Positions 1 to 64,000 of a DNA stretch of 64,000 nt are shown here, in pieces; the stretch's first letter is position 1, and each line of letters starts with the position of its first letter. This DNA comes from Flavobacteriia bacterium (GTDB taxonomy: Bacteria; Bacteroidota; Bacteroidia; Flavobacteriales; Schleiferiaceae), in contig JABXHW010000030.1 of assembly GCA_013373425.1 (NCBI GenBank), positions 42,836 through 106,835 on the forward strand, in the 5' to 3' direction. The notes under the pieces are model-generated. The model worked only from the letters and a program-made list of their open reading frames with translations. It made no database searches and was not told the DNA's origin. Made by a program: the position numbers and the translations under genes.

Positions 1-365
1 AAGAATTGAAAAGTGGGAATTTGCACTTGGAATGGCTCACCATCTGATAGTCGAACCATATTGTATACACCTCGCATTGCCCCAATGCTGGCTCTCAAAT
101 GACATCCTGATCGGTAAGTGTGTACTTCTCCGGGGGCAATCACGGGTTGCTTACCAACAACTCCAGTTCCTTCAACCTCGCTTGGTCCGTCTCCCGTATC
201 GTAAATAAACCAGTGTCTGCCTAAGAGCTGAACAGTTTCATGACCTAGGTTCTCGATTTGTACATCGTAGGTAAAAACATATAGAGGACCGTGCTTACTG
301 AAGAAGCGTCCTTCAAAACCCGTTTCGACGGAAATTTTAATGCCTGATGTGACGAGAGTAACCAA
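1..365 (-). CDS. apaG: ApaG domain protein (C-terminus cut by window edge)
   Basis: This gene is missing from the ORF track because it runs off the left edge. The minus strand reads an uninterrupted frame from a TTG at 365 through the family hallmarks VEGTGVVGKQP, PGEVHTYRSGC and IGAMRGVYNM, ending at the window edge in IPTFQF. ApaG proteins are about 125 residues with a fibronectin-like beta-sandwich, so only a few C-terminal residues should be missing. The TTG start gives MVTLVTSGIKISVET, which matches how flavobacterial ApaG proteins usually begin; no in-frame ATG lies between the upstream stop and this TTG. It starts 4 nt after the DUF3667 gene stops, so the two are probably co-transcribed. 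ApaG has been linked to Co2+/Mg2+ homeostasis in enterobacteria; its role here is unknown. Confidence 0.85.
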   Translation of the reverse strand, partial: MVTLVTSGIKISVETGFEGRFFSKHGPLYVFTYDVQIENLGHETVQLLGRHWFIYDTGDGPSEVEGTGVVGKQPVIAPGEVHTYRSGCHLRASIGAMRGVYNMVRLSDGEPFQVQIPTFQF

Positions 366-369
366 TGGG

Positions 370-1437
370 CTAGTAAAGGATTACGGATACACTTGTTACT
401 AAAAGTATGAAAATAATAGTTACGATAAACAGCAAAGCATTGAGCAGGAGAAATTTGATGATGGTCAGCCATGTTGACCCTCTGTAGTAGCGCTTAATAG
501 CTAAGAAGGAATACACCAGCATACCCAAGGAGTATAAGGCCCAAAATACATCGGCATCTGTGAGCCAAAAAAGTAAACTGGTTATCAGCGCATAGGCAAA
601 TAGGGCGGTCTGAACATGGAGCGCAAACACGAAGTGATCTACATAATGAATGCGTCGATTGTAGAATATCAACTTCAATAAAAAGGCAATGATTGGAATG
701 TGGAGCAGGAGGATGTAAAGCACATTTCTCCGCATATAATTGCCGAGCTCATTGCCTTCCATGAGCGAGATTTTCAGGCAGTTGGAGTAGAGAAGCAAGC
801 GCCAGAATGTTCTTGGTTCAGCCATCTCTTCAAAGGCCTCGTCGACGGTCATTTCAGGGTGCGCCGTTGCGAAATTCAGATAACGATCTACGATTTCGAT
901 ATCTGAATTGATGGTCAAGCTACCGGGCTCATCTTTTAGCTCATACTTATCGAGTTCTTCATTCCATTCTATGGTTCCTTGATTCACCAGCGAGTCGATT
1001 ATTTCTCGAGAAGCCAAGGCGGTATCCGATGCCAAGGAATCAATTTGTACAGCGAAGGCCTCCATTCTTTGTTCTTGCAAAGACTTGGGAGTTTCTACAT
1101 CATACCAATGGTCTTTATCCAATCGATTCTGGCAACTGGAAGCGGCGAGTAGAAGAATGGTTATCAATATGAACAAGCGAATCGGGAGAACATAGCTCGT
1201 TCGCTTTCCGCTGTTGTAGAGTAGTGTAAGCTTGCCAGGACGCCAAAGTAGTGGACCTAGGCTTCGGTAGAATTTGGAATCAAATGCGAAGAGATTCTCT
1301 ACGGCGTCGCGGATGTATTCGAAGAAGTTGGGCTTGTGGCTATTGTTCTTCTGGCCACAATTCGGGCAAAAGTTTGCATCCCCTTGTTCGGCTCCGCAAT
1401 TCGGGCAGATGTCGGTTTTAACAATTCGGCGTGTCAT
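370..1437 (-). CDS. DUF3667 domain membrane protein with zinc ribbon
   Basis: The 355-residue protein opens with two CPNCG knuckles (about residues 11-14 and 28-31), an apparent zinc ribbon. A conserved stretch rich in aromatic residues and prolines follows (FRSLGPLLWRPGKL-like), then about five hydrophobic membrane segments: one near residue 85 and four in the C-terminal third. This is the layout of the DUF3667 family, common in Bacteroidota and of unknown function. An acidic, soluble loop of roughly 100 residues sits between the first and second membrane segments. It lies 36 nt downstream of the T9SS plug-like gene and directly upstream of apaG, all on the minus strand. No function is proposed. 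Confidence 0.8.
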   Translation of the reverse strand: MTRRIVKTDICPNCGAEQGDANFCPNCGQKNNSHKPNFFEYIRDAVENLFAFDSKFYRSLGPLLWRPGKLTLLYNSGKRTSYVLPIRLFILITILLLAASSCQNRLDKDHWYDVETPKSLQEQRMEAFAVQIDSLASDTALASREIIDSLVNQGTIEWNEELDKYELKDEPGSLTINSDIEIVDRYLNFATAHPEMTVDEAFEEMAEPRTFWRLLLYSNCLKISLMEGNELGNYMRRNVLYILLLHIPIIAFLLKLIFYNRRIHYVDHFVFALHVQTALFAYALITSLLFWLTDADVFWALYSLGMLVYSFLAIKRYYRGSTWLTIIKFLLLNALLFIVTIIFILLVTSVSVILY

Positions 1438-1473
1438 CGGGTAGTTTGTGGCTTACCCAATGTTACGAATTTT

Positions 1474-2730
1474 CTAGTCGCCGATATAGTTGGCGTTGGT
1501 TACCCCGATCACACGGTCGTATCGAATGCCGATTTCACGGTGATACACAATAATAGTATACTCATTCTCAGTCTGCCAGTGATTGCCTTCGAACTCAGTT
1601 GTACTCGGCGAACCGTCTGCATTCTGAGTAGCGTAGTGATAATTGTAGAAGCCTTGCTTGGCGTAGAATCGACCGCGGTAAGCACCTTCGTCGTAATCGT
1701 ATTGAAGCGCCCAATTTGGATCGCAGGTCCAGTTGGAGAGTTCTCCATACACGTAAACACCACCGGGAATAGGGTTTGGGTATCTCAAGTAGAAATCCAT
1801 CAATATATAATCCGCTTCCGTTCCCGAATCTTCTGCGTCGAGTTTTTGAACGTGATACGAACCATTCAAATCAGGCCAGGTAAGGTATTGCATAAAGCGT
1901 CGACTGTCTTCTTGTTGAATATAGGCCACCCAGGAAGTGTCGATTTCAATTTTGCGAATTCTCAGTGAATTCGACTGCATATTTCGAGTTTGGAATTCGC
2001 GGAACTCGTTGCTTCCGAGGAAATTGTTCTCGAAGTCATAATCGTAGTTCAACGTACCGTTGCTTAGGAATCGAGGCTTGAGGTCGGTGATGGCGTTATT
2101 CCAATTGTGGTTTTGGAGGACCACCACTTTTAAATCGCGGAATGGATCTGGAATGGGGTAGCTGCCGTGGAATATGTTGAAATCCACTTGCTGGTATTCC
2201 GCCATCATATCTGCTGTGTTGGCACGATGGGTATCTGTAGTGATATTGACAATGTCTTCGTACACCACAAGCTTCAAAGTGAATGAAGGCTCTTGCTCGT
2301 TGTCCTTATATACAATGAGTAAATAATTCCCACTTTTGGTGAGCTTCATGTATTCATTTGGGAAACTTACCGAGTAGTGAGTGTAAGGTACATAGGTGTT
2401 GAACGAGAAATTGTAATCTCGAATGATGTCTTGCTGATAGGTAGCGAGATATTCACTCTTCATTAAATCGGACGGAGTCCAATCTGCATTGCAATGAAGG
2501 AAAGTGTAGTTGTAGTTGGTGAAGTCGGCATGGAAGTCATCGAACGACAATTGCATGGTGTTCAATGCTCCGAGAGGGATATAGCGAATGGCCCCTAACT
2601 CTCCAGTTCGTCGGAGTTGAACCGTGTGTAGATTGTCGTCGTACACGCGATTTTCAATCGGTGGATTGTTGGCTAAAGTGGTTGCGGAAAGACCGAAACC
2701 GAGTAGAAGTGTGAAGAGGGTTTTATACAT
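1474..2730 (-). CDS. Type IX secretion plug-like protein (DUF5103 family)
   Basis: The 418-residue protein starts with a Sec signal peptide (MYKTLFTLLLGFGLSATTLA). The mature part begins with a PIENRVYDDNLHTVQL-type segment and continues as a beta-rich protein with many aromatic residues. This matches the DUF5103 family, whose flavobacterial member was identified as the plug that closes the periplasmic side of the SprA translocon of the type IX system. That fits three T9SS cargo proteins in this window. The call rests on overall resemblance, not on a diagnostic catalytic motif. The gene is divergent from nqrA across a 183-nt spacer; a weak TACTTTGG-like box lies about 30 nt upstream of the start. 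Confidence 0.75.
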   Translation of the reverse strand: MYKTLFTLLLGFGLSATTLANNPPIENRVYDDNLHTVQLRRTGELGAIRYIPLGALNTMQLSFDDFHADFTNYNYTFLHCNADWTPSDLMKSEYLATYQQDIIRDYNFSFNTYVPYTHYSVSFPNEYMKLTKSGNYLLIVYKDNEQEPSFTLKLVVYEDIVNITTDTHRANTADMMAEYQQVDFNIFHGSYPIPDPFRDLKVVVLQNHNWNNAITDLKPRFLSNGTLNYDYDFENNFLGSNEFREFQTRNMQSNSLRIRKIEIDTSWVAYIQQEDSRRFMQYLTWPDLNGSYHVQKLDAEDSGTEADYILMDFYLRYPNPIPGGVYVYGELSNWTCDPNWALQYDYDEGAYRGRFYAKQGFYNYHYATQNADGSPSTTEFEGNHWQTENEYTIIVYHREIGIRYDRVIGVTNANYIGD

Positions 2731-2870
2731 ATCGCTCAGAGAACGTTCAATTCGCCTGCCAAAGTACCTATTTATTCATAAATTTGCCGACCTCTAAACC
2801 ATGGGGGAGGAAGTGTTGTTTAGAAATCATATAAATAACCGAAAGGGTACATATGGATACGAACAATACG

Positions 2871-2878
2871 TACTTTTG
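2871..2878 (+). promoter_or_regulatory. Putative -7 box of the nqr operon
   Basis: TACTTTTG fits the Bacteroidota -7 consensus TAnnTTTG and lies 35 nt before the nqrA start, leaving a leader of roughly 30 nt. No TTG is seen at the usual 17-23 nt upstream, so the -33 element is weak or absent. The rest of the 183-nt spacer toward the divergent plug-like gene shows nothing else I can name. Confidence 0.5.
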
Positions 2879-2913
2879 CCCGTGTTTTTCTAAATGCTAA
2901 TCGACTCGGTGAC

Positions 2914-4266
2914 ATGTCGAATGTGATCAAAATCCGCAAAGGATACGACATCAAGCTTATAGGGGCCGCAGAACAGAAGTTCGGCGACGCTCCTTCAGTA
3001 AGCCATTACGCGCTTATTCCCGACGATTTTACAGACGTAATTCCAAAACTCGAAGCACGCGAGGGCGACAAGGTCCTAGCTGGTGATCCTGTTTTCCACA
3101 TTAAAGGAAAAGAGGCTATCAAGGTTTGCGCGCCAGTGAGTGGAGAGATTGCTGAAGTAGTTCGTGGAGCTAAGCGTAAAATTGAAGCTATCCGCATTTT
3201 GCCGGACAGCGAAGTAAAATACCGTGACTTCGGTGTGAGCAATCCTGCTGACTTATCTCGCGAAGACATCATCAAGCGCATGCTAGACAGCGGCGTTTGG
3301 GCGAATGTTGAGATGCGTCCTTATGGCAGAATTGCAGATCCTGAAGATCAGCCTAAGGCGGTTTTCATCTCAGGGATGAATACCAATCCATTGGCTCCGG
3401 ATATGAACTTCGTTATGTCAGGTTTGGAAAGTGAATTCCAAACGGGCATCAATGCCTTGGCAAAATTGACAGAAGGAAAGATTCATCTCTCGCTTGAGGC
3501 AGGGGTGAAGGCTTGTCCAGCTTTCGAAAATGCGCAAGGAGTGACGAAGCACTTCTTCTCAGGTCCGCATCCTGCAGGTAATGTTGGAACTCAAATTCAC
3601 CACATCGACCCAATCAACAAGGGCGAGGTAGTTTGGACCATGAAGCCTCAGGACGTTGTTGTACTTGGTCGTCTTTTCGCTGAAGGAAAGTACAGAGCTG
3701 AGCGCATCGTTGCATTGACGGGTTCGGAAGTAGAGCAGCCTATGTATTACCGCCTAACTTCAGGTGCGTCGTTAAAGGGTTTGTTCGAGTCGGGCATCAA
3801 AGGAACTAACAACCGTTACATCTCAGGAAACGTCCTCACTGGTCGTTCTGCTGGAGCCGAGGGCTACCTTGGTTTTAATGATGAGCAGTTGACTGTAATT
3901 CCTGAGGGTGATCAAACAGAGTTCTTGGGCTGGGTTCTTCCTGGTTTCGGCAAGTTCTCATTGTCACGCACCTTCTGGAGCTGGCTCACGCCAAATAAGA
4001 AGTTCAAACTCGACACTAACATGCACGGTGAAGAGAGAGCTTTTGTAGTTACAGGACAGTACGAGAAAGTTTTTCCATTTGATATCTATCCTCAGCAGTT
4101 GGTTAAGGCCATTATGGTTCGCGACCTCGAGTTGATGGAGAACTTGGGTATTTACGAAGTAACCGATGAAGACTTTGCGCTTGCTGAGGTGATTTGTACT
4201 TCCAAGATTCCATTGCAGGAGACTGTGCGTGAAGGATTGGATTTCATGTATCAAGAAATGAATTAA
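2914..4266 (+). CDS. nqrA: Na+-NQR subunit A
   Basis: This 450-residue protein is the peripheral cytoplasmic, quinone-associated subunit of the Na+-translocating NADH:ubiquinone oxidoreductase, which oxidises NADH and pumps Na+ outward. The N-terminus (KIRKGYDIKLIGAAEQ) and the following biotinyl-like hammerhead region (VKVCAPVSGEI-type, about residues 65-85) are typical, and the length equals that of characterised NqrA. It is the first gene of a complete nqrABCDEF cluster in canonical order, 10 nt ahead of nqrB. ATG at 2914 is the natural start and no better alternative exists. Confidence 0.97.
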   Translation: MSNVIKIRKGYDIKLIGAAEQKFGDAPSVSHYALIPDDFTDVIPKLEAREGDKVLAGDPVFHIKGKEAIKVCAPVSGEIAEVVRGAKRKIEAIRILPDSEVKYRDFGVSNPADLSREDIIKRMLDSGVWANVEMRPYGRIADPEDQPKAVFISGMNTNPLAPDMNFVMSGLESEFQTGINALAKLTEGKIHLSLEAGVKACPAFENAQGVTKHFFSGPHPAGNVGTQIHHIDPINKGEVVWTMKPQDVVVLGRLFAEGKYRAERIVALTGSEVEQPMYYRLTSGASLKGLFESGIKGTNNRYISGNVLTGRSAGAEGYLGFNDEQLTVIPEGDQTEFLGWVLPGFGKFSLSRTFWSWLTPNKKFKLDTNMHGEERAFVVTGQYEKVFPFDIYPQQLVKAIMVRDLELMENLGIYEVTDEDFALAEVICTSKIPLQETVREGLDFMYQEMN

Positions 4267-4276
4267 GAGAAGACCT

Positions 4277-5482
4277 ATGAAATTTATTCAAGATCTACTC
4301 GATAAGGCTCGCCCAGCGGTTACTACCGGAAAGTTGAAGCCATTATATCCGCTACACAATGCCATCGAGACGATGATGTTTGTTCCGGATCACACTACTC
4401 ACAGTGGAGCTCACGTACGTGACTCTATCGATTTGAAGCGTACCATGGTGACTGTTATTTTCGCCTTGGTTCCTGCTTTGTTGTTCGGAATGTGGAACAT
4501 CGGTCACTGGCACTACATCGCCACCGGTGAATCTGAAACAATGGGCTTGATGGATAACGTGATTTACGGTGCCATCAAGTTGCTCCCAATGATCATTGTA
4601 ACCTATGCTGCTGGTTTGGGTGTAGAGATTTTGTTCTCTTACCTCCGCAAGCACCCGGTGAATGAGGGGTTCTTGGTTTCAGGTATTTTGATTCCATTGA
4701 TTATGCCAGCGGATATGCCACTTTGGATGGTGGCCGTATCAACCATCTTCGCCGTTCTTATCGGTAAAGAGGTATTCGGTGGAACGGGGATGAACATCCT
4801 CAACCCAGCACTTACTGCGCGTGCATTCGCATTCTTCGCTTATCCGAAGTCGATGTCTGGCGATAGCGCTTGGATCTCTGGTCTAGGTGGTGAAGGAATC
4901 GTTGACGGTTTCTCTGGTGCAACTGCACTTAGCCAGTTTGCTGCGGGAAACACTGCACCTGAAATTGCAGGTCACGCGTTGGATATGAAAAACGCATTCT
5001 TGGGAATTATCCCAGGTTCGATTGGTGAAACAAGCGTCCTCGCTATTTTGATTGGTGCCGCTATCCTTATCTACACAGGTATTGGTAGCTGGAAAATCAT
5101 GTTCAGCGGTGTTATTGGCGCATTGTTCATGGGATTGGTATTTAACTGGGTTGCTCCTTACGCAGCTACTCCAGCGGTATCTGATTTCATGGCTATCCCA
5201 CCACATTGGCACTTGCTCTACGGAGGTTTTGCTTTCGGTATTGTCTTTATGGCTACCGACCCAGTATCTGCATCGCAGACTGAAAAGGGTAAATGGATTT
5301 ATGGATTCCTCACTGGATTCTTCTGTATTGCGATTCGTGTATTCAACCCAGGTTTCCCTGAAGGTGTGATGCTCGCTATCCTCTTCATGAATGTGATGGC
5401 TCCATTGATTGACCACTACGTTGTACAAGCAAACGTCAAGAAGCGTCAGAAGCGCGCACAACTAGCGAACGCAAACGCCTAA
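4277..5482 (+). CDS. nqrB: Na+-NQR subunit B
   Basis: This 401-residue integral membrane subunit holds riboflavin and a covalently bound FMN and forms part of the Na+ path. It has about ten hydrophobic segments. The sequence FSGATALSQ (about residue 215) contains the threonine that ApbE links to FMN through a phosphoester in NqrB proteins. The amino-terminal soluble segment of about 50 residues is also typical. Spacing to nqrA is 10 nt and to nqrC 4 nt, so the cluster is clearly one transcription unit. The matching flavin transferase gene apbE lies 4.6 kb downstream on the same strand. Confidence 0.97.
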   Translation: MKFIQDLLDKARPAVTTGKLKPLYPLHNAIETMMFVPDHTTHSGAHVRDSIDLKRTMVTVIFALVPALLFGMWNIGHWHYIATGESETMGLMDNVIYGAIKLLPMIIVTYAAGLGVEILFSYLRKHPVNEGFLVSGILIPLIMPADMPLWMVAVSTIFAVLIGKEVFGGTGMNILNPALTARAFAFFAYPKSMSGDSAWISGLGGEGIVDGFSGATALSQFAAGNTAPEIAGHALDMKNAFLGIIPGSIGETSVLAILIGAAILIYTGIGSWKIMFSGVIGALFMGLVFNWVAPYAATPAVSDFMAIPPHWHLLYGGFAFGIVFMATDPVSASQTEKGKWIYGFLTGFFCIAIRVFNPGFPEGVMLAILFMNVMAPLIDHYVVQANVKKRQKRAQLANANA

Positions 5483-5486
5483 GATC

Positions 5487-6194
5487 ATGGATAAAAACAG
5501 TAATACTTATACGTACATCTTCGCCTTGATCATGGTAACTGTAGTTGCCGCGTTGCTTTCAGGCGCATCCATCGCATTGAAGGATCGTCAGGAAATGAAC
5601 GTTGAACAAGAGAAGCAACAGAGCATCCTCAAGTCGATTGGGGTAAACTTGGACCGCGCACAGTCTGCGGAGCAGTTCAGCAATTATATCACTGAGCAAT
5701 TGGTTATTCAAAATGGTTCTGCGATTGAATCGGAAACTTCAGCTTTCGATATCAAAATGGACGAGGCAATCGATTTGTCGGTTGAAGAACGTCAGGTTCC
5801 ACTTTATGTAGCCACCAAGAATGATACTACATTCTACGTAATTCCTCTTCGTGGAAAGGGATTATGGGGTCCGATTTGGGGCTACATTTCACTCCTCGAT
5901 GATGGCAACACCGTTTATGGTACTACATTCGACCACAAGAGTGAAACTCCTGGTCTAGGTGCGGAAATCGTTGGTGATCAATTCCAAAATCAATTCTTTG
6001 GAAAAGAGATCATGAACAACGGTGAATTCGTTTCAGTATCGGTTGTAAAAACTGGGGCGAGCAACGAGCACGAAGTAGACGGCATCTCTGGAGGTACAAT
6101 TACTTCTGTAGGTGTAGATAAGATGTTGGACGATTGTCTTCGTCCTTATGTAGGATATTTCAACAATCGCGCGACAGCGCTCAACGCAGAGTAA
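5487..6194 (+). CDS. nqrC: Na+-NQR subunit C
   Basis: This 235-residue protein has one N-terminal membrane helix ([18 protein letters not shown]) followed by a periplasmic FMN-binding domain. The flavinylation motif appears as [14 protein letters not shown] near residue 200. The threonine is kept, but the usual SGAT reads SGGT, a mild variant. [19 protein letters not shown] is the typical FMN-domain core. The gene starts 4 nt after nqrB and ends 1 nt before nqrD. Its FMN should be attached by ApbE, encoded at 10068-11063. Confidence 0.96.
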
Positions 6195-6195
6195 T

Positions 6196-6864
6196 ATGAG
6201 CACAGAAACGCAAGAAGTAGCAAAGAAAAGCGAGCCGCTATTCTCAAAGAAGAACCGTCGTTTGATGACGGATCCGTTAAATGAGAATAACCCGATTACC
6301 GTTCAGGTTTTGGGCATTTGTTCGGCCCTCGCTATTACTGTAAAGCTGGAACCAGCGATTGTAATGTCCCTTTCGGTATTCTTCGTATTGGGTGCGGGTA
6401 ACGTTATCATTTCATTGATGCGTAACCTCATTCCTAACCGAATCCGTATCATCGTTCAATTGGTTGTGGTTGCCTCATTGGTAATCTTGGTTGACCAGAC
6501 TTTGAAAGCATTCCTCTACGACGTCAGCAAGCAGCTTTCGGTATTCGTAGGTTTGATTATCACCAACTGTATCATCATGGGTCGTTTTGAGGCATTCGCT
6601 TTGGGTAACACCCCTTGGAAATCATTCCTCGATGCAGTAGGTAACGCTGCAGGATACGGTGCCATCTTGATTATGGTAGCATTCGTTCGTGAACTATTCG
6701 GTTCAGGAGCGTTGTTCGGTGTTGATGTGTTGAGCTGGACCGGTATCTACGAGATTGGATACGTTAACAACGGTATGATGTTGTTGCCTCCGATGGCCTT
6801 GATCATTGTAGCGATCATCATCTGGATTCAACGTAGCCGTACCAAGTCATTGATTGAAGAATAA
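6196..6864 (+). CDS. nqrD: Na+-NQR subunit D
   Basis: The 222-residue protein has about six membrane helices and resembles RnfE/NqrD. The segment [13 protein letters not shown] carries the conserved cysteine next to the intramembrane iron site shared with NqrE. An N-terminal hydrophilic extension of about 25 residues precedes the first helix. The ATG follows the nqrC stop almost directly (TAATATGAG), consistent with translational coupling. It is followed by nqrE after 22 nt. Confidence 0.96.
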
Positions 6865-6886
6865 CCGGAAGTAAAGAGATATAACG

Positions 6887-7504
6887 ATGCAAGAATTAGC
6901 AAGCATATTCGTAAAGAGCATCTTTACAGACAACATGATCTTCGCATACTTCCTTGGTATGTGTTCATACCTCGCGGTATCGAAAACGGTTAAGACCGGT
7001 GTTGGCTTGGGTGCAGCTGTAATTTTCGTTTTGGGCATTACTGTTCCGGTGAACTATTTGCTCGAAAACTATGTGCTCCAGAAAGGAGCATTGACATGGA
7101 TTAGTGCCGATTTCGCAGAAGTTGATTTGAGCTTCTTGAGCTTTATCATGTTCATCGCGGTTATCGCATCTATCGTTCAGTTGGTTGAGATGATTGTTGA
7201 GCGTTTCGCTCCAGCTCTCTATTCAGCCTTGGGCATCTTCCTTCCATTGATCGCGGTAAACTGTTCGATCTTGGGTGGAGCACTCTTCATGCAAGAGCGT
7301 GGATACAACACGATTGGTGAAGCAACTACTTTCGGATTGGGTAGTGGTGTGGGTTGGTTCCTAGCCATCGTAGCCATTGCAGCTATCCGCGAAAAGATTC
7401 GTTACTCAGCTGTACCTGCGCCACTTCGTGGATTGGGTATCACCTTTATCATTACAGGTTTGATGGGTATCGCTTTCATGAGCTTCATGGGAATTAACTG
7501 GTAA
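6887..7504 (+). CDS. nqrE: Na+-NQR subunit E
   Basis: The 205-residue membrane protein has about six helices. Near residue 125 it carries the conserved [15 protein letters not shown] segment, whose cysteine helps hold the Fe or [2Fe-2S] centre at the NqrD/NqrE interface. It is homologous to RnfA. The start chosen gives [18 protein letters not shown], typical for the family. Position and spacing fit the canonical nqr order. Confidence 0.96.
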
Positions 7505-7528
7505 TTGAATTAGGAAAAAGAAAAGAAT

Positions 7529-8836
7529 ATGTTCTTAGCAAGCGCAACGACCGTTATCGGACTTAGCCTAGCTGCCTTCCTAGCAGTAATCGTACTTCTT
7601 GTTACGATTCTCCTTCAGGCAAAAGCGCGTTTGGCTCCATCCGGACCAGTGAAGCTCGATATCAACGGCGAAGAAAAAGAAGTAGAATCAGGAAGCACAC
7701 TCCTTCAAGTGTTGAGCAACGAAAAGATTTTCTTGCCTTCAGCTTGTGGTGGCGGTGGTACTTGCGGTATGTGTAAGTGTCAGGTTACCGAAGGTGGTGG
7801 TGAAATCCTTCCTACTGAAACAGGGTTCTTCAACCGTAAGCAAATCCAAGACGATTGGCGTTTGGGTTGCCAGGTGAAGGTGAAGAACGATATGAAAATC
7901 AAGGTTCCTGAAGAAATCTTCGGAATTAAGAAGTGGGAGTGTGAAGTTGTTTCTAACTACAACGTTGCATCCTTCATTAAGGAGTTCGTGGTGAAGCTTC
8001 CTGAGGGAGAAACTCTCGACTTCGAAGCGGGTGGTTACATCCAGGTGGACGTTCCACCAATCGAAGTAGACTTCAAGGACATCGATATTACGGCCCACCC
8101 AGACCTTGGACGTGATCCAATGGACTTCAAGAGCGAATGGGATAAGTTCGGTCTTTGGGATCTTAAGATGAAGAATGACGAGGAAATTTTCCGCGCTTAT
8201 TCTATGGCCAACCACCCTGCAGAAGGGAACATCATCATGTTGAATATTCGTATCGCTACTCCACCATGGGATCGCAAGAAGAACCAGTGGATGGACGTGA
8301 ATCCGGGTATCTGTTCTTCTTTCGTATTCGGAAGCAAGCCAGGCGACAAGGTGACTATCTCTGGTCCTTACGGTGAATTCTTCATCAAGGAGACCAACGC
8401 AGAGATGTTGTACATCGGTGGTGGTGCAGGTATGGCTCCAATGCGTTCACACCTCTTCCACTTGTTCCACACGTTGAAGACCGACCGTAAGGTGAGCTTC
8501 TGGTACGGTGGGCGTTCGAAGCGTGAGCTCTTCTATTTGGAGGATTTCCGCGGTATCGAGCGTGAATTCCCTAACTTCAAGTTCCACGTTGTTCTTTCTG
8601 AGCCATTGCCAGAAGATAAGTGGAATGCGAAGGAATCTATGGAAGATGAAGGTGATGGATTCACTGGTTTCGTACACCAAGCAGTTATCGATAACTACTT
8701 GAGCAAGCACGACACTCCAGAAGAAATCGAGTTCTATTTCTGTGGACCTCCTTTGATGAACGCAGCGGTTATCAAAATGTGTGATGACTTCGGTGTTCCA
8801 GAAGAGAACGTATCATTTGACGACTTCGGAGGATAA
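7529..8836 (+). CDS. nqrF: Na+-NQR subunit F, NADH-oxidising flavoprotein
   Basis: This 435-residue subunit takes electrons from NADH. An N-terminal membrane helix is followed by a plant-type [2Fe-2S] ferredoxin domain (ACGGGGTCGMCKC at about residues 70-82, with a later cysteine in LGCQVKV). Next comes a ferredoxin-reductase FAD domain (RAYSMANHP) and an NAD-binding domain (YIGGGAGMAPMRS), with FDDFGG at the C-terminus. All expected cofactor motifs are intact. It is the last gene of the operon and is followed by a strong intrinsic terminator 25 nt after the stop. Confidence 0.98.
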   Translation: MFLASATTVIGLSLAAFLAVIVLLVTILLQAKARLAPSGPVKLDINGEEKEVESGSTLLQVLSNEKIFLPSACGGGGTCGMCKCQVTEGGGEILPTETGFFNRKQIQDDWRLGCQVKVKNDMKIKVPEEIFGIKKWECEVVSNYNVASFIKEFVVKLPEGETLDFEAGGYIQVDVPPIEVDFKDIDITAHPDLGRDPMDFKSEWDKFGLWDLKMKNDEEIFRAYSMANHPAEGNIIMLNIRIATPPWDRKKNQWMDVNPGICSSFVFGSKPGDKVTISGPYGEFFIKETNAEMLYIGGGAGMAPMRSHLFHLFHTLKTDRKVSFWYGGRSKRELFYLEDFRGIEREFPNFKFHVVLSEPLPEDKWNAKESMEDEGDGFTGFVHQAVIDNYLSKHDTPEEIEFYFCGPPLMNAAVIKMCDDFGVPEENVSFDDFGG

Positions 8837-8860
8837 TCGATATTCCCGATTAGATATAAG

Positions 8861-8891
8861 AGCCCTGACGGTAAACGTCGGGGCTTTTTTT
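8861..8891 (+). terminator. Intrinsic terminator of nqrABCDEF
   Basis: The hairpin AGCCCTGACG-GTAAA-CGTCGGGGCT has one internal T-G mismatch/wobble in a 10-bp stem and is followed by seven T residues. It ends the nqr transcript. A similar GACG/CGTC core recurs in the terminator at 39644-39677. Confidence 0.9.
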
Positions 8892-8897
8892 ATGACT

Positions 8898-8985
8898 GGT
8901 GAGCTGGTGACCCAGTGAGATGGTGGGCTGGTGAGCTGGTAGGTTGGTGAGCTAGTGAGCTGGTGACCTAGAGACCTAGTGGGCT
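8898..8985 (+). repeat. Eleven-copy degenerate octamer array, consensus GGTGAGCT
   Basis: Cutting the sequence every 8 nt from 8898 gives eleven consecutive units of form RGTGRSCT, such as GGTGAGCT, AGTGAGAT, GGTGGGCT, GGTGACCT and AGTGGGCT. Only one unit (GGTAGGTT) departs strongly. The array starts just after the nqr terminator T-run, in the sense orientation of nqrF. It ends 33 nt before the stop of the convergent 9019-9465 gene. Two further copies, inverted, occur at 63950-63965. Confidence 0.85.
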
Positions 8986-9018
8986 GGTTAGTTCAGTCCA
9001 CTACACAGTACCCATGAA

Positions 9019-9465
9019 TCACTTATCCTCATTCTGGGCCTGCTCGATTTCCTTTTTTAGTCTCAATGCATATTCGACAGGGAAGTACTTTAGCTCGTCG
9101 ATGATATCGATTCTGGCGACGTTGCTTTTCTCCCAAGGTCCCCAACCATGAGCAAACTTGATGAGCTCATCTAGTCCGCGGTTGTCGTTGAGAATAGCAA
9201 GTGCTACTGCTGCTTCAAAAACTCGATCTTCATTGTCGCCATCCAATCGGTCAACCAGCCAGTTGATATCGAAATCGCGCATTCCCGCTTTTACAAAGAG
9301 GGTAACTAAGTATTCGGCACCAGGCGAATTGGAGGCGTATTTGAAAGCTTCGGCGTTGCTATATTGGCCAATTACCGTTCTTATTGCTGGAATAGTCTCC
9401 GTGTCCTCATCGAGGTCGACGTGAATACGAAGTATGTGATCTATGTCTGATTCAAATGTAGCCAT
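9019..9465 (-). CDS. Hypothetical protein, HEAT-like helical
   Basis: This is a 148-residue acidic, probably all-helical protein without signal peptide or membrane segment. Phrases such as DINWLVDRLDGDNEDRVFEAAVALAILNDNRGLDELIKFA resemble one or two HEAT/armadillo-like repeats, but I cannot assign a family. The track begins at a GTG (9468); the adjacent ATG at 9465 is preferred. It stands alone between the nqr terminator region and another minus-strand hypothetical gene 29 nt upstream. Confidence 0.6.
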   Translation of the reverse strand: MATFESDIDHILRIHVDLDEDTETIPAIRTVIGQYSNAEAFKYASNSPGAEYLVTLFVKAGMRDFDINWLVDRLDGDNEDRVFEAAVALAILNDNRGLDELIKFAHGWGPWEKSNVARIDIIDELKYFPVEYALRLKKEIEQAQNEDK

Positions 9466-9494
9466 CACTCTAATTCTTCATTCCGTTCTTAAAT

Positions 9495-9980
9495 TCAGTC
9501 TCTTTCCCTCTGCTTGAGCAACCAATGCGCAATACGGCGAGCATTGCTGAAGATGAGAACTCCAAGGACAATCTTGAGTAAACTGAGAACAACAAACCCT
9601 GCCTGATTAAAATAGAATAAATTCGATACCGCGCTCTCTACAACGACGCACCCAATAATAATCACGGCAGCGTACAGGATGTGTATTTCCTTCAGATGCC
9701 CGAAGTCGATTATGGTAGAATCACTCAAGGTTGAGTCACCTTTTTGCACTTCAAGATCCTTAATGATGTCGACTACTTTTTCAGCGTAAAGGATAAGGAC
9801 GATGGGCACACCGATGCTCAAAGCTAAAGTGCCAATAAGTTGGAACAAGTGTGAGAAGTTAAAGAGGGAATCATTCCAGACCAAAAAGGGAAGAGAAGAT
9901 AAAGCACTGACACCATGGATAAGTAAGTATCCAAGTCCGACTAGTTTAATCAGAAGCACAGTAAGAGAGCGTATCGACAT
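9495..9980 (-). CDS. Hypothetical four-helix membrane protein
   Basis: The protein has 161 residues with about four hydrophobic segments: two near the N-terminus (LIKLVGLGYLLIHGVSAL and LIGTLALSIGVPIVLILY) and two near the C-terminus (ILYAAVIIIGCVVVESAV and FVVLSLLKIVLGVLIF). A polar loop of roughly 30 residues separates the pairs. The track start at 10055 would overlap the divergent apbE promoter box at 10044-10051, so the internal ATG at 9980 (MSIRSLTV) is the better start. The family is not recognised. Confidence 0.6.
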   Translation of the reverse strand: MSIRSLTVLLIKLVGLGYLLIHGVSALSSLPFLVWNDSLFNFSHLFQLIGTLALSIGVPIVLILYAEKVVDIIKDLEVQKGDSTLSDSTIIDFGHLKEIHILYAAVIIIGCVVVESAVSNLFYFNQAGFVVLSLLKIVLGVLIFSNARRIAHWLLKQRERD

Positions 9981-10043
9981 ACGTTGAAGTTTGATTGAAG
10001 GAGGAAGATAGAAAAAAGGATAGCAATGACTCCGCGATAAAAT

Positions 10044-10051
10044 TACCTTTG
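10044..10051 (+). promoter_or_regulatory. Putative -7 box for apbE
   Basis: TACCTTTG matches TAnnTTTG and ends 16 nt before the apbE start. No convincing TTG -33 element is present at the usual distance. Confidence 0.5.
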
Positions 10052-10067
10052 TCAAAACCCCAACGAC

Positions 10068-11063
10068 ATGCTCAGACTTCTAAGTTTCATTTCGGTGCTT
10101 TCGCTCTTGATTTCATGTGGTGGTCCTGATGAGTACATCGTAACCTTACAAGGAAACACGCAAGGGACAACGTATAAGATTCTCTATGTGGTGGATCAAC
10201 CGATTCGATACAATGAGGCAGTAGATTCCATTCTATTTGCAGTGGATAGAAGCATGTCAGCATGGAATCCGCACAGCACACTGAGTAAGGTCAACCGAGG
10301 AATGGATTCACTGTTGGACCCACTCTTTCAGCAAGTCATCAAGAGGGGATTGCAAGTCTCGCAAATGACAAATGGCGCATTTGATATGACCGTTGCTCCT
10401 TTGGTCAATGCCTGGGGATTTGGTTCTATGGAGAAAGCGGATGTGGATTCCGCATATGTGGACAGCCTGCTGGGAATATCTGGCTACAAGCGACTTCACT
10501 TATTGTCGAGTGGCAGATTGCACCGCCCGGATGGAATGCAAATCGACGTCAATGCCATTGCCCAAGGCTATTCTGTGGATTTGGTTGCTGATTACCTTGA
10601 AAGCAAAGGCATCAATAATTACCTCATTGAAATTGGTGGGGAGATGCGTGCCAATGGGACCAAGTTCGGTAACAATTCGTGGGTGGTTGGGATTGATAAA
10701 CCGATGGAGACCATTCAGGAAGAGCGCTTTCAGATTACCTTGAATCTCGACACGATGTCGCTTGCTACGAGCGGTAATTATCGAAAATTCATTGTCGATG
10801 AAGAAACCGGTATCAAGTATAGCCATACCATCGACCCGCACACAGGTTACCCTGTCAGTGACCGTTTGCTCAGCGCAACTATTCTATCGCCTGATTGTAT
10901 GACTGCAGATGCAGTGGCCACCGCTTGCATGGTCATGGGCTTGGACAACGCCAAGGTTTGGGTTCAAGAACAACCCGAGTTTGAAGCTTACTTCATTTAT
11001 TCTGACTTAACCGGCGACCTGCAAGAATGGTGGACGCCGGGGTTTGAGAAGAGGAAGAGGTAG
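10068..11063 (+). CDS. apbE: FAD:protein FMN transferase
   Basis: ApbE moves FMN from FAD onto threonines of target proteins, classically NqrB and NqrC, in the periplasm. The 331-residue product is a lipoprotein (LLISCGGPDEY). It carries the family blocks GNTQGTTYKI (about residue 30), DVNAIAQGYSVD, YLIEIGGEMRANG, SHTIDPHTGYPV and MTADAVATACMVMG, the last giving the Mg2+/FAD-binding aspartate and threonine region. The length is normal. Its position 1.2 kb downstream of nqrF, on the same strand but with its own promoter-like box, fits a dedicated role in flavinylating the Na+-NQR subunits encoded here. Confidence 0.95.
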   Translation: MLRLLSFISVLSLLISCGGPDEYIVTLQGNTQGTTYKILYVVDQPIRYNEAVDSILFAVDRSMSAWNPHSTLSKVNRGMDSLLDPLFQQVIKRGLQVSQMTNGAFDMTVAPLVNAWGFGSMEKADVDSAYVDSLLGISGYKRLHLLSSGRLHRPDGMQIDVNAIAQGYSVDLVADYLESKGINNYLIEIGGEMRANGTKFGNNSWVVGIDKPMETIQEERFQITLNLDTMSLATSGNYRKFIVDEETGIKYSHTIDPHTGYPVSDRLLSATILSPDCMTADAVATACMVMGLDNAKVWVQEQPEFEAYFIYSDLTGDLQEWWTPGFEKRKR

Positions 11064-11182
11064 GGGCTAGCAAGCTAGCAGCATATAGCATTTGGCTCTA
11101 TTGTGGTGAGTTCACAAAAGGAGGATAGCAGCAAGTAACGAGTAACGGGTGACGAGTAACGAGTGTTGAGAGACCGGTGATC
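11061..11182 (+). repeat. Two short-period arrays downstream of apbE
   Basis: From the apbE stop codon the sequence reads TAGGGGC, TAGCAAGC, TAGCAGCA, TATAGCAT, a loose octamer series. From 11134 a clearer heptamer series follows: AGTAACG, AGTAACG, GGTGACG, AGTAACG, AGTGTTG, AGAGACC, GGTGATC. Both are on the sense strand of apbE. No gene is visible in the 300-nt gap up to 11364. Confidence 0.7.
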
Positions 11183-11270
11183 CATGGCTTAGGTTGCTCT
11201 AACGTGCTTGTGTGCCTACGCAGCTAGTAGATGTAGGCTCAATTTAATTAACCAATGGGCTGAACGAACT

Positions 11271-11302
11271 TGCGTTCCCGCGTTCCTAAGTACCTGCGCT
11301 CC
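11271..11302 (-). repeat. Four-copy octamer array, TGCGYWCC family
   Basis: Read on the plus strand, the units are TGCGTTCC, CGCGTTCC, TAAGTACC, TGCGCTCC, preceded by CTGAACGAACT. On the minus strand this is a purine-rich array lying just past the terminator of the 11365-13398 gene. The same octamer family with the same CTGAAC-RAAC flank recurs at 31814, 33677 and 34300. Confidence 0.8.
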
Positions 11303-11307
11303 TTCAC

Positions 11308-11335
11308 AAAAAAAGGCGCCCCTTTCGGAGCGCCT
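11308..11335 (-). terminator. Terminator of the T9SS multi-domain gene
   Basis: On the minus strand AGGCGCTCC-GAAA-GGGGCGCCT forms a GC-rich stem of about 9 bp with a GAAA-type loop, followed by seven T residues. It lies 29 nt after the stop at 11365. Confidence 0.85.
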
Positions 11336-11364
11336 CACCTCATGTTGCAAAAGTACACTTACAC

Positions 11365-13398
11365 TTATTTCGCAATCATAATCTTTTCGGTATGTACACC
11401 TGCTTCGCTAGAAAGTCGAACCATGTACATGCCGTTGGTTACGTGGCTCAAGTCGATAGTCTCGTTGATAGAGCTACCCAATTCTGAGCTGTAAATTACT
11501 TGTCCCTGTAGGTTGAGAACCTCAAGATTAGCGTTTGCGTTGTTCAAAAGCTCTGCTGAGATTGAGATAACACCGTTGCTTGGGTTAGGATGAACTGTAA
11601 AGGTTTCGATCCATGCATTCTCTTCGATGCCAATGCTCTCACAGTCTACACACGCTTCCCAACAAACTACTGGAAGAGTAGTGTCGCCTGCTGGTACAGC
11701 CAAACGGTTGGTGAAAGTACCACCTGCGTCTGTTGTCGTGATAGTACATGGCATTCCTTGCATCAATTGCTCATCAACGGTCCATCCGTCTAGGGTGAAC
11801 TTATATTCGATAGAGTCAGCTGGAACGGTTACAGTCAATTCGTAAATTGAATCGTTATCTGCGTCTGTCATTACCGCACATGATCCACACCAGTTGTTGA
11901 AAGAACCGTTGAGGTTTACTTCAGTGTATGAACCTGTGTACGTTGAAAGGTCAACTCGGAAAGTCACATCCACATTCTGTGGAGCGTTCGCACAAGTCAC
12001 ACAAGCTTCCCAACAAACTGGATCGAGCACGGTGTCTTTTGTAACGTACATGAAGCGGTTAGTGAAACCATTTGCTGTACGAGTACAGGCTGAACCTGGA
12101 GCTAGGTTTTCTTGACCAGCCCAGTTGTCGTGTGAGAATTTGTATTCAATTGAATCTTCGGCGATAGCAACAGTGATTTCCCAAATGCCATCGTTATCAG
12201 CATCGGTCATTGCAGCACAGTTGCCACACCAACCGTTGAATACTCCGTTTACTTCTGGTGTGGTGAAAGACCCGGTGTAGTTGTTCATGTCAACTTTAAA
12301 TGTCACGTCGTATGTACCTGCTGGGTTGCCGGCGCCGAACATCACATTGTCACAATAGTACGTTTTTGCACTACCTACGGTAGCTCCATCTACTCCGAAG
12401 TTGTAGAAGATAGAGAGCATGTCATAAGTGTAGGCAAAGTTGATCGCTGCAGTTCCTGCTGCTTGATTCGAGAAGTCGAATGTCAATGTCTGCCATCCGC
12501 CTGCAACGGTAGTAGTAGCGACTGTCTCTACTGATTTAGTAGGGTCGGTGTGATCTTCTGCCTTAAGGCGAACTTCAATACCTGCGTCAGGCGACCATAC
12601 GTCCAATGTAATAATGGTATTACCAGCACTGAATGGAATGGCTGATGCGAGGCCTTGTGAATTGCTCAGTGTTGTTCCTGCCCAAGTCTGAGCAGTGGCT
12701 GACTTCACCGACTCAAGAACCATATTGTTCAAGTTGCTTGGGTCAACTACAACTTGTGAAGCGTTGCCTCCAAAGTCTGCTACTGTAAAGTCTGTAGATG
12801 TGCCTTCCCATGAAATGGGTAAGTCGATTTGGCTCAATGTGGAACCTGCTCCCATACGCACACTGTCTGCATAATAGGTTTGCAGTGCTGCCGGAGAAAC
12901 ACCAAAGTTGTAGAAGATAGACAGCATGTCGTACGTGTTTGCTGTATTCAAAGCAGCAGTACCGGGCGCTTGATTTGCGAAATCGAAAGCAAGGGTTTGC
13001 CACTGACCAGCAACTGTAGTCATTGCCTCAGTCTCAACTGTAATAGTGTTATTCGTGTGGTCTTCTGCCTTGAGGCGAACCACAACACCTGAATCTGCTG
13101 CCCATACGTCTACCAAAATCACCGTGCTTGATGAGAATGGAATCGCAGTGGCCAAGCCATTAGAAGTACTCAAGGTAGTACCTGCCCAAGTTTGAGCACC
13201 AATGGTCTTGTCCGTTTTTAACACGGTGTCCATGGAGTTGGTTGGATTCGCTACTCTGGATGAGGCGGCACCACCAAAGTCTGTTACCGTGTAATCGGTA
13301 GTTTGACTATCCCAATCGATTGGGAGGTCGATCTGATTGAGTTGTGCGGAGGCGAATCCGAACGACAACAACAGAATGAAAGTGTAAATATTCTTCAT
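11365..13398 (-). CDS. T9SS-exported multi-domain glycan-binding-like protein
   Basis: The 677-residue secreted protein has a signal peptide (FILLLSFGFASA). Two tandem domains of about 165 residues each follow; both open with QIDLPI-W and contain QTWAGTTLS, VRLKAEDHT and YDMLSIFYNFGV, which is consistent with beta-sandwich carbohydrate-binding modules. Then come two domains of about 105 residues (V-GxFNxWCGxCAxMTDADND), resembling the starch-binding/CBM48-like folds frequent in Bacteroidota, with paired cysteines. A C-terminal T9SS sorting domain (FTVHPNPSNGVISI to KIMIAK) ends the protein. No catalytic domain is evident. It is divergent from the beta-glucan operon and shares its regulatory gap, so it is probably a surface or released glucan-binding protein; the ligand is inferred from context only. 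Confidence 0.75.
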   Translation of the reverse strand: MKNIYTFILLLSFGFASAQLNQIDLPIDWDSQTTDYTVTDFGGAASSRVANPTNSMDTVLKTDKTIGAQTWAGTTLSTSNGLATAIPFSSSTVILVDVWAADSGVVVRLKAEDHTNNTITVETEAMTTVAGQWQTLAFDFANQAPGTAALNTANTYDMLSIFYNFGVSPAALQTYYADSVRMGAGSTLSQIDLPISWEGTSTDFTVADFGGNASQVVVDPSNLNNMVLESVKSATAQTWAGTTLSNSQGLASAIPFSAGNTIITLDVWSPDAGIEVRLKAEDHTDPTKSVETVATTTVAGGWQTLTFDFSNQAAGTAAINFAYTYDMLSIFYNFGVDGATVGSAKTYYCDNVMFGAGNPAGTYDVTFKVDMNNYTGSFTTPEVNGVFNGWCGNCAAMTDADNDGIWEITVAIAEDSIEYKFSHDNWAGQENLAPGSACTRTANGFTNRFMYVTKDTVLDPVCWEACVTCANAPQNVDVTFRVDLSTYTGSYTEVNLNGSFNNWCGSCAVMTDADNDSIYELTVTVPADSIEYKFTLDGWTVDEQLMQGMPCTITTTDAGGTFTNRLAVPAGDTTLPVVCWEACVDCESIGIEENAWIETFTVHPNPSNGVISISAELLNNANANLEVLNLQGQVIYSSELGSSINETIDLSHVTNGMYMVRLSSEAGVHTEKIMIAK

Positions 13399-13417
13399 GA
13401 GATTAGAATTTGAGATT

Positions 13418-13449
13418 CAAAGATAGAGACCTTTTGGTTTAAAAAACAA
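13418..13449 (-). promoter_or_regulatory. Promoter of the T9SS multi-domain gene
   Basis: On the minus strand TTG (13449-13447) is followed after 21 nt by TATCTTTG (13425-13418). This matches the flavobacterial TTG-N17-23-TAnnTTTG promoter. The start codon lies 19 nt downstream of the box. The divergent regulator promoter uses the same 21-nt spacing. Confidence 0.7.
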
Positions 13450-13454
13450 TAAGT

Positions 13455-13498
13455 AGTGTATTATTTACACTTGAAACAATTTAAATGATTGATAATCA
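13455..13498. promoter_or_regulatory. Palindromes in the divergent regulatory gap
   Basis: AGTGTA-TTATT-TACACT (13455-13471) is a perfect 6-bp inverted repeat placed just upstream of the minus-strand -33 element. TGATT-GAT-AATCA (13486-13498) is a second, smaller one. A third, TTGTACAA (13529-13536), covers the -33 TTG of the plus-strand promoter. Their placement between two divergent promoters suits operators for the Nudix-type regulator encoded next door; this is inference. Confidence 0.5.
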
Positions 13499-13528
13499 GT
13501 ACAATAAAAATAAAATACTTATAGTCAC

Positions 13529-13560
13529 TTGTACAATTACTTTCAATTCACATATATTTG
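13529..13560 (+). promoter_or_regulatory. Promoter of the beta-glucan operon
   Basis: TTG (13529-13531) and TATATTTG (13553-13560) are separated by 21 nt, a good flavobacterial promoter. The ORF track starts its protein at the TTG inside this -7 box, which shows that the true start must be the ATG at 13585, 24 nt downstream. Confidence 0.7.
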
Positions 13561-13584
13561 AAACTCATCATTAGTACTTCACCC

Positions 13585-14331
13585 ATGGATGATAAGCCGC
13601 TTTCTAAGGATCCCAATCAGCAGTTTTCGGTGCCTTATTATGAGATACCTTATGAGAAGTTCTTCCAATTCGGTATGTCAGTAGACTCCGTAGTCTTCGG
13701 GTACCATGACGGACAACTCAAAGTGCTTCTTATTAAAAGAGGTGCTGCTCCATTTAAAGGAGAGCTCGCACTTCCTGGTGACTTGGTTTATCCAAATGAA
13801 ACCATTGAAGTAGCTGCTCATCGAATCCTTAAAGACCTAACTGGCATCGATGAGCATTTCATTCGTCAGACCAAAGTCTATTCGCAAGTCGACCGTCACC
13901 CTGTGGCGAGGGTCATTACAACTGGCGTTTATTCAGTTATAGATATTGCCAAGCACGATCCGCATGCATCGGCATGGGCGGAAGGTGTTTATTGGGTGCC
14001 CGTAGATGAAGTTCCGCATCTCGCATTCGATCACGATTGCATTTTCAGAGATGCACTCGAAATTCTCAGAGACCGCGTACGTAAAGAGCCGGTTGGATTT
14101 GAGCTCCTTCCAAGCAAGTTCGTATTGGCGGAGCTTCAAGGATTGTATGAAGCAGTGCTCAATGTAAAATTTGATAAGGCCAATTTCCGCAAGCGAATCC
14201 TCAGTGGAAAATTCCTTCGTGACCTCAATGAGTTTCAAGAAGGTGTGCCTCACCGTCCCGCTCGATTGTACTCTTTCGATGCAAATAAATATGAAGAGCT
14301 AACTTCAAGTGGATTCTCTATTCAAGTTTAA
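13585..14331 (+). CDS. Nudix-type transcriptional regulator (NrtR/AraR-like)
   Basis: This 248-residue protein has an N-terminal Nudix fold (about residues 30-165) and a C-terminal winged-helix-like region (about 170-240, GLYEAVLNVKFDKANFRKRIL). In Bacteroidota such proteins act as sugar-responsive regulators rather than hydrolases. The Nudix box is degenerate: from D66 the pattern keeps E72, R80 and G87, but the catalytic RE-EE glutamates read I81, D84 and L85. Enzymatic activity is therefore unlikely. It is the first gene of the operon, 5 nt before the next, so it probably controls its own operon and perhaps the divergent T9SS gene. The start was moved from the track TTG to ATG 13585. Confidence 0.82.
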   Translation: MDDKPLSKDPNQQFSVPYYEIPYEKFFQFGMSVDSVVFGYHDGQLKVLLIKRGAAPFKGELALPGDLVYPNETIEVAAHRILKDLTGIDEHFIRQTKVYSQVDRHPVARVITTGVYSVIDIAKHDPHASAWAEGVYWVPVDEVPHLAFDHDCIFRDALEILRDRVRKEPVGFELLPSKFVLAELQGLYEAVLNVKFDKANFRKRILSGKFLRDLNEFQEGVPHRPARLYSFDANKYEELTSSGFSIQV

Positions 14332-14335
14332 GCCT

Positions 14336-15667
14336 ATGAAGAAGCTACTTACCCTATTCGTCCTTTGTTCATCCATTCTGGTTTCTGCGCAAGCCATTCC
14401 GGTTCGCGTGGTTCAGTCCGATCACGGATTTACTTTGATGCGTGGCGGAGAGCCCTATTACATTAGAGGTGCTGGTGGACATGATAACTTGGATGAGCTC
14501 TTAGTTTTAGGAGGAAATTCAATTCGGACATGGAGTGCAGAAGACGCTGGCGAGATTCTAGATGCTGCGGAAGCGCACGGTTTAACCGTTATGTTCGGAC
14601 TTTGGGTGCAGCACGAACGTCATGGATTTAATTACAACGATGAAACGGCAGTTCAAGCGCAGCTCGATCACTTTCGAGAAATCGTGACCACCTACAAAGA
14701 TCACCCTGCACTGCTTCTATGGGGGGTAGGGAATGAGGTGGATCTTTTCTATTCGAACACTAAGGTTTGGGATGCCGTTCAAGACATCGCCGCCATGATT
14801 CACGAAGTTGATCCCAATCATCCTACTTCAACGGTCACTGCCGGAATCGACTCAACGGAGATTTACCTTATTAAAACGAGAGCTCCAGACATCGACATCT
14901 TCGCATGTAATACGTATGGGGATCTCTATAAAACACCCAGCAACATCATCAAGTATGGATGGGAAGGCCCGTTCATCATTGCAGAATGGGGGCCGAATGG
15001 ACACTGGGAAGTTGAAAAGACCGAATGGGGAGCTCCGATTGAGCAAACCAGCACAGAGAAGGCCGAGTCGTATGGTAGCAGATATGGCAATTACATCGCT
15101 TCTTATCGCGACCAATGCATTGGGTCGTATGTTTTCCTATGGGGACAGAAACAGGAGACCACCTCCACATGGTACGGGCTGTTTACAGAAGGAGGTAATC
15201 CCACAGAGCCATTAGATCGATTGTATGCCGCTTGGCAGGGAGAAGAGCCAATGAATGCTGCGCCGTCGATAGCGAGTCTCACCTTAGACAATAGAACGGC
15301 AAGCAATAGCATCTACTTGAAAGCCGAAGATGTATATGAAGCAGCTGTTGTCTTCTCTGATGACCGAAATGATGTGGATGTAGATTGGTTCGTGTATTCA
15401 GAAAGTACAGCCCAATCCGCTGGTGGTGATTTTGAGGATGCTATTCCCCCGGTGCTCGGCTTATTCAGCAGACGTGGTGACAATTCCGCCAGATTTAGAG
15501 CGCCAGAGGAAGAAGGAGCCTACCGTCTTTATGTGTTCATTACCGATGATGCAGGGAAGGTGGCTTACGCAAACATTCCATTTTATGTAAATCCGCGTTT
15601 AGAGTCCGATCCCCCTGCGCGCTCCATTCGACTCAAGCCTCAATCTTTAGACATCCCAGCGCCTTGA
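14336..15667 (+). CDS. Secreted clan GH-A glycoside hydrolase
   Basis: The 443-residue protein has a signal peptide ending near LVSAQA. A TIM-barrel hydrolase of the GH2/GH5-like clan GH-A follows. WGVGNEVD supplies the acid/base E134 and IIAEWG the nucleophile E217, at the ends of strands 4 and 7 as expected. NSIRTWSAEDAGE and YVFLWGQKQETTSTWYG are further barrel elements. A C-terminal domain of about 120 residues looks Ig-like (PSIASLTLDNRTAS onward). The exact family is not resolved; context suggests a beta-glucan-active endo-enzyme or transglycosylase. It begins 5 nt after the regulator. The preceding in-frame start in the track is rejected because MKKLLTLF is the true signal-peptide start. 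Confidence 0.75.
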   Translation: MKKLLTLFVLCSSILVSAQAIPVRVVQSDHGFTLMRGGEPYYIRGAGGHDNLDELLVLGGNSIRTWSAEDAGEILDAAEAHGLTVMFGLWVQHERHGFNYNDETAVQAQLDHFREIVTTYKDHPALLLWGVGNEVDLFYSNTKVWDAVQDIAAMIHEVDPNHPTSTVTAGIDSTEIYLIKTRAPDIDIFACNTYGDLYKTPSNIIKYGWEGPFIIAEWGPNGHWEVEKTEWGAPIEQTSTEKAESYGSRYGNYIASYRDQCIGSYVFLWGQKQETTSTWYGLFTEGGNPTEPLDRLYAAWQGEEPMNAAPSIASLTLDNRTASNSIYLKAEDVYEAAVVFSDDRNDVDVDWFVYSESTAQSAGGDFEDAIPPVLGLFSRRGDNSARFRAPEEEGAYRLYVFITDDAGKVAYANIPFYVNPRLESDPPARSIRLKPQSLDIPAP

Positions 15668-15683
15668 TTTAGGCCATAACCTC

Positions 15684-17324
15684 ATGTCATCCCTCACTTT
15701 ACATAGCATCGATACTTGGGTCATCTTCGGATACTTCCTGCTAATTTTCATCGTGTCTGCAATCCTAATTGCTAAATCGAGAAGAGAAGAGGGTGCTGAA
15801 AATGCTCGAAGGTACTTCTTGGGAGGTAAAGGGTTTGGTTGGTTTGTGATTGGCGCTTCATTGTTCGCGTCAAATATTGGATCAGAGCACTTGGTAGGTT
15901 TAGCCGGAGCCGGAGCTTCTGGAGAATTCGTGGCCGCTCAGATTGAAATCATTGCGGCATTCATGCTATTGCTTTTGGGCTGGGTCTTTGTGCCATTCTA
16001 TTTGAAAACAGGAGTGTACACTATGCCCGAGTTTCTCGAACTCCGATATAATTCTTGGGCGAGAGGATACCTTTCTTGGGCCAGTGTCATCGCGTATATC
16101 CTGACAAAGATCTCAATCACCCTTGTTGCTGGAGGGTTAGTACTAACTGCCTTGTTGGATATTGATTTTTGGTGGAGTACGCTCATCATTGTAGCGGTGA
16201 CAGGATTGTACACGATCATAGGAGGACTGAAAGCTGTTTTATACACAGATATGATACAGCTTTTCGTCCTTCTGGGAGGAGCTGTCGCTTTGGTCTATTT
16301 CGGCTTAGATGCAGCAGGTGGTTGGAACAATGTCGTAGCATCCACGGAACCTAGTTATACCAGCCTATGGCGTACAATGAATGATGATGCTTTTCCATGG
16401 ACAGGCATTTTGATTGGCGCTCCCATTCTTGGAGTTTGGTACTGGTGTACAGATCAGTTTATCGTTCAAAGGGTGTTGGCCGCAAAGAACATCAAAGTAG
16501 CACGCAGAGGGGCTATTTTCGCTGGATTCCTCAAGCTTACACCGATGTTCCTATTCGTTATCCCAGGACTTATCGCATTTGTACTCTCCCAAGGACTAAA
16601 TCCTTTGATAGATTTCCCTGTCATTAATGGAGAAACAGCGTACGATTCAGCCCTACCACTATTGGCCATGTCGGTTTTACCCGAAGGGTTTAGAGGTCTC
16701 GTCATTGCCGGTTTGATTGCCGCTCTTATGAGCTCATTGTCCTCTGTTTTCAATTCGTGTTCAACTCTGTTCACGATGGATATCTATCGCAAATACAAGC
16801 CTGAAGCTGAAGAGGCGGAATTGGTTAAAGTAGGCCGTTGGGCAACCGTTTTAATAATAGGATTATCTCTCGCATGGATTCCAGTCCTTCAATCGCTAGA
16901 AGGAGGACTATTCCAGAAATTACAAAGTTTACAAGCTTATATCGCGCCGCCTATAGCTGCAGTCTTTCTATGGGGCGTCGCAACAAGACGGGTTGATGGG
17001 CGAGGTGCGAAAATCGCCCTCATTGTAGGCTCGCTTTTGGGTCTCGCCCGTCTCGTTTTAGAAAGTACAGGCGTTGAATTGCCAGGTGTTCTTTCCGTCT
17101 TTACGGAGATGAACTTCCTCCACTTCGCCATCTTCATTTTCGCAGTGAGCTCCGCGCTTCTCTTTTTCGTTCGCGACCGAAATCAGGTCGACTGGACAGT
17201 CGAAGCTGGGGCGTCAGATTTATCACTGCTCTCTATTAAAAGAATTACCGGAAATCGTACAAACGTGGTTCTTTCGGCCGTGCTTGTACTTTCCATCTTA
17301 ATCATCTGGTATGCGTTTTCTTAA
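15684..17324 (+). CDS. Sodium:solute symporter (SGLT-like)
   Basis: This 546-residue transporter of the SSS family has about 14 membrane helices. RRYFLGGKGFGWFVIGASLFASNIGSEHLVGLAGAGA is the hallmark first-helix region of SGLT-type sugar symporters, and FAGFLKLTPMFLFVIPG and GLIAALMSSLSSVFNSCSTLFTMDIY also fit. It should import glucose or a related sugar into the cytoplasm using the Na+ gradient. It sits between the glycosidase and the first porin gene, whose start overlaps its end by 14 nt. Na+-NQR, encoded 7 kb upstream, would supply the Na+ gradient. Confidence 0.9.
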   Translation: MSSLTLHSIDTWVIFGYFLLIFIVSAILIAKSRREEGAENARRYFLGGKGFGWFVIGASLFASNIGSEHLVGLAGAGASGEFVAAQIEIIAAFMLLLLGWVFVPFYLKTGVYTMPEFLELRYNSWARGYLSWASVIAYILTKISITLVAGGLVLTALLDIDFWWSTLIIVAVTGLYTIIGGLKAVLYTDMIQLFVLLGGAVALVYFGLDAAGGWNNVVASTEPSYTSLWRTMNDDAFPWTGILIGAPILGVWYWCTDQFIVQRVLAAKNIKVARRGAIFAGFLKLTPMFLFVIPGLIAFVLSQGLNPLIDFPVINGETAYDSALPLLAMSVLPEGFRGLVIAGLIAALMSSLSSVFNSCSTLFTMDIYRKYKPEAEEAELVKVGRWATVLIIGLSLAWIPVLQSLEGGLFQKLQSLQAYIAPPIAAVFLWGVATRRVDGRGAKIALIVGSLLGLARLVLESTGVELPGVLSVFTEMNFLHFAIFIFAVSSALLFFVRDRNQVDWTVEAGASDLSLLSIKRITGNRTNVVLSAVLVLSILIIWYAFS

Positions 17325-19272
17325 ATCAACACAAAGGAAGGCCGTCGTACCACTCTTGCTTCTATCCACAGCAGGATGGAGCCAAGCTATCCCCGATTCC
17401 ACGGTATTGGATTGGGGAAGAGGTTCCTTCCCGAAGGAGAAGACCGACGAGATTTATCAATTAAAACTCAATGGCTTCTACCGATTCTTCTCGACGCATC
17501 TACTCATGGATCAGCCGTACGGACTAGATCCTAATTCGGGTGCAGTTTTGGACAATCGGACACTGTTCATCGGAGACGATAGTCAGTTGCCGAACTTGTG
17601 GCTGAATGTGAGTGGTAGACCAACTCGTAAAGCTTCCTGGGGCTTCGACCTGTTCATGTTTCAGTTCATGGATGGAAATGTAAACTCCACCTATGGTTCG
17701 GGTCAAGTGGCCCAGACGGCTCGTCCTACAGTATGGGATCCGTTGCCAGGCGTTCGTCTCGGCAACAACATGAGCCTGAATCTCGGAATGAACTTGTATG
17801 GATCTTACTTAACCGAAGTAGGGACATTCAACGTCCGTATGGGAGGTATTCACTGGTATTCCATGAGTGATCTTACCATGGCGACATTCCAAGGGTACAA
17901 TCGATTTACGCTTACTGAACGCAATCCGTGGGATCCCATCGGGAATCGCCTTGGAGTTCGCTATCAGCAAATGTTCCAGAATGGAGATGTATACCAAGAT
18001 ACACGTTGGGGTGAGCGCGCATTGCAAGGTATTATCGTCGACGGAATCAACCTTCCCGGGGATTTGAATGTGTCGGCATTCTTTGGAAAAACGGAACTCA
18101 ATGGTGGGTTCCTAACTATCCCCAACAATACCTACGGTGGCATGATCACACACATGTATAATGATGAGGATGTGATCAAGTTCAATACTATCAACAATAC
18201 AACTTGGCAAGATTCCCTCAATGAGATGCAACTTGGATTCAATGTTCACACTTTTGAGTGGGATGCGAATTACGAGTATTTCCGGGCACATGTTGAAGCA
18301 GGGATTGGGCGCTTCAGGAGAGATGGAGAAGATTACCCCTGGGGTGAAGCCATCAACGCGAAAATCACTACCAAGAGAAACGTATTACCCATTCCAATTG
18401 AGGTTCAATATTATCGCGTGAGCCCATATGTGGTAAACAACAACGCTATTTTCTGGAATGCATCCTTCGCAGAGTTTCAGAACGTGAATCAGACAAGCGT
18501 TTCGACTCAAGGCTCGGCTGTGCTCACACCTTTTGCGAGTTCGGTAACCATGCTCGGACAGATGACGAACAACCGAACCGGTGTCAATTTGAATACAGCT
18601 TTTAAGGTGGGCGACTTTAATATTGGTTTGGGATACGGAATTTCTAGGGAGATTCAAGCGATACAGAGCAGAGTTACTTTCTCTCATTTTGTAAATCAGC
18701 TCACCAGAAGTCGTTTTTGGCGTTGGACATTCCCGAGTAATGTAGGCCCATACGGCAACTACAGCAAGGTGTATCGTGATGCGTTCCAGTTGGTTAATCT
18801 TACCGACGATAGCTTAGGTGTAACCGTGACACCTAAGTATTTCAATCAATTTGAAGTACACGCCAAGTACAGGACCAAGCTGGCGTATCGCAATTTCTAT
18901 GCGTTCTTCTTGGGAAGGTATTACACGGTTCAACCAGAGTTCTCTTTCCTTCCACAGTTCAATGGAGAACCGTACTTGAGGTTGTATAGCTCAGAATTGG
19001 AGATGTTCTACGAATTGTCTGAATCCTTCATTATCAACTCCTACTTGGGGTATGAAAGGAATATCGGCAATTATGATACGGAGCTCAATGGAAACACGCT
19101 ACGTCCGCTCAATCAGAACGGATGGGGTGTAGGTGTTGGCTTCGATGTTAGTCTTGGAAGCAATGCGGGACTCTTTTTCCGCCATCGTTGGTTCTCGTTT
19201 GAGGACACAAGTTTTGAATTGGATGCCTTTAGCGGGCAGGAAAGCAGTCTCGAACTCAAAGTATTTTTCTGA
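17311..19272 (+). CDS. Outer-membrane beta-barrel, putative glucan porin 1
   Basis: The 653-residue protein has a signal peptide (LLLLSTAGWSQA) and long runs of alternating aromatic and polar strands typical of outer-membrane barrels. It ends in an aromatic residue (SSLELKVFF), as barrels inserted by BAM do. No TonB box, plug domain or SusC signature is visible, so it is not a SusC-type transporter. It overlaps the symporter by 14 nt, and its stop overlaps the start of the second barrel by one base. Inferred role: passage of oligosaccharides released at the surface. The family is not recognised. Confidence 0.65.
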   Translation: MRFLKSTQRKAVVPLLLLSTAGWSQAIPDSTVLDWGRGSFPKEKTDEIYQLKLNGFYRFFSTHLLMDQPYGLDPNSGAVLDNRTLFIGDDSQLPNLWLNVSGRPTRKASWGFDLFMFQFMDGNVNSTYGSGQVAQTARPTVWDPLPGVRLGNNMSLNLGMNLYGSYLTEVGTFNVRMGGIHWYSMSDLTMATFQGYNRFTLTERNPWDPIGNRLGVRYQQMFQNGDVYQDTRWGERALQGIIVDGINLPGDLNVSAFFGKTELNGGFLTIPNNTYGGMITHMYNDEDVIKFNTINNTTWQDSLNEMQLGFNVHTFEWDANYEYFRAHVEAGIGRFRRDGEDYPWGEAINAKITTKRNVLPIPIEVQYYRVSPYVVNNNAIFWNASFAEFQNVNQTSVSTQGSAVLTPFASSVTMLGQMTNNRTGVNLNTAFKVGDFNIGLGYGISREIQAIQSRVTFSHFVNQLTRSRFWRWTFPSNVGPYGNYSKVYRDAFQLVNLTDDSLGVTVTPKYFNQFEVHAKYRTKLAYRNFYAFFLGRYYTVQPEFSFLPQFNGEPYLRLYSSELEMFYELSESFIINSYLGYERNIGNYDTELNGNTLRPLNQNGWGVGVGFDVSLGSNAGLFFRHRWFSFEDTSFELDAFSGQESSLELKVFF

Positions 19273-20990
19273 TGAAGAAGTTTAACTATATCACGCTGAC
19301 TTTAGTCTTACTCGGACTTTCGTCATTTGATGCACTTGCCCAGCAAAAGGTTTGGGTTTCGGGTGCAGCCCGAGGTATCATGTATGCGGATGAATACGGC
19401 ATGGAAGGCGACTCAACTACCGCGCGCCGTCAGGAATCTGGCCATACTATGGTTGACGTTGGGGTGAATATTCGTCCAAACGACAACATATACATTCTTG
19501 GGATGGTCCGTGTCCGTAACGACTACGGCGGATTCTGGGGAAGTGGTGTCACTTTCGATGTTCGTCAGCTTACGTTAAAAGGAATTCTAGGCGGATTCTT
19601 GAAGTATGAGCTTGGCGATATCGATTACCGAATGACTCCGTACACCATGTACAATAACGTATCCATGGCGAATCGTTTTGCCGGTGAAATCACCACTACA
19701 CCCTTGGAGCAAATTCAATACGATTTATTCTTTACGGATGACAATACGTGGAGACAGCAAGGTGGGTCTGTGAATTTCGGATTGGAGTTCAGCTCTGTTT
19801 TGCAAGAGGCGCAGTTCGATTTCTTCACGACTCGCGTGCGAACCACCAACTTCACCAGTTTTGATGATCGCCTATTCAGTGGAGGTAGTATCGTTCTTCT
19901 TCAAAGCGATCGATTTAAAGTAGGTGGGCAGTATGCCAATTTGTGGGATTTGAGTGGGACAAGTGACGCAACGGTCTTCCTGAGAAACCCTGTAATGACC
20001 TTAACTTCTGAGTACACGCTTCCATTTGCGAATTCAAGCTTGTCGGTTGCCTTGGAAACAGGGCGCTCGACCATGCGATGGGAAGGGGATGCGGAGGCTC
20101 CGGAATTGAATGACTTCTTTTACGATGTTCGACTTCGTTGGAAAGAGAACTCATCTGGATTTTCGGCAGAATTGGGATACCGAGAAGTTGGACCGAACTT
20201 CCGAGCTCCTGGAGCGCAGACCTTGAGAATTAACTATGCGAGTCAGCCTCGAGCCTATGGTAGAATTGGAAACGACCAAACAGCCAGAGTGCTCAGCCTG
20301 CTCGACTTGAGTAGGGACGCATCGCTTTATCGCACGCAAATCAACTCTTCATTGATGAGTTATGATCCGCGTTATGACAATGCAACTCCATACGGTTTAG
20401 CAACTCCAAACCGCACGGGCTTCACAGCGAAAGTGGGATATGAAGATGCACAGAAGCGCTGGAAGGCAGGCGTTGAAGCCGATATGTTGAACGACCTAGT
20501 GGGATTGGGAACAACAGCGCTCACTTCGTACAACACGCTTTACGGAGATGTTGAACTACGAATCGATCGCATGATTGCCTCAATCGCTAACCTCGACAGA
20601 GAAATTGTGATTTCGGGAGGGTATGGAATGCAGGCATCGGCAAGAACTGGTGAAAACGCCTATGAAACCATTGACCTATCTAGTGCGTTCTATAATATGA
20701 ACCTCTCAGCTACTCTTGTGGGTGACTTGTCACTCATCGGAGAATGGAGAAACTGGCAAACATCAGGATCGACGTTGGTCAGTGAGCGTAACATGTACAC
20801 CGAGATTATTGATTTCACGGAGTATGATATTGATTACAACGAGAGCATTATGGGCATCGGTTTGAAGTATGCATTTGCAGAGGGAACCGCACTGCGTATC
20901 ATGTATCAAAACTTCGACTGGAATGATAGTCAGTCGATGGAAGCATTTGACATTAGGACTTGGAACATCTACTTCACCATGAAGTTTTAA
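19272..20990 (+). CDS. Outer-membrane beta-barrel, putative glucan porin 2
   Basis: This 572-residue protein has a signal peptide ending at DALAQQ and a beta-strand-rich barrel to a C-terminal phenylalanine (NIYFTMKF). Many strands start with aromatic girdle residues. It shares no obvious motif with the preceding barrel protein beyond general architecture, so the two may form different channels or a hetero-complex. Start and stop overlap as A of the previous TGA (TGATGAAG), showing translational coupling. No plug or TonB box is seen. Confidence 0.65.
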   Translation: MKKFNYITLTLVLLGLSSFDALAQQKVWVSGAARGIMYADEYGMEGDSTTARRQESGHTMVDVGVNIRPNDNIYILGMVRVRNDYGGFWGSGVTFDVRQLTLKGILGGFLKYELGDIDYRMTPYTMYNNVSMANRFAGEITTTPLEQIQYDLFFTDDNTWRQQGGSVNFGLEFSSVLQEAQFDFFTTRVRTTNFTSFDDRLFSGGSIVLLQSDRFKVGGQYANLWDLSGTSDATVFLRNPVMTLTSEYTLPFANSSLSVALETGRSTMRWEGDAEAPELNDFFYDVRLRWKENSSGFSAELGYREVGPNFRAPGAQTLRINYASQPRAYGRIGNDQTARVLSLLDLSRDASLYRTQINSSLMSYDPRYDNATPYGLATPNRTGFTAKVGYEDAQKRWKAGVEADMLNDLVGLGTTALTSYNTLYGDVELRIDRMIASIANLDREIVISGGYGMQASARTGENAYETIDLSSAFYNMNLSATLVGDLSLIGEWRNWQTSGSTLVSERNMYTEIIDFTEYDIDYNESIMGIGLKYAFAEGTALRIMYQNFDWNDSQSMEAFDIRTWNIYFTMKF

Positions 20991-21002
20991 AACAGGAAGA
21001 GG

Positions 21003-22001
21003 ATGAAGAAATTATTTTTAATCGGATTGGTTGCAAGCATCGCGATTTCATGTAATCGCGACACAGAACCTTTGGGGCCAGGCTTAGATGAAATCTATGG
21101 TCCATTTTCAGTCTTGGAAGATTTTCAAGTGTCCGACAATGCGGTAGACTTCAAATCGGGCGAGAACCTTGTTTTCTCCGTGAGATTCAGTAAAACGGTA
21201 GATTGGGAACTACACGTCATTGGCGAAACCTCTGGCGCAGAGAAGGTTCTTTCCGGAAAATCAAAGGTCGTGGATGAATCGAATGCTACTTGGGATGGCA
21301 CGACGACTACACCACCTATGTTCAAAGAAGAGAGCTGTTGGGCCTATGTGACCGTTCCTGAAGAGGGATATGCGGATACCATTATGGGACTGACCATCGA
21401 TAGTGCGCGTACCGTTTCAGGGTTTGTCGTGGCCGATTTCGAAAACGGTATCAATCCAGGATGGAACATTTTCGCTCAATCAGGAGCTAATATGAGCTTC
21501 AATATTGTTGAGGCGGACAGCGCGGCGCAAAGCGGACATTACTATGACATGGGTGGCGAGGTAAGTTGGGACTGGCTTATCGGTCTAATCGACTTCCCAG
21601 CAAGCGCCTATGGAGTACAAGCGTATCCACTCTCCGATAACTCCGGAGAGGTTTATTTCAACACTTTTCTTTATGTTCCAGAAGGGATTTCGAATGAGGT
21701 GATTTTATTTCAGTTCAGTGAGGATGAAGACGGCAACGGCTCTTTCCAATCTGCAAGTGAAGATATGTACTCTCTTGAGTTGAGAGGGCTAGAAACGGGT
21801 TGGCAACTGATATCAGTGCGCTACTCTGATTTGCAAGCGCTCGTGAATGGTCAGCCTTCAACACCTGCCGGAAATGAAGTACATGAGCCTCACAAGCTGT
21901 ATCAAGTTTCCCTTCTTTTCTTGGCAAACCCCAGCTCAGGATACTCTCAAACATTCGTAGACTATATCGTCTTTACGGAGAATGGACCATTAGTACCATG
22001 A
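21003..22001 (+). CDS. Glycan-binding-like lipoprotein
   Basis: The 332-residue lipoprotein has a lipobox near residue 17 (SIAISCNRD). Residues 30-130 look Ig-like (WELHVIGETSGAEKVLSGKS). Residues 140-330 look like a beta-sandwich module (FVVADFENGINPGWNIF to YIVFTENGPLVP) of the galactose-binding type. No catalytic residues are evident. The acidic residue shortly after the lipidated cysteine (CNRD) could favour surface display. Position in the operon suggests a surface glycan-binding protein taking the place usually filled by SusD/SusE. Its stop overlaps the next start by 4 nt. Confidence 0.6.
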   Translation: MKKLFLIGLVASIAISCNRDTEPLGPGLDEIYGPFSVLEDFQVSDNAVDFKSGENLVFSVRFSKTVDWELHVIGETSGAEKVLSGKSKVVDESNATWDGTTTTPPMFKEESCWAYVTVPEEGYADTIMGLTIDSARTVSGFVVADFENGINPGWNIFAQSGANMSFNIVEADSAAQSGHYYDMGGEVSWDWLIGLIDFPASAYGVQAYPLSDNSGEVYFNTFLYVPEGISNEVILFQFSEDEDGNGSFQSASEDMYSLELRGLETGWQLISVRYSDLQALVNGQPSTPAGNEVHEPHKLYQVSLLFLANPSSGYSQTFVDYIVFTENGPLVP

Positions 22002-23215
22002 GTTCGGCTGGGAAACATATCGGTTTAATGGTGATGGCCTTAGTCGCTGTTTCGAGCTGTGTGAGCGTTCAAGAGAACAGCTTTTACATTGAAACACCGG
22101 AGGAGCCAAAGCCATTTCACACTTCGCAAGAGATTTATCACGATTACATGACCTCTGAGTTTTGGATGTCTCGTGAAGGAGGTTGCATCGAAGTGACTGC
22201 TGGAAAGGAGTATGCCAGAGCAGGTAATGCCGGATTAAATCTAAAATGGTCGAAGGTTTCCAATGGCTGCGATTGGGTGGGCTTTGGCTTCGGCTGGGAC
22301 AATTGGAGTGGCAAAGACCTAAGCTCAATCTACTCCACAGGAAGCATCCAATTCTATGTGAGATTGAAGGAAGGGGAAAGAACAACACTGCCTTGGGCGG
22401 TGGGTATTGAGGACTTTTCCGGAGCACAAGCTTGGCTGGGTATGTCGAGCAACGCTGTTGAAGGAGATGCCATCACTACGGAATGGACAAAGATTCAGCT
22501 TCCACTTTCAGAATTCAATTGGGATGAGCAAGGAGCAGACCCATCCAATATCAAGCAAGTGATCATTGAAGTTCAAGGCGACGGTGAGATCGAGATTGAT
22601 GAAATCAGCCTTGCCCCGTATGAAGGTGGGTACAGAAAACGTGCAGTCCTCCAAGTAGCAGAGAATAACCTCCAAATTGATGGAAGGTTGATAGAAGAGG
22701 TTTGGAGATCCGATGCTCTTCAGGTAGGTCAAAGTCAAATTCACATTGCTGCTTCGGCAGGTGGATTGATGATGGCCGGAAGAATAATGGATGAAACCCC
22801 ATTAGTGAATGCACATGACGGTGCAGAGATTTACAACGGTGATGCTGTTGAGATTGCATTTTCAACCGACCAAGGCTCTTACACACGAAGGACCATGTAT
22901 CGTTCTACCGATCGTCATTTTGGTATTCGCATGAGTAGGACTCCCCAGGTGTATGATTTCCGCGCTAAGCGTGTGGTAGAGAATGCTACGGTTGCAGTGT
23001 ATGAAACGCAAAATGGGTATTCCTTCGAAGCATTTATTCCTGTGCCGAATTTTACAGATGAGATACTGAAAGCAGGGCAACTTTTCGGATTAGAAGTAGC
23101 CGTTGATCAAGGCGATAGTGAAGTAAGAGAGATTCAGCAGAGATGGAATAATCCAGAAGCTGCAGGATTTCACGAATACCCCAACTTGTGGGGCGAGATG
23201 ATAGTTAAACGATAG
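21998..23215 (+). CDS. Lipoprotein with CBM9-like domain
   Basis: The 405-residue lipoprotein has its lipobox at VAVSSCVSV. Residues 45-205 form a CIA30/CBM-like sandwich (NAGLNLKWSKVSNGCDWVGFGFGWDNWSG, EIDEISLAPYEGG). Residues 215-405 resemble a family 9 carbohydrate-binding domain (LQIDGRLIEEVWRSDALQVG, NGDAVEIAFSTDQGS, YSFEAFIPVPNF, RWNNPEAAGFHEYPNLWGEM). CBM9-like domains often bind sugar chain ends. It probably captures glucan at the cell surface. It begins by an ATGA overlap with the preceding lipoprotein gene and ends 4 nt before the first GH16 gene. Confidence 0.7.
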   Translation: MSSAGKHIGLMVMALVAVSSCVSVQENSFYIETPEEPKPFHTSQEIYHDYMTSEFWMSREGGCIEVTAGKEYARAGNAGLNLKWSKVSNGCDWVGFGFGWDNWSGKDLSSIYSTGSIQFYVRLKEGERTTLPWAVGIEDFSGAQAWLGMSSNAVEGDAITTEWTKIQLPLSEFNWDEQGADPSNIKQVIIEVQGDGEIEIDEISLAPYEGGYRKRAVLQVAENNLQIDGRLIEEVWRSDALQVGQSQIHIAASAGGLMMAGRIMDETPLVNAHDGAEIYNGDAVEIAFSTDQGSYTRRTMYRSTDRHFGIRMSRTPQVYDFRAKRVVENATVAVYETQNGYSFEAFIPVPNFTDEILKAGQLFGLEVAVDQGDSEVREIQQRWNNPEAAGFHEYPNLWGEMIVKR

Positions 23216-23219
23216 CGCT

Positions 23220-24041
23220 ATGAAATTGAGATATACATTCTTGTTCATCATTGGATTCATACTCCAAGGCTGCACGCAATCGAATCCCGTGTTCAATGCA
23301 CGTGAAGGAGATACCTTGACTTTCTCAGGAAGAAAGTGGACTATTAAACACAGTGTGGGGCTACAAGGTCCCGGCCCCAATCTCTTTTCCAAGCATCCAA
23401 ACGATGTTTTTGTAGATGAGAATGGGTACCTGCACCTAACGATATCATTGCGTGAAAATCAGTGGCAATCCACCGAGGTAATCTCCGAAGAGAACATGGG
23501 CTATGGAACCTACATCTGGACACTCGAAGGAGATCCTGTGAATATCGATGAACAGGCAGTTATTGGTCTATTTACCTGGGACAATAATACTTTTCAAGAA
23601 CAGGCGAACAGCGAAGTGGACATTGAATTCTCAAAATGGGGAGATGCGAGTGAAACGCAGACACTTCAATATGGCGTTCAACCGATATTCTTTGGTCCTT
23701 ACAACGAAGAGCGCGTGGACCAGCCTCAAGAGAACAGCGACAATTGGATCGGAGTGAGCACGCATGCCTTCACTTGGACAGATACATTGATTACCTGGCA
23801 GAGTTGGATTGGGTCGGAGTATGGGGCTGGCGAGCCAGATGCTAGCTGGTCGTTCGATTTAGATAATCCCGCAAAGATCAAGTACGAAGGGAACAATCAA
23901 AGCGACCCTATCATCATTCCTGCTCCTGGTGAAACTACCAATGCCAGGATGAACTATTGGTTGTTGAGCGGACTCGACGGTCCGAATTCGCAAACGCGAC
24001 ATGAGATTATCATTCGCAAGTTCGATTATATCCCACTATAA
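23220..24041 (+). CDS. GH16-like lipoprotein, EVDIE type
   Basis: This 273-residue lipoprotein (lipobox FILQGCTQS) has a GH16-type jelly roll. The catalytic segment SEVDIEFSKWG gives E132, D134 and E136. This is the short ExDxE form without the beta-bulge, as in lichenases and xyloglucan-active relatives. MGYGTYIWTLEGD corresponds to the substrate-binding strand seen in the superfamily. It differs from the second GH16 of the operon (EIDVLE), so the two should differ in linkage preference or cut position. Whether it still hydrolyses or only binds glucan cannot be decided from the sequence. Confidence 0.75.
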   Translation: MKLRYTFLFIIGFILQGCTQSNPVFNAREGDTLTFSGRKWTIKHSVGLQGPGPNLFSKHPNDVFVDENGYLHLTISLRENQWQSTEVISEENMGYGTYIWTLEGDPVNIDEQAVIGLFTWDNNTFQEQANSEVDIEFSKWGDASETQTLQYGVQPIFFGPYNEERVDQPQENSDNWIGVSTHAFTWTDTLITWQSWIGSEYGAGEPDASWSFDLDNPAKIKYEGNNQSDPIIIPAPGETTNARMNYWLLSGLDGPNSQTRHEIIIRKFDYIPL

Positions 24042-24058
24042 CCTAACCTTACATCACT

Positions 24059-25630
24059 ATGTCGACTTCCGTAAATTCTTCGGCGTTGATCCGTATTGCC
24101 CTCATCGTGGCACTTGGCGGATTGCTTATGGGCTTCGATGCTTCTGTTATTTCAGGAGTAAATAAGTTTATCAAACTTGAGTTTGAATTGACCGACTTCC
24201 AGCTTGGGTGGGCGGTGAGTTCTCTGACGCTGATTGCTGCCTTAGCTATGCTGGTTTCTGGACCTTTAAGCGATCGCTATGGTCGCCGTGCTGTACTTCG
24301 CGTGGCATCTGTTCTCTATGCAATTTCTGCATTGGGTTCGGCTTTAGCTCCAGATTTTACTTGGTTGGTAGTCTTCAGGATGATAGGCGGATTGGGCGTT
24401 GGCGCTTCATTGATCCTTGCACCAATGTACATCGCGGAGATTGCACCATCGGAAGAACGAGGCAAGCTCGTATCATTCAACCAGCTCAACATCGTAATCG
24501 GTATTACACTGGCTTACTTCACAAACTTACTGATTGTTGACCTTGGAGATTCCGATTTGGCCTGGGTGGAGAGTTTGGGAATCAAGGAGCACAATTGGCG
24601 CTGGATGTTGGGTCTTGAAGCTGTTCCAGCCGTTCTCTATTTCTTATGTCTATTCATGGTGCCGAGAAGTCCACGTTGGTTGCTAATGCAAGGCAAGAGT
24701 GAAGAGGCTACAAGAATCTTTGCTCGTTTCTTCGATCCAGCTCGAATCAAAGAAGAGGTGAGTTCTATTGTTGAGAGCTTAGACAATCCAGATAAGAATA
24801 AATCAAGGGTTAAAGATCTGTTTAACCCTGCCCTTAAACTCGTTCTCACCATTGGATTGGTGATGGCAGTACTCCAGCAGATCACCGGTATTAACGCGGT
24901 CTTCTTCTATGCACCTATGATATTTGAACAAACCGGAATTGGAACCGATGCGTCCTTGATGCAAGCTGTTCTCGTTGGATTGGTCAATCTCGTTTTCACC
25001 GTCATAGCGATGATCGTTATTGATCGTTTAGGACGAAAACCGCTCCTGATCATCGGTGTATTGGGTATCACTTTGAGCATGGCAACATTGAGCTATTCGT
25101 TCAGTCAGGCTACATATACCTACAACGAAGATTCATTCAAGAACATCGAGTGGGAGATGGGTACAGGTCAGCCTGAAACCATCAATGCTGCTTCTTTCGA
25201 CAATCGTTCTGAATTTAGAGCACACCTGCAGGCTGAAGTCAGCGAAGTTACATGGGAGAAGCACAGAGCAGACATCACGAATCACAGCATCGGTGTCGAC
25301 GGATGGGTGGTGCTTATTGCCATCCTGGTCTTTGTAGCCTCTTTCGCGGTTTCTGTAGGGCCCGTAATGTGGGTGCTCTTTTCTGAATTATTCCCAACCA
25401 TGATTCGCGGGTTGGCCATCGCCGTAGTTGGACTGGTAAATTCATTGGTTAGTTTCGGAGTTCAATTGGTATTCCCGTGGGAGCTTGACGCACTCGGCAG
25501 TACAATCACATTTGCTCTTTATGGTGGATTTGCCTTCTTCGGACTCATATTCATCTTGAGAGTGGTTCCTGAAACTAAAGGCCGAACCCTCGAGCAAATC
25601 GAAGATGAACTTGTAACCAATAAATCATGA
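24059..25630 (+). CDS. MFS sugar porter
   Basis: This 523-residue transporter is from the sugar-porter branch of the major facilitator superfamily, with 12 membrane segments. Signature motifs are DRYGRRA after helix 2, DRLGRKP after helix 8, ITGINAVFFYAP in helix 7 and PETKGRTLEQIE at the C-terminus. Such proteins move glucose, xylose or disaccharides, usually with protons. An insert of about 60 residues between helices 9 and 10 (YNEDSFKNIEWEMGTG onward) is longer than in E. coli XylE and may face the periplasm. The operon thus holds both a Na+-coupled and a probably H+-coupled or facilitative importer. Confidence 0.9.
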   Translation: MSTSVNSSALIRIALIVALGGLLMGFDASVISGVNKFIKLEFELTDFQLGWAVSSLTLIAALAMLVSGPLSDRYGRRAVLRVASVLYAISALGSALAPDFTWLVVFRMIGGLGVGASLILAPMYIAEIAPSEERGKLVSFNQLNIVIGITLAYFTNLLIVDLGDSDLAWVESLGIKEHNWRWMLGLEAVPAVLYFLCLFMVPRSPRWLLMQGKSEEATRIFARFFDPARIKEEVSSIVESLDNPDKNKSRVKDLFNPALKLVLTIGLVMAVLQQITGINAVFFYAPMIFEQTGIGTDASLMQAVLVGLVNLVFTVIAMIVIDRLGRKPLLIIGVLGITLSMATLSYSFSQATYTYNEDSFKNIEWEMGTGQPETINAASFDNRSEFRAHLQAEVSEVTWEKHRADITNHSIGVDGWVVLIAILVFVASFAVSVGPVMWVLFSELFPTMIRGLAIAVVGLVNSLVSFGVQLVFPWELDALGSTITFALYGGFAFFGLIFILRVVPETKGRTLEQIEDELVTNKS

Positions 25631-26847
25631 TAATTAGATCAGCAATTCTCACACTGGCGGTTTTGCTTATTTCTTGCCAATCAGAGCAAGAATGGATCAT
25701 TGATGATAATTCGTATATCCGATTTAAGGCAGAAGATCTGGTCCAAGTGGATAGCAACTCCTGGGAAATCCCTTTTACGGTTGATGTGACGACTTCCGGC
25801 AGATATATCGTTCGACCTTATCAAATGGACACAGATACTGTTGAGATGTGGTTGGAGGATTACGTGGATAACAAGGATGAAAGAACGTACAATGTGACAG
25901 GCACCATGCATGTCTTCAATACTCGTGAAACGAACCCTCGAGATGTAGAGCAAGTACATGGATCTCCGCTAGGAGAAGGACGCCATCACATGAAGCTTCA
26001 CCTCAATCGTGGGGACATAGAGGACATTTTTCTTGAGTTTGAATTGATCCAGTCGCACAAAGCCTCGGAAGAGGTTCTGACGCAGTCGATGTCTGGAGAA
26101 GTATGGACACAAGTATGGGGAGATGAATTCAATGAAGATGGTTTGCCTGATACTACCAAATGGACCTACGATGTGGGTGATTGGGGCTGGGGAAACAATG
26201 AGCTTCAGTATTACACAGTCGCAGATGCTCGCAATGCACACGTCTCGGATGGAACTTTGAAAATCACCGCTCGACGAGATTGGGAGGGAAACTGGACTTC
26301 AGCTCGTTTGACGACTCGCGGCAAGACTGCGTTCACTCACGGACGAATCGAGTTCAGAGCAAAGGTGCCCACCCATCGTGGAACTTGGGCTGCTGGATGG
26401 CTGTTGGGCAACGAATACGTAGACGAGATTTCTTGGCCTTACTGCGGTGAAATCGATGTCCTAGAATGCGTGGGCTTTGAGATTGACGATACCATAGGGC
26501 AAGGACTCAATCACGCCACATGCCACACAAGGAAGTACTATTTCAAGCAAGGCAATCAGATTGGTGCCGAGATAGAGGTGGATAGTATGAATACGGTTTT
26601 TCACACGTATGCCATTGAGTGGGATGAGAAAGAGGTTCGAGCTTTTTTGGATGGTGAGCATTACTACACCTACGACAAGAATGCCGATGAACTAGAATGG
26701 CCGTTTAACGATCCTCAGAACATTATCATCAACCTCGCTATTGGCGGTGGTTGGGGAGGCGCTCAAGGCATGTCGGATTTCGACAATGCCGTGTATGAGC
26801 TCGACTATGTAAGAGTATATGAGCGTGCAACTTCAATCGTTCCATGA
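25627..26847 (+). CDS. GH16 beta-1,3-glucanase-type lipoprotein
   Basis: The 406-residue lipoprotein (VLLISCQSE) has an N-terminal beta-rich region of about 150 residues and then a GH16 catalytic domain (about 155-400). WPYCGEIDVLECVG gives the ExDxxE motif with beta-bulge (E275 nucleophile, D277, E280 acid/base), the form found in laminarinases. WGNNELQYYT, GRIEFRAKVP and NLAIGGGWGG are further beta-1,3-glucanase hallmarks. Expected activity is endo-cleavage of laminarin-type beta-1,3-glucan at the surface or in the periplasm. ATGA overlaps join it to the MFS gene before and the GH30 gene after. Confidence 0.88.
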   Translation: MIIRSAILTLAVLLISCQSEQEWIIDDNSYIRFKAEDLVQVDSNSWEIPFTVDVTTSGRYIVRPYQMDTDTVEMWLEDYVDNKDERTYNVTGTMHVFNTRETNPRDVEQVHGSPLGEGRHHMKLHLNRGDIEDIFLEFELIQSHKASEEVLTQSMSGEVWTQVWGDEFNEDGLPDTTKWTYDVGDWGWGNNELQYYTVADARNAHVSDGTLKITARRDWEGNWTSARLTTRGKTAFTHGRIEFRAKVPTHRGTWAAGWLLGNEYVDEISWPYCGEIDVLECVGFEIDDTIGQGLNHATCHTRKYYFKQGNQIGAEIEVDSMNTVFHTYAIEWDEKEVRAFLDGEHYYTYDKNADELEWPFNDPQNIIINLAIGGGWGGAQGMSDFDNAVYELDYVRVYERATSIVP

Positions 26848-28331
26848 GAATCCTTGTACTCACCGTTTCATTACTTTTTTTAGTCTCCTGTTCGAATGAA
26901 AACAATTGGAGTTCTTCCGCCGTGGTCACCTCGGCTGAAGGTCACAAATGGACTCCAGTAGAGGAGGGGATAGAGGGAGAGGCCTCAACGACACTTGTTC
27001 TACAACCTGAACTCACCTATCAAGAAATTTTGGGTATTGGAGGCGCATTCACTGAGTCGAGTGCAGCTCTGCTCAATGCTATGCCTGAATCCATTTACGA
27101 TTCCATCATTCAAGCTTATTTCAGTGAGGAAGGGTGCAACTACACCTTGACGCGCACCCACATGGCCAGTTGTGATTTTTCATTAGCGCCCTATTCCTAT
27201 GATGAGGTTCCAGGAGATACAGCCTTGGAATACTTCACTATTGAGCCTGATCGAGACGATTTGATTCCCATGATAAAACGCGCTCAAGATGCTTCGCCGT
27301 CAGGGTTCAATATCATCGCTTCGCCGTGGACCGCTCCACCGTGGATGAAGGATAATGAAGCCTGGTTTGGAGGAAGTTTGAAGGAAAAATTTTATCCCGT
27401 TTGGGCCGACTTTTTTGCCAATTACATCGAGGCATATGCCGAGGAAGGTATTGACCTCTGGGGCGTGACTGTAGAGAATGAGCCTCTTGGAAACGATGCC
27501 CACTGGGAGAGTATGCATTACACTCCTGAGACGATGGGACAGTTCGTGTCCCAGCATTTAGGTCCGCGTTTAGCCGATGTAAATCCTGATTTGCAGATTC
27601 TCCTCTACGATCAAAACAGAGGCGAGGAACTTGTAGAGTGGGGCGAGCATTTGCTTCACGATGATGCCGTGTTGGAATACGCGGATGGCTTTGCGGTACA
27701 CTGGTACAACAGCACTTATGACGTCTTCCCTGAATCATTGGATGCCATTCACGAAATGCAGCCCAATCTTCATTTGATTGAAACCGAGGGTTGTGTAGAT
27801 GCTGAAAAGCCAGCTTGGCAAAATGATGCTTGGTATTGGGACACCACCGCCACCGACTGGGGATTTGATTGGGCGAAAGAAGAGGATAAATACTTACACA
27901 GGCCTTACGTACCGGCCTATCGATACGCAAGGGATATCATCGGTTGTCTGAACCATTGGGTAGAAGGCTGGATTGACTGGAATATGGTCCTTGATCAAGA
28001 AGGCGGTCCCAACCACGTTTCCAACTGGTGTGTTGCTCCCGTGCTAGTGGATACCACAAAACAAGAAGTGTATTTCACGCCCCTTTACTTTGTCATGGGG
28101 CAATTCAGTAAATACATCAAGCCGGGCGCTCACCGCATCGGGTTTGAAACAAGTAAGAGTGAATTGCAGATGACCGCCATCGAGAATCCACAAGGAGACT
28201 TGGTCGTCTTTGTCTTGAATGAAGGACCAGAGGAATCCTTGAGAATTGAAATCGGTGAACAGGGATTTGAGTACATTATTCCTGCTCGCAGCATTGAAAC
28301 AATACATCTAACTCGAGAAATCGAAGAATGA
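26844..28331 (+). CDS. GH30 lipoprotein, probable beta-1,6-glucan or beta-glucoside hydrolase
   Basis: This 495-residue lipoprotein (LFLVSCSNE) has a GH30 barrel plus side beta-domain. EILGIGGAFTESSA is the typical GH30 opening. GVTVENEPLG carries the acid/base E213, and HLIETEGCVD the nucleophile, best placed at E315 by comparison with glucocerebrosidase (SEAC). The C-terminal strand region ends with PARSIETI, as in subfamily 1. In marine laminarin loci, GH30_1 enzymes remove beta-1,6-linked glucose side branches, which fits here. It overlaps both neighbours by 4 nt. Confidence 0.88.
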   Translation: MRILVLTVSLLFLVSCSNENNWSSSAVVTSAEGHKWTPVEEGIEGEASTTLVLQPELTYQEILGIGGAFTESSAALLNAMPESIYDSIIQAYFSEEGCNYTLTRTHMASCDFSLAPYSYDEVPGDTALEYFTIEPDRDDLIPMIKRAQDASPSGFNIIASPWTAPPWMKDNEAWFGGSLKEKFYPVWADFFANYIEAYAEEGIDLWGVTVENEPLGNDAHWESMHYTPETMGQFVSQHLGPRLADVNPDLQILLYDQNRGEELVEWGEHLLHDDAVLEYADGFAVHWYNSTYDVFPESLDAIHEMQPNLHLIETEGCVDAEKPAWQNDAWYWDTTATDWGFDWAKEEDKYLHRPYVPAYRYARDIIGCLNHWVEGWIDWNMVLDQEGGPNHVSNWCVAPVLVDTTKQEVYFTPLYFVMGQFSKYIKPGAHRIGFETSKSELQMTAIENPQGDLVVFVLNEGPEESLRIEIGEQGFEYIIPARSIETIHLTREIEE

Positions 28332-31300
28332 CGAAGATATTTTCCGGCAATCAAGAGTTGCACCACAGAACCGCTGAAGTTTCAGGTGAACTCGTTAACA
28401 TCGACGGTGAAAGATTCTATAAGATTGAGCATGTAGATCACATGCGACATTTTTTCATGAGCGTTGTCAGTGCTTATGATCACTGGCTTTTTATATCCAG
28501 CAACGATGGAATCACGGCTGGACGAAACTCTGCGGAGAAAGCACTTTTCCCATATTACACAGCCGACCTGATCATCCATGATGCTTCGCGAACAGGTGGA
28601 TATACCAGTGTTCGAGTGCACACGGATGAAGGACTCAAGCTTTGGCGTCCATTATCCAATCACTACCGAGGAATTTATCGGGTTTGGAAGAATGCGTACA
28701 AGAATGCTGCTGGAAACCGACTCATTCTTGAAGAGGTGAATGAAGACCTGGGATTGGTTTTCACTGTGGAGTGGACAAGTGCCAAGAAGGAGGGAATCAT
28801 CCGCAGATGCGCATTGACGAATACATCTGACAAAGCGGTTAAGCTGGATATCCTTGATGGACTCTTGAATGTAATGCCAGCGGGGATTAGTCCGGAGATG
28901 CAGCAAATGAAAAGTGTGCTCGTGGATGGATATCGTCACACGGAACTCGACGAAGAAACGGGCTTGGCCATGTTCAATTTGGGCTCTAAAATTGTAGATA
29001 AAGCAGAACCGAGCGAGTCGCTTTCTTCCAACGTGGTTTGGAATGCCGGACTTAAAAGAGAAGCCGTTTTGCTCTCCTCTGCGCAGATTCCTGTGTTTGG
29101 AGCTGGAGGAAAAGTAGAAAACGAACCATACGTGAGAGGCCAGAAAGGTGCGTACCTGGTTCAATCTACATTAGCGCTAGAGCCAAAGGAAATCAAAGAA
29201 TGGGTGGTGGTTGGAGATGTAGACCTGTCTACCGCTCAAGTGGCGAATACAATGGCCTCATTGAAATCGGGAGAGTTCTCATTCGAAGCGACCATCCGCG
29301 GAATTGATGAAGGAACCCTCGCTTTGCAGAAGCTCGTGGCCATGAATGATGGTCAGCAGCGCACAGGCGATGTGAGCACAGAGATGCGTCATCACAACAA
29401 CGTACTTTTTAACGTCATGCGAGGCGGACTTTTCCGCAAAGGGTACGCGGTGCAAATTGCGCATTTACGTGATTTTGTTACCCACTATAACAAAGGGTAT
29501 GCGTCGGTTTTCGATGCGCATTTCAAAGGTGATGTATTGACTTACCCGGAGCTTTTATCCAAGTTAGATTCTATTGAGCACTCAGGACTGAAGCGACTTT
29601 GCACCATGTATTTGCCATTGTCTTTCAGTAGGCGACATGGCGATCCATCCCGACCTTGGAATAAGTTTGACATCCAATCAGACGCCAATGAAGCCGGAAC
29701 CTATGAAGGAAACTGGCGCGACATCTTCCAGAATTGGGAGGCGATGTCGTATTCCTATCCGCATTACATCTTTGGAATGATATACAAGTTCCTCAACTCT
29801 TCTACGATTGACGGGTACAATCCGTATCGAATCACGGAAGAGGGAATCGATTGGGAAGTCATTGAGCCTGATGATGAATGGTCTTATATCGGGTACTGGG
29901 GCGATCACCAGATTGTGTATTTACACCGTTTACTCGTGCATGCTGAGAAGCATTTCCCGGGTCGACTTTCGAAAGCCCTGCGTGAAAAGTCGTTCGCATA
30001 CGCGAATGTGCCGTACCGTATCAAGGGATTTGATGCTATCAAGCTTAACCCTAAGGATACGATTGATTATGACTTTGATGTAGCGGACCAGGTAGAGAAG
30101 CGCAAAGAGAAAATCGGTGAAGATGGAGCTATGGTTCCTGACGATCAAGGCTATCTCCTAGAGGCTACATTGCTTGAAAAGCTCATGGTTCCACTCTTGG
30201 TGAAGCTCTCGAATTTTGTCCCGAATGGCGGTATTTGGCTCAACACTCAACGTCCCGAATGGAACGACGCGAACAATGCTTTGGTAGGCTATGGTATGTC
30301 TGTGGTTACAATCGGACAAATGGTACCCTTCATAGACACACTCATCGATTTGATCGAGCGTGATGCCAGTGCTGATTTTGAGGTCAATGAAAATGTTGCT
30401 CAACTCTTCAGTAGGGTCTATGAAGTGTTGAAGAATGCTGAACCTTCTGAATCCATGATGGGCGCACGTGTTCGAGCTGAGGTTGTTGAGTCGTTGGGTA
30501 GGGCTGGTGAGACTTATCGTCAGAACGTGTATGACTCTGTTAGCTCAAATCGATCAAAACTCAATCCGAAGGATATTCTGGAGGCTCTAAATACTTTCAA
30601 GGCACATCTTCAAGCTACTTTGGCAAGTAACCGAAGAGATGACAGTCTGTTCCACTCTTACAATTTGATGAATTGGGAAGGGGATGGTTTGGAGATCGAA
30701 CGACTGCCGCTTATGTTGGAAGGTCAGGTAACGGCTTTGCCATCGCTAGCGAGTAACAAAGCGGAATTGAAGCGGACGTTAGAAGCGCTTTTCAAAAGTG
30801 CGTTGTATCGAAAGGATCAAGACAGTTTCATGCTGTATCCGAACCGCGATATGCCGAGAACACTTGCTAAGAATACCTTGTCGAAGGACGAGCTGAAGGG
30901 CAATGTGCTGATTGAGATGATGCATTTAAATGCGGATTTCAGGATAATCGAATTGGACAAAGCGGGAGGACTTCACTTCAATGCTTCCCTTCACAATGCG
31001 GATGCCTTGAGAGAGGTGTTGGAGTCCTTGAAAGCGGAAGGACTGGAGAAAGAAGTGGAGGCCAGTGCTTATCAGTTATTGGATGCTTATGAGCGTAAGT
31101 TCAATCACCGAGCGTTTACGGGAAGATCAACTACATTCTTTGCTTTTGAAGGACTGGGATCGATTTACTGGCACATGGTTTCAAAGCTCTATCTCGCATC
31201 TCTAGAAACAATATGCGATACGGATTTGGCTGAATCGAGGGACGAAGAGTTGCTTGACATTGCCGCTCATATGAAACGCGGCATTGGCGCTCAGAAATCC

Positions 31301-31759
31301 CCAGAGCAATATGGAGCCTTTCCAACCGATCCATATTCACATACCCCAGCTCATGCGGGAGCTCAACAGCCTGGAATGACGGGTCAGGTGAAGGAGGATG
31401 TTTTGTCGAGATGGATTGAATTGGGTGTTCGTGTAAACGACGGACAGTTGTCATTTGCTCCTATTCGTCTGAGCCGTCAAGAGCAACTCTCAGAAGCCAT
31501 TGAGCTCAAATACATGGACGCCGCCTTTAATTGGAAATCGATTAATGTAGCTCCGGGCGAACTCGCCTTCACCTATTTAGGCATTCCTGTCATTTACTCC
31601 GAGGGCGAAAAAGACGAACTCAGAATCCAGTTTGCTTCAGGCAGCACGAAAGAGCTTTCCGGACTCAAGCTTTCTCCAGAATTAAGCGCGGAATGCTTCG
31701 AGAGGAAATCTGGCGTTGAGGTGGTGAGAGTTGTGTTGAGTAGCGGCAGATGGGGGTGA
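28328..31759 (+). CDS. Large cytosolic beta-glucan phosphorylase (GH94/GH149/GH161-like)
   Basis: The 1143-residue protein has no signal peptide and so acts in the cytoplasm. The N-terminal beta-sandwich region (HFFMSVVSAYDHWLFISS, GITAGRNSAEKALFPYYT) and the alpha/alpha-barrel with RPEWNDANNAL (E644-D647) resemble inverting disaccharide phosphorylases. D647 lines up with the catalytic acid of the DWND motif in GH94. The length is far above the roughly 800 residues of GH94 cellobiose phosphorylases and fits the beta-1,3-oligoglucan phosphorylases of GH149 or GH161 better; I cannot separate those by eye. Expected reaction: oligoglucan plus phosphate gives shorter glucan plus glucose 1-phosphate. 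It is the last gene of the operon. Confidence 0.78.
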   Translation: MTKIFSGNQELHHRTAEVSGELVNIDGERFYKIEHVDHMRHFFMSVVSAYDHWLFISSNDGITAGRNSAEKALFPYYTADLIIHDASRTGGYTSVRVHTDEGLKLWRPLSNHYRGIYRVWKNAYKNAAGNRLILEEVNEDLGLVFTVEWTSAKKEGIIRRCALTNTSDKAVKLDILDGLLNVMPAGISPEMQQMKSVLVDGYRHTELDEETGLAMFNLGSKIVDKAEPSESLSSNVVWNAGLKREAVLLSSAQIPVFGAGGKVENEPYVRGQKGAYLVQSTLALEPKEIKEWVVVGDVDLSTAQVANTMASLKSGEFSFEATIRGIDEGTLALQKLVAMNDGQQRTGDVSTEMRHHNNVLFNVMRGGLFRKGYAVQIAHLRDFVTHYNKGYASVFDAHFKGDVLTYPELLSKLDSIEHSGLKRLCTMYLPLSFSRRHGDPSRPWNKFDIQSDANEAGTYEGNWRDIFQNWEAMSYSYPHYIFGMIYKFLNSSTIDGYNPYRITEEGIDWEVIEPDDEWSYIGYWGDHQIVYLHRLLVHAEKHFPGRLSKALREKSFAYANVPYRIKGFDAIKLNPKDTIDYDFDVADQVEKRKEKIGEDGAMVPDDQGYLLEATLLEKLMVPLLVKLSNFVPNGGIWLNTQRPEWNDANNALVGYGMSVVTIGQMVPFIDTLIDLIERDASADFEVNENVAQLFSRVYEVLKNAEPSESMMGARVRAEVVESLGRAGETYRQNVYDSVSSNRSKLNPKDILEALNTFKAHLQATLASNRRDDSLFHSYNLMNWEGDGLEIERLPLMLEGQVTALPSLASNKAELKRTLEALFKSALYRKDQDSFMLYPNRDMPRTLAKNTLSKDELKGNVLIEMMHLNADFRIIELDKAGGLHFNASLHNADALREVLESLKAEGLEKEVEASAYQLLDAYERKFNHRAFTGRSTTFFAFEGLGSIYWHMVSKLYLASLETICDTDLAESRDEELLDIAAHMKRGIGAQKSPEQYGAFPTDPYSHTPAHAGAQQPGMTGQVKEDVLSRWIELGVRVNDGQLSFAPIRLSRQEQLSEAIELKYMDAAFNWKSINVAPGELAFTYLGIPVIYSEGEKDELRIQFASGSTKELSGLKLSPELSAECFERKSGVEVVRVVLSSGRWG

Positions 31760-31785
31760 GGATGGAGGACTGGGTGAGGCTCGGT
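31754..31785 (+). repeat. Short octamer array at the end of the glucan operon
   Basis: From the phosphorylase stop the units read GGGGTGAG, GATGGAGG, ACTGGGTG, AGGCTCGG. They are degenerate but keep an 8-nt spacing of GG-rich words. The array starts inside the stop region. No hairpin terminator was found for the operon. Confidence 0.45.
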
Positions 31786-31813
31786 TGTTATATGACGCTG
31801 GACTGTACGAAAC

Positions 31814-31845
31814 TGCGTTCCTGCCCACCTACGCACTTGCGCTCC
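31814..31845 (-). repeat. Four-copy octamer array, TGCGYWCC family
   Basis: Plus-strand units are TGCGTTCC, TGCCCACC, TACGCACT, TGCGCTCC, preceded by CTGTACGAAAC. On the minus strand the array follows the stop of the 31853 gene by 7 nt. It faces the array that follows the convergent phosphorylase gene. Confidence 0.8.
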
Positions 31846-31852
31846 TCCAGTG

Positions 31853-32272
31853 TCAATACCTCCTCCCAAGCAATATTCCACCAATAGCAGCCGATGCTCC
31901 GTAGTATATCGCAAAAATAGGCATGTAGCTTCCTGAAATAATAAAATTGGTGATGATTGCTCCGCTTACAGTTATTCCTATCAATATCCACTTTATGCTT
32001 TTCCATTGAACATTCCTAGCAGCGAAGTAGTGATAAGCTAGGAAGTAAACCAGGAAAGTTGGCATAGATAGGAAGCTGCTGAAGAGTATGGCAAGGACAA
32101 GAAACTCAATTGAATCGAGTACAGGGTTAAAAGAGAAAATGCCACCGACAACCAACATCAACACTGGCGCTAGAAGTTGAGTGCCAAGCCAATGAAACAC
32201 CATGAAAAGCTTGTGGTTTCGTGGAAAATTGTACGGTGTGTGTGCCATGAGGAGAGCAAGTGTAAGATGCAC
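31853..32272 (-). CDS. Hypothetical four-helix membrane protein
   Basis: This is a 139-residue protein with about four hydrophobic segments (LLAPVLMLVVGGIFSF, LVLAILFSSFLSMPTFLVYFLAYHYF, WILIGITVSGAIITNFIIS, AIYYGASAAIGGILL). The track uses a GTG start at 32272, six nt after the preceding gene's stop. The internal ATG at 32248 (MAHTPYNF) is an alternative. The family is not recognised. It is the last of three minus-strand genes (33015 to 31853) that seem to form one unit of small membrane proteins. Confidence 0.55.
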   Translation of the reverse strand: MHLTLALLMAHTPYNFPRNHKLFMVFHWLGTQLLAPVLMLVVGGIFSFNPVLDSIEFLVLAILFSSFLSMPTFLVYFLAYHYFAARNVQWKSIKWILIGITVSGAIITNFIISGSYMPIFAIYYGASAAIGGILLGRRY

Positions 32273-32278
32273 TACAAT

Positions 32279-32533
32279 TTACCTAGAATACCCTTGTTCC
32301 CAGACAAATTCTTGGAACATAAGCTCTTCGTACTGCCTTTCTGGATCAAGATCTTCTAGTCGTAAATCTGACATGCCCGTTGGAGAGTAGAAACTCCATT
32401 TCCAAATTGGGCGATGCTTGATGAAAAGATGCGTTCCGCCAAATTCGTCGTGACTGTAGACGCCGACAAGAAAACGAAAGCATATAAATAGCAAGCAAGT
32501 ACTAAGAATAGAGAATAGCCGTACAGTTCTCAT
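32279..32533 (-). CDS. Small hypothetical membrane-anchored protein
   Basis: The 84-residue product has one N-terminal hydrophobic segment (LFSILSTCLLFICFRFLVGV) and a short soluble tail rich in charged and aromatic residues. Its ATG overlaps the stop of the 161-residue gene by 4 nt (ATGA), a strong sign that it is real and coupled. The function is unknown. Confidence 0.55.
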   Translation of the reverse strand: MRTVRLFSILSTCLLFICFRFLVGVYSHDEFGGTHLFIKHRPIWKWSFYSPTGMSDLRLEDLDPERQYEELMFQEFVWEQGYSR

Positions 32534-33015
32534 TGCGGTTGAATCATTTCTTTGTTCCGAATACGCTTTTTCAGAGTGTCCATCCTCTTTAACGCTTCAA
32601 CACCGCCGAAGACATATCCTAAGTAAGTAACGATGTTGATGCCTACTCCGAATACCATGAGGGGGGCACCTATAGCTAATATGGTATTGGACCAGAATAA
32701 GAGAGCAATCAGCGCCACTGCAAGGGCTGCGTAAATAAGGTATAGGCCTGTTTTGCTGTATCTGATCAACTCGTAGTACAGAATTCTTTTCGCCCCAGAA
32801 TCCTCAACCTTCAAACGAACTCCAGGGCGTACTCCCTTTATTTCAGGGTATTCCGGTTGTGTGTAGATCTTGAATGTATGCCCCTTCTTGCTGCCGAAGA
32901 ACAATACCTCCTTCTTCCGTTGACCCTTCAAACTGGGAACAATTAGAGATTCTTCAATCGATCGATTGAGGACTTCGAGCACTTCATTCAATGAGAGAGA
33001 CGTAGAGATTTGCAT
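32530..33015 (-). CDS. Hypothetical membrane protein
   Basis: This 161-residue protein has a soluble N-terminal half of about 90 residues (KKEVLFFGSKKGHTFKIYTQPEYPEI) and two membrane segments (LYLIYAALAVALIALLFW and ILAIGAPLMVFGVGINIVTYLGYVFGG). It ends in a basic tail. It is the first gene of the three-gene minus-strand group, downstream of the DUF1428 gene by 17 nt. No family could be assigned. Confidence 0.6.
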   Translation of the reverse strand: MQISTSLSLNEVLEVLNRSIEESLIVPSLKGQRKKEVLFFGSKKGHTFKIYTQPEYPEIKGVRPGVRLKVEDSGAKRILYYELIRYSKTGLYLIYAALAVALIALLFWSNTILAIGAPLMVFGVGINIVTYLGYVFGGVEALKRMDTLKKRIRNKEMIQPQ

Positions 33016-33032
33016 GAGAAGGAGGTGAGTGC

Positions 33033-33401
33033 TTATTTCTCTACCAAGGTATGAAAGCCACCGTACACCATTCTACTTGCATCGAATATTACACGTTCGC
33101 CTTGTGTAAGTGGTGCCACCAATTTCGCCATTCGAGGATCTTTGGGCACCTCAGCATTTGCTTTATCTCTAACTTCTTTCGAGGGAAATACTGCCCAGCC
33201 AAAAATCACCACTTCATCGGGTTGCGTATGCGTAATATCTACAAACGATTTCACCCCTTGTAGTGAGAAGTCATCACCCACACATTCGTAATAAGCTACT
33301 GCGCCGTACTCTTTCCATATCGCTCCTACTTGCTCAGCGACTTTCTGGTATTGCTCAATAGAATCGCTAGGAATAGGCAGAATGAAACCGTCGATGTACA
33401 T
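33033..33401 (-). CDS. DUF1428 domain protein (YbaA-like)
   Basis: The 122-residue protein matches the DUF1428 family end to end: MYIDGFILPIP, WKEYGAVAYYECVGDD, VVIFGWAVFPSKEVRDKAN, MVYGGFHTLVEK. These are small ferredoxin-fold, dimeric alpha/beta-barrel proteins of unknown role, related to E. coli YbaA. No signal peptide is present, so it is cytoplasmic. Confidence 0.85.
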   Translation of the reverse strand: MYIDGFILPIPSDSIEQYQKVAEQVGAIWKEYGAVAYYECVGDDFSLQGVKSFVDITHTQPDEVVIFGWAVFPSKEVRDKANAEVPKDPRMAKLVAPLTQGERVIFDASRMVYGGFHTLVEK

Positions 33402-33676
33402 GATGTGAGGTATTTGGGGAAGTTAGGAAGAATTAGAGGTTAAAATTAGGAAGAAAAGGACGGAGACAGAGGACCTAGTAAGGAGGACAGGGGAAGACTC
33501 GGTAGAGGCTCGGTAGTTCTGAAAAGGTGGGTAGGACGGTCACGCCATGGATGAAGTTAGAGCGATGGATGTCATTCCATCTAGCGTCGGGTGGGAACCC
33601 GACGGACAGGAATAAGTTTGGCACACGGAGGACTGGGATGGGCCCTTTTGATCTTGAACGGTTGGCTGAACAAACC
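33402..33676. other. Gene-free spacer with structured hairpin element
   Basis: No convincing gene is present. Two adjacent hairpins stand out. GATGGA-TGTCAT-TCCATC (33564-33581) is followed by CGTCGGGT-GGGA-ACCCGACG (33585-33604), a perfect 8-bp stem closed by a GNRA-type tetraloop. Around 33513-33534 an 11-mer (GACTCGGTAG-like) occurs twice in tandem. The hairpin pair suggests a structured RNA or a REP-like mobile sequence. ORFs called across it (85 and 63 residues, opposite strands) are rejected. Confidence 0.5.
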
Positions 33677-33708
33677 TGCGCTCTTGCGCACCTGCGCACC
33701 TGCGTTCC
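33677..33708 (-). repeat. Four-copy octamer array, TGCGYWCC family
   Basis: Plus-strand units are TGCGCTCT, TGCGCACC, TGCGCACC, TGCGTTCC, preceded by CTGAACAAACC. This is the cleanest member of the family in the window. It lies about 100 nt upstream of the phnA-like start. Confidence 0.85.
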
Positions 33709-33794
33709 TAGAGCATGACTAAGGTTGGGCAAACTTGCTTACTTGCTCAGTGCATTCGTCTCCCTGAGCCCTTTAATCACCCTAAATCCTTTAC

Positions 33795-33802
33795 TACCTT
33801 TA
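33795..33802 (+). promoter_or_regulatory. TACCTTTA box abutting the phnA-like start codon
   Basis: TACCTTTA is one base off the TAnnTTTG consensus and is separated from the ATG by CCCCC only. The preceding 30 nt (CCCTGAGCCCTTTAA and CCCTAAATCCTTT) nearly repeat the sequence upstream of miaA. With a start site about 6-7 nt after the box, the mRNA would be leaderless. Confidence 0.5.
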
Positions 33803-33807
33803 CCCCC

Positions 33808-34143
33808 ATGTCAGATTCAACCCCTCCTTGCCCAGAGTGCAGCTCAGTTTATGCTTACCCAATGGATTCATTGCTCGTTTGTCCGGAATGTGGGCATGAG
33901 TGGAACCCAGATGAAGTAGAAGAAACAGGTTTGGTTGTCAAGGATGCCAATGGAAACGCCCTCCAAGATGGAGATACAGTGATTGTAGTGAAAAACCTCC
34001 CTGTCAAAGGAGCTTCAGGCCCAGTTAAAGCCGGCACCAAAGTGAAGAATATCCGTCTAACCGAAGGAGATCACAACATCGATTGTAAGATTGATGGTTT
34101 TGGTGCGATGGCGCTGAAGTCGGAGTTTGTGAAGAAAGGTTAG
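33808..34143 (+). CDS. Zinc-ribbon YjdM/PhnA-type protein
   Basis: This 111-residue protein has an N-terminal zinc ribbon ([25 protein letters not shown], two CxxC pairs about 18 residues apart). A small beta-barrel domain follows ([26 protein letters not shown] to FVKKG). This is the YjdM family, historically annotated as alkylphosphonate utilisation protein PhnA; the actual role is unclear. The track start at 33715 is rejected because the upstream part is repeat-derived and the family begins at [11 protein letters not shown]. The TACCTTTACCCCC block sits directly before the ATG. Confidence 0.9.
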
Positions 34144-34144
34144 G

Positions 34145-34176
34145 AGGTGCGCAAGTGCTCAGGTGCGTAGGTAGGC
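34145..34176 (+). repeat. Octamer array starting at the phnA-like stop codon
   Basis: Units are AGGTGCGC, AAGTGCTC, AGGTGCGT, AGGTAGGC, beginning 2 nt after the TAG stop and reading on the sense strand. It is the same family, in opposite orientation, as the array at 33677. Confidence 0.8.
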
Positions 34177-34207
34177 TCGGCCGAACCTTAACGGTTACTT
34201 CAACAAC

Positions 34208-34232
34208 CGTGCATCCGTGCTCACGTGCATGC
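34208..34232 (+). repeat. 25-bp dispersed repeat, copy 1
   Basis: Three octamers CGTGCATC, CGTGCTCA, CGTGCATG plus C. The identical 25 bp occurs in inverted orientation at 36981-37005, 2.8 kb away. Confidence 0.85.
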
Positions 34233-34299
34233 CTGACCACTCACAAGGGCGAAATCTAGGGTTGTTATGGTCGTGCGCTGAGTGTGGCCTGAATGAACC

Positions 34300-34323
34300 T
34301 GAGCACCTGCGTTCCTGCCAACC
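34300..34323 (-). repeat. Three-copy octamer array upstream of rluF
   Basis: Plus-strand units are TGAGCACC, TGCGTTCC, TGCCAACC, preceded by CTGAATGAACC. It runs straight into the TACCTTTA box of rluF. Confidence 0.7.
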
Positions 34324-34329
34324 TTTCCC

Positions 34330-34337
34330 TACCTTTA
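34330..34337 (+). promoter_or_regulatory. TACCTTTA box abutting the rluF start codon
   Basis: TACCTTTA followed by CCCCA and ATG, the same arrangement as at phnA-like and miaA. It points to a leaderless or nearly leaderless transcript. Confidence 0.5.
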
Positions 34338-34342
34338 CCCCA

Positions 34343-35245
34343 ATGTCTGTTCGAATCAACAAATACCTCAGTGAAATTGGTCTTTGCTCTCGCAGGGAAG
34401 CCGATAAATGGATTGAACTTGGTCGGGTTACTATCAATGGTAGAAAGCCTGGGCCTGGAGCAAAAGTGACGAGCAGAGATGTGATTCGCGTAAATGGGGC
34501 TATTGTTGAAAGTCCTGATGACGACCACACCTACTTGCTCTTCAACAAACCAACTGGAATCGTCACTACCACCGAGTCGTCGGAGAAAGACAATATCATC
34601 TCGTATATCAATTATCCCAAGCGCATCTTCCCAGTTGGACGATTGGATAAGATGAGTGAGGGTTTGATCATTCTCACAAGTGATGGCGATATCGTTAACA
34701 AGATACTTCGCGCTGGTAATAACCATGAGAAGGAGTACGAGGTTACGGTGGACAAGCCCATGAGTCCAGATTTTGCTGAAAAGATGAGCTCAGGTGTGCC
34801 CATTCTTGGTCAGGTGACTAAGAAGTGCAAAGTTGAGGTAATCACCCCAACTGTTTTCAAGATAGTCCTTAAGCAGGGACTGAACCGACAGATTCGAAGA
34901 ATGTGCGAGCACTTCGGATATGAAGTTTTGAAGCTCAAGCGCACGCGCATCATGCACGTTTCGCTCGACTTGCCTCCGGGGCAATTTCGCGATATGACTT
35001 CGCAGGAATTGGAGAAGCTATTTGAACTTATCAAGGACTCTAAGGGTACTGTAGAGAAGAAGCCTGCCAAGAAGAAGCCAACTCAGAATAAATCGAGTAA
35101 TTCTAAGTCGGATAAACCAAAATCGGGACAAAGTGGCAAGACTCATTTCCGTCCGAAATCCAAGAGCGGAGGTGGGAAGAAGCATCCTTCAAGAGGAGGA
35201 AAGCCAGGAGGAAAACCTGTGAAGGGGAGAGGGAAGAGGAGGTAA
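34343..35245 (+). CDS. rluF: 23S rRNA pseudouridine synthase, RluF type
   Basis: RluF converts uridine 2604 of 23S rRNA to pseudouridine. The 300-residue protein has an N-terminal S4 RNA-binding domain ([32 protein letters not shown]) and then the catalytic domain with [13 protein letters not shown], whose aspartate is the nucleophile. [26 protein letters not shown] and [17 protein letters not shown] match RluF more closely than RluB or RluE. A basic, low-complexity tail of about 65 residues (Lys, Pro, Gly, Ser) follows; tails like this are common in the family. The track start at 34217 lies in repeat sequence; ATG 34343 is chosen. Confidence 0.92.
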
Positions 35246-35248
35246 GGT

Positions 35249-35280
35249 TTAAAGGGCTTAGGGTCTGAAGGGCTAAGCGT
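35249..35280 (+). repeat. Octamer array between convergent stop codons
   Basis: Units are TTAAAGGG, CTTAGGGT, CTGAAGGG, CTAAGCGT, starting 3 nt after the rluF stop and touching the stop of the convergent 35273 gene. The first 15 nt are nearly the reverse complement of the block upstream of miaA and phnA-like. Confidence 0.65.
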
Positions 35281-36022
35281 TCTTCTTTTTGTGTTTACGC
35301 TTCTTAATCAAGATAAGGACATCTACAGTGATGAATAATCCACAAAAAACCAGAGCTGATATTCCCGTAACCAGTTCACCTTCGGTTAGGGCGATAAAGC
35401 TGACCATGGAAATTATCAGGCACAATGAGTAGAGGCCGATTCTCCTGAAAATACTTCCGGCGGTCCATTCAGAAGAAGCCATGAATTCCTGTTCCTTTCG
35501 GTCTCTTTTTGATACCGCCGAGTCTATTAGGTTAGCTTCTTCTTGGGCTACAGTTTTGTAAGCCTCTCGCAAAGCATCCACATAGATTTTAGCACTCCTA
35601 AAAGCGAACGGATGGGCTCTACTACTTGGAGTAGGCATACAGTTGATGTGTACTGCATCCTTGGTATGAATAGCCGTAAGACGCAAGCCTTCCCACAAAG
35701 AAAGGTGTCCAATGTATGCTGTGAATTTCTTTTTAGAGTTTGATAAAATCTTCCAATCCCCTAAGATGGCAGTTGTCTTGTTTGCCTCTTTGAACTGCTC
35801 CGGTGTAATCTTAATCTCGAAGCTGGAAAAGGTTCGAAGTCCCCAATACTTGTAGGACGTCCATAGCGCAAATGCGGTGATGGCTATGCTTATGTAGGGC
35901 ACATTGCCTTCCTCGAGTGCAGACAGAAACGCAGTTGCTGCTATGAAGTATAGTAGACCTGGAAGGGCTATCATCCCAAGCCAGTAATCGAAGCGTTCAG
36001 ATTTTTTTAATTCAACTTTCAC
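35273..36022 (-). CDS. Hypothetical membrane protein
   Basis: The 249-residue protein has two pairs of hydrophobic segments: IALPGLLYFIAATAFLSAL and YISIAITAFALWTSYKYW near the N-terminus, then LYSLCLIISMVSFIAL and GISALVFCGLFITVDVLIL near the C-terminus. A soluble middle part of about 120 residues (FSSFEIKITPEQFKEANKTTAILGDWKIL) resembles PH-like domains of bacterial membrane proteins, but I cannot confirm that. It ends in a Lys-rich tail. The track start is a TTG overlapping the upstream gene by 38 nt; the GTG at 36022, 7 nt after the upstream stop codon, is preferred. Confidence 0.55.
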   Translation of the reverse strand: MKVELKKSERFDYWLGMIALPGLLYFIAATAFLSALEEGNVPYISIAITAFALWTSYKYWGLRTFSSFEIKITPEQFKEANKTTAILGDWKILSNSKKKFTAYIGHLSLWEGLRLTAIHTKDAVHINCMPTPSSRAHPFAFRSAKIYVDALREAYKTVAQEEANLIDSAVSKRDRKEQEFMASSEWTAGSIFRRIGLYSLCLIISMVSFIALTEGELVTGISALVFCGLFITVDVLILIKKRKHKKKNA

Positions 36023-36029
36023 AGGAGAT

Positions 36030-36680
36030 TTATTGATTGTGGAATTGTACGTCTGTGTTTTTCTCAAGAGCCTTCATGTAGAAATCAAAATCTTTCAACT
36101 GGGTTTCTTCTGTTTGGGTAATGGTAGTGTCGGATTCCGGAAGTTGGATGACGTCATTATAGAGATGAATCCCGTTGTACCAATAGGATTGCCAAACCGA
36201 TACACTTGATTTACTTGCATCAAAGACCTGGGTGTCACTGTTGAGTTTCATCTCCGTTGAATCCCAGTGAACAGGACGATTGTATCGGGTGTCAACATTG
36301 TAAATGGAGGCTAAATCTCCTTTCATGAAATAATAATTCACGGTGGATTGCCCCGTGTGTCCGAAGGCTTCCACATGAATTTTTTGAAGTGTATCGTTCC
36401 AAAAGAAGTAGCGAGCTGATCCTTCCTCTGTTGAGGCTACATATTTTTCTATTACGGTGTCCCAATTTTCAATCTGATCGATCAGTTGAATCTGCGATTG
36501 GATGTCTTGGATGAGCAAGGCAGTATCTCCCGAAAATACAGGCATGGGCTCAGCAATGGCAATTGACGCTGTGTCCTCTGTTTCACTTGAGATAGGTTTC
36601 CCGTCGGTTGTGTGATCACAAGAGGCTGTAATTATTATCGAAGTGACTAGAACGGGGAAGAGAAAGTGGTGAGTCCGCAT
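36030..36680 (-). CDS. Hypothetical lipoprotein
   Basis: The 216-residue protein has a lipoprotein signal (LVTSIIITASCDH) and an acidic linker. The remainder is a soluble domain with many aromatic residues (SARYFFWNDTLQKIHVEAFGHTGQSTVNYYFMKGDLASIYN). No family is recognised. It is upstream of, and probably co-transcribed with, the membrane protein gene at 35273-36022. Confidence 0.6.
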   Translation of the reverse strand: MRTHHFLFPVLVTSIIITASCDHTTDGKPISSETEDTASIAIAEPMPVFSGDTALLIQDIQSQIQLIDQIENWDTVIEKYVASTEEGSARYFFWNDTLQKIHVEAFGHTGQSTVNYYFMKGDLASIYNVDTRYNRPVHWDSTEMKLNSDTQVFDASKSSVSVWQSYWYNGIHLYNDVIQLPESDTTITQTEETQLKDFDFYMKALEKNTDVQFHNQ

Positions 36681-37067
36681 ATCTGTAGGAGAGCATTAGG
36701 TGTGAAAAGGTACGGAAAAAGTGGAATGTGAGAGGAGGGGCTGTTGCTGGTGCCCGGGGCGCGTACCCGCTGCCCCGCTATCAAATTAAAAATTCTGCAA
36801 TGGCTAGTCTGATGTTAAACGTGTACTTACGGCTCCAAAAAATAAAATAAGTGAATCACACATCTCCTCCTCGAGATTACGGAATTTAAAAATCTTGTTC
36901 CGAACTTGAGAGTGGGGTCGCGGGAAGCGGCCCCCGGGGGCGACGCTCTTCAGCTGACGAGTTTCAAATATCGTAGGCACGCATGCACGTGAGCACGGAT
37001 GCACGTTCGTTGAGCTCACCGTTTCAGTGAAAATGTCCTTTTCGCCCCACGTCCATCTGTCCCCACT
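36681..37067. other. Gene-free spacer with GC-rich segments
   Basis: I find no supported gene here. Two GC-rich islands interrupt otherwise AT-rich DNA: one at 36751-36778 (GCCCGGGGCGCG and CTGCCCCGC) and one at 36917-36945 holding the perfect 12-bp palindrome GCCCCCGGGGGC, flanked by GTCGC and GCGAC. The second copy of the 25-bp repeat lies at 36981-37005. The 71-residue ORF on the minus strand is composed of this repeat material and is rejected. Confidence 0.6.
36981..37005 (-). repeat. 25-bp dispersed repeat, copy 2 (inverted)
   Basis: The exact reverse complement of 34208-34232. Both copies are intergenic. Confidence 0.85.
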
Positions 37068-37101
37068 AAAATAAAATCCCCCTCCAATTTCTCGGAGAGG
37101 G
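37068..37101 (-). terminator. Terminator of the small Cys-rich membrane protein gene
   Basis: On the minus strand CCCTCTCC-GAGAAATT-GGAGGGGG forms an 8-bp stem with one G-T pair, followed by ATTTTATTTT. It lies 29 nt after the stop at 37130. Confidence 0.75.
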
Positions 37102-37129
37102 ACATTCTATATTTCAACTTGGCTCGGGT

Positions 37130-37345
37130 TTATGCTTGGGCCTTGTCTTCATTTTTGCACATTTGATCTGGAGTGGCGCCACAGAAGCTACACGATTCGC
37201 CCTCTTTGTTTAGGAATGGGCTCTGGCTCGCGCAAGTTCCAGCGAACTCACCGTCCTTCTTTGCCCAAATCTTGATGGCAATTCCCAAAAATCCAACGCC
37301 AATCAATCCAAAGGCGAGTAAAAAGAGTTTCAATTCAACAGACAT
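37130..37345 (-). CDS. Small membrane protein with four cysteines, candidate NqrM
   Basis: The 71-residue protein has one N-terminal membrane helix (LFLLAFGLIGVGFLGIAI) and a short tail with four cysteines (GTCASQ, then SCSFCGATPDQMC). Helix plus four-cysteine tail in about 70 residues is the plan of NqrM (DUF539), the maturation factor needed to put iron into NqrD/NqrE in Vibrio. Bacteroidota homologues are usually annotated only as membrane or secreted protein. Together with nqrABCDEF and apbE in this window it would complete the Na+-NQR assembly set. The assignment is a proposal; the cysteine spacing differs from that in Vibrio. Confidence 0.6.
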   Translation of the reverse strand: MSVELKLFLLAFGLIGVGFLGIAIKIWAKKDGEFAGTCASQSPFLNKEGESCSFCGATPDQMCKNEDKAQA

Positions 37346-37398
37346 GCTTTTTTCTTTTCTGTGTTCTTACTCCGTAAGACGTATGGTCGGGTGCAAAA

Positions 37399-38418
37399 TT
37401 ACAAAATGTTGACCTCTGGCGTGAGTTTTACCCCGAAACGTTTATCGATATCCTCAATGATGTCAAGAGCCAATTTATAGACTTCCTGACCACGCGCTTC
37501 TCCATAGTTAACAAGAACAAGGGCCTGACGTTCATGAACTCCAGCATCTCCCCTTCGAAAGCCTTTCCAGCCCGCCTCTTCAATCAACCATCCGGCAGCC
37601 AATTTCATGCGACCTTCACCGGCAGGGTAGGCCACCACTTCAGGATACTCTGCATGAATTCGCTCATATTCCGATATAGCAACCACAGGGTTCTTGAAGA
37701 AACTACCACTATTTCCGATTTCTTGCGGGTCGGGCAACTTACTCTGACGAATAGCTATCACCGCATCTGAAACTTCCTTGATAGAAGGAGATGAGATGCC
37801 GCGTTTCTCCAACTCGGCTTGAATGGCTCCGTATTCCGTACGAATAGTGTGATTCTTTTTGGAGAGTTTAAATCGAACATCTGTGATAATAAACTTGCCT
37901 TTCAACTCGTGCTTGAAGATGGAATCACGATAACCAAATTGGCAATCTTGTAATGTGTATGTCTTCTTTGCACCTGAACCCAATTCAATACCGTCGAGAG
38001 ATACAAAGTGATCTTTCAATTCAACGCCATAGGCTCCAATGTTCTGTACAGGAGCGGTGCCAACCTGACCCGGAATCAAGCTCAAATTCTCCAAACCACC
38101 ATAGCCTTCCTGAAGGGTCCATAGAACAGTTTGGTGCCAATTTTCACCGGCTTGAACTTCAACGATAACATAGTCGTCATTTTCCTCGATAACCTGATGT
38201 CCACGAAGAGCGATATTCACGACTAATCCATCAATAGGTCCCGTGAGAAGCAAGTTAGACCCTCCTCCAAGAATCAGTTTCAGGTTCGAAACGGCCGCTT
38301 CATCTGTAGCGAATTCAACCACATCCTCTTCATCTTGAAGAACCCACACTTCGCGTGCCGATTCGTCCAAGCCAAAGGTGTTAAACCGTTGTAACGATGG
38401 ATTCTGGTACTTTCTCAT
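37399..38418 (-). CDS. murB: UDP-N-acetylmuramate dehydrogenase
   Basis: MurB reduces UDP-GlcNAc-enolpyruvate to UDP-MurNAc in peptidoglycan synthesis. The 339-residue protein is a type I MurB. LGGGSNLLL binds FAD, GLENLSLIPGQVGTAPVQNIGAYG is the FAD-domain hallmark, GYRDSIFK holds the type I Tyr loop, and IGNSGSFFKNP contains the catalytic serine. PEVNIL at the C-terminus holds the second catalytic acid. Its start overlaps the stop of the upstream aminotransferase gene by one base. Confidence 0.97.
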   Translation of the reverse strand: MRKYQNPSLQRFNTFGLDESAREVWVLQDEEDVVEFATDEAAVSNLKLILGGGSNLLLTGPIDGLVVNIALRGHQVIEENDDYVIVEVQAGENWHQTVLWTLQEGYGGLENLSLIPGQVGTAPVQNIGAYGVELKDHFVSLDGIELGSGAKKTYTLQDCQFGYRDSIFKHELKGKFIITDVRFKLSKKNHTIRTEYGAIQAELEKRGISSPSIKEVSDAVIAIRQSKLPDPQEIGNSGSFFKNPVVAISEYERIHAEYPEVVAYPAGEGRMKLAAGWLIEEAGWKGFRRGDAGVHERQALVLVNYGEARGQEVYKLALDIIEDIDKRFGVKLTPEVNIL

Positions 38419-39617
38419 TAAACGTAGCGTCCAGGGTATTCTTCGAGTGCGCGGCGAATGATTTCAACCGACTTCTTCAATGTCTCTTTGTTGAGCACAT
38501 AGGCCAGTCGAGCCTGGCGCTTACCCAATCGAGGTTGGGCGTAGAAACCAGAAGCCGGTGCAATCATAACAGTTTCACCTTCGTAGTCGAACGACTGAAG
38601 TAACCATTGTGCAAAGCGATCGGCATCATCAACAGGGAGTTGTGCAACGGCATAAAATGCTCCTTTCGGCATCGGGCAGAATACACCTTCGATGCTATTC
38701 AATCCTTCAACCAAGATGTTTCTGCGCTCAACATATTCATCGTTCACTTCTGTGAAGTAGGTGTCAGGTGTGTCGAGGGCAGCTTCCACTGCAATTTGAG
38801 CATAGGTAGGAGGACTCAATCGAGCTTGGGCGAACTTCAATGCGGTACGCATGAAGATGGTATTTCGAGATACGAGCATCCCAATACGAGCACCACACAT
38901 AGAGTATCGCTTAGATACGGAGTCAATCATGATGGCGTGATCCTTCAATTGGGGAATGCTCATGATGCTGTAGTGCTTCACCCCGTCGTAAACAAACTCG
39001 CGATAGACTTCATCTGCGATGAGGAAGAGGTTGTATCGAACCACTAATTCCGCAAGCTTTGCAATCTCCTCAGGAGAATAGAGGTACCCCGTTGGGTTTC
39101 CTGGATTGCAAATGAGAATGGCTTTGGTTTGCTCAGTAATGAGGTCTTCAAATCGCTCAATAGGAGGAAGGGCAAATCCATTTTGAATAGTTGCCTCAAC
39201 CGGAACCACTTTTACTCCATTCTGAATGGCGAATCCATTGTAGTTCGCATAAAATGGTTCTGGAACGATCACTTCATCACCCTCGTCCATGATGGCGCCG
39301 AAAGCGAATGTAAGTGCTTCTGAACCACCAGTGGTGACCATTACATCGGATGCCTCAACATCAATGTTATTCTTTCTGTAGTAGTCGGCTAGGCCTTCAC
39401 GAAGTGATTCGTTTCCGGCAGAGTGACTGTAGGCCAAGATATCGACGTTTGCTTTTTTCACGGCGTCACGAGCTCCTTTTGGAGTCTCAATATCAGGCTG
39501 ACCAATATTTAGATAGTGTACCTTTTTTCCTTCAGCTTCCGCAGCTTCCGCGAATGGAACTAACTTTCGAATAGGAGATTCTGGCATGGCCATCCCTTTG
39601 CTAGAGATCTTCGGCAT
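38418..39617 (-). CDS. Class I/II pyridoxal-phosphate aminotransferase
   Basis: This 399-residue enzyme of the aspartate-aminotransferase fold type I has YLNIGQPDIETP at the N-terminus, ICNPGNPTGYLYS for cofactor binding, IADEVYREFVYDG, and DSVSKRYSMCGARIGM holding the PLP lysine. RLAYVLN carries the carboxylate-binding arginine. The closest everyday annotation is aspartate or aromatic aminotransferase of the AspC/AspB type; substrate range is not readable from sequence. Co-transcribed with murB (1-nt overlap). Confidence 0.9.
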   Translation of the reverse strand: MPKISSKGMAMPESPIRKLVPFAEAAEAEGKKVHYLNIGQPDIETPKGARDAVKKANVDILAYSHSAGNESLREGLADYYRKNNIDVEASDVMVTTGGSEALTFAFGAIMDEGDEVIVPEPFYANYNGFAIQNGVKVVPVEATIQNGFALPPIERFEDLITEQTKAILICNPGNPTGYLYSPEEIAKLAELVVRYNLFLIADEVYREFVYDGVKHYSIMSIPQLKDHAIMIDSVSKRYSMCGARIGMLVSRNTIFMRTALKFAQARLSPPTYAQIAVEAALDTPDTYFTEVNDEYVERRNILVEGLNSIEGVFCPMPKGAFYAVAQLPVDDADRFAQWLLQSFDYEGETVMIAPASGFYAQPRLGKRQARLAYVLNKETLKKSVEIIRRALEEYPGRYV

Positions 39618-39643
39618 GTCATGGTGTATTAGATTGCTACAAA

Positions 39644-39677
39644 TAAAAAACCCCGACGTTCAATGTGAGCGTCGGGG
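39644..39677 (-). terminator. Terminator of the DUF1573 gene
   Basis: On the minus strand CCCCGACG-N11-CGTCGGGG is a perfect 8-bp stem followed by TTTTTTATTT. It separates the DUF1573 gene from the aminotransferase-murB unit. Confidence 0.88.
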
Positions 39678-39700
39678 CAAATTTAATCTGAAAATCTAGC

Positions 39701-40144
39701 TTAGCGAGAAACGCGAGAAGATTCTCCTCCTTCGTTAGTTGGAGTTGTTTGTGGTCTGGTAACTTCACCTTTGATGGTTACACGCATTGAAGGGCGTGAA
39801 GCATTAGAAGTTACAGTAACAGTTTTTTGGAATCGACCGATACGGTGAGTGTCGTAACGAACTTTCAATTGTCCAGACTCACCTGGAGCAAATGGTCGGT
39901 TTACGATGCTGCGATCAGGAACGGTGCAACCGCATGAACCCTGAACGTTATTGATAATCAACGGCTCCTGGCCTTCGTTCGTAAACTGGAAGTAACGAAC
40001 GCCATCAGCGTCTTGGTCAATTGTACCGTAATCAATCACATTTTGCTCGAATGTCAAAACCGGAGCGTTTGGATTCGTCTCTTGTGCAGTTGCATAAGTG
40101 AAGCCGAACACAGCTACGGCTAGGGTCATCAGCATTTTTTTCAT
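39701..40144 (-). CDS. DUF1573 secreted protein
   Basis: The 147-residue protein has a signal peptide (LMTLAVAVFGFTYATAQ) and one DUF1573 Ig-like domain. FEQNVIDYGTIDQDADGVRYFQFTNEGQEPLIINNVQGSCGCTVPD is the family hallmark, including the SCGCT motif. Such proteins are very common in Bacteroidota and probably periplasmic or surface-associated; the role is unknown. A TAACTTTA box about 30 nt upstream (40175-40182, minus strand) may be its promoter. Confidence 0.92.
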   Translation of the reverse strand: MKKMLMTLAVAVFGFTYATAQETNPNAPVLTFEQNVIDYGTIDQDADGVRYFQFTNEGQEPLIINNVQGSCGCTVPDRSIVNRPFAPGESGQLKVRYDTHRIGRFQKTVTVTSNASRPSMRVTIKGEVTRPQTTPTNEGGESSRVSR

Positions 40145-40267
40145 TGTTCTCGTCCTTTAGTTAAACACGAATTGTAAAGTTAAGATGATTCGATGAAATA
40201 TTCGACATCTCTGAAACATTATCAATAACCGTTCAAACATCATGCCCCGTCGGTGAATTGCATTTTC

Positions 40268-40275
40268 TAAATTTG
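40268..40275 (+). promoter_or_regulatory. -7 box of valS
   Basis: TAAATTTG matches TAnnTTTG and ends 21 nt before the valS ATG. The track's longer ORF begins at a TTG upstream of and reads through this box, so the longer start cannot be right if the box is used. Confidence 0.55.
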
Positions 40276-40296
40276 CGGCTCATAGAAAACCAAAGC

Positions 40297-42915
40297 ATGG
40301 AAATTCCCGCGAAGTACAACCCGAGTACGACAGAAGATAAGTGGTATAGCTACTGGATGGAAAACGGATTCTTCCGTTCGGTTCCCGATGAGCGCGAACC
40401 GTACACTATCGTTATTCCGCCACCAAACGTCACCGGTGTCTTGCACATGGGGCACATGCTCAATAATACAATCCAAGACGTACTCGTTCGTCGCGCTCGC
40501 ATGCGTGGCTTGAATGCGTGTTGGGTACCTGGAACCGACCATGCTTCTATCGCTACTGAAGCAAAAGTGGTTCAGAAACTTCGCGCAGAAGGTGTCAAGA
40601 AGTCAGACTTGTCACGTGACGAGTTCCTCAATCATGCATGGGACTGGACACACAAGCATGGCGGAATCATTCTACAACAGCTCAAGAAGTTGGGTGCTTC
40701 TTGTGACTGGGATCGCGAGGCGTTCACTATGGATGAGCCGCGTAGCGAAAGCGTACTTCAAGTATTCGTCGACCTTCACGAGAAAGGGCACATCTATCGT
40801 GGTAACCGAATGGTGAACTGGGATCCAGAGGCTAAAACCACTGTATCCGACGAAGAAGTAATTCACAAAGATGTAAACGCAAAACTCTACTATCTCAAAT
40901 ACTTCATTGAAGGAACAGAGGAGTACGTAGTTGTTGCAACCACTCGTCCTGAGACCATCATGGGCGATACCGCCGTGTGTGTGAATCCAAAGGATGAGCG
41001 ATACACGAAACTCAAAGGCAAGAAGTTAATCGTTCCTGTTGTTGGTCGCGCTGTACCAGTTATTGAAGATGATTATGTAGATCTTGAGTTCGGTACAGGC
41101 TGTTTGAAAGTGACACCAGCTCACGACGTGAACGACTATGAAATTGGTCAGCGCCACAATTTGGAGAGCATTGATATCTTCAATGAAGACGGCACGTTGA
41201 ATGATCACGGACTTCACTTTGCTGGAAAGGATCGATTCGCTGTTCGAAAAGAAATCTCCAAAGAGCTCGAAGGGAAAGGACTTCTCGAAAAAGTAGAAGA
41301 CTATCAAACTTCAGTGGGTACTTCTGAAAGAACTGGCGCTGTAATCGAACCAAGACTTAGTCTTCAATGGTTCCTCCGCATGTCTCAGATTTCAGAGCCA
41401 GCGCTCAAAGCGGTGATGGAAGACGAAGTTCGCCTAATCCCTGAAAAGTTCAAGAACACCTACCGTCATTGGATGGAGAACGTTCGCGATTGGAATATTA
41501 GTCGCCAGCTTTGGTGGGGACATAGAATTCCTGCTTTCTATTATGGAAAGGGAGAAGACGATTTCGTCGTGGCCATGACGGCCGAAGAAGCGCTAGAAAA
41601 GGCTAAATCGAAGTCGGGCAAAGACCTATCAGCTTCTGACCTTCGTCAGGATGAGGATGTACTTGATACATGGTTCAGCTCATGGTTGTGGCCTATTTCA
41701 GTATTCGACGGTGTCCGTAATCCGGAGAATGAAGAGATTCAATATTATTATCCTACAAACGACCTAGTTACAGCTCCGGAGATTCTGTTCTTCTGGGTGG
41801 CTAGAATGATTTTGGCGGGTTACGAATACAGAGACCAGAAGCCTTTCCAGAATGTATACCTCACAGGTATCGTTCGTGATAAGCTCGGTCGTAAGATGTC
41901 GAAGTCATTGGGTAATTCACCTGATCCGCTCGACCTTATCGATAACTATAGCGCAGATGGAGTTCGTGTAGGTATGCTGCTGACCTCGCCTGCCGGGAAC
42001 GACCTTCCATTCGATGAAGAACTCTGCGTTCAAGGACGAAATTTCGCCAACAAGATTTGGAATGCATTCCGTTTGGTGAAAGGCTGGGAGGTTGTAGATC
42101 AAGAACCAGATGCGGCGAGTAGAAATGCAATGGCATGGTTTGAAGCCCGCTTCAACGCTACTTTGAAAGATATCAATGAGAACTTCGAGAAGTACCGCAT
42201 TTCTGATGCGTTGATGTCGACGTACAAATTGGTGTGGGATGACTTTTGTTCTTGGTATCTAGAGATGGTGAAGCCAGCCTATCAGCATCCAATTTCAAAA
42301 GAGACTTACGAGGCTACGATTGGCTATTTTGAAAAGCTCTTGAAAGTCCTTCATCCTTTCATGCCATTCCTCACAGAAGAGATTTGGCATCTCATTGAAG
42401 AGAGAGGAGAGAAGGAAACCATCATGTACGCAGAGTGGCCACAAATTGGTGAACCATCGAGCGAAGCCCTTGCTTCATTCGATCATGCACAAGAAGTGAT
42501 TTCAGCCATTCGCAACCTCAGAAAGGAGAAGAATATCGCACCCAAGGAGCCATTAGAGCTCATCGGAATGGGGACAAACTCTCCAGAATTCCTACCGGTT
42601 ATCATGAAGCTCGGATTCATTTCTGAATTCACTAATCAAGACGAGAAACCTGAGCAAGCCTTTGCATTCAGAGCGGGTACAGAGGAGTATCATGTTCCAG
42701 TGTCAGACGCTATCGACGTTGAGGCAGAACTCGAGAAACTGAAGAAGGAGCTCGAGTATCAGAAAGGCTTCTTGAACTCCGTATCCAAGAAACTCAGCAA
42801 TGAACGCTTCGTCAACAATGCACCTGAGCAAGTTGTAGCTAATGAGCGCAAGAAAATGGCCGATGCAGAAGCGAAGATTAAGTTGATGGAGGATAGGATA
42901 GCATCCTTGAAATAG
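40297..42915 (+). CDS. valS: Valyl-tRNA synthetase
   Basis: This 872-residue class Ia synthetase charges tRNA-Val. [16 protein letters not shown] is the HIGH motif, and [13 protein letters not shown] the KMSKS motif. [14 protein letters not shown] and the editing-domain region with [15 protein letters not shown] and DYEIGQRHN are as expected. The C-terminal coiled coil typical of ValRS ([24 protein letters not shown]) is complete. Start moved from the track TTG (40258) to the ATG at 40297, which gives [17 protein letters not shown]. Confidence 0.97.
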
Positions 42916-43037
42916 GTACTGAGTACTAGGTACTGGGTACTAGGTACTGGGTACTGGGTGAGATTTAAAGAGAGTTGTTCTATTGGGTGTTAAGTGTGCG
43001 GGGGATACTGGATACTTAATACTCGATACTGGGAACT
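42915..43037 (+). repeat. Two heptamer arrays downstream of valS
   Basis: From the last base of the valS stop codon six heptamers follow: GGTACTG, AGTACTA, GGTACTG, GGTACTA, GGTACTG, GGTACTG (42915-42956). After 46 nt a related set follows: GGATACT, GGATACT, TAATACT, CGATACT, GGGAACT (43003-43037). No gene is seen between valS and the 43135 gene stop. Confidence 0.88.
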
Positions 43038-43134
43038 GTAGGGTGAGTTCTTCTGATGGGGTCGTCTTTAATCGCTTGGCGAGCGATACTGCTAAACTGT
43101 GCGTACGGACCTACGAAACGTGATATATGGCTGA

Positions 43135-43422
43135 TTAACCAAGGTTGTAAAGGGTTCGGATTTCTTCGTTCCAGGTAACCCCATTAGCTGAGATCGTCAG
43201 GATGATTGGGTCTTTCAGATTTTTTAGGGTGCTATTGTTATTGCCATAATCAATAATTCGATATTGCCTTTCGCAATTCATCCAACTTGTACAAGGACAT
43301 GCATTGGGCGCTTGATCATACGGGATTTCGGCTCTTACTTTTAAGGCTTGGAGCGCTTGTTCGAATGTCTCGAAATGTCCTTCTTGGAGTTCGGCATGGA
43401 TATCATCTTCTATTCTAAACAT
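43135..43422 (-). CDS. Small hypothetical protein
   Basis: The 95-residue cytoplasmic protein has three cysteines in a short stretch (NACPCTSWMNCERQYRIIDYG), perhaps binding metal. The first half is helical (EDDIHAELQEGHFETFEQALQALKV). No family is recognised. The track start overlaps the upstream gene; the ATG at 43422 (MFRIEDD), 7 nt after that gene's stop, is chosen. Confidence 0.55.
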   Translation of the reverse strand: MFRIEDDIHAELQEGHFETFEQALQALKVRAEIPYDQAPNACPCTSWMNCERQYRIIDYGNNNSTLKNLKDPIILTISANGVTWNEEIRTLYNLG

Positions 43423-43429
43423 AGCCTCG

Positions 43430-43762
43430 CTAGTTACCAATTTGTCCGTGAATGAATTGCCCTAGTATTAGAAATAGGGTAATGCTGAAAGTTATGATAG
43501 TCCACTTTTTCTGTCCTTTTATGATTAGGAAAGTGGAGATGAGTAATACCGATAGAAACACTATTCCCCATATCAAGCTTACAGTTGAGTACAGCTCAGC
43601 CGATTTGTAGTGGTAGGGCGTTGACCCCTCTCCGCCGAATGGATACTCTGCTATTCTACCTTGGACTTTCACCGTATACCACTCCGAGAAATTCACAAGA
43701 GCTAAGCATCCGCTAAGTATGAAGGTGGATAAGCTCAGAATTAAATATGTCGACCTGTTCAT
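43430..43762 (-). CDS. Small hypothetical membrane protein
   Basis: The 110-residue protein has a first hydrophobic segment (LILSLSTFILSGCLALVNF), a polar loop, and two further segments (LYSTVSLIWGIVFLSVLLISTFLII and WTIITFSITLFLILGQFI). The family is not recognised. It is placed directly upstream of the 95-residue gene and both probably share a transcript. Confidence 0.6.
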   Translation of the reverse strand: MNRSTYLILSLSTFILSGCLALVNFSEWYTVKVQGRIAEYPFGGEGSTPYHYKSAELYSTVSLIWGIVFLSVLLISTFLIIKGQKKWTIITFSITLFLILGQFIHGQIGN

Positions 43763-43818
43763 TTAAGAGGAGCTCTGGCTTAATTGTCTACCACAAGGAA
43801 GAACCTGCTTCACAATAT

Positions 43819-43858
43819 CAGTCCAATAATCTAAAAGTCTATCAGTCTAACAGCCTAT
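43819..43858 (-). repeat. Five-copy octamer array after the M1 peptidase stop
   Basis: Plus-strand units are CAGTCCAA, TAATCTAA, AAGTCTAT, CAGTCTAA, CAGCCTAT. The next octamer would be CTATCTCG, which already contains the minus-strand stop codon of the 43859 gene. The array therefore begins exactly at that stop codon on the gene's sense strand. Confidence 0.85.
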
Positions 43859-46249
43859 CTATCTCGTAAGTACGACCCTCTCTTCTCCAGCCGTCGTCTT
43901 GATGATGTACGTCCCGTCTGGGAGTGATACAGTGGGAACACGGTATTGATTCCAACCAATGTTCAGTGCCCATTGAGTGGCAAAAATAGACTTGCCGTTG
44001 AGGTCGTATACTTCGAGTAATGAAGTGTCAACTGAGTTGGAATATTGATCTACGATGACTTCGCCGCTGCTTGGATTTGGATAAACTTTGAACCCTTCGT
44101 TTTGAGCCTCATTTTCTTCCATCCCGATGTCTTCTGGCGCGTTTGCGAATACATAGTCGCCTGGAAGGATGTCGGTAAGGGTTACGTAACCGAAGGCATT
44201 GCTGCTAGAACCCATGGTGTTCTTTGTAAAATGAGGATAGAGTTGCCAATCATAAGAGGCATCCGGTCTCCATAATACAACGAGGCTGTCTTCTGTCACC
44301 CCCACTAGGTCAGCATCCAAGGCGCCACTGGCAGGACGTCCATCGTAGAAAATACGCATCTCAGCGTCGAAGTCACCCGACCAAGTTCCGCGGATGGTCC
44401 AAAAACGACCTGTAGAAAGTCGAGCAATTGAGCTGCCGTTTTCAGGACCTGCCCAATGCTGTTCCATGTAAATCTCATGGTCGTCGGTAGAGGTGTTGAC
44501 TGTCAATCTTGCCAGGCAAGCATCCAGGTTGTAGATATTGAAACCATTCCCGCGAACCAATTCATATGTGCTTCCAACTAAATATTCTTCGCCTTCATTC
44601 ACTGTTACATAAGCAGGTGCAAACGGAATATTGCTCACATTGAATGCTTGAGAAGGCTGATTCACCCGAACAGCCACGCTAAAGGTTGAAGTTTGATCCG
44701 CACTGTGGAAAGTGAGCACCATTGGCGCGTCAGAGAGGTAATTGGATCTCTCTTTTCTATGCTGAGATACCCCAACAACGGCAGTATAGTTTGAACCTGA
44801 GCCGCTGTAGGATACACTATCAACACTGATAGCTACTTGTCCGGCAGATGTAATCCAATCCGTAAAGAAGCCGCTCATGTTTACCCCAGATTCTTGCGTT
44901 AGCCATTGCTCAAAGGTCGAAGTTGTAGCATTTTCATGTGCATGATTTGTGAAAATGCTGGCGATGGTTGATTTGTAGAGCGCATCGCCTAAGTATCCTC
45001 TCAAATTATGTCCAATCCAAGCTCCTTTGTTATAAACGTGCATTCCATAAGTAGTTCCGTGGTCAACACCGTTCAAGGCCAAATATCCTCCATCTTGAGC
45101 ATGCGCATAATGCAATACTTGAAGTTGGTTACCTCGAACTGAAGTCATGTATCGCTCGCGATCATACACATCTTCAAGAAAGAGGTGAGAAGAGAATTCG
45201 GCCATGCCTTCATTGATCCACATGTCCTCCGCCTTTTCACAAGTGATGAGATTCCCCCACCAGTGATGCGCGTGCTCGTGTGCAATGATACGCTCACCAT
45301 TGTATGTTCCATCGGCAAGAGTGCGTGGAAGATGAATGCTCGTCGCATGTTCCATCGCTCCTTGAGTGGTCAGTGCATACCCGACTTTATCCCAAACGTA
45401 ATCGCCGAAGAACTCCTCATACGAATCCATGATCCCCTGCATGTGGGTGAAAGACGATTTTGCGTTGGTCGTGTCATTTGCGCGCGCAAGAATCAGATAT
45501 GGGATTGTACCGTTATTCGTTTGAATCGTACGTTCCAACTCTTGGTAGTCGGATACAGCAACGCTCACCAAATAGGCTGAAATAGGGGTAGAGCAAGACC
45601 ACTCCTGCATTATCGTGTCGCCGTTGACGCTGTACATATTCGTACGAAGACCATTTGCATAGGCTCTCCTCGGCAGCTCTGTAATGATTTCAAAGCTGTA
45701 TGTGCTGTGTTCTACAAAATTGTCGAATGCTGGAAACATTGAACGACCGTAGGAATGCGGATTCACACCAAAGCCAACACCCAAGTTGAAAAAGTAAGGT
45801 GCGTTGTGATGCCATCCTCCCCATCCAGACGGATCGGCGGGCATGCTGCCATGATACCAGATCTCAACCATTGCATTGTTGCCTACAGCCCAGGAACCTG
45901 GAAGTCCGCTCGCAACTCTGAAATCGCCCATCGTCGCGACAGGCACATTGGATTGATTGACATGAATTGAATCGATGGTGAAATTGTCGAGCTCAAATCG
46001 AAAAGCCGAAGTAGCTTGAAGCATTTTCACATTCAAACTCGCTTTAGCAGTGAGTTGATTCGAGGGAAGCTGAGTGAAATCGTACTCTAAATGCGTGTGC
46101 TCAATATCGAACGTGTCGCTCAATGCCGAGTGGTCCTTGTTGGGAACAGCTGCTGCAACGAATGAGTTCTTAAAATCGTAGCATGCATGCTGTGCAAATC
46201 CCGAAAGTGAAATTCCGAGAAGTAATATGGATAAGTGCGATTTCCTCAT
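43859..46249 (-). CDS. M1 family aminopeptidase with T9SS sorting domain
   Basis: The 796-residue secreted metallopeptidase has a signal peptide (SILLLGISLSGFAQ). An N-terminal M1 beta-domain (DIEHTHLEYDFTQLPSNQLTAKASLNVKML) is followed by the thermolysin-like catalytic part with HEHAHHWWG (HExxH zinc ligands and catalytic Glu) and INEGMAEF (third ligand). GAMEHATSIHLP corresponds to the GxMEN exopeptidase motif, with H in place of N. The last 80 residues are a T9SS type A sorting domain (FKVYPNPSSGEVIVDQ to ERVVLTR). It is the last gene of the ung-rmuC-GWxTD-rlmB unit, 26 nt after rlmB. Confidence 0.9.
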   Translation of the reverse strand: MRKSHLSILLLGISLSGFAQHACYDFKNSFVAAAVPNKDHSALSDTFDIEHTHLEYDFTQLPSNQLTAKASLNVKMLQATSAFRFELDNFTIDSIHVNQSNVPVATMGDFRVASGLPGSWAVGNNAMVEIWYHGSMPADPSGWGGWHHNAPYFFNLGVGFGVNPHSYGRSMFPAFDNFVEHSTYSFEIITELPRRAYANGLRTNMYSVNGDTIMQEWSCSTPISAYLVSVAVSDYQELERTIQTNNGTIPYLILARANDTTNAKSSFTHMQGIMDSYEEFFGDYVWDKVGYALTTQGAMEHATSIHLPRTLADGTYNGERIIAHEHAHHWWGNLITCEKAEDMWINEGMAEFSSHLFLEDVYDRERYMTSVRGNQLQVLHYAHAQDGGYLALNGVDHGTTYGMHVYNKGAWIGHNLRGYLGDALYKSTIASIFTNHAHENATTSTFEQWLTQESGVNMSGFFTDWITSAGQVAISVDSVSYSGSGSNYTAVVGVSQHRKERSNYLSDAPMVLTFHSADQTSTFSVAVRVNQPSQAFNVSNIPFAPAYVTVNEGEEYLVGSTYELVRGNGFNIYNLDACLARLTVNTSTDDHEIYMEQHWAGPENGSSIARLSTGRFWTIRGTWSGDFDAEMRIFYDGRPASGALDADLVGVTEDSLVVLWRPDASYDWQLYPHFTKNTMGSSSNAFGYVTLTDILPGDYVFANAPEDIGMEENEAQNEGFKVYPNPSSGEVIVDQYSNSVDTSLLEVYDLNGKSIFATQWALNIGWNQYRVPTVSLPDGTYIIKTTAGEERVVLTR

Positions 46250-46275
46250 AATGCTAAAATAGTAGAACCAGCGAA

Positions 46276-47040
46276 TTATTCGTTTGTTCTACGCTGTCGT
46301 ACGCTCTCCCACAGAATTACGCCCGTTGCAACACTCACATTCAGCGAGCCAATGTTGCCCATCATAGGGATTTGAGCTCGGTGCTTACACAAACGCATCA
46401 CAGCAGGTGAAATGCCGTCTTCTTCAGATCCCATCACAATTGCCATTGGCTTGGTAAAGTCCACCTCATACATTGCTCCATCTGTCTTTTCTGTACACGC
46501 AACCGTTTCAACTCCAGAGTCGTGCAGAATATGAATGGCATCTTGCAAGTTTTTAACGCGGCAAACCGGCATTCTCAAAAGTGCACCCGCAGAACTCTTC
46601 ACTGCATCTTCGTGCATTGGAGCAGAGTGGTTTTCAGGAATCACAATGGCTTGAACACCAGCACACTCTGCACTTCGGGCGATGGCGCCAACGTTGCGAA
46701 CGTCGGTGAGGCGATCGAGTAGGAGTAGAAGAGGTGTCTCTCCTTTCTCATAAATTCCAGGTAGGATATCTTCCAAATCACCGAATGGAACAGCGCTGAT
46801 GTAAGCAACTACACCTTGATGATTCTTTCTTGTCAGCTTATTAAGCTTATCTACTGGCACGTGTTTGAATGGGAGGCCACGTTCTTTGATGTAAGGCCAA
46901 AGCTCTTGAAAAACAGTGCTTCGTGCTCCTTTTTGAACGTAAATGCGATCAATATCAAGACCTTCTTCAATCGCCTCAATTACCGGTCTAATACCATATA
47001 TAAGGCGGGGCTGTTTGCCGGAGTTGTTGGTCTCGCTCAT
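46276..47040 (-). CDS. rlmB: 23S rRNA (guanosine-2'-O-)methyltransferase RlmB
   Basis: This 254-residue SpoU/TrmH-type methyltransferase has an N-terminal substrate-binding domain (LIYGIRPVIEAIEEGLDIDRIYVQKGA) and a knotted SPOUT domain: LLLLDRLTDVRNVGAIARSAECAGV (motif 1), PMAIVMGSEEDGIS (motif 2), IPMMGNIGSLNVSVATGVILWE (motif 3). It should methylate G2251 of 23S rRNA. The track start at 47115 is rejected. The ATG at 47040 still overlaps the end of the upstream GWxTD gene by 53 nt, which is longer than usual here. Confidence 0.93.
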   Translation of the reverse strand: MSETNNSGKQPRLIYGIRPVIEAIEEGLDIDRIYVQKGARSTVFQELWPYIKERGLPFKHVPVDKLNKLTRKNHQGVVAYISAVPFGDLEDILPGIYEKGETPLLLLLDRLTDVRNVGAIARSAECAGVQAIVIPENHSAPMHEDAVKSSAGALLRMPVCRVKNLQDAIHILHDSGVETVACTEKTDGAMYEVDFTKPMAIVMGSEEDGISPAVMRLCKHRAQIPMMGNIGSLNVSVATGVILWESVRQRRTNE

Positions 47041-48331
47041 CTTGTGCTCTTTTGATGTCTTCAATGTCGTAAATCCTACCGTGACGCCAGGCCTCAATGG
47101 CCAAGCCCCATCCATAGCGATAATCGGCTTTTCGTTGAAGCTGATAATCGTTGTCTGTGAATGGGTTAATCATTCTATCGAAGACAAAGGTATAGTTAAG
47201 TGAGCTAGCTTCTTCTCCATACACCCAGGTTTCGGTATCTAGGGTGCGATATATTCCAGTTGGTGGTCCGTAGACCACATACAGTACACCTCTATCTGTA
47301 CGCCATCCTTGTTTGTAAGAGCTGAAGAGTTGATTGGCAACCTCCACGCGCTGGTAGTATTCTTCAATCTGATCACGAGCCCGCTCTTGGGTGCCTGCAT
47401 GGCGGAGCCAGAATTCATCGATGACCATCTTAGCTGAATCGGCAGATTTCAAATCCATGCCCACAAATTCAAGATTGGAAGTGACGAATCGCATTGGACC
47501 AACCAAATGCCGCTTTTGCGTGATGAATGGGAAAGATGAATAGTGATGATAAACGGTGTACCCTTCGTGTGTGGATGCATCCGTTTGAAAATGATAGAAC
47601 CCTCTATCGTGCATCTTAAATGTACCACCATTTGGAATTGAAAATGCACTGTCCGCCCGGTAGTTGAACTGAAGGGGAGGAGCATCGACAAATGGAGGTG
47701 TGGCCAAATCAAACTCTCGTTGGTAATACCTTACGTTCAGTGTCTCGACATCTGAATTGGCGAAAATTCGATAGGTCGCACTCGTGTCGAGATGATTACT
47801 GAGTACCACGTTGCTGTCCGCATCGGTAAGCAAGAAGTTTTGGCGATGTAAAGGATCGGATCTGTGAAGTAATTGCACCTTGTCGAAATACAAACGGCGT
47901 TTCACATCATAGAAGCGAACTACCACTACATAGGTTTCACGAGGAGTAGCATCCGGAACTTCAATTTCAAGTGCTCCAGATAGTATTTCAGGGCGCAATG
48001 ACACTTGCGTATCTCGAACAGTGATGCTCGTAGAATCCAAAATCTCCGAGTCGTCGAATGATTTATAAAGAAAGACCGAAACTTCTAGCTCAGCCGTGAA
48101 ATTCGAAATGGGATAATCACGGACGTAGAGAAGCTGGTCGGATTCAATTTCGAAAAAGACCTTTGAGGTAAAATCAGTAGTGTGATAGAACGAGATTTGT
48201 GGACGAAGAGCAACCCCACTCATCTGGTACGAGGAAGCCATATTCACCGCGGTTAAGCCTTTGCGGCTCACGCAGCTTGTTAGAGCGAACGTCAATATGC
48301 CAATAAGAACTAAAGCTCTTCTCATTTTCAT
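46988..48331 (-). CDS. GWxTD domain protein
   Basis: The 447-residue exported protein has an N-terminal signal (LVLIGILTFALTSCVSR), which is also a lipobox, so it is probably a lipoprotein. It is followed by beta-rich sequence. The name-giving motif appears as QGWRTDRGVLYVVYGPPTGIYR, and NYTFVFDR and YQLQRKADYRYGWGLAIEAWRHGRIYDIEDI complete the GWxTD domain. The family is common in Bacteroidota and the function is unknown. It overlaps rmuC by 4 nt (ATGA) upstream and rlmB by 53 nt downstream. Confidence 0.88.
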   Translation of the reverse strand: MKMRRALVLIGILTFALTSCVSRKGLTAVNMASSYQMSGVALRPQISFYHTTDFTSKVFFEIESDQLLYVRDYPISNFTAELEVSVFLYKSFDDSEILDSTSITVRDTQVSLRPEILSGALEIEVPDATPRETYVVVVRFYDVKRRLYFDKVQLLHRSDPLHRQNFLLTDADSNVVLSNHLDTSATYRIFANSDVETLNVRYYQREFDLATPPFVDAPPLQFNYRADSAFSIPNGGTFKMHDRGFYHFQTDASTHEGYTVYHHYSSFPFITQKRHLVGPMRFVTSNLEFVGMDLKSADSAKMVIDEFWLRHAGTQERARDQIEEYYQRVEVANQLFSSYKQGWRTDRGVLYVVYGPPTGIYRTLDTETWVYGEEASSLNYTFVFDRMINPFTDNDYQLQRKADYRYGWGLAIEAWRHGRIYDIEDIKRAQDERDQQLRQTAPPYIWY

Positions 48332-49638
48332 TCTGTATCGTCTTCATCCAACAACTTGGTCGGGAGGCTTTTTGTTGTCTGCAGACCCAGTTTCTTCATT
48401 TTCTCTGCACGTGTCACCAAATTGCCTCGGCCTGTATAGAGCTTGTTCCAAGCATCTTCGTATGTGCTTTGAGCCGTTTTCATTTGCTTGCCGAGCTTTT
48501 CCATTTCATCGACAAAGCCCACAAATTTATCGTACAACTTAGCGCCTTCGTTGGCTATGGCTTCGATATTTCTGCTTCGATTCTCTTGTTTCCATATCGA
48601 AGAAATAGTGCGAAGAGTTGCCAGTAGAGTGGTGGTGCTCACAATGACGATGTTCTTTTCCATCGCTTTCTGGTACAAGTTATTGTCGTTCTGCAAAGCT
48701 GCGTTGAATGCCCCTTCAATTGGTATGAAGAGAAGGACGAAGTCTGGGCTCTTATCTCCGTGCAAGTTTTGATACTCCTTCTTGCTAAGGCCGTCGATGT
48801 GTGCATACATTGCCAACAAGTGGTCCTTCAATGCCTTGTCTCTGTCTTCATCTGTTTCTGCGGAAACCAGACGTTCGTACGCTGTGAGGGTAACTTTGGA
48901 ATCTACAATGACATACTTTTCATCCGGGAGGTGAATCACTACATCGGGTTGCAATCTTCGACCATCCTCTGTGGTGTGACTCGACTGAGTTTCGAATTCT
49001 TTGCCCTCGGTCAATCCGGAAATCTCAAGTAGGCGTTTCAAGACAACTTCTCCCCAGTTCCCTTGCTTCTTCACATCACCTTTCAACGCTCTCGTAAGGT
49101 TGTTGGCCTCCTCCTGCAAACTTTGATTCTGCTCAACCAGCTTTTTAATCTCGGTACTCAAGGTGGTGCGTTCCGCGAGCCCTTTTTCATAGGTGTCTTG
49201 AACCTTCTTTTCAAAAGACTGAAGCTTTTCTTTGAGCGGGTTTAGCAAGTTACCGACTTCCACCTTGCTTTTTTCTTGAAAGCTCGCCGTGTTCTTTTCA
49301 AGGATCTCAGTGGCGGTGAGTTTGAATTGTTTGTAGAATTCATCTCTCAACTTTTCCATTTCCGATCCGTGCTCATCGATTCGTCTTTCAAAGTCTTTTC
49401 GCTCTTGCTCAAATGCCGAAATCTGACGATTGAGTTGTACGACTTCAGATCTCAATTTCTCGGCTTCTGCTTTTGCATCAGCAGCTTCCTTTACTTCTCG
49501 TTCGTACAATGCGGTACTCACCGTTGAAGATGAGACGGATTGAGCACCTTTCTTACCTATTCTATATCCAAACCAAACACCAAGAAGGGCGGCTACAGGA
49601 ATCATTATAGACAAAATGAGAAGCGCAACGTCGTTCAT
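48328..49638 (-). CDS. rmuC: DNA recombination protein RmuC
   Basis: The 436-residue protein has an N-terminal membrane anchor (LLILSIMIPVAALLGVWFGYRIG) and a long coiled coil of about 150 residues. The RmuC nuclease-like domain follows: KGDVKKQGNWGEVVLKRLLEISGL, LQPDVVIHLPDEKYVIVDSKVTLTAYE, ADSPDFVLLFIPIEGAF-like. RmuC is thought to limit inversions at short inverted repeats, which is of interest given the many repeats in this window. It lies 6 nt after ung. Confidence 0.94.
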   Translation of the reverse strand: MNDVALLILSIMIPVAALLGVWFGYRIGKKGAQSVSSSTVSTALYEREVKEAADAKAEAEKLRSEVVQLNRQISAFEQERKDFERRIDEHGSEMEKLRDEFYKQFKLTATEILEKNTASFQEKSKVEVGNLLNPLKEKLQSFEKKVQDTYEKGLAERTTLSTEIKKLVEQNQSLQEEANNLTRALKGDVKKQGNWGEVVLKRLLEISGLTEGKEFETQSSHTTEDGRRLQPDVVIHLPDEKYVIVDSKVTLTAYERLVSAETDEDRDKALKDHLLAMYAHIDGLSKKEYQNLHGDKSPDFVLLFIPIEGAFNAALQNDNNLYQKAMEKNIVIVSTTTLLATLRTISSIWKQENRSRNIEAIANEGAKLYDKFVGFVDEMEKLGKQMKTAQSTYEDAWNKLYTGRGNLVTRAEKMKKLGLQTTKSLPTKLLDEDDTE

Positions 49639-49644
49639 GAAATT

Positions 49645-50364
49645 CTAAATCTTTGAGAATAAGTCGGGTTGAGAGGGAAGGCACCAGTCAATAGGTTTTC
49701 TTCCGGATTGTTGAAGGTACGCATTCGCTTCCACGAAATGGTCACATCCAATAAATCCTTTATGTGCCGATAATGGCGAAGGATGTGGAGCGCTGAGGAT
49801 GAGGTTAGACTCCGGTTGAATCAAAGCTCTTTTAGCTTCTGCATGGTTTCCCCACAACAAATACACGACGTGCTCGACATCTTGCAAGCAATCCAAGACG
49901 GCGTCAGTGTAATCTTGCCATCCTATTTTCGCATGACTCCCAGCTTTCCCAGCCTCGACGGTAAGACTTGTATTGAGAAGCAGCACGCCTTGTTCAGCCC
50001 AAGATGTGAGATTGCCATGGACGGGGATGGGGCAGTTTAACGATCTGTTTAACTCCTTGAAGATGTTTCTCAGGGAGGGTGGGGTTTTTACGCCCATGGG
50101 AACAGAAAAGCTCAACCCATGTGCTTGCCCTGGACCGTGATACGGATCTTGTCCGACGATGACCACCTTAACATCTTGTGGAGATACAAATTCAAGCGCC
50201 TTGAATACGTCTTCCTTTCGTGGATAAACCTTTGACTCATTGTAAACGTTATCAATGGAAGAGAACAATGTGGACCAATCTACCTCCGGATGTTTTGTAA
50301 GGATGGCATCCTTCCAGCGTTTTGGTTCGTATATGTAGAGTGGAGCTTGATGAGTTTGCATCAT
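49645..50364 (-). CDS. ung: Uracil-DNA glycosylase
   Basis: This family 1 UDG of 239 residues removes uracil from DNA. The catalytic water-activating motif VVIVGQDPYHGPGQAHGLSFSV, NLTSWAEQGVLLLNTSLTVE and the DNA-intercalation loop APHPSPLSAHKGF are all present. The start may be either of two adjacent ATGs (50364 or 50361). It heads the minus-strand unit ung-rmuC-GWxTD-rlmB-M1 peptidase. Confidence 0.97.
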   Translation of the reverse strand: MMQTHQAPLYIYEPKRWKDAILTKHPEVDWSTLFSSIDNVYNESKVYPRKEDVFKALEFVSPQDVKVVIVGQDPYHGPGQAHGLSFSVPMGVKTPPSLRNIFKELNRSLNCPIPVHGNLTSWAEQGVLLLNTSLTVEAGKAGSHAKIGWQDYTDAVLDCLQDVEHVVYLLWGNHAEAKRALIQPESNLILSAPHPSPLSAHKGFIGCDHFVEANAYLQQSGRKPIDWCLPSQPDLFSKI

Positions 50365-50405
50365 CGATGAATGATTCGGACTACTATGGCTTATGCTATT
50401 TTAGC

Positions 50406-50413
50406 TACATTTG
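50406..50413 (+). promoter_or_regulatory. -7 box for the small lipoprotein-ytxJ unit
   Basis: TACATTTG matches TAnnTTTG, 34 nt before the ATG of the 40-residue lipoprotein gene. No clear -33 TTG. Confidence 0.5.
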
Positions 50414-50447
50414 TCGTTGATACAAAAGAACAATTAAAAACACCATT

Positions 50448-50570
50448 ATGAAGCGTTTCGGAATTGTATTGATTGCTGTATTGGGATTGATTGCTGCTTC
50501 TTGTGCCTCGCACGAGCCATGCCCGGCTTTTAGTGACGCAGAACCAACCACACTAGATCAGAACGTTTAA
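50448..50570 (+). CDS. 40-residue lipoprotein coupled to ytxJ
   Basis: This gene is too short for the ORF track. ATG at 50448 opens a frame of 40 residues with a lipoprotein signal peptide (GIVLIAVLGLIAASC; cysteine about residue 19) and a short mature tail, ASHEPCPAFSDAEPTTLDQNV, holding a second cysteine. The stop overlaps the ytxJ start as TAATG, so the two are translationally coupled. A TAnnTTTG box precedes it. Similar tiny lipoproteins with a CPAF/CPAY motif exist in other flavobacteria as far as I recall, without known function. Confidence 0.75.
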   Translation: MKRFGIVLIAVLGLIAASCASHEPCPAFSDAEPTTLDQNV

Positions 50571-50908
50571 TGAAGTTTGCAGCTTCTCTCACCTCGCTTG
50601 AGGAGCTTGATAAATTGGACGCCCACTCGTCAAACGGAGAGGGTGTTCTCATTTATAAGCACAGCACGAGGTGTTTCATTTCCACGATGGCTCAACGCCG
50701 CTTAGCTGAGTGGGATCAGGAGAAGATGCCGATATATTATTTGGACCTACTTCGGTATCGAGAGGTTTCAAATGAAGTGGCAAAAAGATACCATGTGATT
50801 CATCAATCGCCACAGCTCATCCTCGTAAAAGACGGTAAAAGAGTGGTAGATGCATCGCACGAAGGAATAAGCGCCGATGTGATTAGTAGTTGGTTGAATA
50901 ATGATTAG
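50570..50908 (+). CDS. ytxJ: Bacillithiol system redox protein YtxJ
   Basis: The 112-residue cytoplasmic protein of thioredoxin-like fold (DUF2847) has a single redox cysteine in YKHSTRCFISTMAQRRL, followed by YYLDLLRYREVSNEVAKRYHVIHQSPQLILVKDGK. YtxJ-type monothiol proteins are linked to bacillithiol metabolism in Bacillus and occur widely in Bacteroidota. Its start overlaps the stop of the small lipoprotein gene, and its end overlaps the next gene by 8 nt. Confidence 0.9.
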   Translation: MKFAASLTSLEELDKLDAHSSNGEGVLIYKHSTRCFISTMAQRRLAEWDQEKMPIYYLDLLRYREVSNEVAKRYHVIHQSPQLILVKDGKRVVDASHEGISADVISSWLNND

Positions 50909-51671
50909 AAGGTTCGTCATCGCTTTACTTTTCTTCTCGACAAGCCTCATGGCTCAGTACGAGACGGAACAGGATGTGGCGAGATTCGTCTACCGAGATC
51001 AATATTCAATCGGTGTAATGCTCCACACGGGAAGCTTGTGGCCAGGAGTTAATTTCCGCAGACTCTACTGGGCCGATGGATTTAGAAAGTGGGGATATGA
51101 AATCGATTACACTGCGTATCGACATCCACGAGAAATCAAATTCCCTGCTCAGAGTTTCTTGGGTTCTTCAAGAAGCTTTACTTACGGTAAAATCAATGAC
51201 TTCTTCGCCTTTCGCGGAGGATATGGTAGAGAACGTGTTTTGTATGATAAACGCGATCAAGGCAGTATCTCTATCTCGCTTGAAACCTTTGGGGGAGTTT
51301 CCTTAGGATTCTTGAAACCGATATATGTGGAGACGAGAAGAACTTCAGATGACGGCGCTTACATCGAGCAAACCGAGCGATACGATCCAGACATACACGA
51401 CAATGTGACAATTTTCGGAGAGGCTCCTTACTTCACTGGGTTCAATGAAACACAGCTCCGCCCCGGAGTTTATGGAAAAGTGGGAGTCAGCTTCGATTAC
51501 AATTTCTTAGATCAAAGAATCACCAGTATGGAAGTGGGAAGCATCTTCGATTTCTATCCAGATTGGTCGAACCTTACCAGTGGTGAAGGTGTTCCCGTTC
51601 TAGCGAGGGTGGACAACCCCACACTTTGGTGGCAGATCTATGTGAGCTTCAATTTTGGAAATAAGTGGTAA
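50901..51671 (+). CDS. Outer-membrane beta-barrel protein
   Basis: The 256-residue protein has a signal peptide (FVIALLFFSTSLMAQ) and amphipathic strands to a terminal aromatic (WWQIYVSFNFGNKW), so it is likely a small outer-membrane barrel. No functional family is recognised. It overlaps ytxJ by 8 nt and ends 8 nt before lipA, so small lipoprotein, ytxJ, barrel and lipA appear to form one operon. Confidence 0.7.
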   Translation: MIRRFVIALLFFSTSLMAQYETEQDVARFVYRDQYSIGVMLHTGSLWPGVNFRRLYWADGFRKWGYEIDYTAYRHPREIKFPAQSFLGSSRSFTYGKINDFFAFRGGYGRERVLYDKRDQGSISISLETFGGVSLGFLKPIYVETRRTSDDGAYIEQTERYDPDIHDNVTIFGEAPYFTGFNETQLRPGVYGKVGVSFDYNFLDQRITSMEVGSIFDFYPDWSNLTSGEGVPVLARVDNPTLWWQIYVSFNFGNKW

Positions 51672-51679
51672 GAGAATAA

Positions 51680-52558
51680 ATGGAAACGAAGGCGAATACA
51701 GCAGAGAAAACCACTCGTACAGCAAAGCCGAAATGGCTGAGAGTAAAACTCCCAACAGGAGGAGAATACAAGAGTGTTCGAAAGCTTGTAGATAACTACG
51801 ACCTACACACAATTTGCGAAAGCGGTCACTGTCCGAACATGGGAGAATGTTGGGGCGCAGGTACTGCTACTTTTATGATTGCTGGAAACACATGCACACG
51901 TTCATGTGGATTCTGTAACGTGGCAACTGGTCGGCCAGACTCTATTGACTGGGACGAGCCGGAGCGCGTGGCGCGAAGTGTAAGGTTGATGAAAGTGAAG
52001 CACTGTGTACTTACTTCAGTAGACCGTGATGACTTGGCAGATGGTGGTTCTATCTTGTGGGCAGAGACCGTTAAGGCGGTGAGAAGAATGAGCCCAGGAA
52101 CAACCATGGAAACCCTAATTCCGGATTTTCAGGGTATCACGAGAAACATCGATCGCATTGTGGAAGCGAATCCAGAAATCGTTTCTCACAACATCGAAAC
52201 CGTACGTCGATTGACTCGAAAAGTGCGTATTCAGGCCAAATACGACCGTAGTATTGAGGTTCTACGCTACTTAAAAGAGCAGGGAATCCACAGAACGAAG
52301 TCGGGAATTATGCTCGGACTCGGAGAAACTGAAGATGAGGTAATTGAGGCTTTACGGGACTTGAGAGCGGCAAATGTAGATATTGTTACACTTGGGCAGT
52401 ACCTACAGCCAACCCCAAAGCACCTTCCTGTCGTAAGCTTTATAGAACCTGAAATGTTCGACAAGTACAAAGAAATTGGCTTGGAGATGGGATTTAAATA
52501 TGTGGAGAGTGGCCCATTAGTGCGCTCTTCTTACCACGCTGAAAAACATCTTGTGTAA
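51680..52558 (+). CDS. lipA: Lipoyl synthase
   Basis: This 292-residue radical SAM enzyme inserts sulfur at C6 and C8 of the octanoyl group on lipoyl domains. The auxiliary cluster motif [12 protein letters not shown], the radical SAM motif CTRSCGFC and the C-terminal RSSYHAE (serine ligand of the auxiliary cluster) are all present. [10 protein letters not shown] and [14 protein letters not shown] are typical. No irregularity was found. Confidence 0.97.
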
Positions 52559-52640
52559 ATCAGCTGTTAAGATTGCTGTATGCAACGTACATTTTTAACT
52601 ATTTTTAACGCCTCAGAATCGCGATAACAAGAATTTGTCT

Positions 52641-55600
52641 ATGAAAAAAGGACGTTTACTCACTGGTATTGTTGCAGTTGGAGTTGTTGGGACGGCCGCT
52701 ATCCTCGCTAATGGGGAAGAGGCACGTTACACGCCACTCTCAACTTCAGATAATGTTGAGGCCATTGCTGGCGCTGCTGAATACCTGCACATGTTGAGAG
52801 CAAACCCTGAAACTGGTGAAGTTTCCCTCGCAGAGGTTATGGCTGCTCGTACTCAGGCACAGAACATGCCTTCTTCTAAAACTCTTAACCTTCAATGGGA
52901 GAGCCTCGGACCAGCTAACGCAGGTGGTCGTGCAAGAGCACTGCTCATTGATAAGGACTCATCAAATATTGTTTACGCAGGTTCTGTGAGTGGCGGTTTG
53001 TTCCGTTCACGCACAGGTGGTTCTTCTTGGGAAGTGGTTAGCGACCCAACGAGTAACCTAGCTGTTGTATCCATCACTCAAGCTGCCAATGGTGATATCT
53101 ATTACGGCACAGGCGAGTGGCCATTCATCTCTTACGGAGGTGGTGGTGCTGCATCTACACCAGCATTCATTGGTGGTGGTATTTACAAGAGTACAGACAA
53201 TGGAAAGACTTTCTCAGTTCTTCAAAGTACTCAGCCTTCTAGCAATACACCAAACGATAACTGGTCTGCTGTAGGTGATATGGGTGCAGATCCAACGGAT
53301 GGGGACGTAATTTATGCTGCAACTCCAGCTGGGGTTCGCAAAACAACTGACGGTGGTGACAGTTGGACCGTTGTAATGTCGGGCTTCTGTCGCGATCTCT
53401 TCGTAGACCAAAACGGTGCAGTTTATGCAGACGTTGGAAACCGCTTGATGTTCTCTGCTTCAGGTGATGCAGGAACATTTAACGAATTGTCAACTGGTGC
53501 AGGTGGTGCTGGTACACTTCCACGTTCAGGTGGTCGTATGCGTATCGCCGTTTCACCACAAGATGCAAATTATATCTATGTAGTTCAGCTTCAAGGTAGC
53601 GCCCTCAAGGCGGTTTACCGTTCAATTGATGGCGGTTCAACATGGACTCAAATTGGACAGAAAGGTCAGCAGTTCGACCCAATGTGTAGCGGTACGCGTT
53701 GCCAAGGTACTTACGACTTACTCTTCGCGGTCAGTGCGAAAGACAAAGACCGTATCTGGATGGGAGGTATCACTGTGTGGACTTGGAAAGCGGGTCAGTG
53801 GAGCCAGGTGAATACCACAGGTTCTGCTCCAGGTAATCCGTTCTACATTCACTCGGATGTTCACGAATTGATTAGTGATCCAAAGAACCCTGATGTTCTA
53901 TGGTGTGCTACTGACGGTGGATTGTTTAAGTCGAACGACCACGGCGTAACTTGGGTTGAGAGAAACCTCGAGTTCCGTACACTTCAATTCTACAAGTTTG
54001 GTGTTGGTGAAGACCGTAGCCTTATCGGTGGTACCCAAGATAATGGTACTCAGTTGATGGACGGTTCACAGAACTTTTCAAACTACGCTACTCGCGTGCT
54101 CATCAACGGCGCTGTTGCCGATGGCGGTGAAGCAGACATTTCTTGGTTGTCTCCTAAAGTGATGTTCGGTGAAAACCAGAATGGTGATTTGGGTAGATCT
54201 GAAAATAACGGTGAGAGCTTCTCACGATTCTTTGAAGGAAACATGTTGGCAGGTGCACAACCTTTCAACGGAGCATTCTCTAACTGGATTATGCCTTACG
54301 AGTTGTACGAGACTACAAACGATCCTTTGTCAACCGACAGTGTATTGTTCTATGCATTCCCTGCTTCTCAAAGTTTAGGATTCGGTAACGGTACAGATGT
54401 ATCGTTCTCATCAACTCTTGCTCGTCCTTATGCTCCAGCAGTATTCCAGGCAGGTTCATTCCGCATCGTGAGTGGTGGCCTAACGGTTACTTCTGATGCA
54501 GCAGGTAACCTTTCTGGTGACGGAACAGGTACTTTTGATGCGTCTACTGGTGCTTACAGTGTGACCTTCAACCAAGCTCCTTTGGCTGAAATCGTAATTA
54601 GCTGTGATGTTTCTTACCCAGCAGGTTCAGAAATCAGCTTGGCTAGTAATATCGCTGCACTTCCATACAATTACACGCTTCCTGTAACGGTGAATCCTGA
54701 TGATTCATTGATGGTTCAGGACCCTGTACAGAGTATGCTTATCACTGGTTTGACATCTTATGACAGCTTCGGCGGTAGAGTTACTGGTGGTATCTGGATG
54801 ACGCGTGAAGCACACGACTTCTCTAAGACTCCAAACTGGTTCAAGATTGGTCAGTTGAATAACGGCGAAACGCCACTTAGCATGACTATCTCTGCTGATG
54901 GCGATATTTGCTATATCGGTACAACAAGCGGTAACGTTTGGAGATTGTCGAATATCAACGCTGCTCGTTCTGATTCAGACGATATTCTTCTCAATCCGAA
55001 TTCAAACCCAACGGTTGATGTGGATATGATTCGCAGCTTCGGTGGTACCGTAACAGATGTGGCCGTTGATCCAAACAACAACGACCGTGTTCTTGTAACT
55101 CTTGGTGGTTACGGTAACGGTTCACGTGTTTACTATTCAACGAATGCAACTGGAGCTTCTCCAACCTTCGTAGCTAAGCACTCTAACTTGCCACAAATGC
55201 CAGTTTATTGTGGATTGTTCGACAAGAACAACCCGAGCGCTGTGATTGTGGGTACAGAACTAGGTGTTTATTCTTTGGATAACATCGACGGAGCTTCACC
55301 TCAGTGGGCTGACGAAAACAACGGACTTCCACAAGTGGCTGTCTTCGAAATGGAGCAGTACCGTACAGACAAGTTGAGCCCAGACACTGCTAATACAGTG
55401 GTTGATGGTGACATCTACTTGGCTACTCACGGTCGTGGATTCTTCCGTACTGGTTCTACTACAGTGAACCGTCCAGTATCTGTTGAAGAGAATGAATTGG
55501 AGTTCGCAACTCGCGAAGACCTTAACGTATTCCCGAACCCAACTCGTGGAAATACCAACATTCAAATCGACTTGACTGAAACAGTTGACGTGAACGTGAT

Positions 55601-55769
55601 TGTACGCGACCTCAACGGTAAGACGGTAATCAATAGAAACATGGGTCGCATGAGCGCAGGTAACCACGACATTCCAATGTCTATGGGTTGGTTGAACTCT
55701 GGCGTATATATCATCTCTGTTGAGATGGGTGACCGTGTTCAAACCGGAAAAGTTGTTCTACAGCGATAA
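52641..55769 (+). CDS. T9SS-secreted BNR/sialidase-fold protein
   Basis: The 1042-residue protein has an N-terminal signal (LLTGIVAVGVVGTAAILANG) and then beta-propeller repeats of the BNR/VPS10/YCF48 type (IVYAGSVSGGLFRSRTGGSSWEVV, GGIYKSTDNGKTFSVL, YRSIDGGSTWTQIG, LFKSNDHGVTWVE). A domain of about 150 residues in the middle interrupts the propeller. The C-terminal 85 residues are a T9SS type A sorting domain (NVFPNPTRGNTNIQID to KVVLQR). No asparagine-box sialidase active site could be confirmed, so an adhesive or protein-binding role is possible. The track TTG start at 52635 is replaced by ATG 52641. Confidence 0.82.
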   Translation: MKKGRLLTGIVAVGVVGTAAILANGEEARYTPLSTSDNVEAIAGAAEYLHMLRANPETGEVSLAEVMAARTQAQNMPSSKTLNLQWESLGPANAGGRARALLIDKDSSNIVYAGSVSGGLFRSRTGGSSWEVVSDPTSNLAVVSITQAANGDIYYGTGEWPFISYGGGGAASTPAFIGGGIYKSTDNGKTFSVLQSTQPSSNTPNDNWSAVGDMGADPTDGDVIYAATPAGVRKTTDGGDSWTVVMSGFCRDLFVDQNGAVYADVGNRLMFSASGDAGTFNELSTGAGGAGTLPRSGGRMRIAVSPQDANYIYVVQLQGSALKAVYRSIDGGSTWTQIGQKGQQFDPMCSGTRCQGTYDLLFAVSAKDKDRIWMGGITVWTWKAGQWSQVNTTGSAPGNPFYIHSDVHELISDPKNPDVLWCATDGGLFKSNDHGVTWVERNLEFRTLQFYKFGVGEDRSLIGGTQDNGTQLMDGSQNFSNYATRVLINGAVADGGEADISWLSPKVMFGENQNGDLGRSENNGESFSRFFEGNMLAGAQPFNGAFSNWIMPYELYETTNDPLSTDSVLFYAFPASQSLGFGNGTDVSFSSTLARPYAPAVFQAGSFRIVSGGLTVTSDAAGNLSGDGTGTFDASTGAYSVTFNQAPLAEIVISCDVSYPAGSEISLASNIAALPYNYTLPVTVNPDDSLMVQDPVQSMLITGLTSYDSFGGRVTGGIWMTREAHDFSKTPNWFKIGQLNNGETPLSMTISADGDICYIGTTSGNVWRLSNINAARSDSDDILLNPNSNPTVDVDMIRSFGGTVTDVAVDPNNNDRVLVTLGGYGNGSRVYYSTNATGASPTFVAKHSNLPQMPVYCGLFDKNNPSAVIVGTELGVYSLDNIDGASPQWADENNGLPQVAVFEMEQYRTDKLSPDTANTVVDGDIYLATHGRGFFRTGSTTVNRPVSVEENELEFATREDLNVFPNPTRGNTNIQIDLTETVDVNVIVRDLNGKTVINRNMGRMSAGNHDIPMSMGWLNSGVYIISVEMGDRVQTGKVVLQR

Positions 55770-55793
55770 GCTGACGCGATAACTGAATATGAG

Positions 55794-55824
55794 AAGAGCT
55801 GTCCACTTGGGCAGCTCTTTTTTT
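55794..55824 (+). terminator. Terminator of the BNR protein gene
   Basis: AAGAGCTG-TCC-ACTT-GGG-CAGCTCTT forms a stem of about 10-11 bp with one T-G pair, followed by a run of T residues. Confidence 0.88.
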
Positions 55825-55845
55825 ATTCCCGAACTGCCTATTCCT

Positions 55846-55853
55846 TACTTTTG
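55846..55853 (+). promoter_or_regulatory. -7 box of gapA
   Basis: TACTTTTG matches TAnnTTTG, 20 nt before the gapA ATG and shortly after the preceding terminator. Confidence 0.55.
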
Positions 55854-55873
55854 TTTACTCGCAAACACAGGCT

Positions 55874-56860
55874 ATGATTAGAGTTGGTATCAACGGTTTC
55901 GGTCGGATTGGACGAATGTTCTATCGCATTGCATCGCAAACCCCAGGAGTCGAAGTAGTTCAGGTCAATGATTTGGCCGATACACACGTTTTAGCGCACT
56001 TGCTCAAGTACGATAGTGTACATGGACATTTCCCACTCGAAGTGAGCTCAGAGGGCGAAATTATTCGCGCTGGAGACTCGATAACTCGAGTGACCCACGA
56101 GGCAAGTCCAACTGATATCACTTGGTCCGAGGTAGATGTCGTTTTAGAATCTACGGGCAAGTTCAAAACGGAAGCAGAATTAAACGGCCACCGTCAGAAT
56201 GGCGTGAAGCGGGTGGTGCTTAGCGCGCCGTCGAATGATCCCAATATTCCAATGGTGGTACTCGGTGTGAATGATGCAGTCCTTGATTCCAATCCAGTCA
56301 TCATTTCGAACGCCTCTTGTACGACCAATTGTGCCGCACCAATGATCAAGCTGATGTTAGAGAACTTTGGGGTAGAGCACGCTTACATTACCACTGTTCA
56401 CAGCTTTACCAGCGATCAGCGATTGCATGATGCTCCGCATTCTGATTTGCGGAGAGCGCGTGCAGCAACTTTGTCGATGGTTCCAACTACCACGGGAGCA
56501 GCGAAGGCACTGGGAACTATCTTCCCTACGCTTGAAGGTAAAATGGGAGGTTGCGGAATACGCGTTCCTGTACCCGACGGATCATTGACGGATATTACAC
56601 TAACCGTTCAGAAGGACACCACGATTCAGGAGGTCAATCAGATATTTAAAGAAGCAGCCGAGGTTGAGCTGAAAGGTATTCTTGGCTATACAGAAGACCC
56701 ATTGGTTTCCGCTGATATCGTCGGATTGAAGAACAGTTGTCTGTTCGACGAGCAACTCACTAGCGTACTTGGCCGACAAGTTAAAATTGTGGGTTGGTAC
56801 GACAATGAGGTCGGCTACAGCAACCGATTGATGGATCTAATTCAGAGAATCCTTCCTTAA
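55874..56860 (+). CDS. gapA: Glyceraldehyde-3-phosphate dehydrogenase, type I
   Basis: The 328-residue NAD(P)-dependent enzyme of glycolysis has a GINGFGRIGRMFYR Rossmann motif, ISNASCTTNCAAP with the active-site cysteine, HSFTSDQRLHD with the catalytic-site region, and PTTTGAAKALG and WYDNEVGYSNR at the C-terminus. An Asn (VNDLAD) rather than Asp follows strand 2, which leaves NAD versus NADP preference open. It overlaps the convergent TlpA-like gene by 4 nt at the stop codons. Confidence 0.95.
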   Translation: MIRVGINGFGRIGRMFYRIASQTPGVEVVQVNDLADTHVLAHLLKYDSVHGHFPLEVSSEGEIIRAGDSITRVTHEASPTDITWSEVDVVLESTGKFKTEAELNGHRQNGVKRVVLSAPSNDPNIPMVVLGVNDAVLDSNPVIISNASCTTNCAAPMIKLMLENFGVEHAYITTVHSFTSDQRLHDAPHSDLRRARAATLSMVPTTTGAAKALGTIFPTLEGKMGGCGIRVPVPDGSLTDITLTVQKDTTIQEVNQIFKEAAEVELKGILGYTEDPLVSADIVGLKNSCLFDEQLTSVLGRQVKIVGWYDNEVGYSNRLMDLIQRILP

Positions 56861-58071
56861 AGGATTTGCGATAGCTTTCGGTCAAGACCTTCTCCATGTA
56901 GGTCAATCCCCAGAATAACACCTCTTGGGTCGATGAGAATGGTTCTAGGAATGTTCTCTACGCCATAGTCGAGTACGATCTGTGAATCCCATCCATTCAT
57001 GTCAGATACATGATTTGGCCACGTCATACCGTCTTCTTCAATGGCTGCTCGCCAAGCCGTTTTCAAAAGCATTTCGCTTTGTCCATCGCCACCGTCTAAG
57101 TTCACGCTGAACACCTCAAAGTTGCGATCGCCATACTTCTCATACATCTCTGCGAGGTGCAAATGGTTCTGACGGCAGGGTCCACAATCGAGTTTCCAGA
57201 ACTCAATCAACACGACATTTCCACGAAGACTTTTCAAAGTCATTTCTTCACCCGATGGGTTTGTAGAAGTTATCGATGGCGCCAACTCACCTGGCTCCAT
57301 ATTTCTAGAGGCTTGAAGGATAAGTCGACGACGCTCCACTGTGCGTCTGAGATTCACCACATCCTTATGAAACCAGTCGAATAGTGGATGGTTGGCCTTG
57401 TCTGTGCTACCAATTCCATTGTCAAGCGCCAAGTAATATGGATACTCTTGTTCAACAGGTAATACTCTATGTTGACCGATGTAATGCATGAAAGCAAAGA
57501 CGTTCACCAATTGTGTGGTGTCCGCTTTAATCATGCTTTTCAATGAATCTTGATGATAGAGGAAGGTCTCAATATCACTCTCGTGATAATGCTGAAGCAG
57601 GGAATCCTTCCGAGGATCAACCGTTCTGAGATTTACGATGCGCTGACGCAGCATGTCAATCGAATCCAAATGCGCAATGGTTCTAGCCATCAACATGTGC
57701 ATTCCTCTGAGCTTCTTTGAATCTTTGTTTCCTTCCACTTGATAGTGAAGCGGACTTGCATTCAAATCAACATTGGAAATGGAGATCTCATCACCCACGC
57801 TGGCTTGGAAGCGGAGGATTTGCTCTCCTGGGAATTTGATTTGATAGAAACCGTAGGGAAGAGCCGCTGAAATATCACCAGATGCCTTTCCGCCTTCGAA
57901 ACGAAGAGTGTCTACAATATTGAGACTGTCACCCGTAAAGTGCTGCACAAAGGCAATATCGTCGTATTCAGCTGAAACCTCAACGTGAAAGGTCTCACCT
58001 GTTTTTTCAGAATTGTCGCAAGCAGTAAGTAGTAGTCCTGTGGAAAAAGCGAGTAGAAGTCCTTTTCTCAT
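56857..58071 (-). CDS. TlpA-family thioredoxin-like lipoprotein
   Basis: The 404-residue lipoprotein (LLTACDNSE) has an N-terminal DUF4369-like beta-domain, a helical middle part and a C-terminal thioredoxin fold. LRGNVVLIEFWKLDCGPCRQNHLHLAEMYEKYG holds the CGPC redox pair, and IPRTILIDPRGVIL the cis-Pro region. Proteins of this type act as periplasmic or outer-membrane-bound disulfide reductases in Bacteroidota. It overlaps gatB by 4 nt (ATGA) and is convergent with gapA. Confidence 0.88.
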   Translation of the reverse strand: MRKGLLLAFSTGLLLTACDNSEKTGETFHVEVSAEYDDIAFVQHFTGDSLNIVDTLRFEGGKASGDISAALPYGFYQIKFPGEQILRFQASVGDEISISNVDLNASPLHYQVEGNKDSKKLRGMHMLMARTIAHLDSIDMLRQRIVNLRTVDPRKDSLLQHYHESDIETFLYHQDSLKSMIKADTTQLVNVFAFMHYIGQHRVLPVEQEYPYYLALDNGIGSTDKANHPLFDWFHKDVVNLRRTVERRRLILQASRNMEPGELAPSITSTNPSGEEMTLKSLRGNVVLIEFWKLDCGPCRQNHLHLAEMYEKYGDRNFEVFSVNLDGGDGQSEMLLKTAWRAAIEEDGMTWPNHVSDMNGWDSQIVLDYGVENIPRTILIDPRGVILGIDLHGEGLDRKLSQIL

Positions 58072-59522
58072 TTTTCTAGAGTCTGTCTTAGCATTTGATT
58101 GGCCACTTTTGGGTCGGCTTTGCCTTGTGATCTCTTCATCACTTCACCCATGAACAGTCCAATAACGCCTTTCTTACCGTTTTTGTATTCTTCCACTTTG
58201 TCAGGATACATGGCCAATGCGGCATTGATGTGCTCTTGTAACGCGCCTTCGTCACTTTCTTGAATCCAGTCGTTCTCCGTCGCAATACCTGCTGGAGAAG
58301 CTTCTGGGTTCTCTAAAAGAAGTGGGAAGATCTTTTGGTTGGCCACAGTGTTGCTGACCTTTCCTTCTTCTACAAGCTCAATCAATTCAGCGATAGTAGC
58401 TGCCGAAATAGGAAATGCTTCAATCGGTTCAGCTCGGTCGTTAAGCCATGCTTTAATCGGACCTTGAATCCAGTTTGCAGCTGCTTTTGCCTTGGCTTTT
58501 GCCGATAGACATTCTTCGAAGTACATGGCGATGCCCTTGTCTTCTGTGAGTACGCGTGCATCGTAATCCGACAATCCCAGCTCCTTAGTGTACTTCAAAT
58601 ACAGTTCATAAGGAAGGGGCGGAAGGGTGCTCTTCACTTTGTTGATGTACTCCTCAGTAACTACAACAGGCTGTAGGTCTGGTTCGGTGAAGTATCTGTA
58701 GTCGTGTGCATCTTCCTTGGTTCTCAATACCGCAGTAGTGCCTGTAGATGCATCGAATGTTTTGGTTTCTTGATAAATGGTCTCTCCCGCATTGATAGCA
58801 TCAATCTGACGTTTGATTTCAAAATCAATGGCCTTCTGCACATTGCGGAACGAGTTCAGGTTTTTCACCTCGACTTTAGTGCCGAACTCCTTTTGACCCT
58901 TTGGACGAACAGAAACGTTTACATCACAACGAAGTGAGCCTTCCTCCATGTTTCCATCACTGATATCAAGATAGCGAACCAGCTTTCTGATTTCACTTAA
59001 ATAGGCATACGCTTCATCACCGTTTCTGAACTCGGGTTCCGAAACGATTTCGAGAAGAGGAACCCCAGCACGGTTCAAGTCGATAAGCGAGTGGAATGGA
59101 TCGAGGTCGTGAATACTCTTTCCAGAATCCTCCTCCATGTGAATACGGGTGAGGTTAATGTGTTTCACACCACCACTCGTTTCTATTCGTACCGCACCAC
59201 CTGTACAAATTGGCGTCTTATCTTGCGTAATCTGATACCCTTTCGGCAAATCGGCGTAGAAGTAATTCTTGCGAGCGTATTCGTTCCATTCACGGATATC
59301 ACATCCGCAGGCAATACCTAGACGAACGGCATATTCGATAACTGCTGTGTTAGCGACGGGCAGCGTACCAGGATGGCCGAGTGAAATCGGGCTCACCTGA
59401 GTATTGGGTGAAGCGCCATATTCCGTTGCATCGGAAGAGTATGCCTTGCTGTTGGTGCTCAGCTGTGTGTGGACTTCGAGGCCAATAACCGCCTCCCAAT
59501 TATCATAATTCGAATCACTCAT
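58068..59522 (-). CDS. gatB: Asp/Glu-tRNA amidotransferase subunit B
   Basis: GatB is the kinase/transamidase subunit of GatCAB, which forms Gln-tRNA or Asn-tRNA from misacylated precursors. The 484-residue protein has WEAVIGLEVHTQL, SPISLGHPGTLPVAN, YFYADLPKGYQITQ, RIHMEEDSGKSIHD and the C-terminal YqeY-like domain (GKKGVIGLFMGEVMKRSQGKADPKVANQML). No gatA or gatC is in the window, as is usual in Bacteroidota. Confidence 0.97.
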   Translation of the reverse strand: MSDSNYDNWEAVIGLEVHTQLSTNSKAYSSDATEYGASPNTQVSPISLGHPGTLPVANTAVIEYAVRLGIACGCDIREWNEYARKNYFYADLPKGYQITQDKTPICTGGAVRIETSGGVKHINLTRIHMEEDSGKSIHDLDPFHSLIDLNRAGVPLLEIVSEPEFRNGDEAYAYLSEIRKLVRYLDISDGNMEEGSLRCDVNVSVRPKGQKEFGTKVEVKNLNSFRNVQKAIDFEIKRQIDAINAGETIYQETKTFDASTGTTAVLRTKEDAHDYRYFTEPDLQPVVVTEEYINKVKSTLPPLPYELYLKYTKELGLSDYDARVLTEDKGIAMYFEECLSAKAKAKAAANWIQGPIKAWLNDRAEPIEAFPISAATIAELIELVEEGKVSNTVANQKIFPLLLENPEASPAGIATENDWIQESDEGALQEHINAALAMYPDKVEEYKNGKKGVIGLFMGEVMKRSQGKADPKVANQMLRQTLEK

Positions 59523-59591
59523 GAAGTGCCTTTTTTGCGAAGATGCAAAGTAAGTAAATCCACAGGAATTATGGGCGCTACGACTGAGGTC

Positions 59592-60614
59592 TTAGTCGTG
59601 GAAATCGGAGATAAAACGCTCAATTATGCGGGTGAAGACACCACCGTCGTCATCCATCACAATTTCGATATCCTGAATGTAGGTTGGAATAGCTGAGAGG
59701 TCGTCGGATGTAGGCCATCGCACAAAGTCCTTCCGAGTGGTAATAACGACTGGCTTTTCAAGACTTTCGGTGGCATTCAAAATGCGTTGTCCGTCCGCAT
59801 AAGTAAACTGTCTATGATCTGGAAAACTCAAGTGGATACATTCTATACCCATCGATTCCAAGTGATGAAGCAGTGGACTAGGGTTGGCAATCCCAGTAAC
59901 TACGACAGCCCGCTCGGGCCTCTCAACTTCGTTGTTCATAGCATCAACAAGAGGAGTGTAGCTCATTCTACTGAATCCCAAAGTTTGGATATCTGTGGGT
60001 CCTATTTCTTTTCTCAAGTCAGCCCGCTCAAAAGGAGTTGGCTTTGCAGGGCATTTTGTTACTGTGATTAAGTCGGCTCTCTCTGCCCCTCTAATATCCT
60101 CACGAAGATTACCTAGTGGAATAATGTAGTCTTTGGTGTAAAGATCATCCCAAGGTGTAAGGAGCCATTTAAGGCCTGCATTGACATATCGGTGTTGGAA
60201 GGCGTCATCGAGAATGATGAATTCTGGAGCGTCGTCTTTACTTAATAGCATTTCAATTCCGAATACTCGATTCTCGCAGACCACGACCTTCACTTCTGGA
60301 AACTTTTGGTGAATCTGAAGGGGTTCGTCGCCTATATCTCTCGCTGTTGAAGTCGAGTCGGCTTCAATGTAACCTTTAGTGACTCGACCGTAGCCTCTGC
60401 TCAAAACGGCGATTCTGTATTTATCCTTGAATTGTTGAATGACCCATTCTGTGTGTGGGGTTTTGCCCGTTCCACCAGCACTCAGGTTTCCAATACACAA
60501 AATGGGCACGTCAAATGCATGCGAGCGCAGTATCCCCAAGTCGAATAATGAGTTCCTAGCCGAAGTAATCAGCCAGTAAATTGGAGCAAATGGAATTAAC
60601 CACGGTCTACGCAT
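59592..60614 (-). CDS. lpxK: Tetraacyldisaccharide 4'-kinase
   Basis: LpxK phosphorylates the 4'-position of the lipid A precursor at the inner membrane. The 340-residue protein has a Walker A motif (GNLSAGGTGKTP), LSRGYGRVTKGY, GDEPLQIHQKFP and ILDDAFQHRYVN, all conserved. A membrane-associating N-terminal helix is present. It follows miaA by 9 nt, so both are probably co-transcribed. Confidence 0.95.
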   Translation of the reverse strand: MRRPWLIPFAPIYWLITSARNSLFDLGILRSHAFDVPILCIGNLSAGGTGKTPHTEWVIQQFKDKYRIAVLSRGYGRVTKGYIEADSTSTARDIGDEPLQIHQKFPEVKVVVCENRVFGIEMLLSKDDAPEFIILDDAFQHRYVNAGLKWLLTPWDDLYTKDYIIPLGNLREDIRGAERADLITVTKCPAKPTPFERADLRKEIGPTDIQTLGFSRMSYTPLVDAMNNEVERPERAVVVTGIANPSPLLHHLESMGIECIHLSFPDHRQFTYADGQRILNATESLEKPVVITTRKDFVRWPTSDDLSAIPTYIQDIEIVMDDDGGVFTRIIERFISDFHD

Positions 60615-60623
60615 ATACCGAAG

Positions 60624-61526
60624 TTACTTCAATTTGGAATGAAGTTCGTCAAGGAGCGCGTCAAAATCATCAGGAGAATAGAGTAATAGATCTTTCTCTT
60701 TTCGATTCCAAGTCAGTTGACGCTTTGCGTAATTCCGGCTGTTCTGTTTGATTTTTTCAATGGCTTCATCACGGGACCATTCGCCGTCGAAATATTGAAA
60801 CCACTCTCTATAGCCCACTGTCTGCAAGGCTGCCAATTCCCGGTAGGCATAGACAGATTTCGCTTCCTGTTCGAGGCCTTCCGACACCATGATGTCTACA
60901 CGCCTATTGATTCGGTCATACAGAGCTTCGCGTTCCCAATCTGGTGCTACCTTGATGATATCGAATGGGCGTTTTGCTTTTCCGCCTGTTCTAAAGTTGG
61001 AGTAGGGTTGGCCGGTTTGTCGGTAGATCTCCAGCGCACGAATAACACGTTGGTGATTGTTTTGGTCTACACGCTTGGCATGGTCAGGGTCGACCTTTTC
61101 AAGCTCTTTGATTAGCGGTTCAATTCCATTCTGAGAGAATTCCTCATTGAGCTCGAGTCGGATTTCTTCGTCCACTTCTGGAATGTCATCAAATCCTTCA
61201 AACAATGCACGAGCAAAAAGACCAGAACCTCCAACGACTACTTGAATCGGGTTTTTCAGAAATAATTCATCGAGTAAGCTCAGAGCTTCCCTTTCGTATT
61301 CTCCTGCATTTAAGGGCTCATGGATGGATCTATCCGCGATGAAGTGGTGCTTAACCTGGCCTAATTCATCTTCTGTGGGACGAGCGACACCAATCTCTAG
61401 CTCTTTGTAAAACTGCCTTGAATCGCAGCTGAGGATTTCAGCTCCAAAATGTCGAGCAATCTGGATGGCCCATTCGGTTTTACCCGAGGCGGTCGGACCG
61501 AGAACTGCGATGAGAGTGTTGGACAT
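60624..61526 (-). CDS. miaA: tRNA dimethylallyltransferase
   Basis: MiaA adds a dimethylallyl group to A37 of tRNAs reading UNN codons. The 300-residue protein has the P-loop GPTASGKTEWAI, SCDSRQFYKELEIGVARP, VGGSGLFARAL and QTVGYREWFQYFDGE, followed by AKRQLTWNRKEK, all as in the family. The start at 61526 is preceded directly by CCCC and TACCTTTA, so its mRNA may be leaderless. Confidence 0.95.
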   Translation of the reverse strand: MSNTLIAVLGPTASGKTEWAIQIARHFGAEILSCDSRQFYKELEIGVARPTEDELGQVKHHFIADRSIHEPLNAGEYEREALSLLDELFLKNPIQVVVGGSGLFARALFEGFDDIPEVDEEIRLELNEEFSQNGIEPLIKELEKVDPDHAKRVDQNNHQRVIRALEIYRQTGQPYSNFRTGGKAKRPFDIIKVAPDWEREALYDRINRRVDIMVSEGLEQEAKSVYAYRELAALQTVGYREWFQYFDGEWSRDEAIEKIKQNSRNYAKRQLTWNRKEKDLLLYSPDDFDALLDELHSKLK

Positions 61527-61530
61527 GGGG

Positions 61531-61563
61531 TAAAGGTAGGCAAAGGGCTTAGGGATTTAAAGG
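61531..61563 (-). promoter_or_regulatory. TACCTTTA box and upstream block of miaA
   Basis: On the minus strand TACCTTTA (61538-61531) is followed by CCCC and the ATG. Upstream, CCCTGAGCCCTTTAA and CCCTAAGCCCTTT match the block before the phnA-like gene almost base for base, with small indels. Confidence 0.55.
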
Positions 61564-61591
61564 GCTCAGGGAAATACGTCCGTTCGTTCGT

Positions 61592-61627
61592 AAAAACTCC
61601 CCATCCCGAGAGTAATAGGATGGGGAG
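61592..61627 (-). terminator. Terminator of the VWA gene
   Basis: On the minus strand CTCCCCATCC-N11-GGATGGGGAG is a perfect 10-bp stem followed by five T residues, 23 nt after the stop of the 61650 gene. Confidence 0.9.
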
Positions 61628-61649
61628 AAACACTACACACGACTCACCC

Positions 61650-63647
61650 TTAATCGTTTTGGGCCGTCAGGTCCCGATAGAGTTGTGCGAGCTGAATAAA
61701 GTCGGAGCGCATACCGTCTAGATCTTCACCTTTGGTCTCTTGTGCTTGAATGATGATATCCTCCACATCCATTCGCATGCTTACGTCGTTGCGAAGTGTG
61801 CCGGCAAATGAGGCAACTGCCATAGCGAATGTTTGATCTTGCGAAGGTTCATCTACAACTGTATTGCTGATAATGTGATTGAATTCGCTGCTTTCATCGC
61901 CGTCTGGTTCTTTATATCGAATGGACAAGAAGGCAATTTCATCGGTTTGAATGTTGGTGTTCATCGCCGATTGATAGCGCAGGTCGCGCTCTGATTCAGC
62001 TTCTCCTAAAGTGATTTCATAGATAGCAGTGACTTGATGTCCCATGCCCACTTCACCACCATCGATACTGTCATTGTCGAAGTCCTGAGCAGCTATCAAT
62101 CTATTTTCATATCCAATGAGACGATACTCTGAAACAACATTAGGATTGAATTCAACTTGAATCTTAGCGTCTTTTGCCACTGTGAAGAGCGTTGAAATGA
62201 ACTCACTTTGCATAATTCGACGAGCATCGTAAAGGTCTTTGATGTAGTTCATGTTACCGTTGCCTTTATTGGCCAATTGCTCCATCGTTCCTTCGCGGTA
62301 GTTCCCTTGTCCGTATCCAATCACACTCAAGAATACACCGGTCTCGCGCTTTTCTTCAATCATTTCAATGAGCTCACTTTGAGAGGATACCCCCACGTTG
62401 AAATCCCCATCTGTGCAGAGAATTACTCTGTTGTTTCCTCTGCGGATAAAGTTCTCTTCAGCTTCGCGATAAGCCAATTGAATTCCACCGGCACCGTTCG
62501 TGCTGCCACCAGAATGGAGGCGTTCAATGGCAGCTAAAATTTCAGCCTTATTCTCACCTGATGTAGAAGGTAGAACCAGTCGTACGCTACCCGCATAGGT
62601 GACAATCGACACTCTATCCTCATCTCTCAAATTGTTAGTAAGGATTCGAAGGGTCTCCTTTACCAGCGGCAGCTTGTCCGAACTGTTCATCGATCCGGAT
62701 ACGTCTACTAGGAACACATAGCTTGAAGGAGGGAGGTCGGCTAGGTCGACTTGGTCGGTGTTCAAGGTAAGGCGCAAGACGTGGTGGTCATCGTTCCATG
62801 AACACTCGGATAGCTCAGAAGTGACGCCGAAAACCTCCCCGTCTTCAGGCTGAGCAGCTTCATATTGAAAGCTGTTGATGAACTCTTCAACGCGGACTGC
62901 ATTTCTCGGAATGTACTGTCCGTACTCTATCATTCGCTTAACGTTGAAGTAGGATGCTCTATCGACATCCATTCCAAACGTGGATTGTGGCTCGTCGGCT
63001 GGAGAAACTCTGGGATTGGTTTCAATAGAATTGTATTCTTCAGTCTGAGTCGGTAGGGATGAATTGCCACTCACCTTGACTCCATCAATGAACACGACAT
63101 TGGCGTCGGAGCGAGTTCCTCGTACAACGGGAGCGCCAGCATCTTGGACGGCAACACCAGAGGCCAGAGACGACAGCGAACCAGTTCCGCGTGTAGCCAC
63201 ACGAGCTAAATTTTCTGAACCGATCGTTGTTGTATTACCCGTTCTCTCCTCATCTACAAGGGGAGCTTCCCATGTTATTGCTACTTCTTGGATTTCAACT
63301 GCTTTAGCGTGTAATTCCATGTTCACTTCTATCGTTCTATCGGTGGTGAGAGATATTCCATGAATTTCTACATCCCGAAATGCTAGACCTCCCATAGCTC
63401 GAACGCTATAAACTTTCGCCTCAAGTGAAGTAAACTGATACTCTCCATCGAAGTCAGTACTGACTCGTTGAACTACCGTGGAATCTGAAATGAGTTCTAA
63501 TACGATTTGGAACAGAGGTTCGCCTGTTTCAGCATCGGTTACAGTTCCGCGAATAGAACCTTGAGATTGCTGAGCATCTACGTTTAAGGATACCATCAAT
63601 AATACAGGAAGGAGAATCCCTTTGATGGCGGTTGCAATGTTTTTCAT
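61650..63647 (-). CDS. VWA domain protein with carboxypeptidase-like and plug-like N-terminus
   Basis: This 665-residue exported protein has a signal peptide (ILLPVLLMVSLNVDAQQ). A carboxypeptidase regulatory-like beta-domain follows (GSIRGTVTDAETGEPLFQIVLEL), then a short TonB-plug-like segment (LSSLASGVAVQDAGAPVVRGTRSDANVVFIDGVKV). Next is a YfbK-type von Willebrand factor region with N-terminal extension (STFGMDVDRASYFNVKRMIEYGQYIPRNAVRVEEFIN), a VWA domain with MIDAS motif DVSGSM and a C-terminal DUF3520 part. Barrel strands of a receptor are absent, so the plug-like piece is odd. ATG 63647 is preferred to the track start at 63659. Confidence 0.85.
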   Translation of the reverse strand: MKNIATAIKGILLPVLLMVSLNVDAQQSQGSIRGTVTDAETGEPLFQIVLELISDSTVVQRVSTDFDGEYQFTSLEAKVYSVRAMGGLAFRDVEIHGISLTTDRTIEVNMELHAKAVEIQEVAITWEAPLVDEERTGNTTTIGSENLARVATRGTGSLSSLASGVAVQDAGAPVVRGTRSDANVVFIDGVKVSGNSSLPTQTEEYNSIETNPRVSPADEPQSTFGMDVDRASYFNVKRMIEYGQYIPRNAVRVEEFINSFQYEAAQPEDGEVFGVTSELSECSWNDDHHVLRLTLNTDQVDLADLPPSSYVFLVDVSGSMNSSDKLPLVKETLRILTNNLRDEDRVSIVTYAGSVRLVLPSTSGENKAEILAAIERLHSGGSTNGAGGIQLAYREAEENFIRRGNNRVILCTDGDFNVGVSSQSELIEMIEEKRETGVFLSVIGYGQGNYREGTMEQLANKGNGNMNYIKDLYDARRIMQSEFISTLFTVAKDAKIQVEFNPNVVSEYRLIGYENRLIAAQDFDNDSIDGGEVGMGHQVTAIYEITLGEAESERDLRYQSAMNTNIQTDEIAFLSIRYKEPDGDESSEFNHIISNTVVDEPSQDQTFAMAVASFAGTLRNDVSMRMDVEDIIIQAQETKGEDLDGMRSDFIQLAQLYRDLTAQND

Positions 63648-63782
63648 AATACAAGGCATTTGATGGTTACGTCGTCTTCAATCGACTTAAATCAAGCCTT
63701 GCTCAAAAGTCCCGGGAAAGAGCGTGCTTCGAAAAGGATAACGCGGGGAGAGGAGAAAGGGTTGGTAGAGGTGGGGACGTGC

Positions 63783-63822
63783 GGAGGTGTGGAGGTGTGG
63801 AGGTGTGGAGGTGTGGAGGTGT
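63783..63822 (+). repeat. Five perfect copies of GGAGGTGT
   Basis: Five identical octamers in tandem, the only perfect array in the window, followed by GGGG. Confidence 0.95.
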
Positions 63823-63949
63823 GGGGATAGCTCTAGATGGTCTAACGTCCTTGGATTTTCGAAGATGAAGAATAGCTATTCTTTTCCAAGATTGCGGAGA
63901 ACTTTCAACATCAATGGTTCACGGTCTGTTTTATTCCGAGAACTTCACC

Positions 63950-63965
63950 AGCTCACCAGCTCACA
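63950..63965 (-). repeat. Two inverted copies of the GGTGAGCT octamer
   Basis: AGCTCACC and AGCTCACA are the reverse complement of the unit in the array at 8898-8985, preceded by a partial copy (TTCACC). Confidence 0.75.
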
Positions 63966-64000
63966 TTTTTCTCATCTCTCAACTTCCATGTTTCGAAGGA

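Follow-up and report, generated by a model that had tools for sequence, protein, structure and literature searches.

The window analyzed here, a 64,000-nucleotide stretch of a contig from a Flavobacteriia bacterium of the family Schleiferiaceae, carries on its minus strand a 71-codon open reading frame (ORF) with an ATG start, whose product, here called type A, has the sequence MSVELKLFLLAFGLIGVGFLGIAIKIWAKKDGEFAGTCASQSPFLNKEGESCSFCGATPDQMCKNEDKAQA (Table 1). The preliminary description of the locus had noted a protein of 71 residues with one helix and four cysteines, and the ORF, structure prediction, and alignment bear this out. AlphaFold2, run with 25 homologues, predicted one confident helix spanning residues 3 to 28 (pLDDT of about 94 to 97) and gave the tail low confidence and no reliable fold. 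The cysteines are C38 (in GTC), C52 and C55 (in SCSFC), and C63 (in MC). All four are invariant in 31 of 31 aligned homologues, which come from the same taxonomic order, as are the surrounding motifs F-x-G-T-C-A-S and C-x2-C-G. The protein was claimed by no Pfam or NCBIfam family in profile searches, in agreement with its earlier listing as a family annotated as unknown, and a plasmid search with the protein as the query returned nothing convincing. Compared with the same-genus copy L002, the gene differs at 9, 3, and 37 sites in codon positions 1, 2, and 3, respectively; compared with the L003 copy, the corresponding numbers are 4, 2, and 28. This codon-position bias shows that the frame is not a chance ORF, and, judged from these substitutions, the gene is under strong purifying selection.

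Table 1. Coordinates of the features discussed (window positions unless a locus handle is given)
Feature	Position	Strand	Basis or remark
NqrM-like protein (type A) gene	37130..37345	-	ORF, codon-position bias, 31-member alignment
N-terminal membrane helix, codons 3-28	37262..37339	-	AlphaFold2; segment bearing the profile similarity to NqrM
Cys38 codon, G-T-C motif immediately past helix	37232..37234	-	Invariant in family; counterpart of the NqrM GSC cysteine
Cys52 and Cys55 codons (C-x2-C)	37181..37192	-	Invariant in family alignment
Cys63 codon	37157..37159	-	Invariant in family alignment
Terminator-like hairpin 3' of type A gene	37076..37103	-	Consensus match only; count of such matches not above shuffles
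murB, 53 bp upstream of type A gene	37399..38418	-	Conserved neighbour
Aspartate aminotransferase-like gene, start of probable operon	38418..39617	-	ORF
nqrABCDEF	2914..8836	+	Above cut-off of NCBIfam equivalogs
apbE flavin transferase	10068..11063	+	Abuts type A gene tail to tail in many relatives
Type B loci	L103:9712-9918, L106:10672-10890, ten more f31 loci		One-helix, no assigned family
Type C loci	L245-L248 (G285, G396, G293, G393)

The murB and type A genes are probably cotranscribed, and type A is the probable last gene of an aspartate aminotransferase-murB-type A operon. The nqrABCDEF and apbE genes, which the preliminary description had placed in the same window, are genuine, with nqrABCDEF scoring above the NCBIfam equivalog cut-off. 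NqrD keeps cysteines C42 and C125 and NqrE keeps C26 and C126, all of which putatively ligate the intramembrane cluster. The type A gene lies about 26 kb from apbE because other genes intervene, and it stays with murB and the aspartate aminotransferase gene. The block at 13558 to 31759, between apbE and type A, appears to be an arabinose-type cluster; it encodes a sugar transporter and a Na+/solute symporter together with a regulator of the AraR/NrtR type. A gene for a type IX secretion plug protein (1474 to 2730) is located directly upstream of nqrA and divergent from it, and in Parabacteroides a DUF5103-family gene (L142:800-2068) occupies the matching position.

Gene order was examined in 140 loci with a typical family match. 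The gene for NqrF was within reach in 42 of these, and 40 of the 42 share a single arrangement, in which nqrABCDEF and apbE are followed by the type A gene on the opposite strand (convergent, tail to tail), in most cases with a gap of 5 to 150 bp between apbE and type A. In one locus (L140), nqrABCDEF, apbE, and type A are collinear on one strand, a Vibrio-like order seen also for nqrF, apbE, and nqrM in Providencia. The gap between apbE and the type A gene is just 1.2 kb in L060, from a sister species. Adjacency to apbE or nqrF recurs in many families and provides independent support for an NqrM-like reading of type A. Upstream and on the same strand, murB was present in 75 of the 76 loci where it was found, and the aspartate aminotransferase gene in 56 of 58.

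Co-occurrence with Na+-NQR, a check proposed in the preliminary description, was determined in two genome sets. The type A family is present in 52 of the 60 nearest genomes, and 51 of these 52 have NqrA above cut-off; all 8 noncarriers lack NqrA and NQR. The remaining carrier, G009, was considered as a type A genome without NQR and rejected as such: its NqrF, encoded on another contig, scores above cut-off at 574.8 bits, so that nqrA is merely missing from the draft and NQR is present in 52 of 52 carriers. The second set sampled the phylum broadly, with 393 Bacteroidota genomes that were each 90% complete or better; of these, 71 have NqrA above cut-off and 322 do not. The family profile matched 57 of the NqrA-positive genomes and no NqrA-negative genome, so that every carrier is NqrA positive and the NQR-less presence named beforehand as a refutation was found in 0 of 322. 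The association is strong (Fisher p of about 1e-55 over 393 genomes, which are not independent samples). Three of the 57 carriers are weak matches that were rejected as type A and reclassified as type C, described below, leaving 54 with the four-cysteine form. Presence and absence also agree at close range: g21 holds both genomes with the family and NqrA (G140, G209, and G345) and genomes with neither (G038, G053, and others), and the genera g118 (G214/G338), g133 (G163/G174), and g175 (G298/G382) each include species of both kinds, a pattern implying that the two were lost or gained together more than once. Within the 393 genomes, the family is absent from those whose NqrA matches are all low scoring and of the RnfC kind; the link is therefore to NQR and not to the sister Rnf complex.

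The known maturation factor NqrM is represented in Pfam by PF04400 (DUF539), and the profile search suggested in the preliminary description was negative. PF04400 gave no match to the window protein at an E value of 10 or below (cut-off, 22 bits), none in its own genome, and none in the 393 Bacteroidota genomes, while 3 of 3 proteobacterial control records matched; membership of type A in PF04400 was accordingly rejected. "Bacteroidota NqrM", the name given earlier, thus stands as a functional label, backed by co-occurrence and synteny, and falls as a statement of Pfam membership. The failed match does not exclude homology, since the profile, which scores Klebsiella NqrM at 78.6 bits, barely reaches Rhodobacterales NqrM (Ruegeria, 25.6 bits). 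Profile-profile comparison with hhalign, using NqrM records from Klebsiella, Providencia, Enterobacter, Aeromonas, Proteus, Neisseria, and Rhodobacterales as the reference, gave 37.9 to 46.1 bits (probability of 92 to 96%) for type A and a second family, type B (see below), versus at most 18.4 bits for seven unrelated families with an N-terminal helix, NqrF and NqrC included. When the alignment was split, the helix part of type A scored 23.2 to 23.6 against column-shuffle maxima of 13.0 to 18.6, and the cysteine tail alone aligned with NqrM no better than shuffles did. With the similarity confined to the helix, common ancestry is likely and not proven, and by this comparison type A is probably a distant homologue of NqrM.

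In architecture, type A and NqrM (Vibrio, Klebsiella, Neisseria, and Rhodobacterales) have much in common: a length of about 70 residues, a single N-terminal helix with basic residues after it, a G-[ST]-C motif directly past the helix with three further cysteines downstream, and a tie to nqr with a position adjoining apbE. The C-x2-C pair is shared with the Rhodobacterales proteins. The two differ in that NqrM has GSCGG where type A has GTCAS[NQ], most type A members have one extra residue between the helix and the first cysteine, the tail sequence and cysteine spacing of type A (x13, x2, x7) are not those of NqrM, and the type A gene is mostly convergent to the nqr operon rather than inside it. 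In L158 to L164, Rhodobacterales NqrM reads GSC-x11-C-x2-C, a spacing nearer to that of Bacteroidota than the gammaproteobacterial C-x-C. ApbE is likewise an NQR maturation factor encoded beside NQR, but it is a flavin transferase and unrelated to type A as a protein. The FeoB-associated Cys-rich membrane protein (PF12669) and FixS/CcoS (PF03597) families are also small and one-helix, one of them is Cys rich, and they have links to iron or oxidase assembly; their scores are far below cut-off, and the context gives no reason to invoke them. A generic zinc-ribbon or FixS identity was rejected, as all scores behind it are below cut-off.

Most of the NQR genomes without four-cysteine type A were found to encode other small proteins. 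In family f31, 12 of 12 NQR genomes encode type B, a one-helix protein of 63 to 75 residues with the motif SGCCGGGxC, operon linked after nqrF. Type B was absent from the 63 NQR-less genomes tested, which include seven members of f31, and its profile comparison with NqrM gave 40.3 bits, again mostly from the helix. Type C, with the motif FPN[TG]H...GxxC, is present in four NQR genomes of families f25 and f26. It has a clear sequence relationship to type A (hhalign, 96.6%); a histidine replaces the first cysteine, C52 is kept, and the remaining cysteines are lost. Intact type C was seen only in NQR genomes. The type C gene of G429, a single-contig f25 genome with no NqrA, is interrupted by in-frame stops (L252, around base 1501), as expected for a gene whose client is lost. 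Types A, B, and C together cover 70 of the 71 NQR genomes. In the other, G320 (f32, 3% contamination), the nqr operon is complete (L110, about 3630 to 9321), and no candidate of the three types or of PF04400 was found; either the operon is a contaminant or the genome uses a fourth maturation factor. It is quite possible, and we put it forward tentatively, that the intramembrane iron-sulfur cluster of Bacteroidota NQR is served by three or more small helix proteins that exclude one another (A, GTCAS; B, SGCCGGG; C, FPNTH), none of them within the known NqrM family. If so, the maturation step would be universal and its metal-ligand set would have been rebuilt repeatedly.

We consider it likely that type A is a dedicated Na+-NQR maturation factor that takes the role of NqrM in Bacteroidota and passes iron to NqrD/NqrE. 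The intramembrane NqrD/E cluster has been established in Vibrio cholerae (PMC10643135), NqrM is reportedly needed for insertion of this [2Fe-2S] cluster (PMC12174285), and a role in supplying NqrD/E with Fe has been predicted for it (PMC6209661). In the mechanism that we propose, the N-terminal helix would anchor type A in the inner membrane beside NqrD/E, and the cysteine tail would lie in the cytoplasm, a placement suggested by the lysines that follow the helix. The four cysteines (G-T-C and then C-x2-C-x7-C) may be ligands for iron or for a [2Fe-2S] unit under assembly; by analogy with NqrM, the iron would then be handed to the cluster-holding cysteines of NqrD/NqrE. Co-occurrence, linkage, and architecture support such a putative functional equivalence with NqrM.

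Neither co-occurrence nor linkage can tell an assembly factor apart from an accessory subunit, and both would be predicted equally if type A were a small seventh subunit that stays in the Bacteroidota complex, its single helix and cysteines perhaps binding a cofactor. We regard this as unlikely, since the place beside apbE, a maturation gene, mirrors that of nqrM; since the loss of two or three cysteines in type C and the use of a different family in 12 genomes would be unusual for an integral subunit; and since a review of NQR describes six subunits (PMC12174285). Type A lies nearer to apbE than to nqrF, as it also might if it served ApbE or flavin insertion into NqrB/NqrC instead of iron insertion. 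That role is very improbable: Rnf, too, receives its flavin from ApbE (PMC12174285), yet genomes with RnfC-kind matches only have no type A, and the presence of four invariant cysteines suggests a metal. Next to no weight can be given to a last alternative, in which type A is an unrelated membrane protein, small and zinc- or metal-binding, that tracks NQR only because the sampled lineages share ancestry (a marker of respiratory or marine lifestyle). The weak zinc-ribbon and FixS look-alike scores and the operon with murB rather than nqr in the window might speak for it. Against it stand the concordance within genera, the 0 of 322 NQR-less carriers, and the recurrence of physical linkage to nqr/apbE across distant families.

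A maturation role for type A would bear on the phylum that is the probable birthplace of Na+-NQR (PMC4014512), where there is no NqrM-profile match in the genomes searched, yet NqrD and NqrE keep the cluster cysteines. No account of a Bacteroidota NqrM turned up in a literature search that did not reach the two principal papers on NqrM. With a candidate whose profile matches 57 of 71 NQR genomes and no NQR-less genome, and with two substitutes that account for most of the rest, the missing maturation step can be put to a direct test, and the type A factor would help heterologous production of Bacteroidota NQR, an enzyme complex discussed as a drug target (PMC12682751).

Variant copies of the type A gene were also noted. 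In G011, a helix-less partial second copy of the tail (PPCASQSPFLNKEDEACSFSGALPAEQC; L050:4210-4329) lies 1.2 kb from the intact gene and looks like a decaying duplicate. A divergent member in G352 (L132:4310-4576) has the tail end GTCAGSNIKMKEKGITCGCGPEGC, with a C-x-C spacing like that of gammaproteobacterial NqrM.
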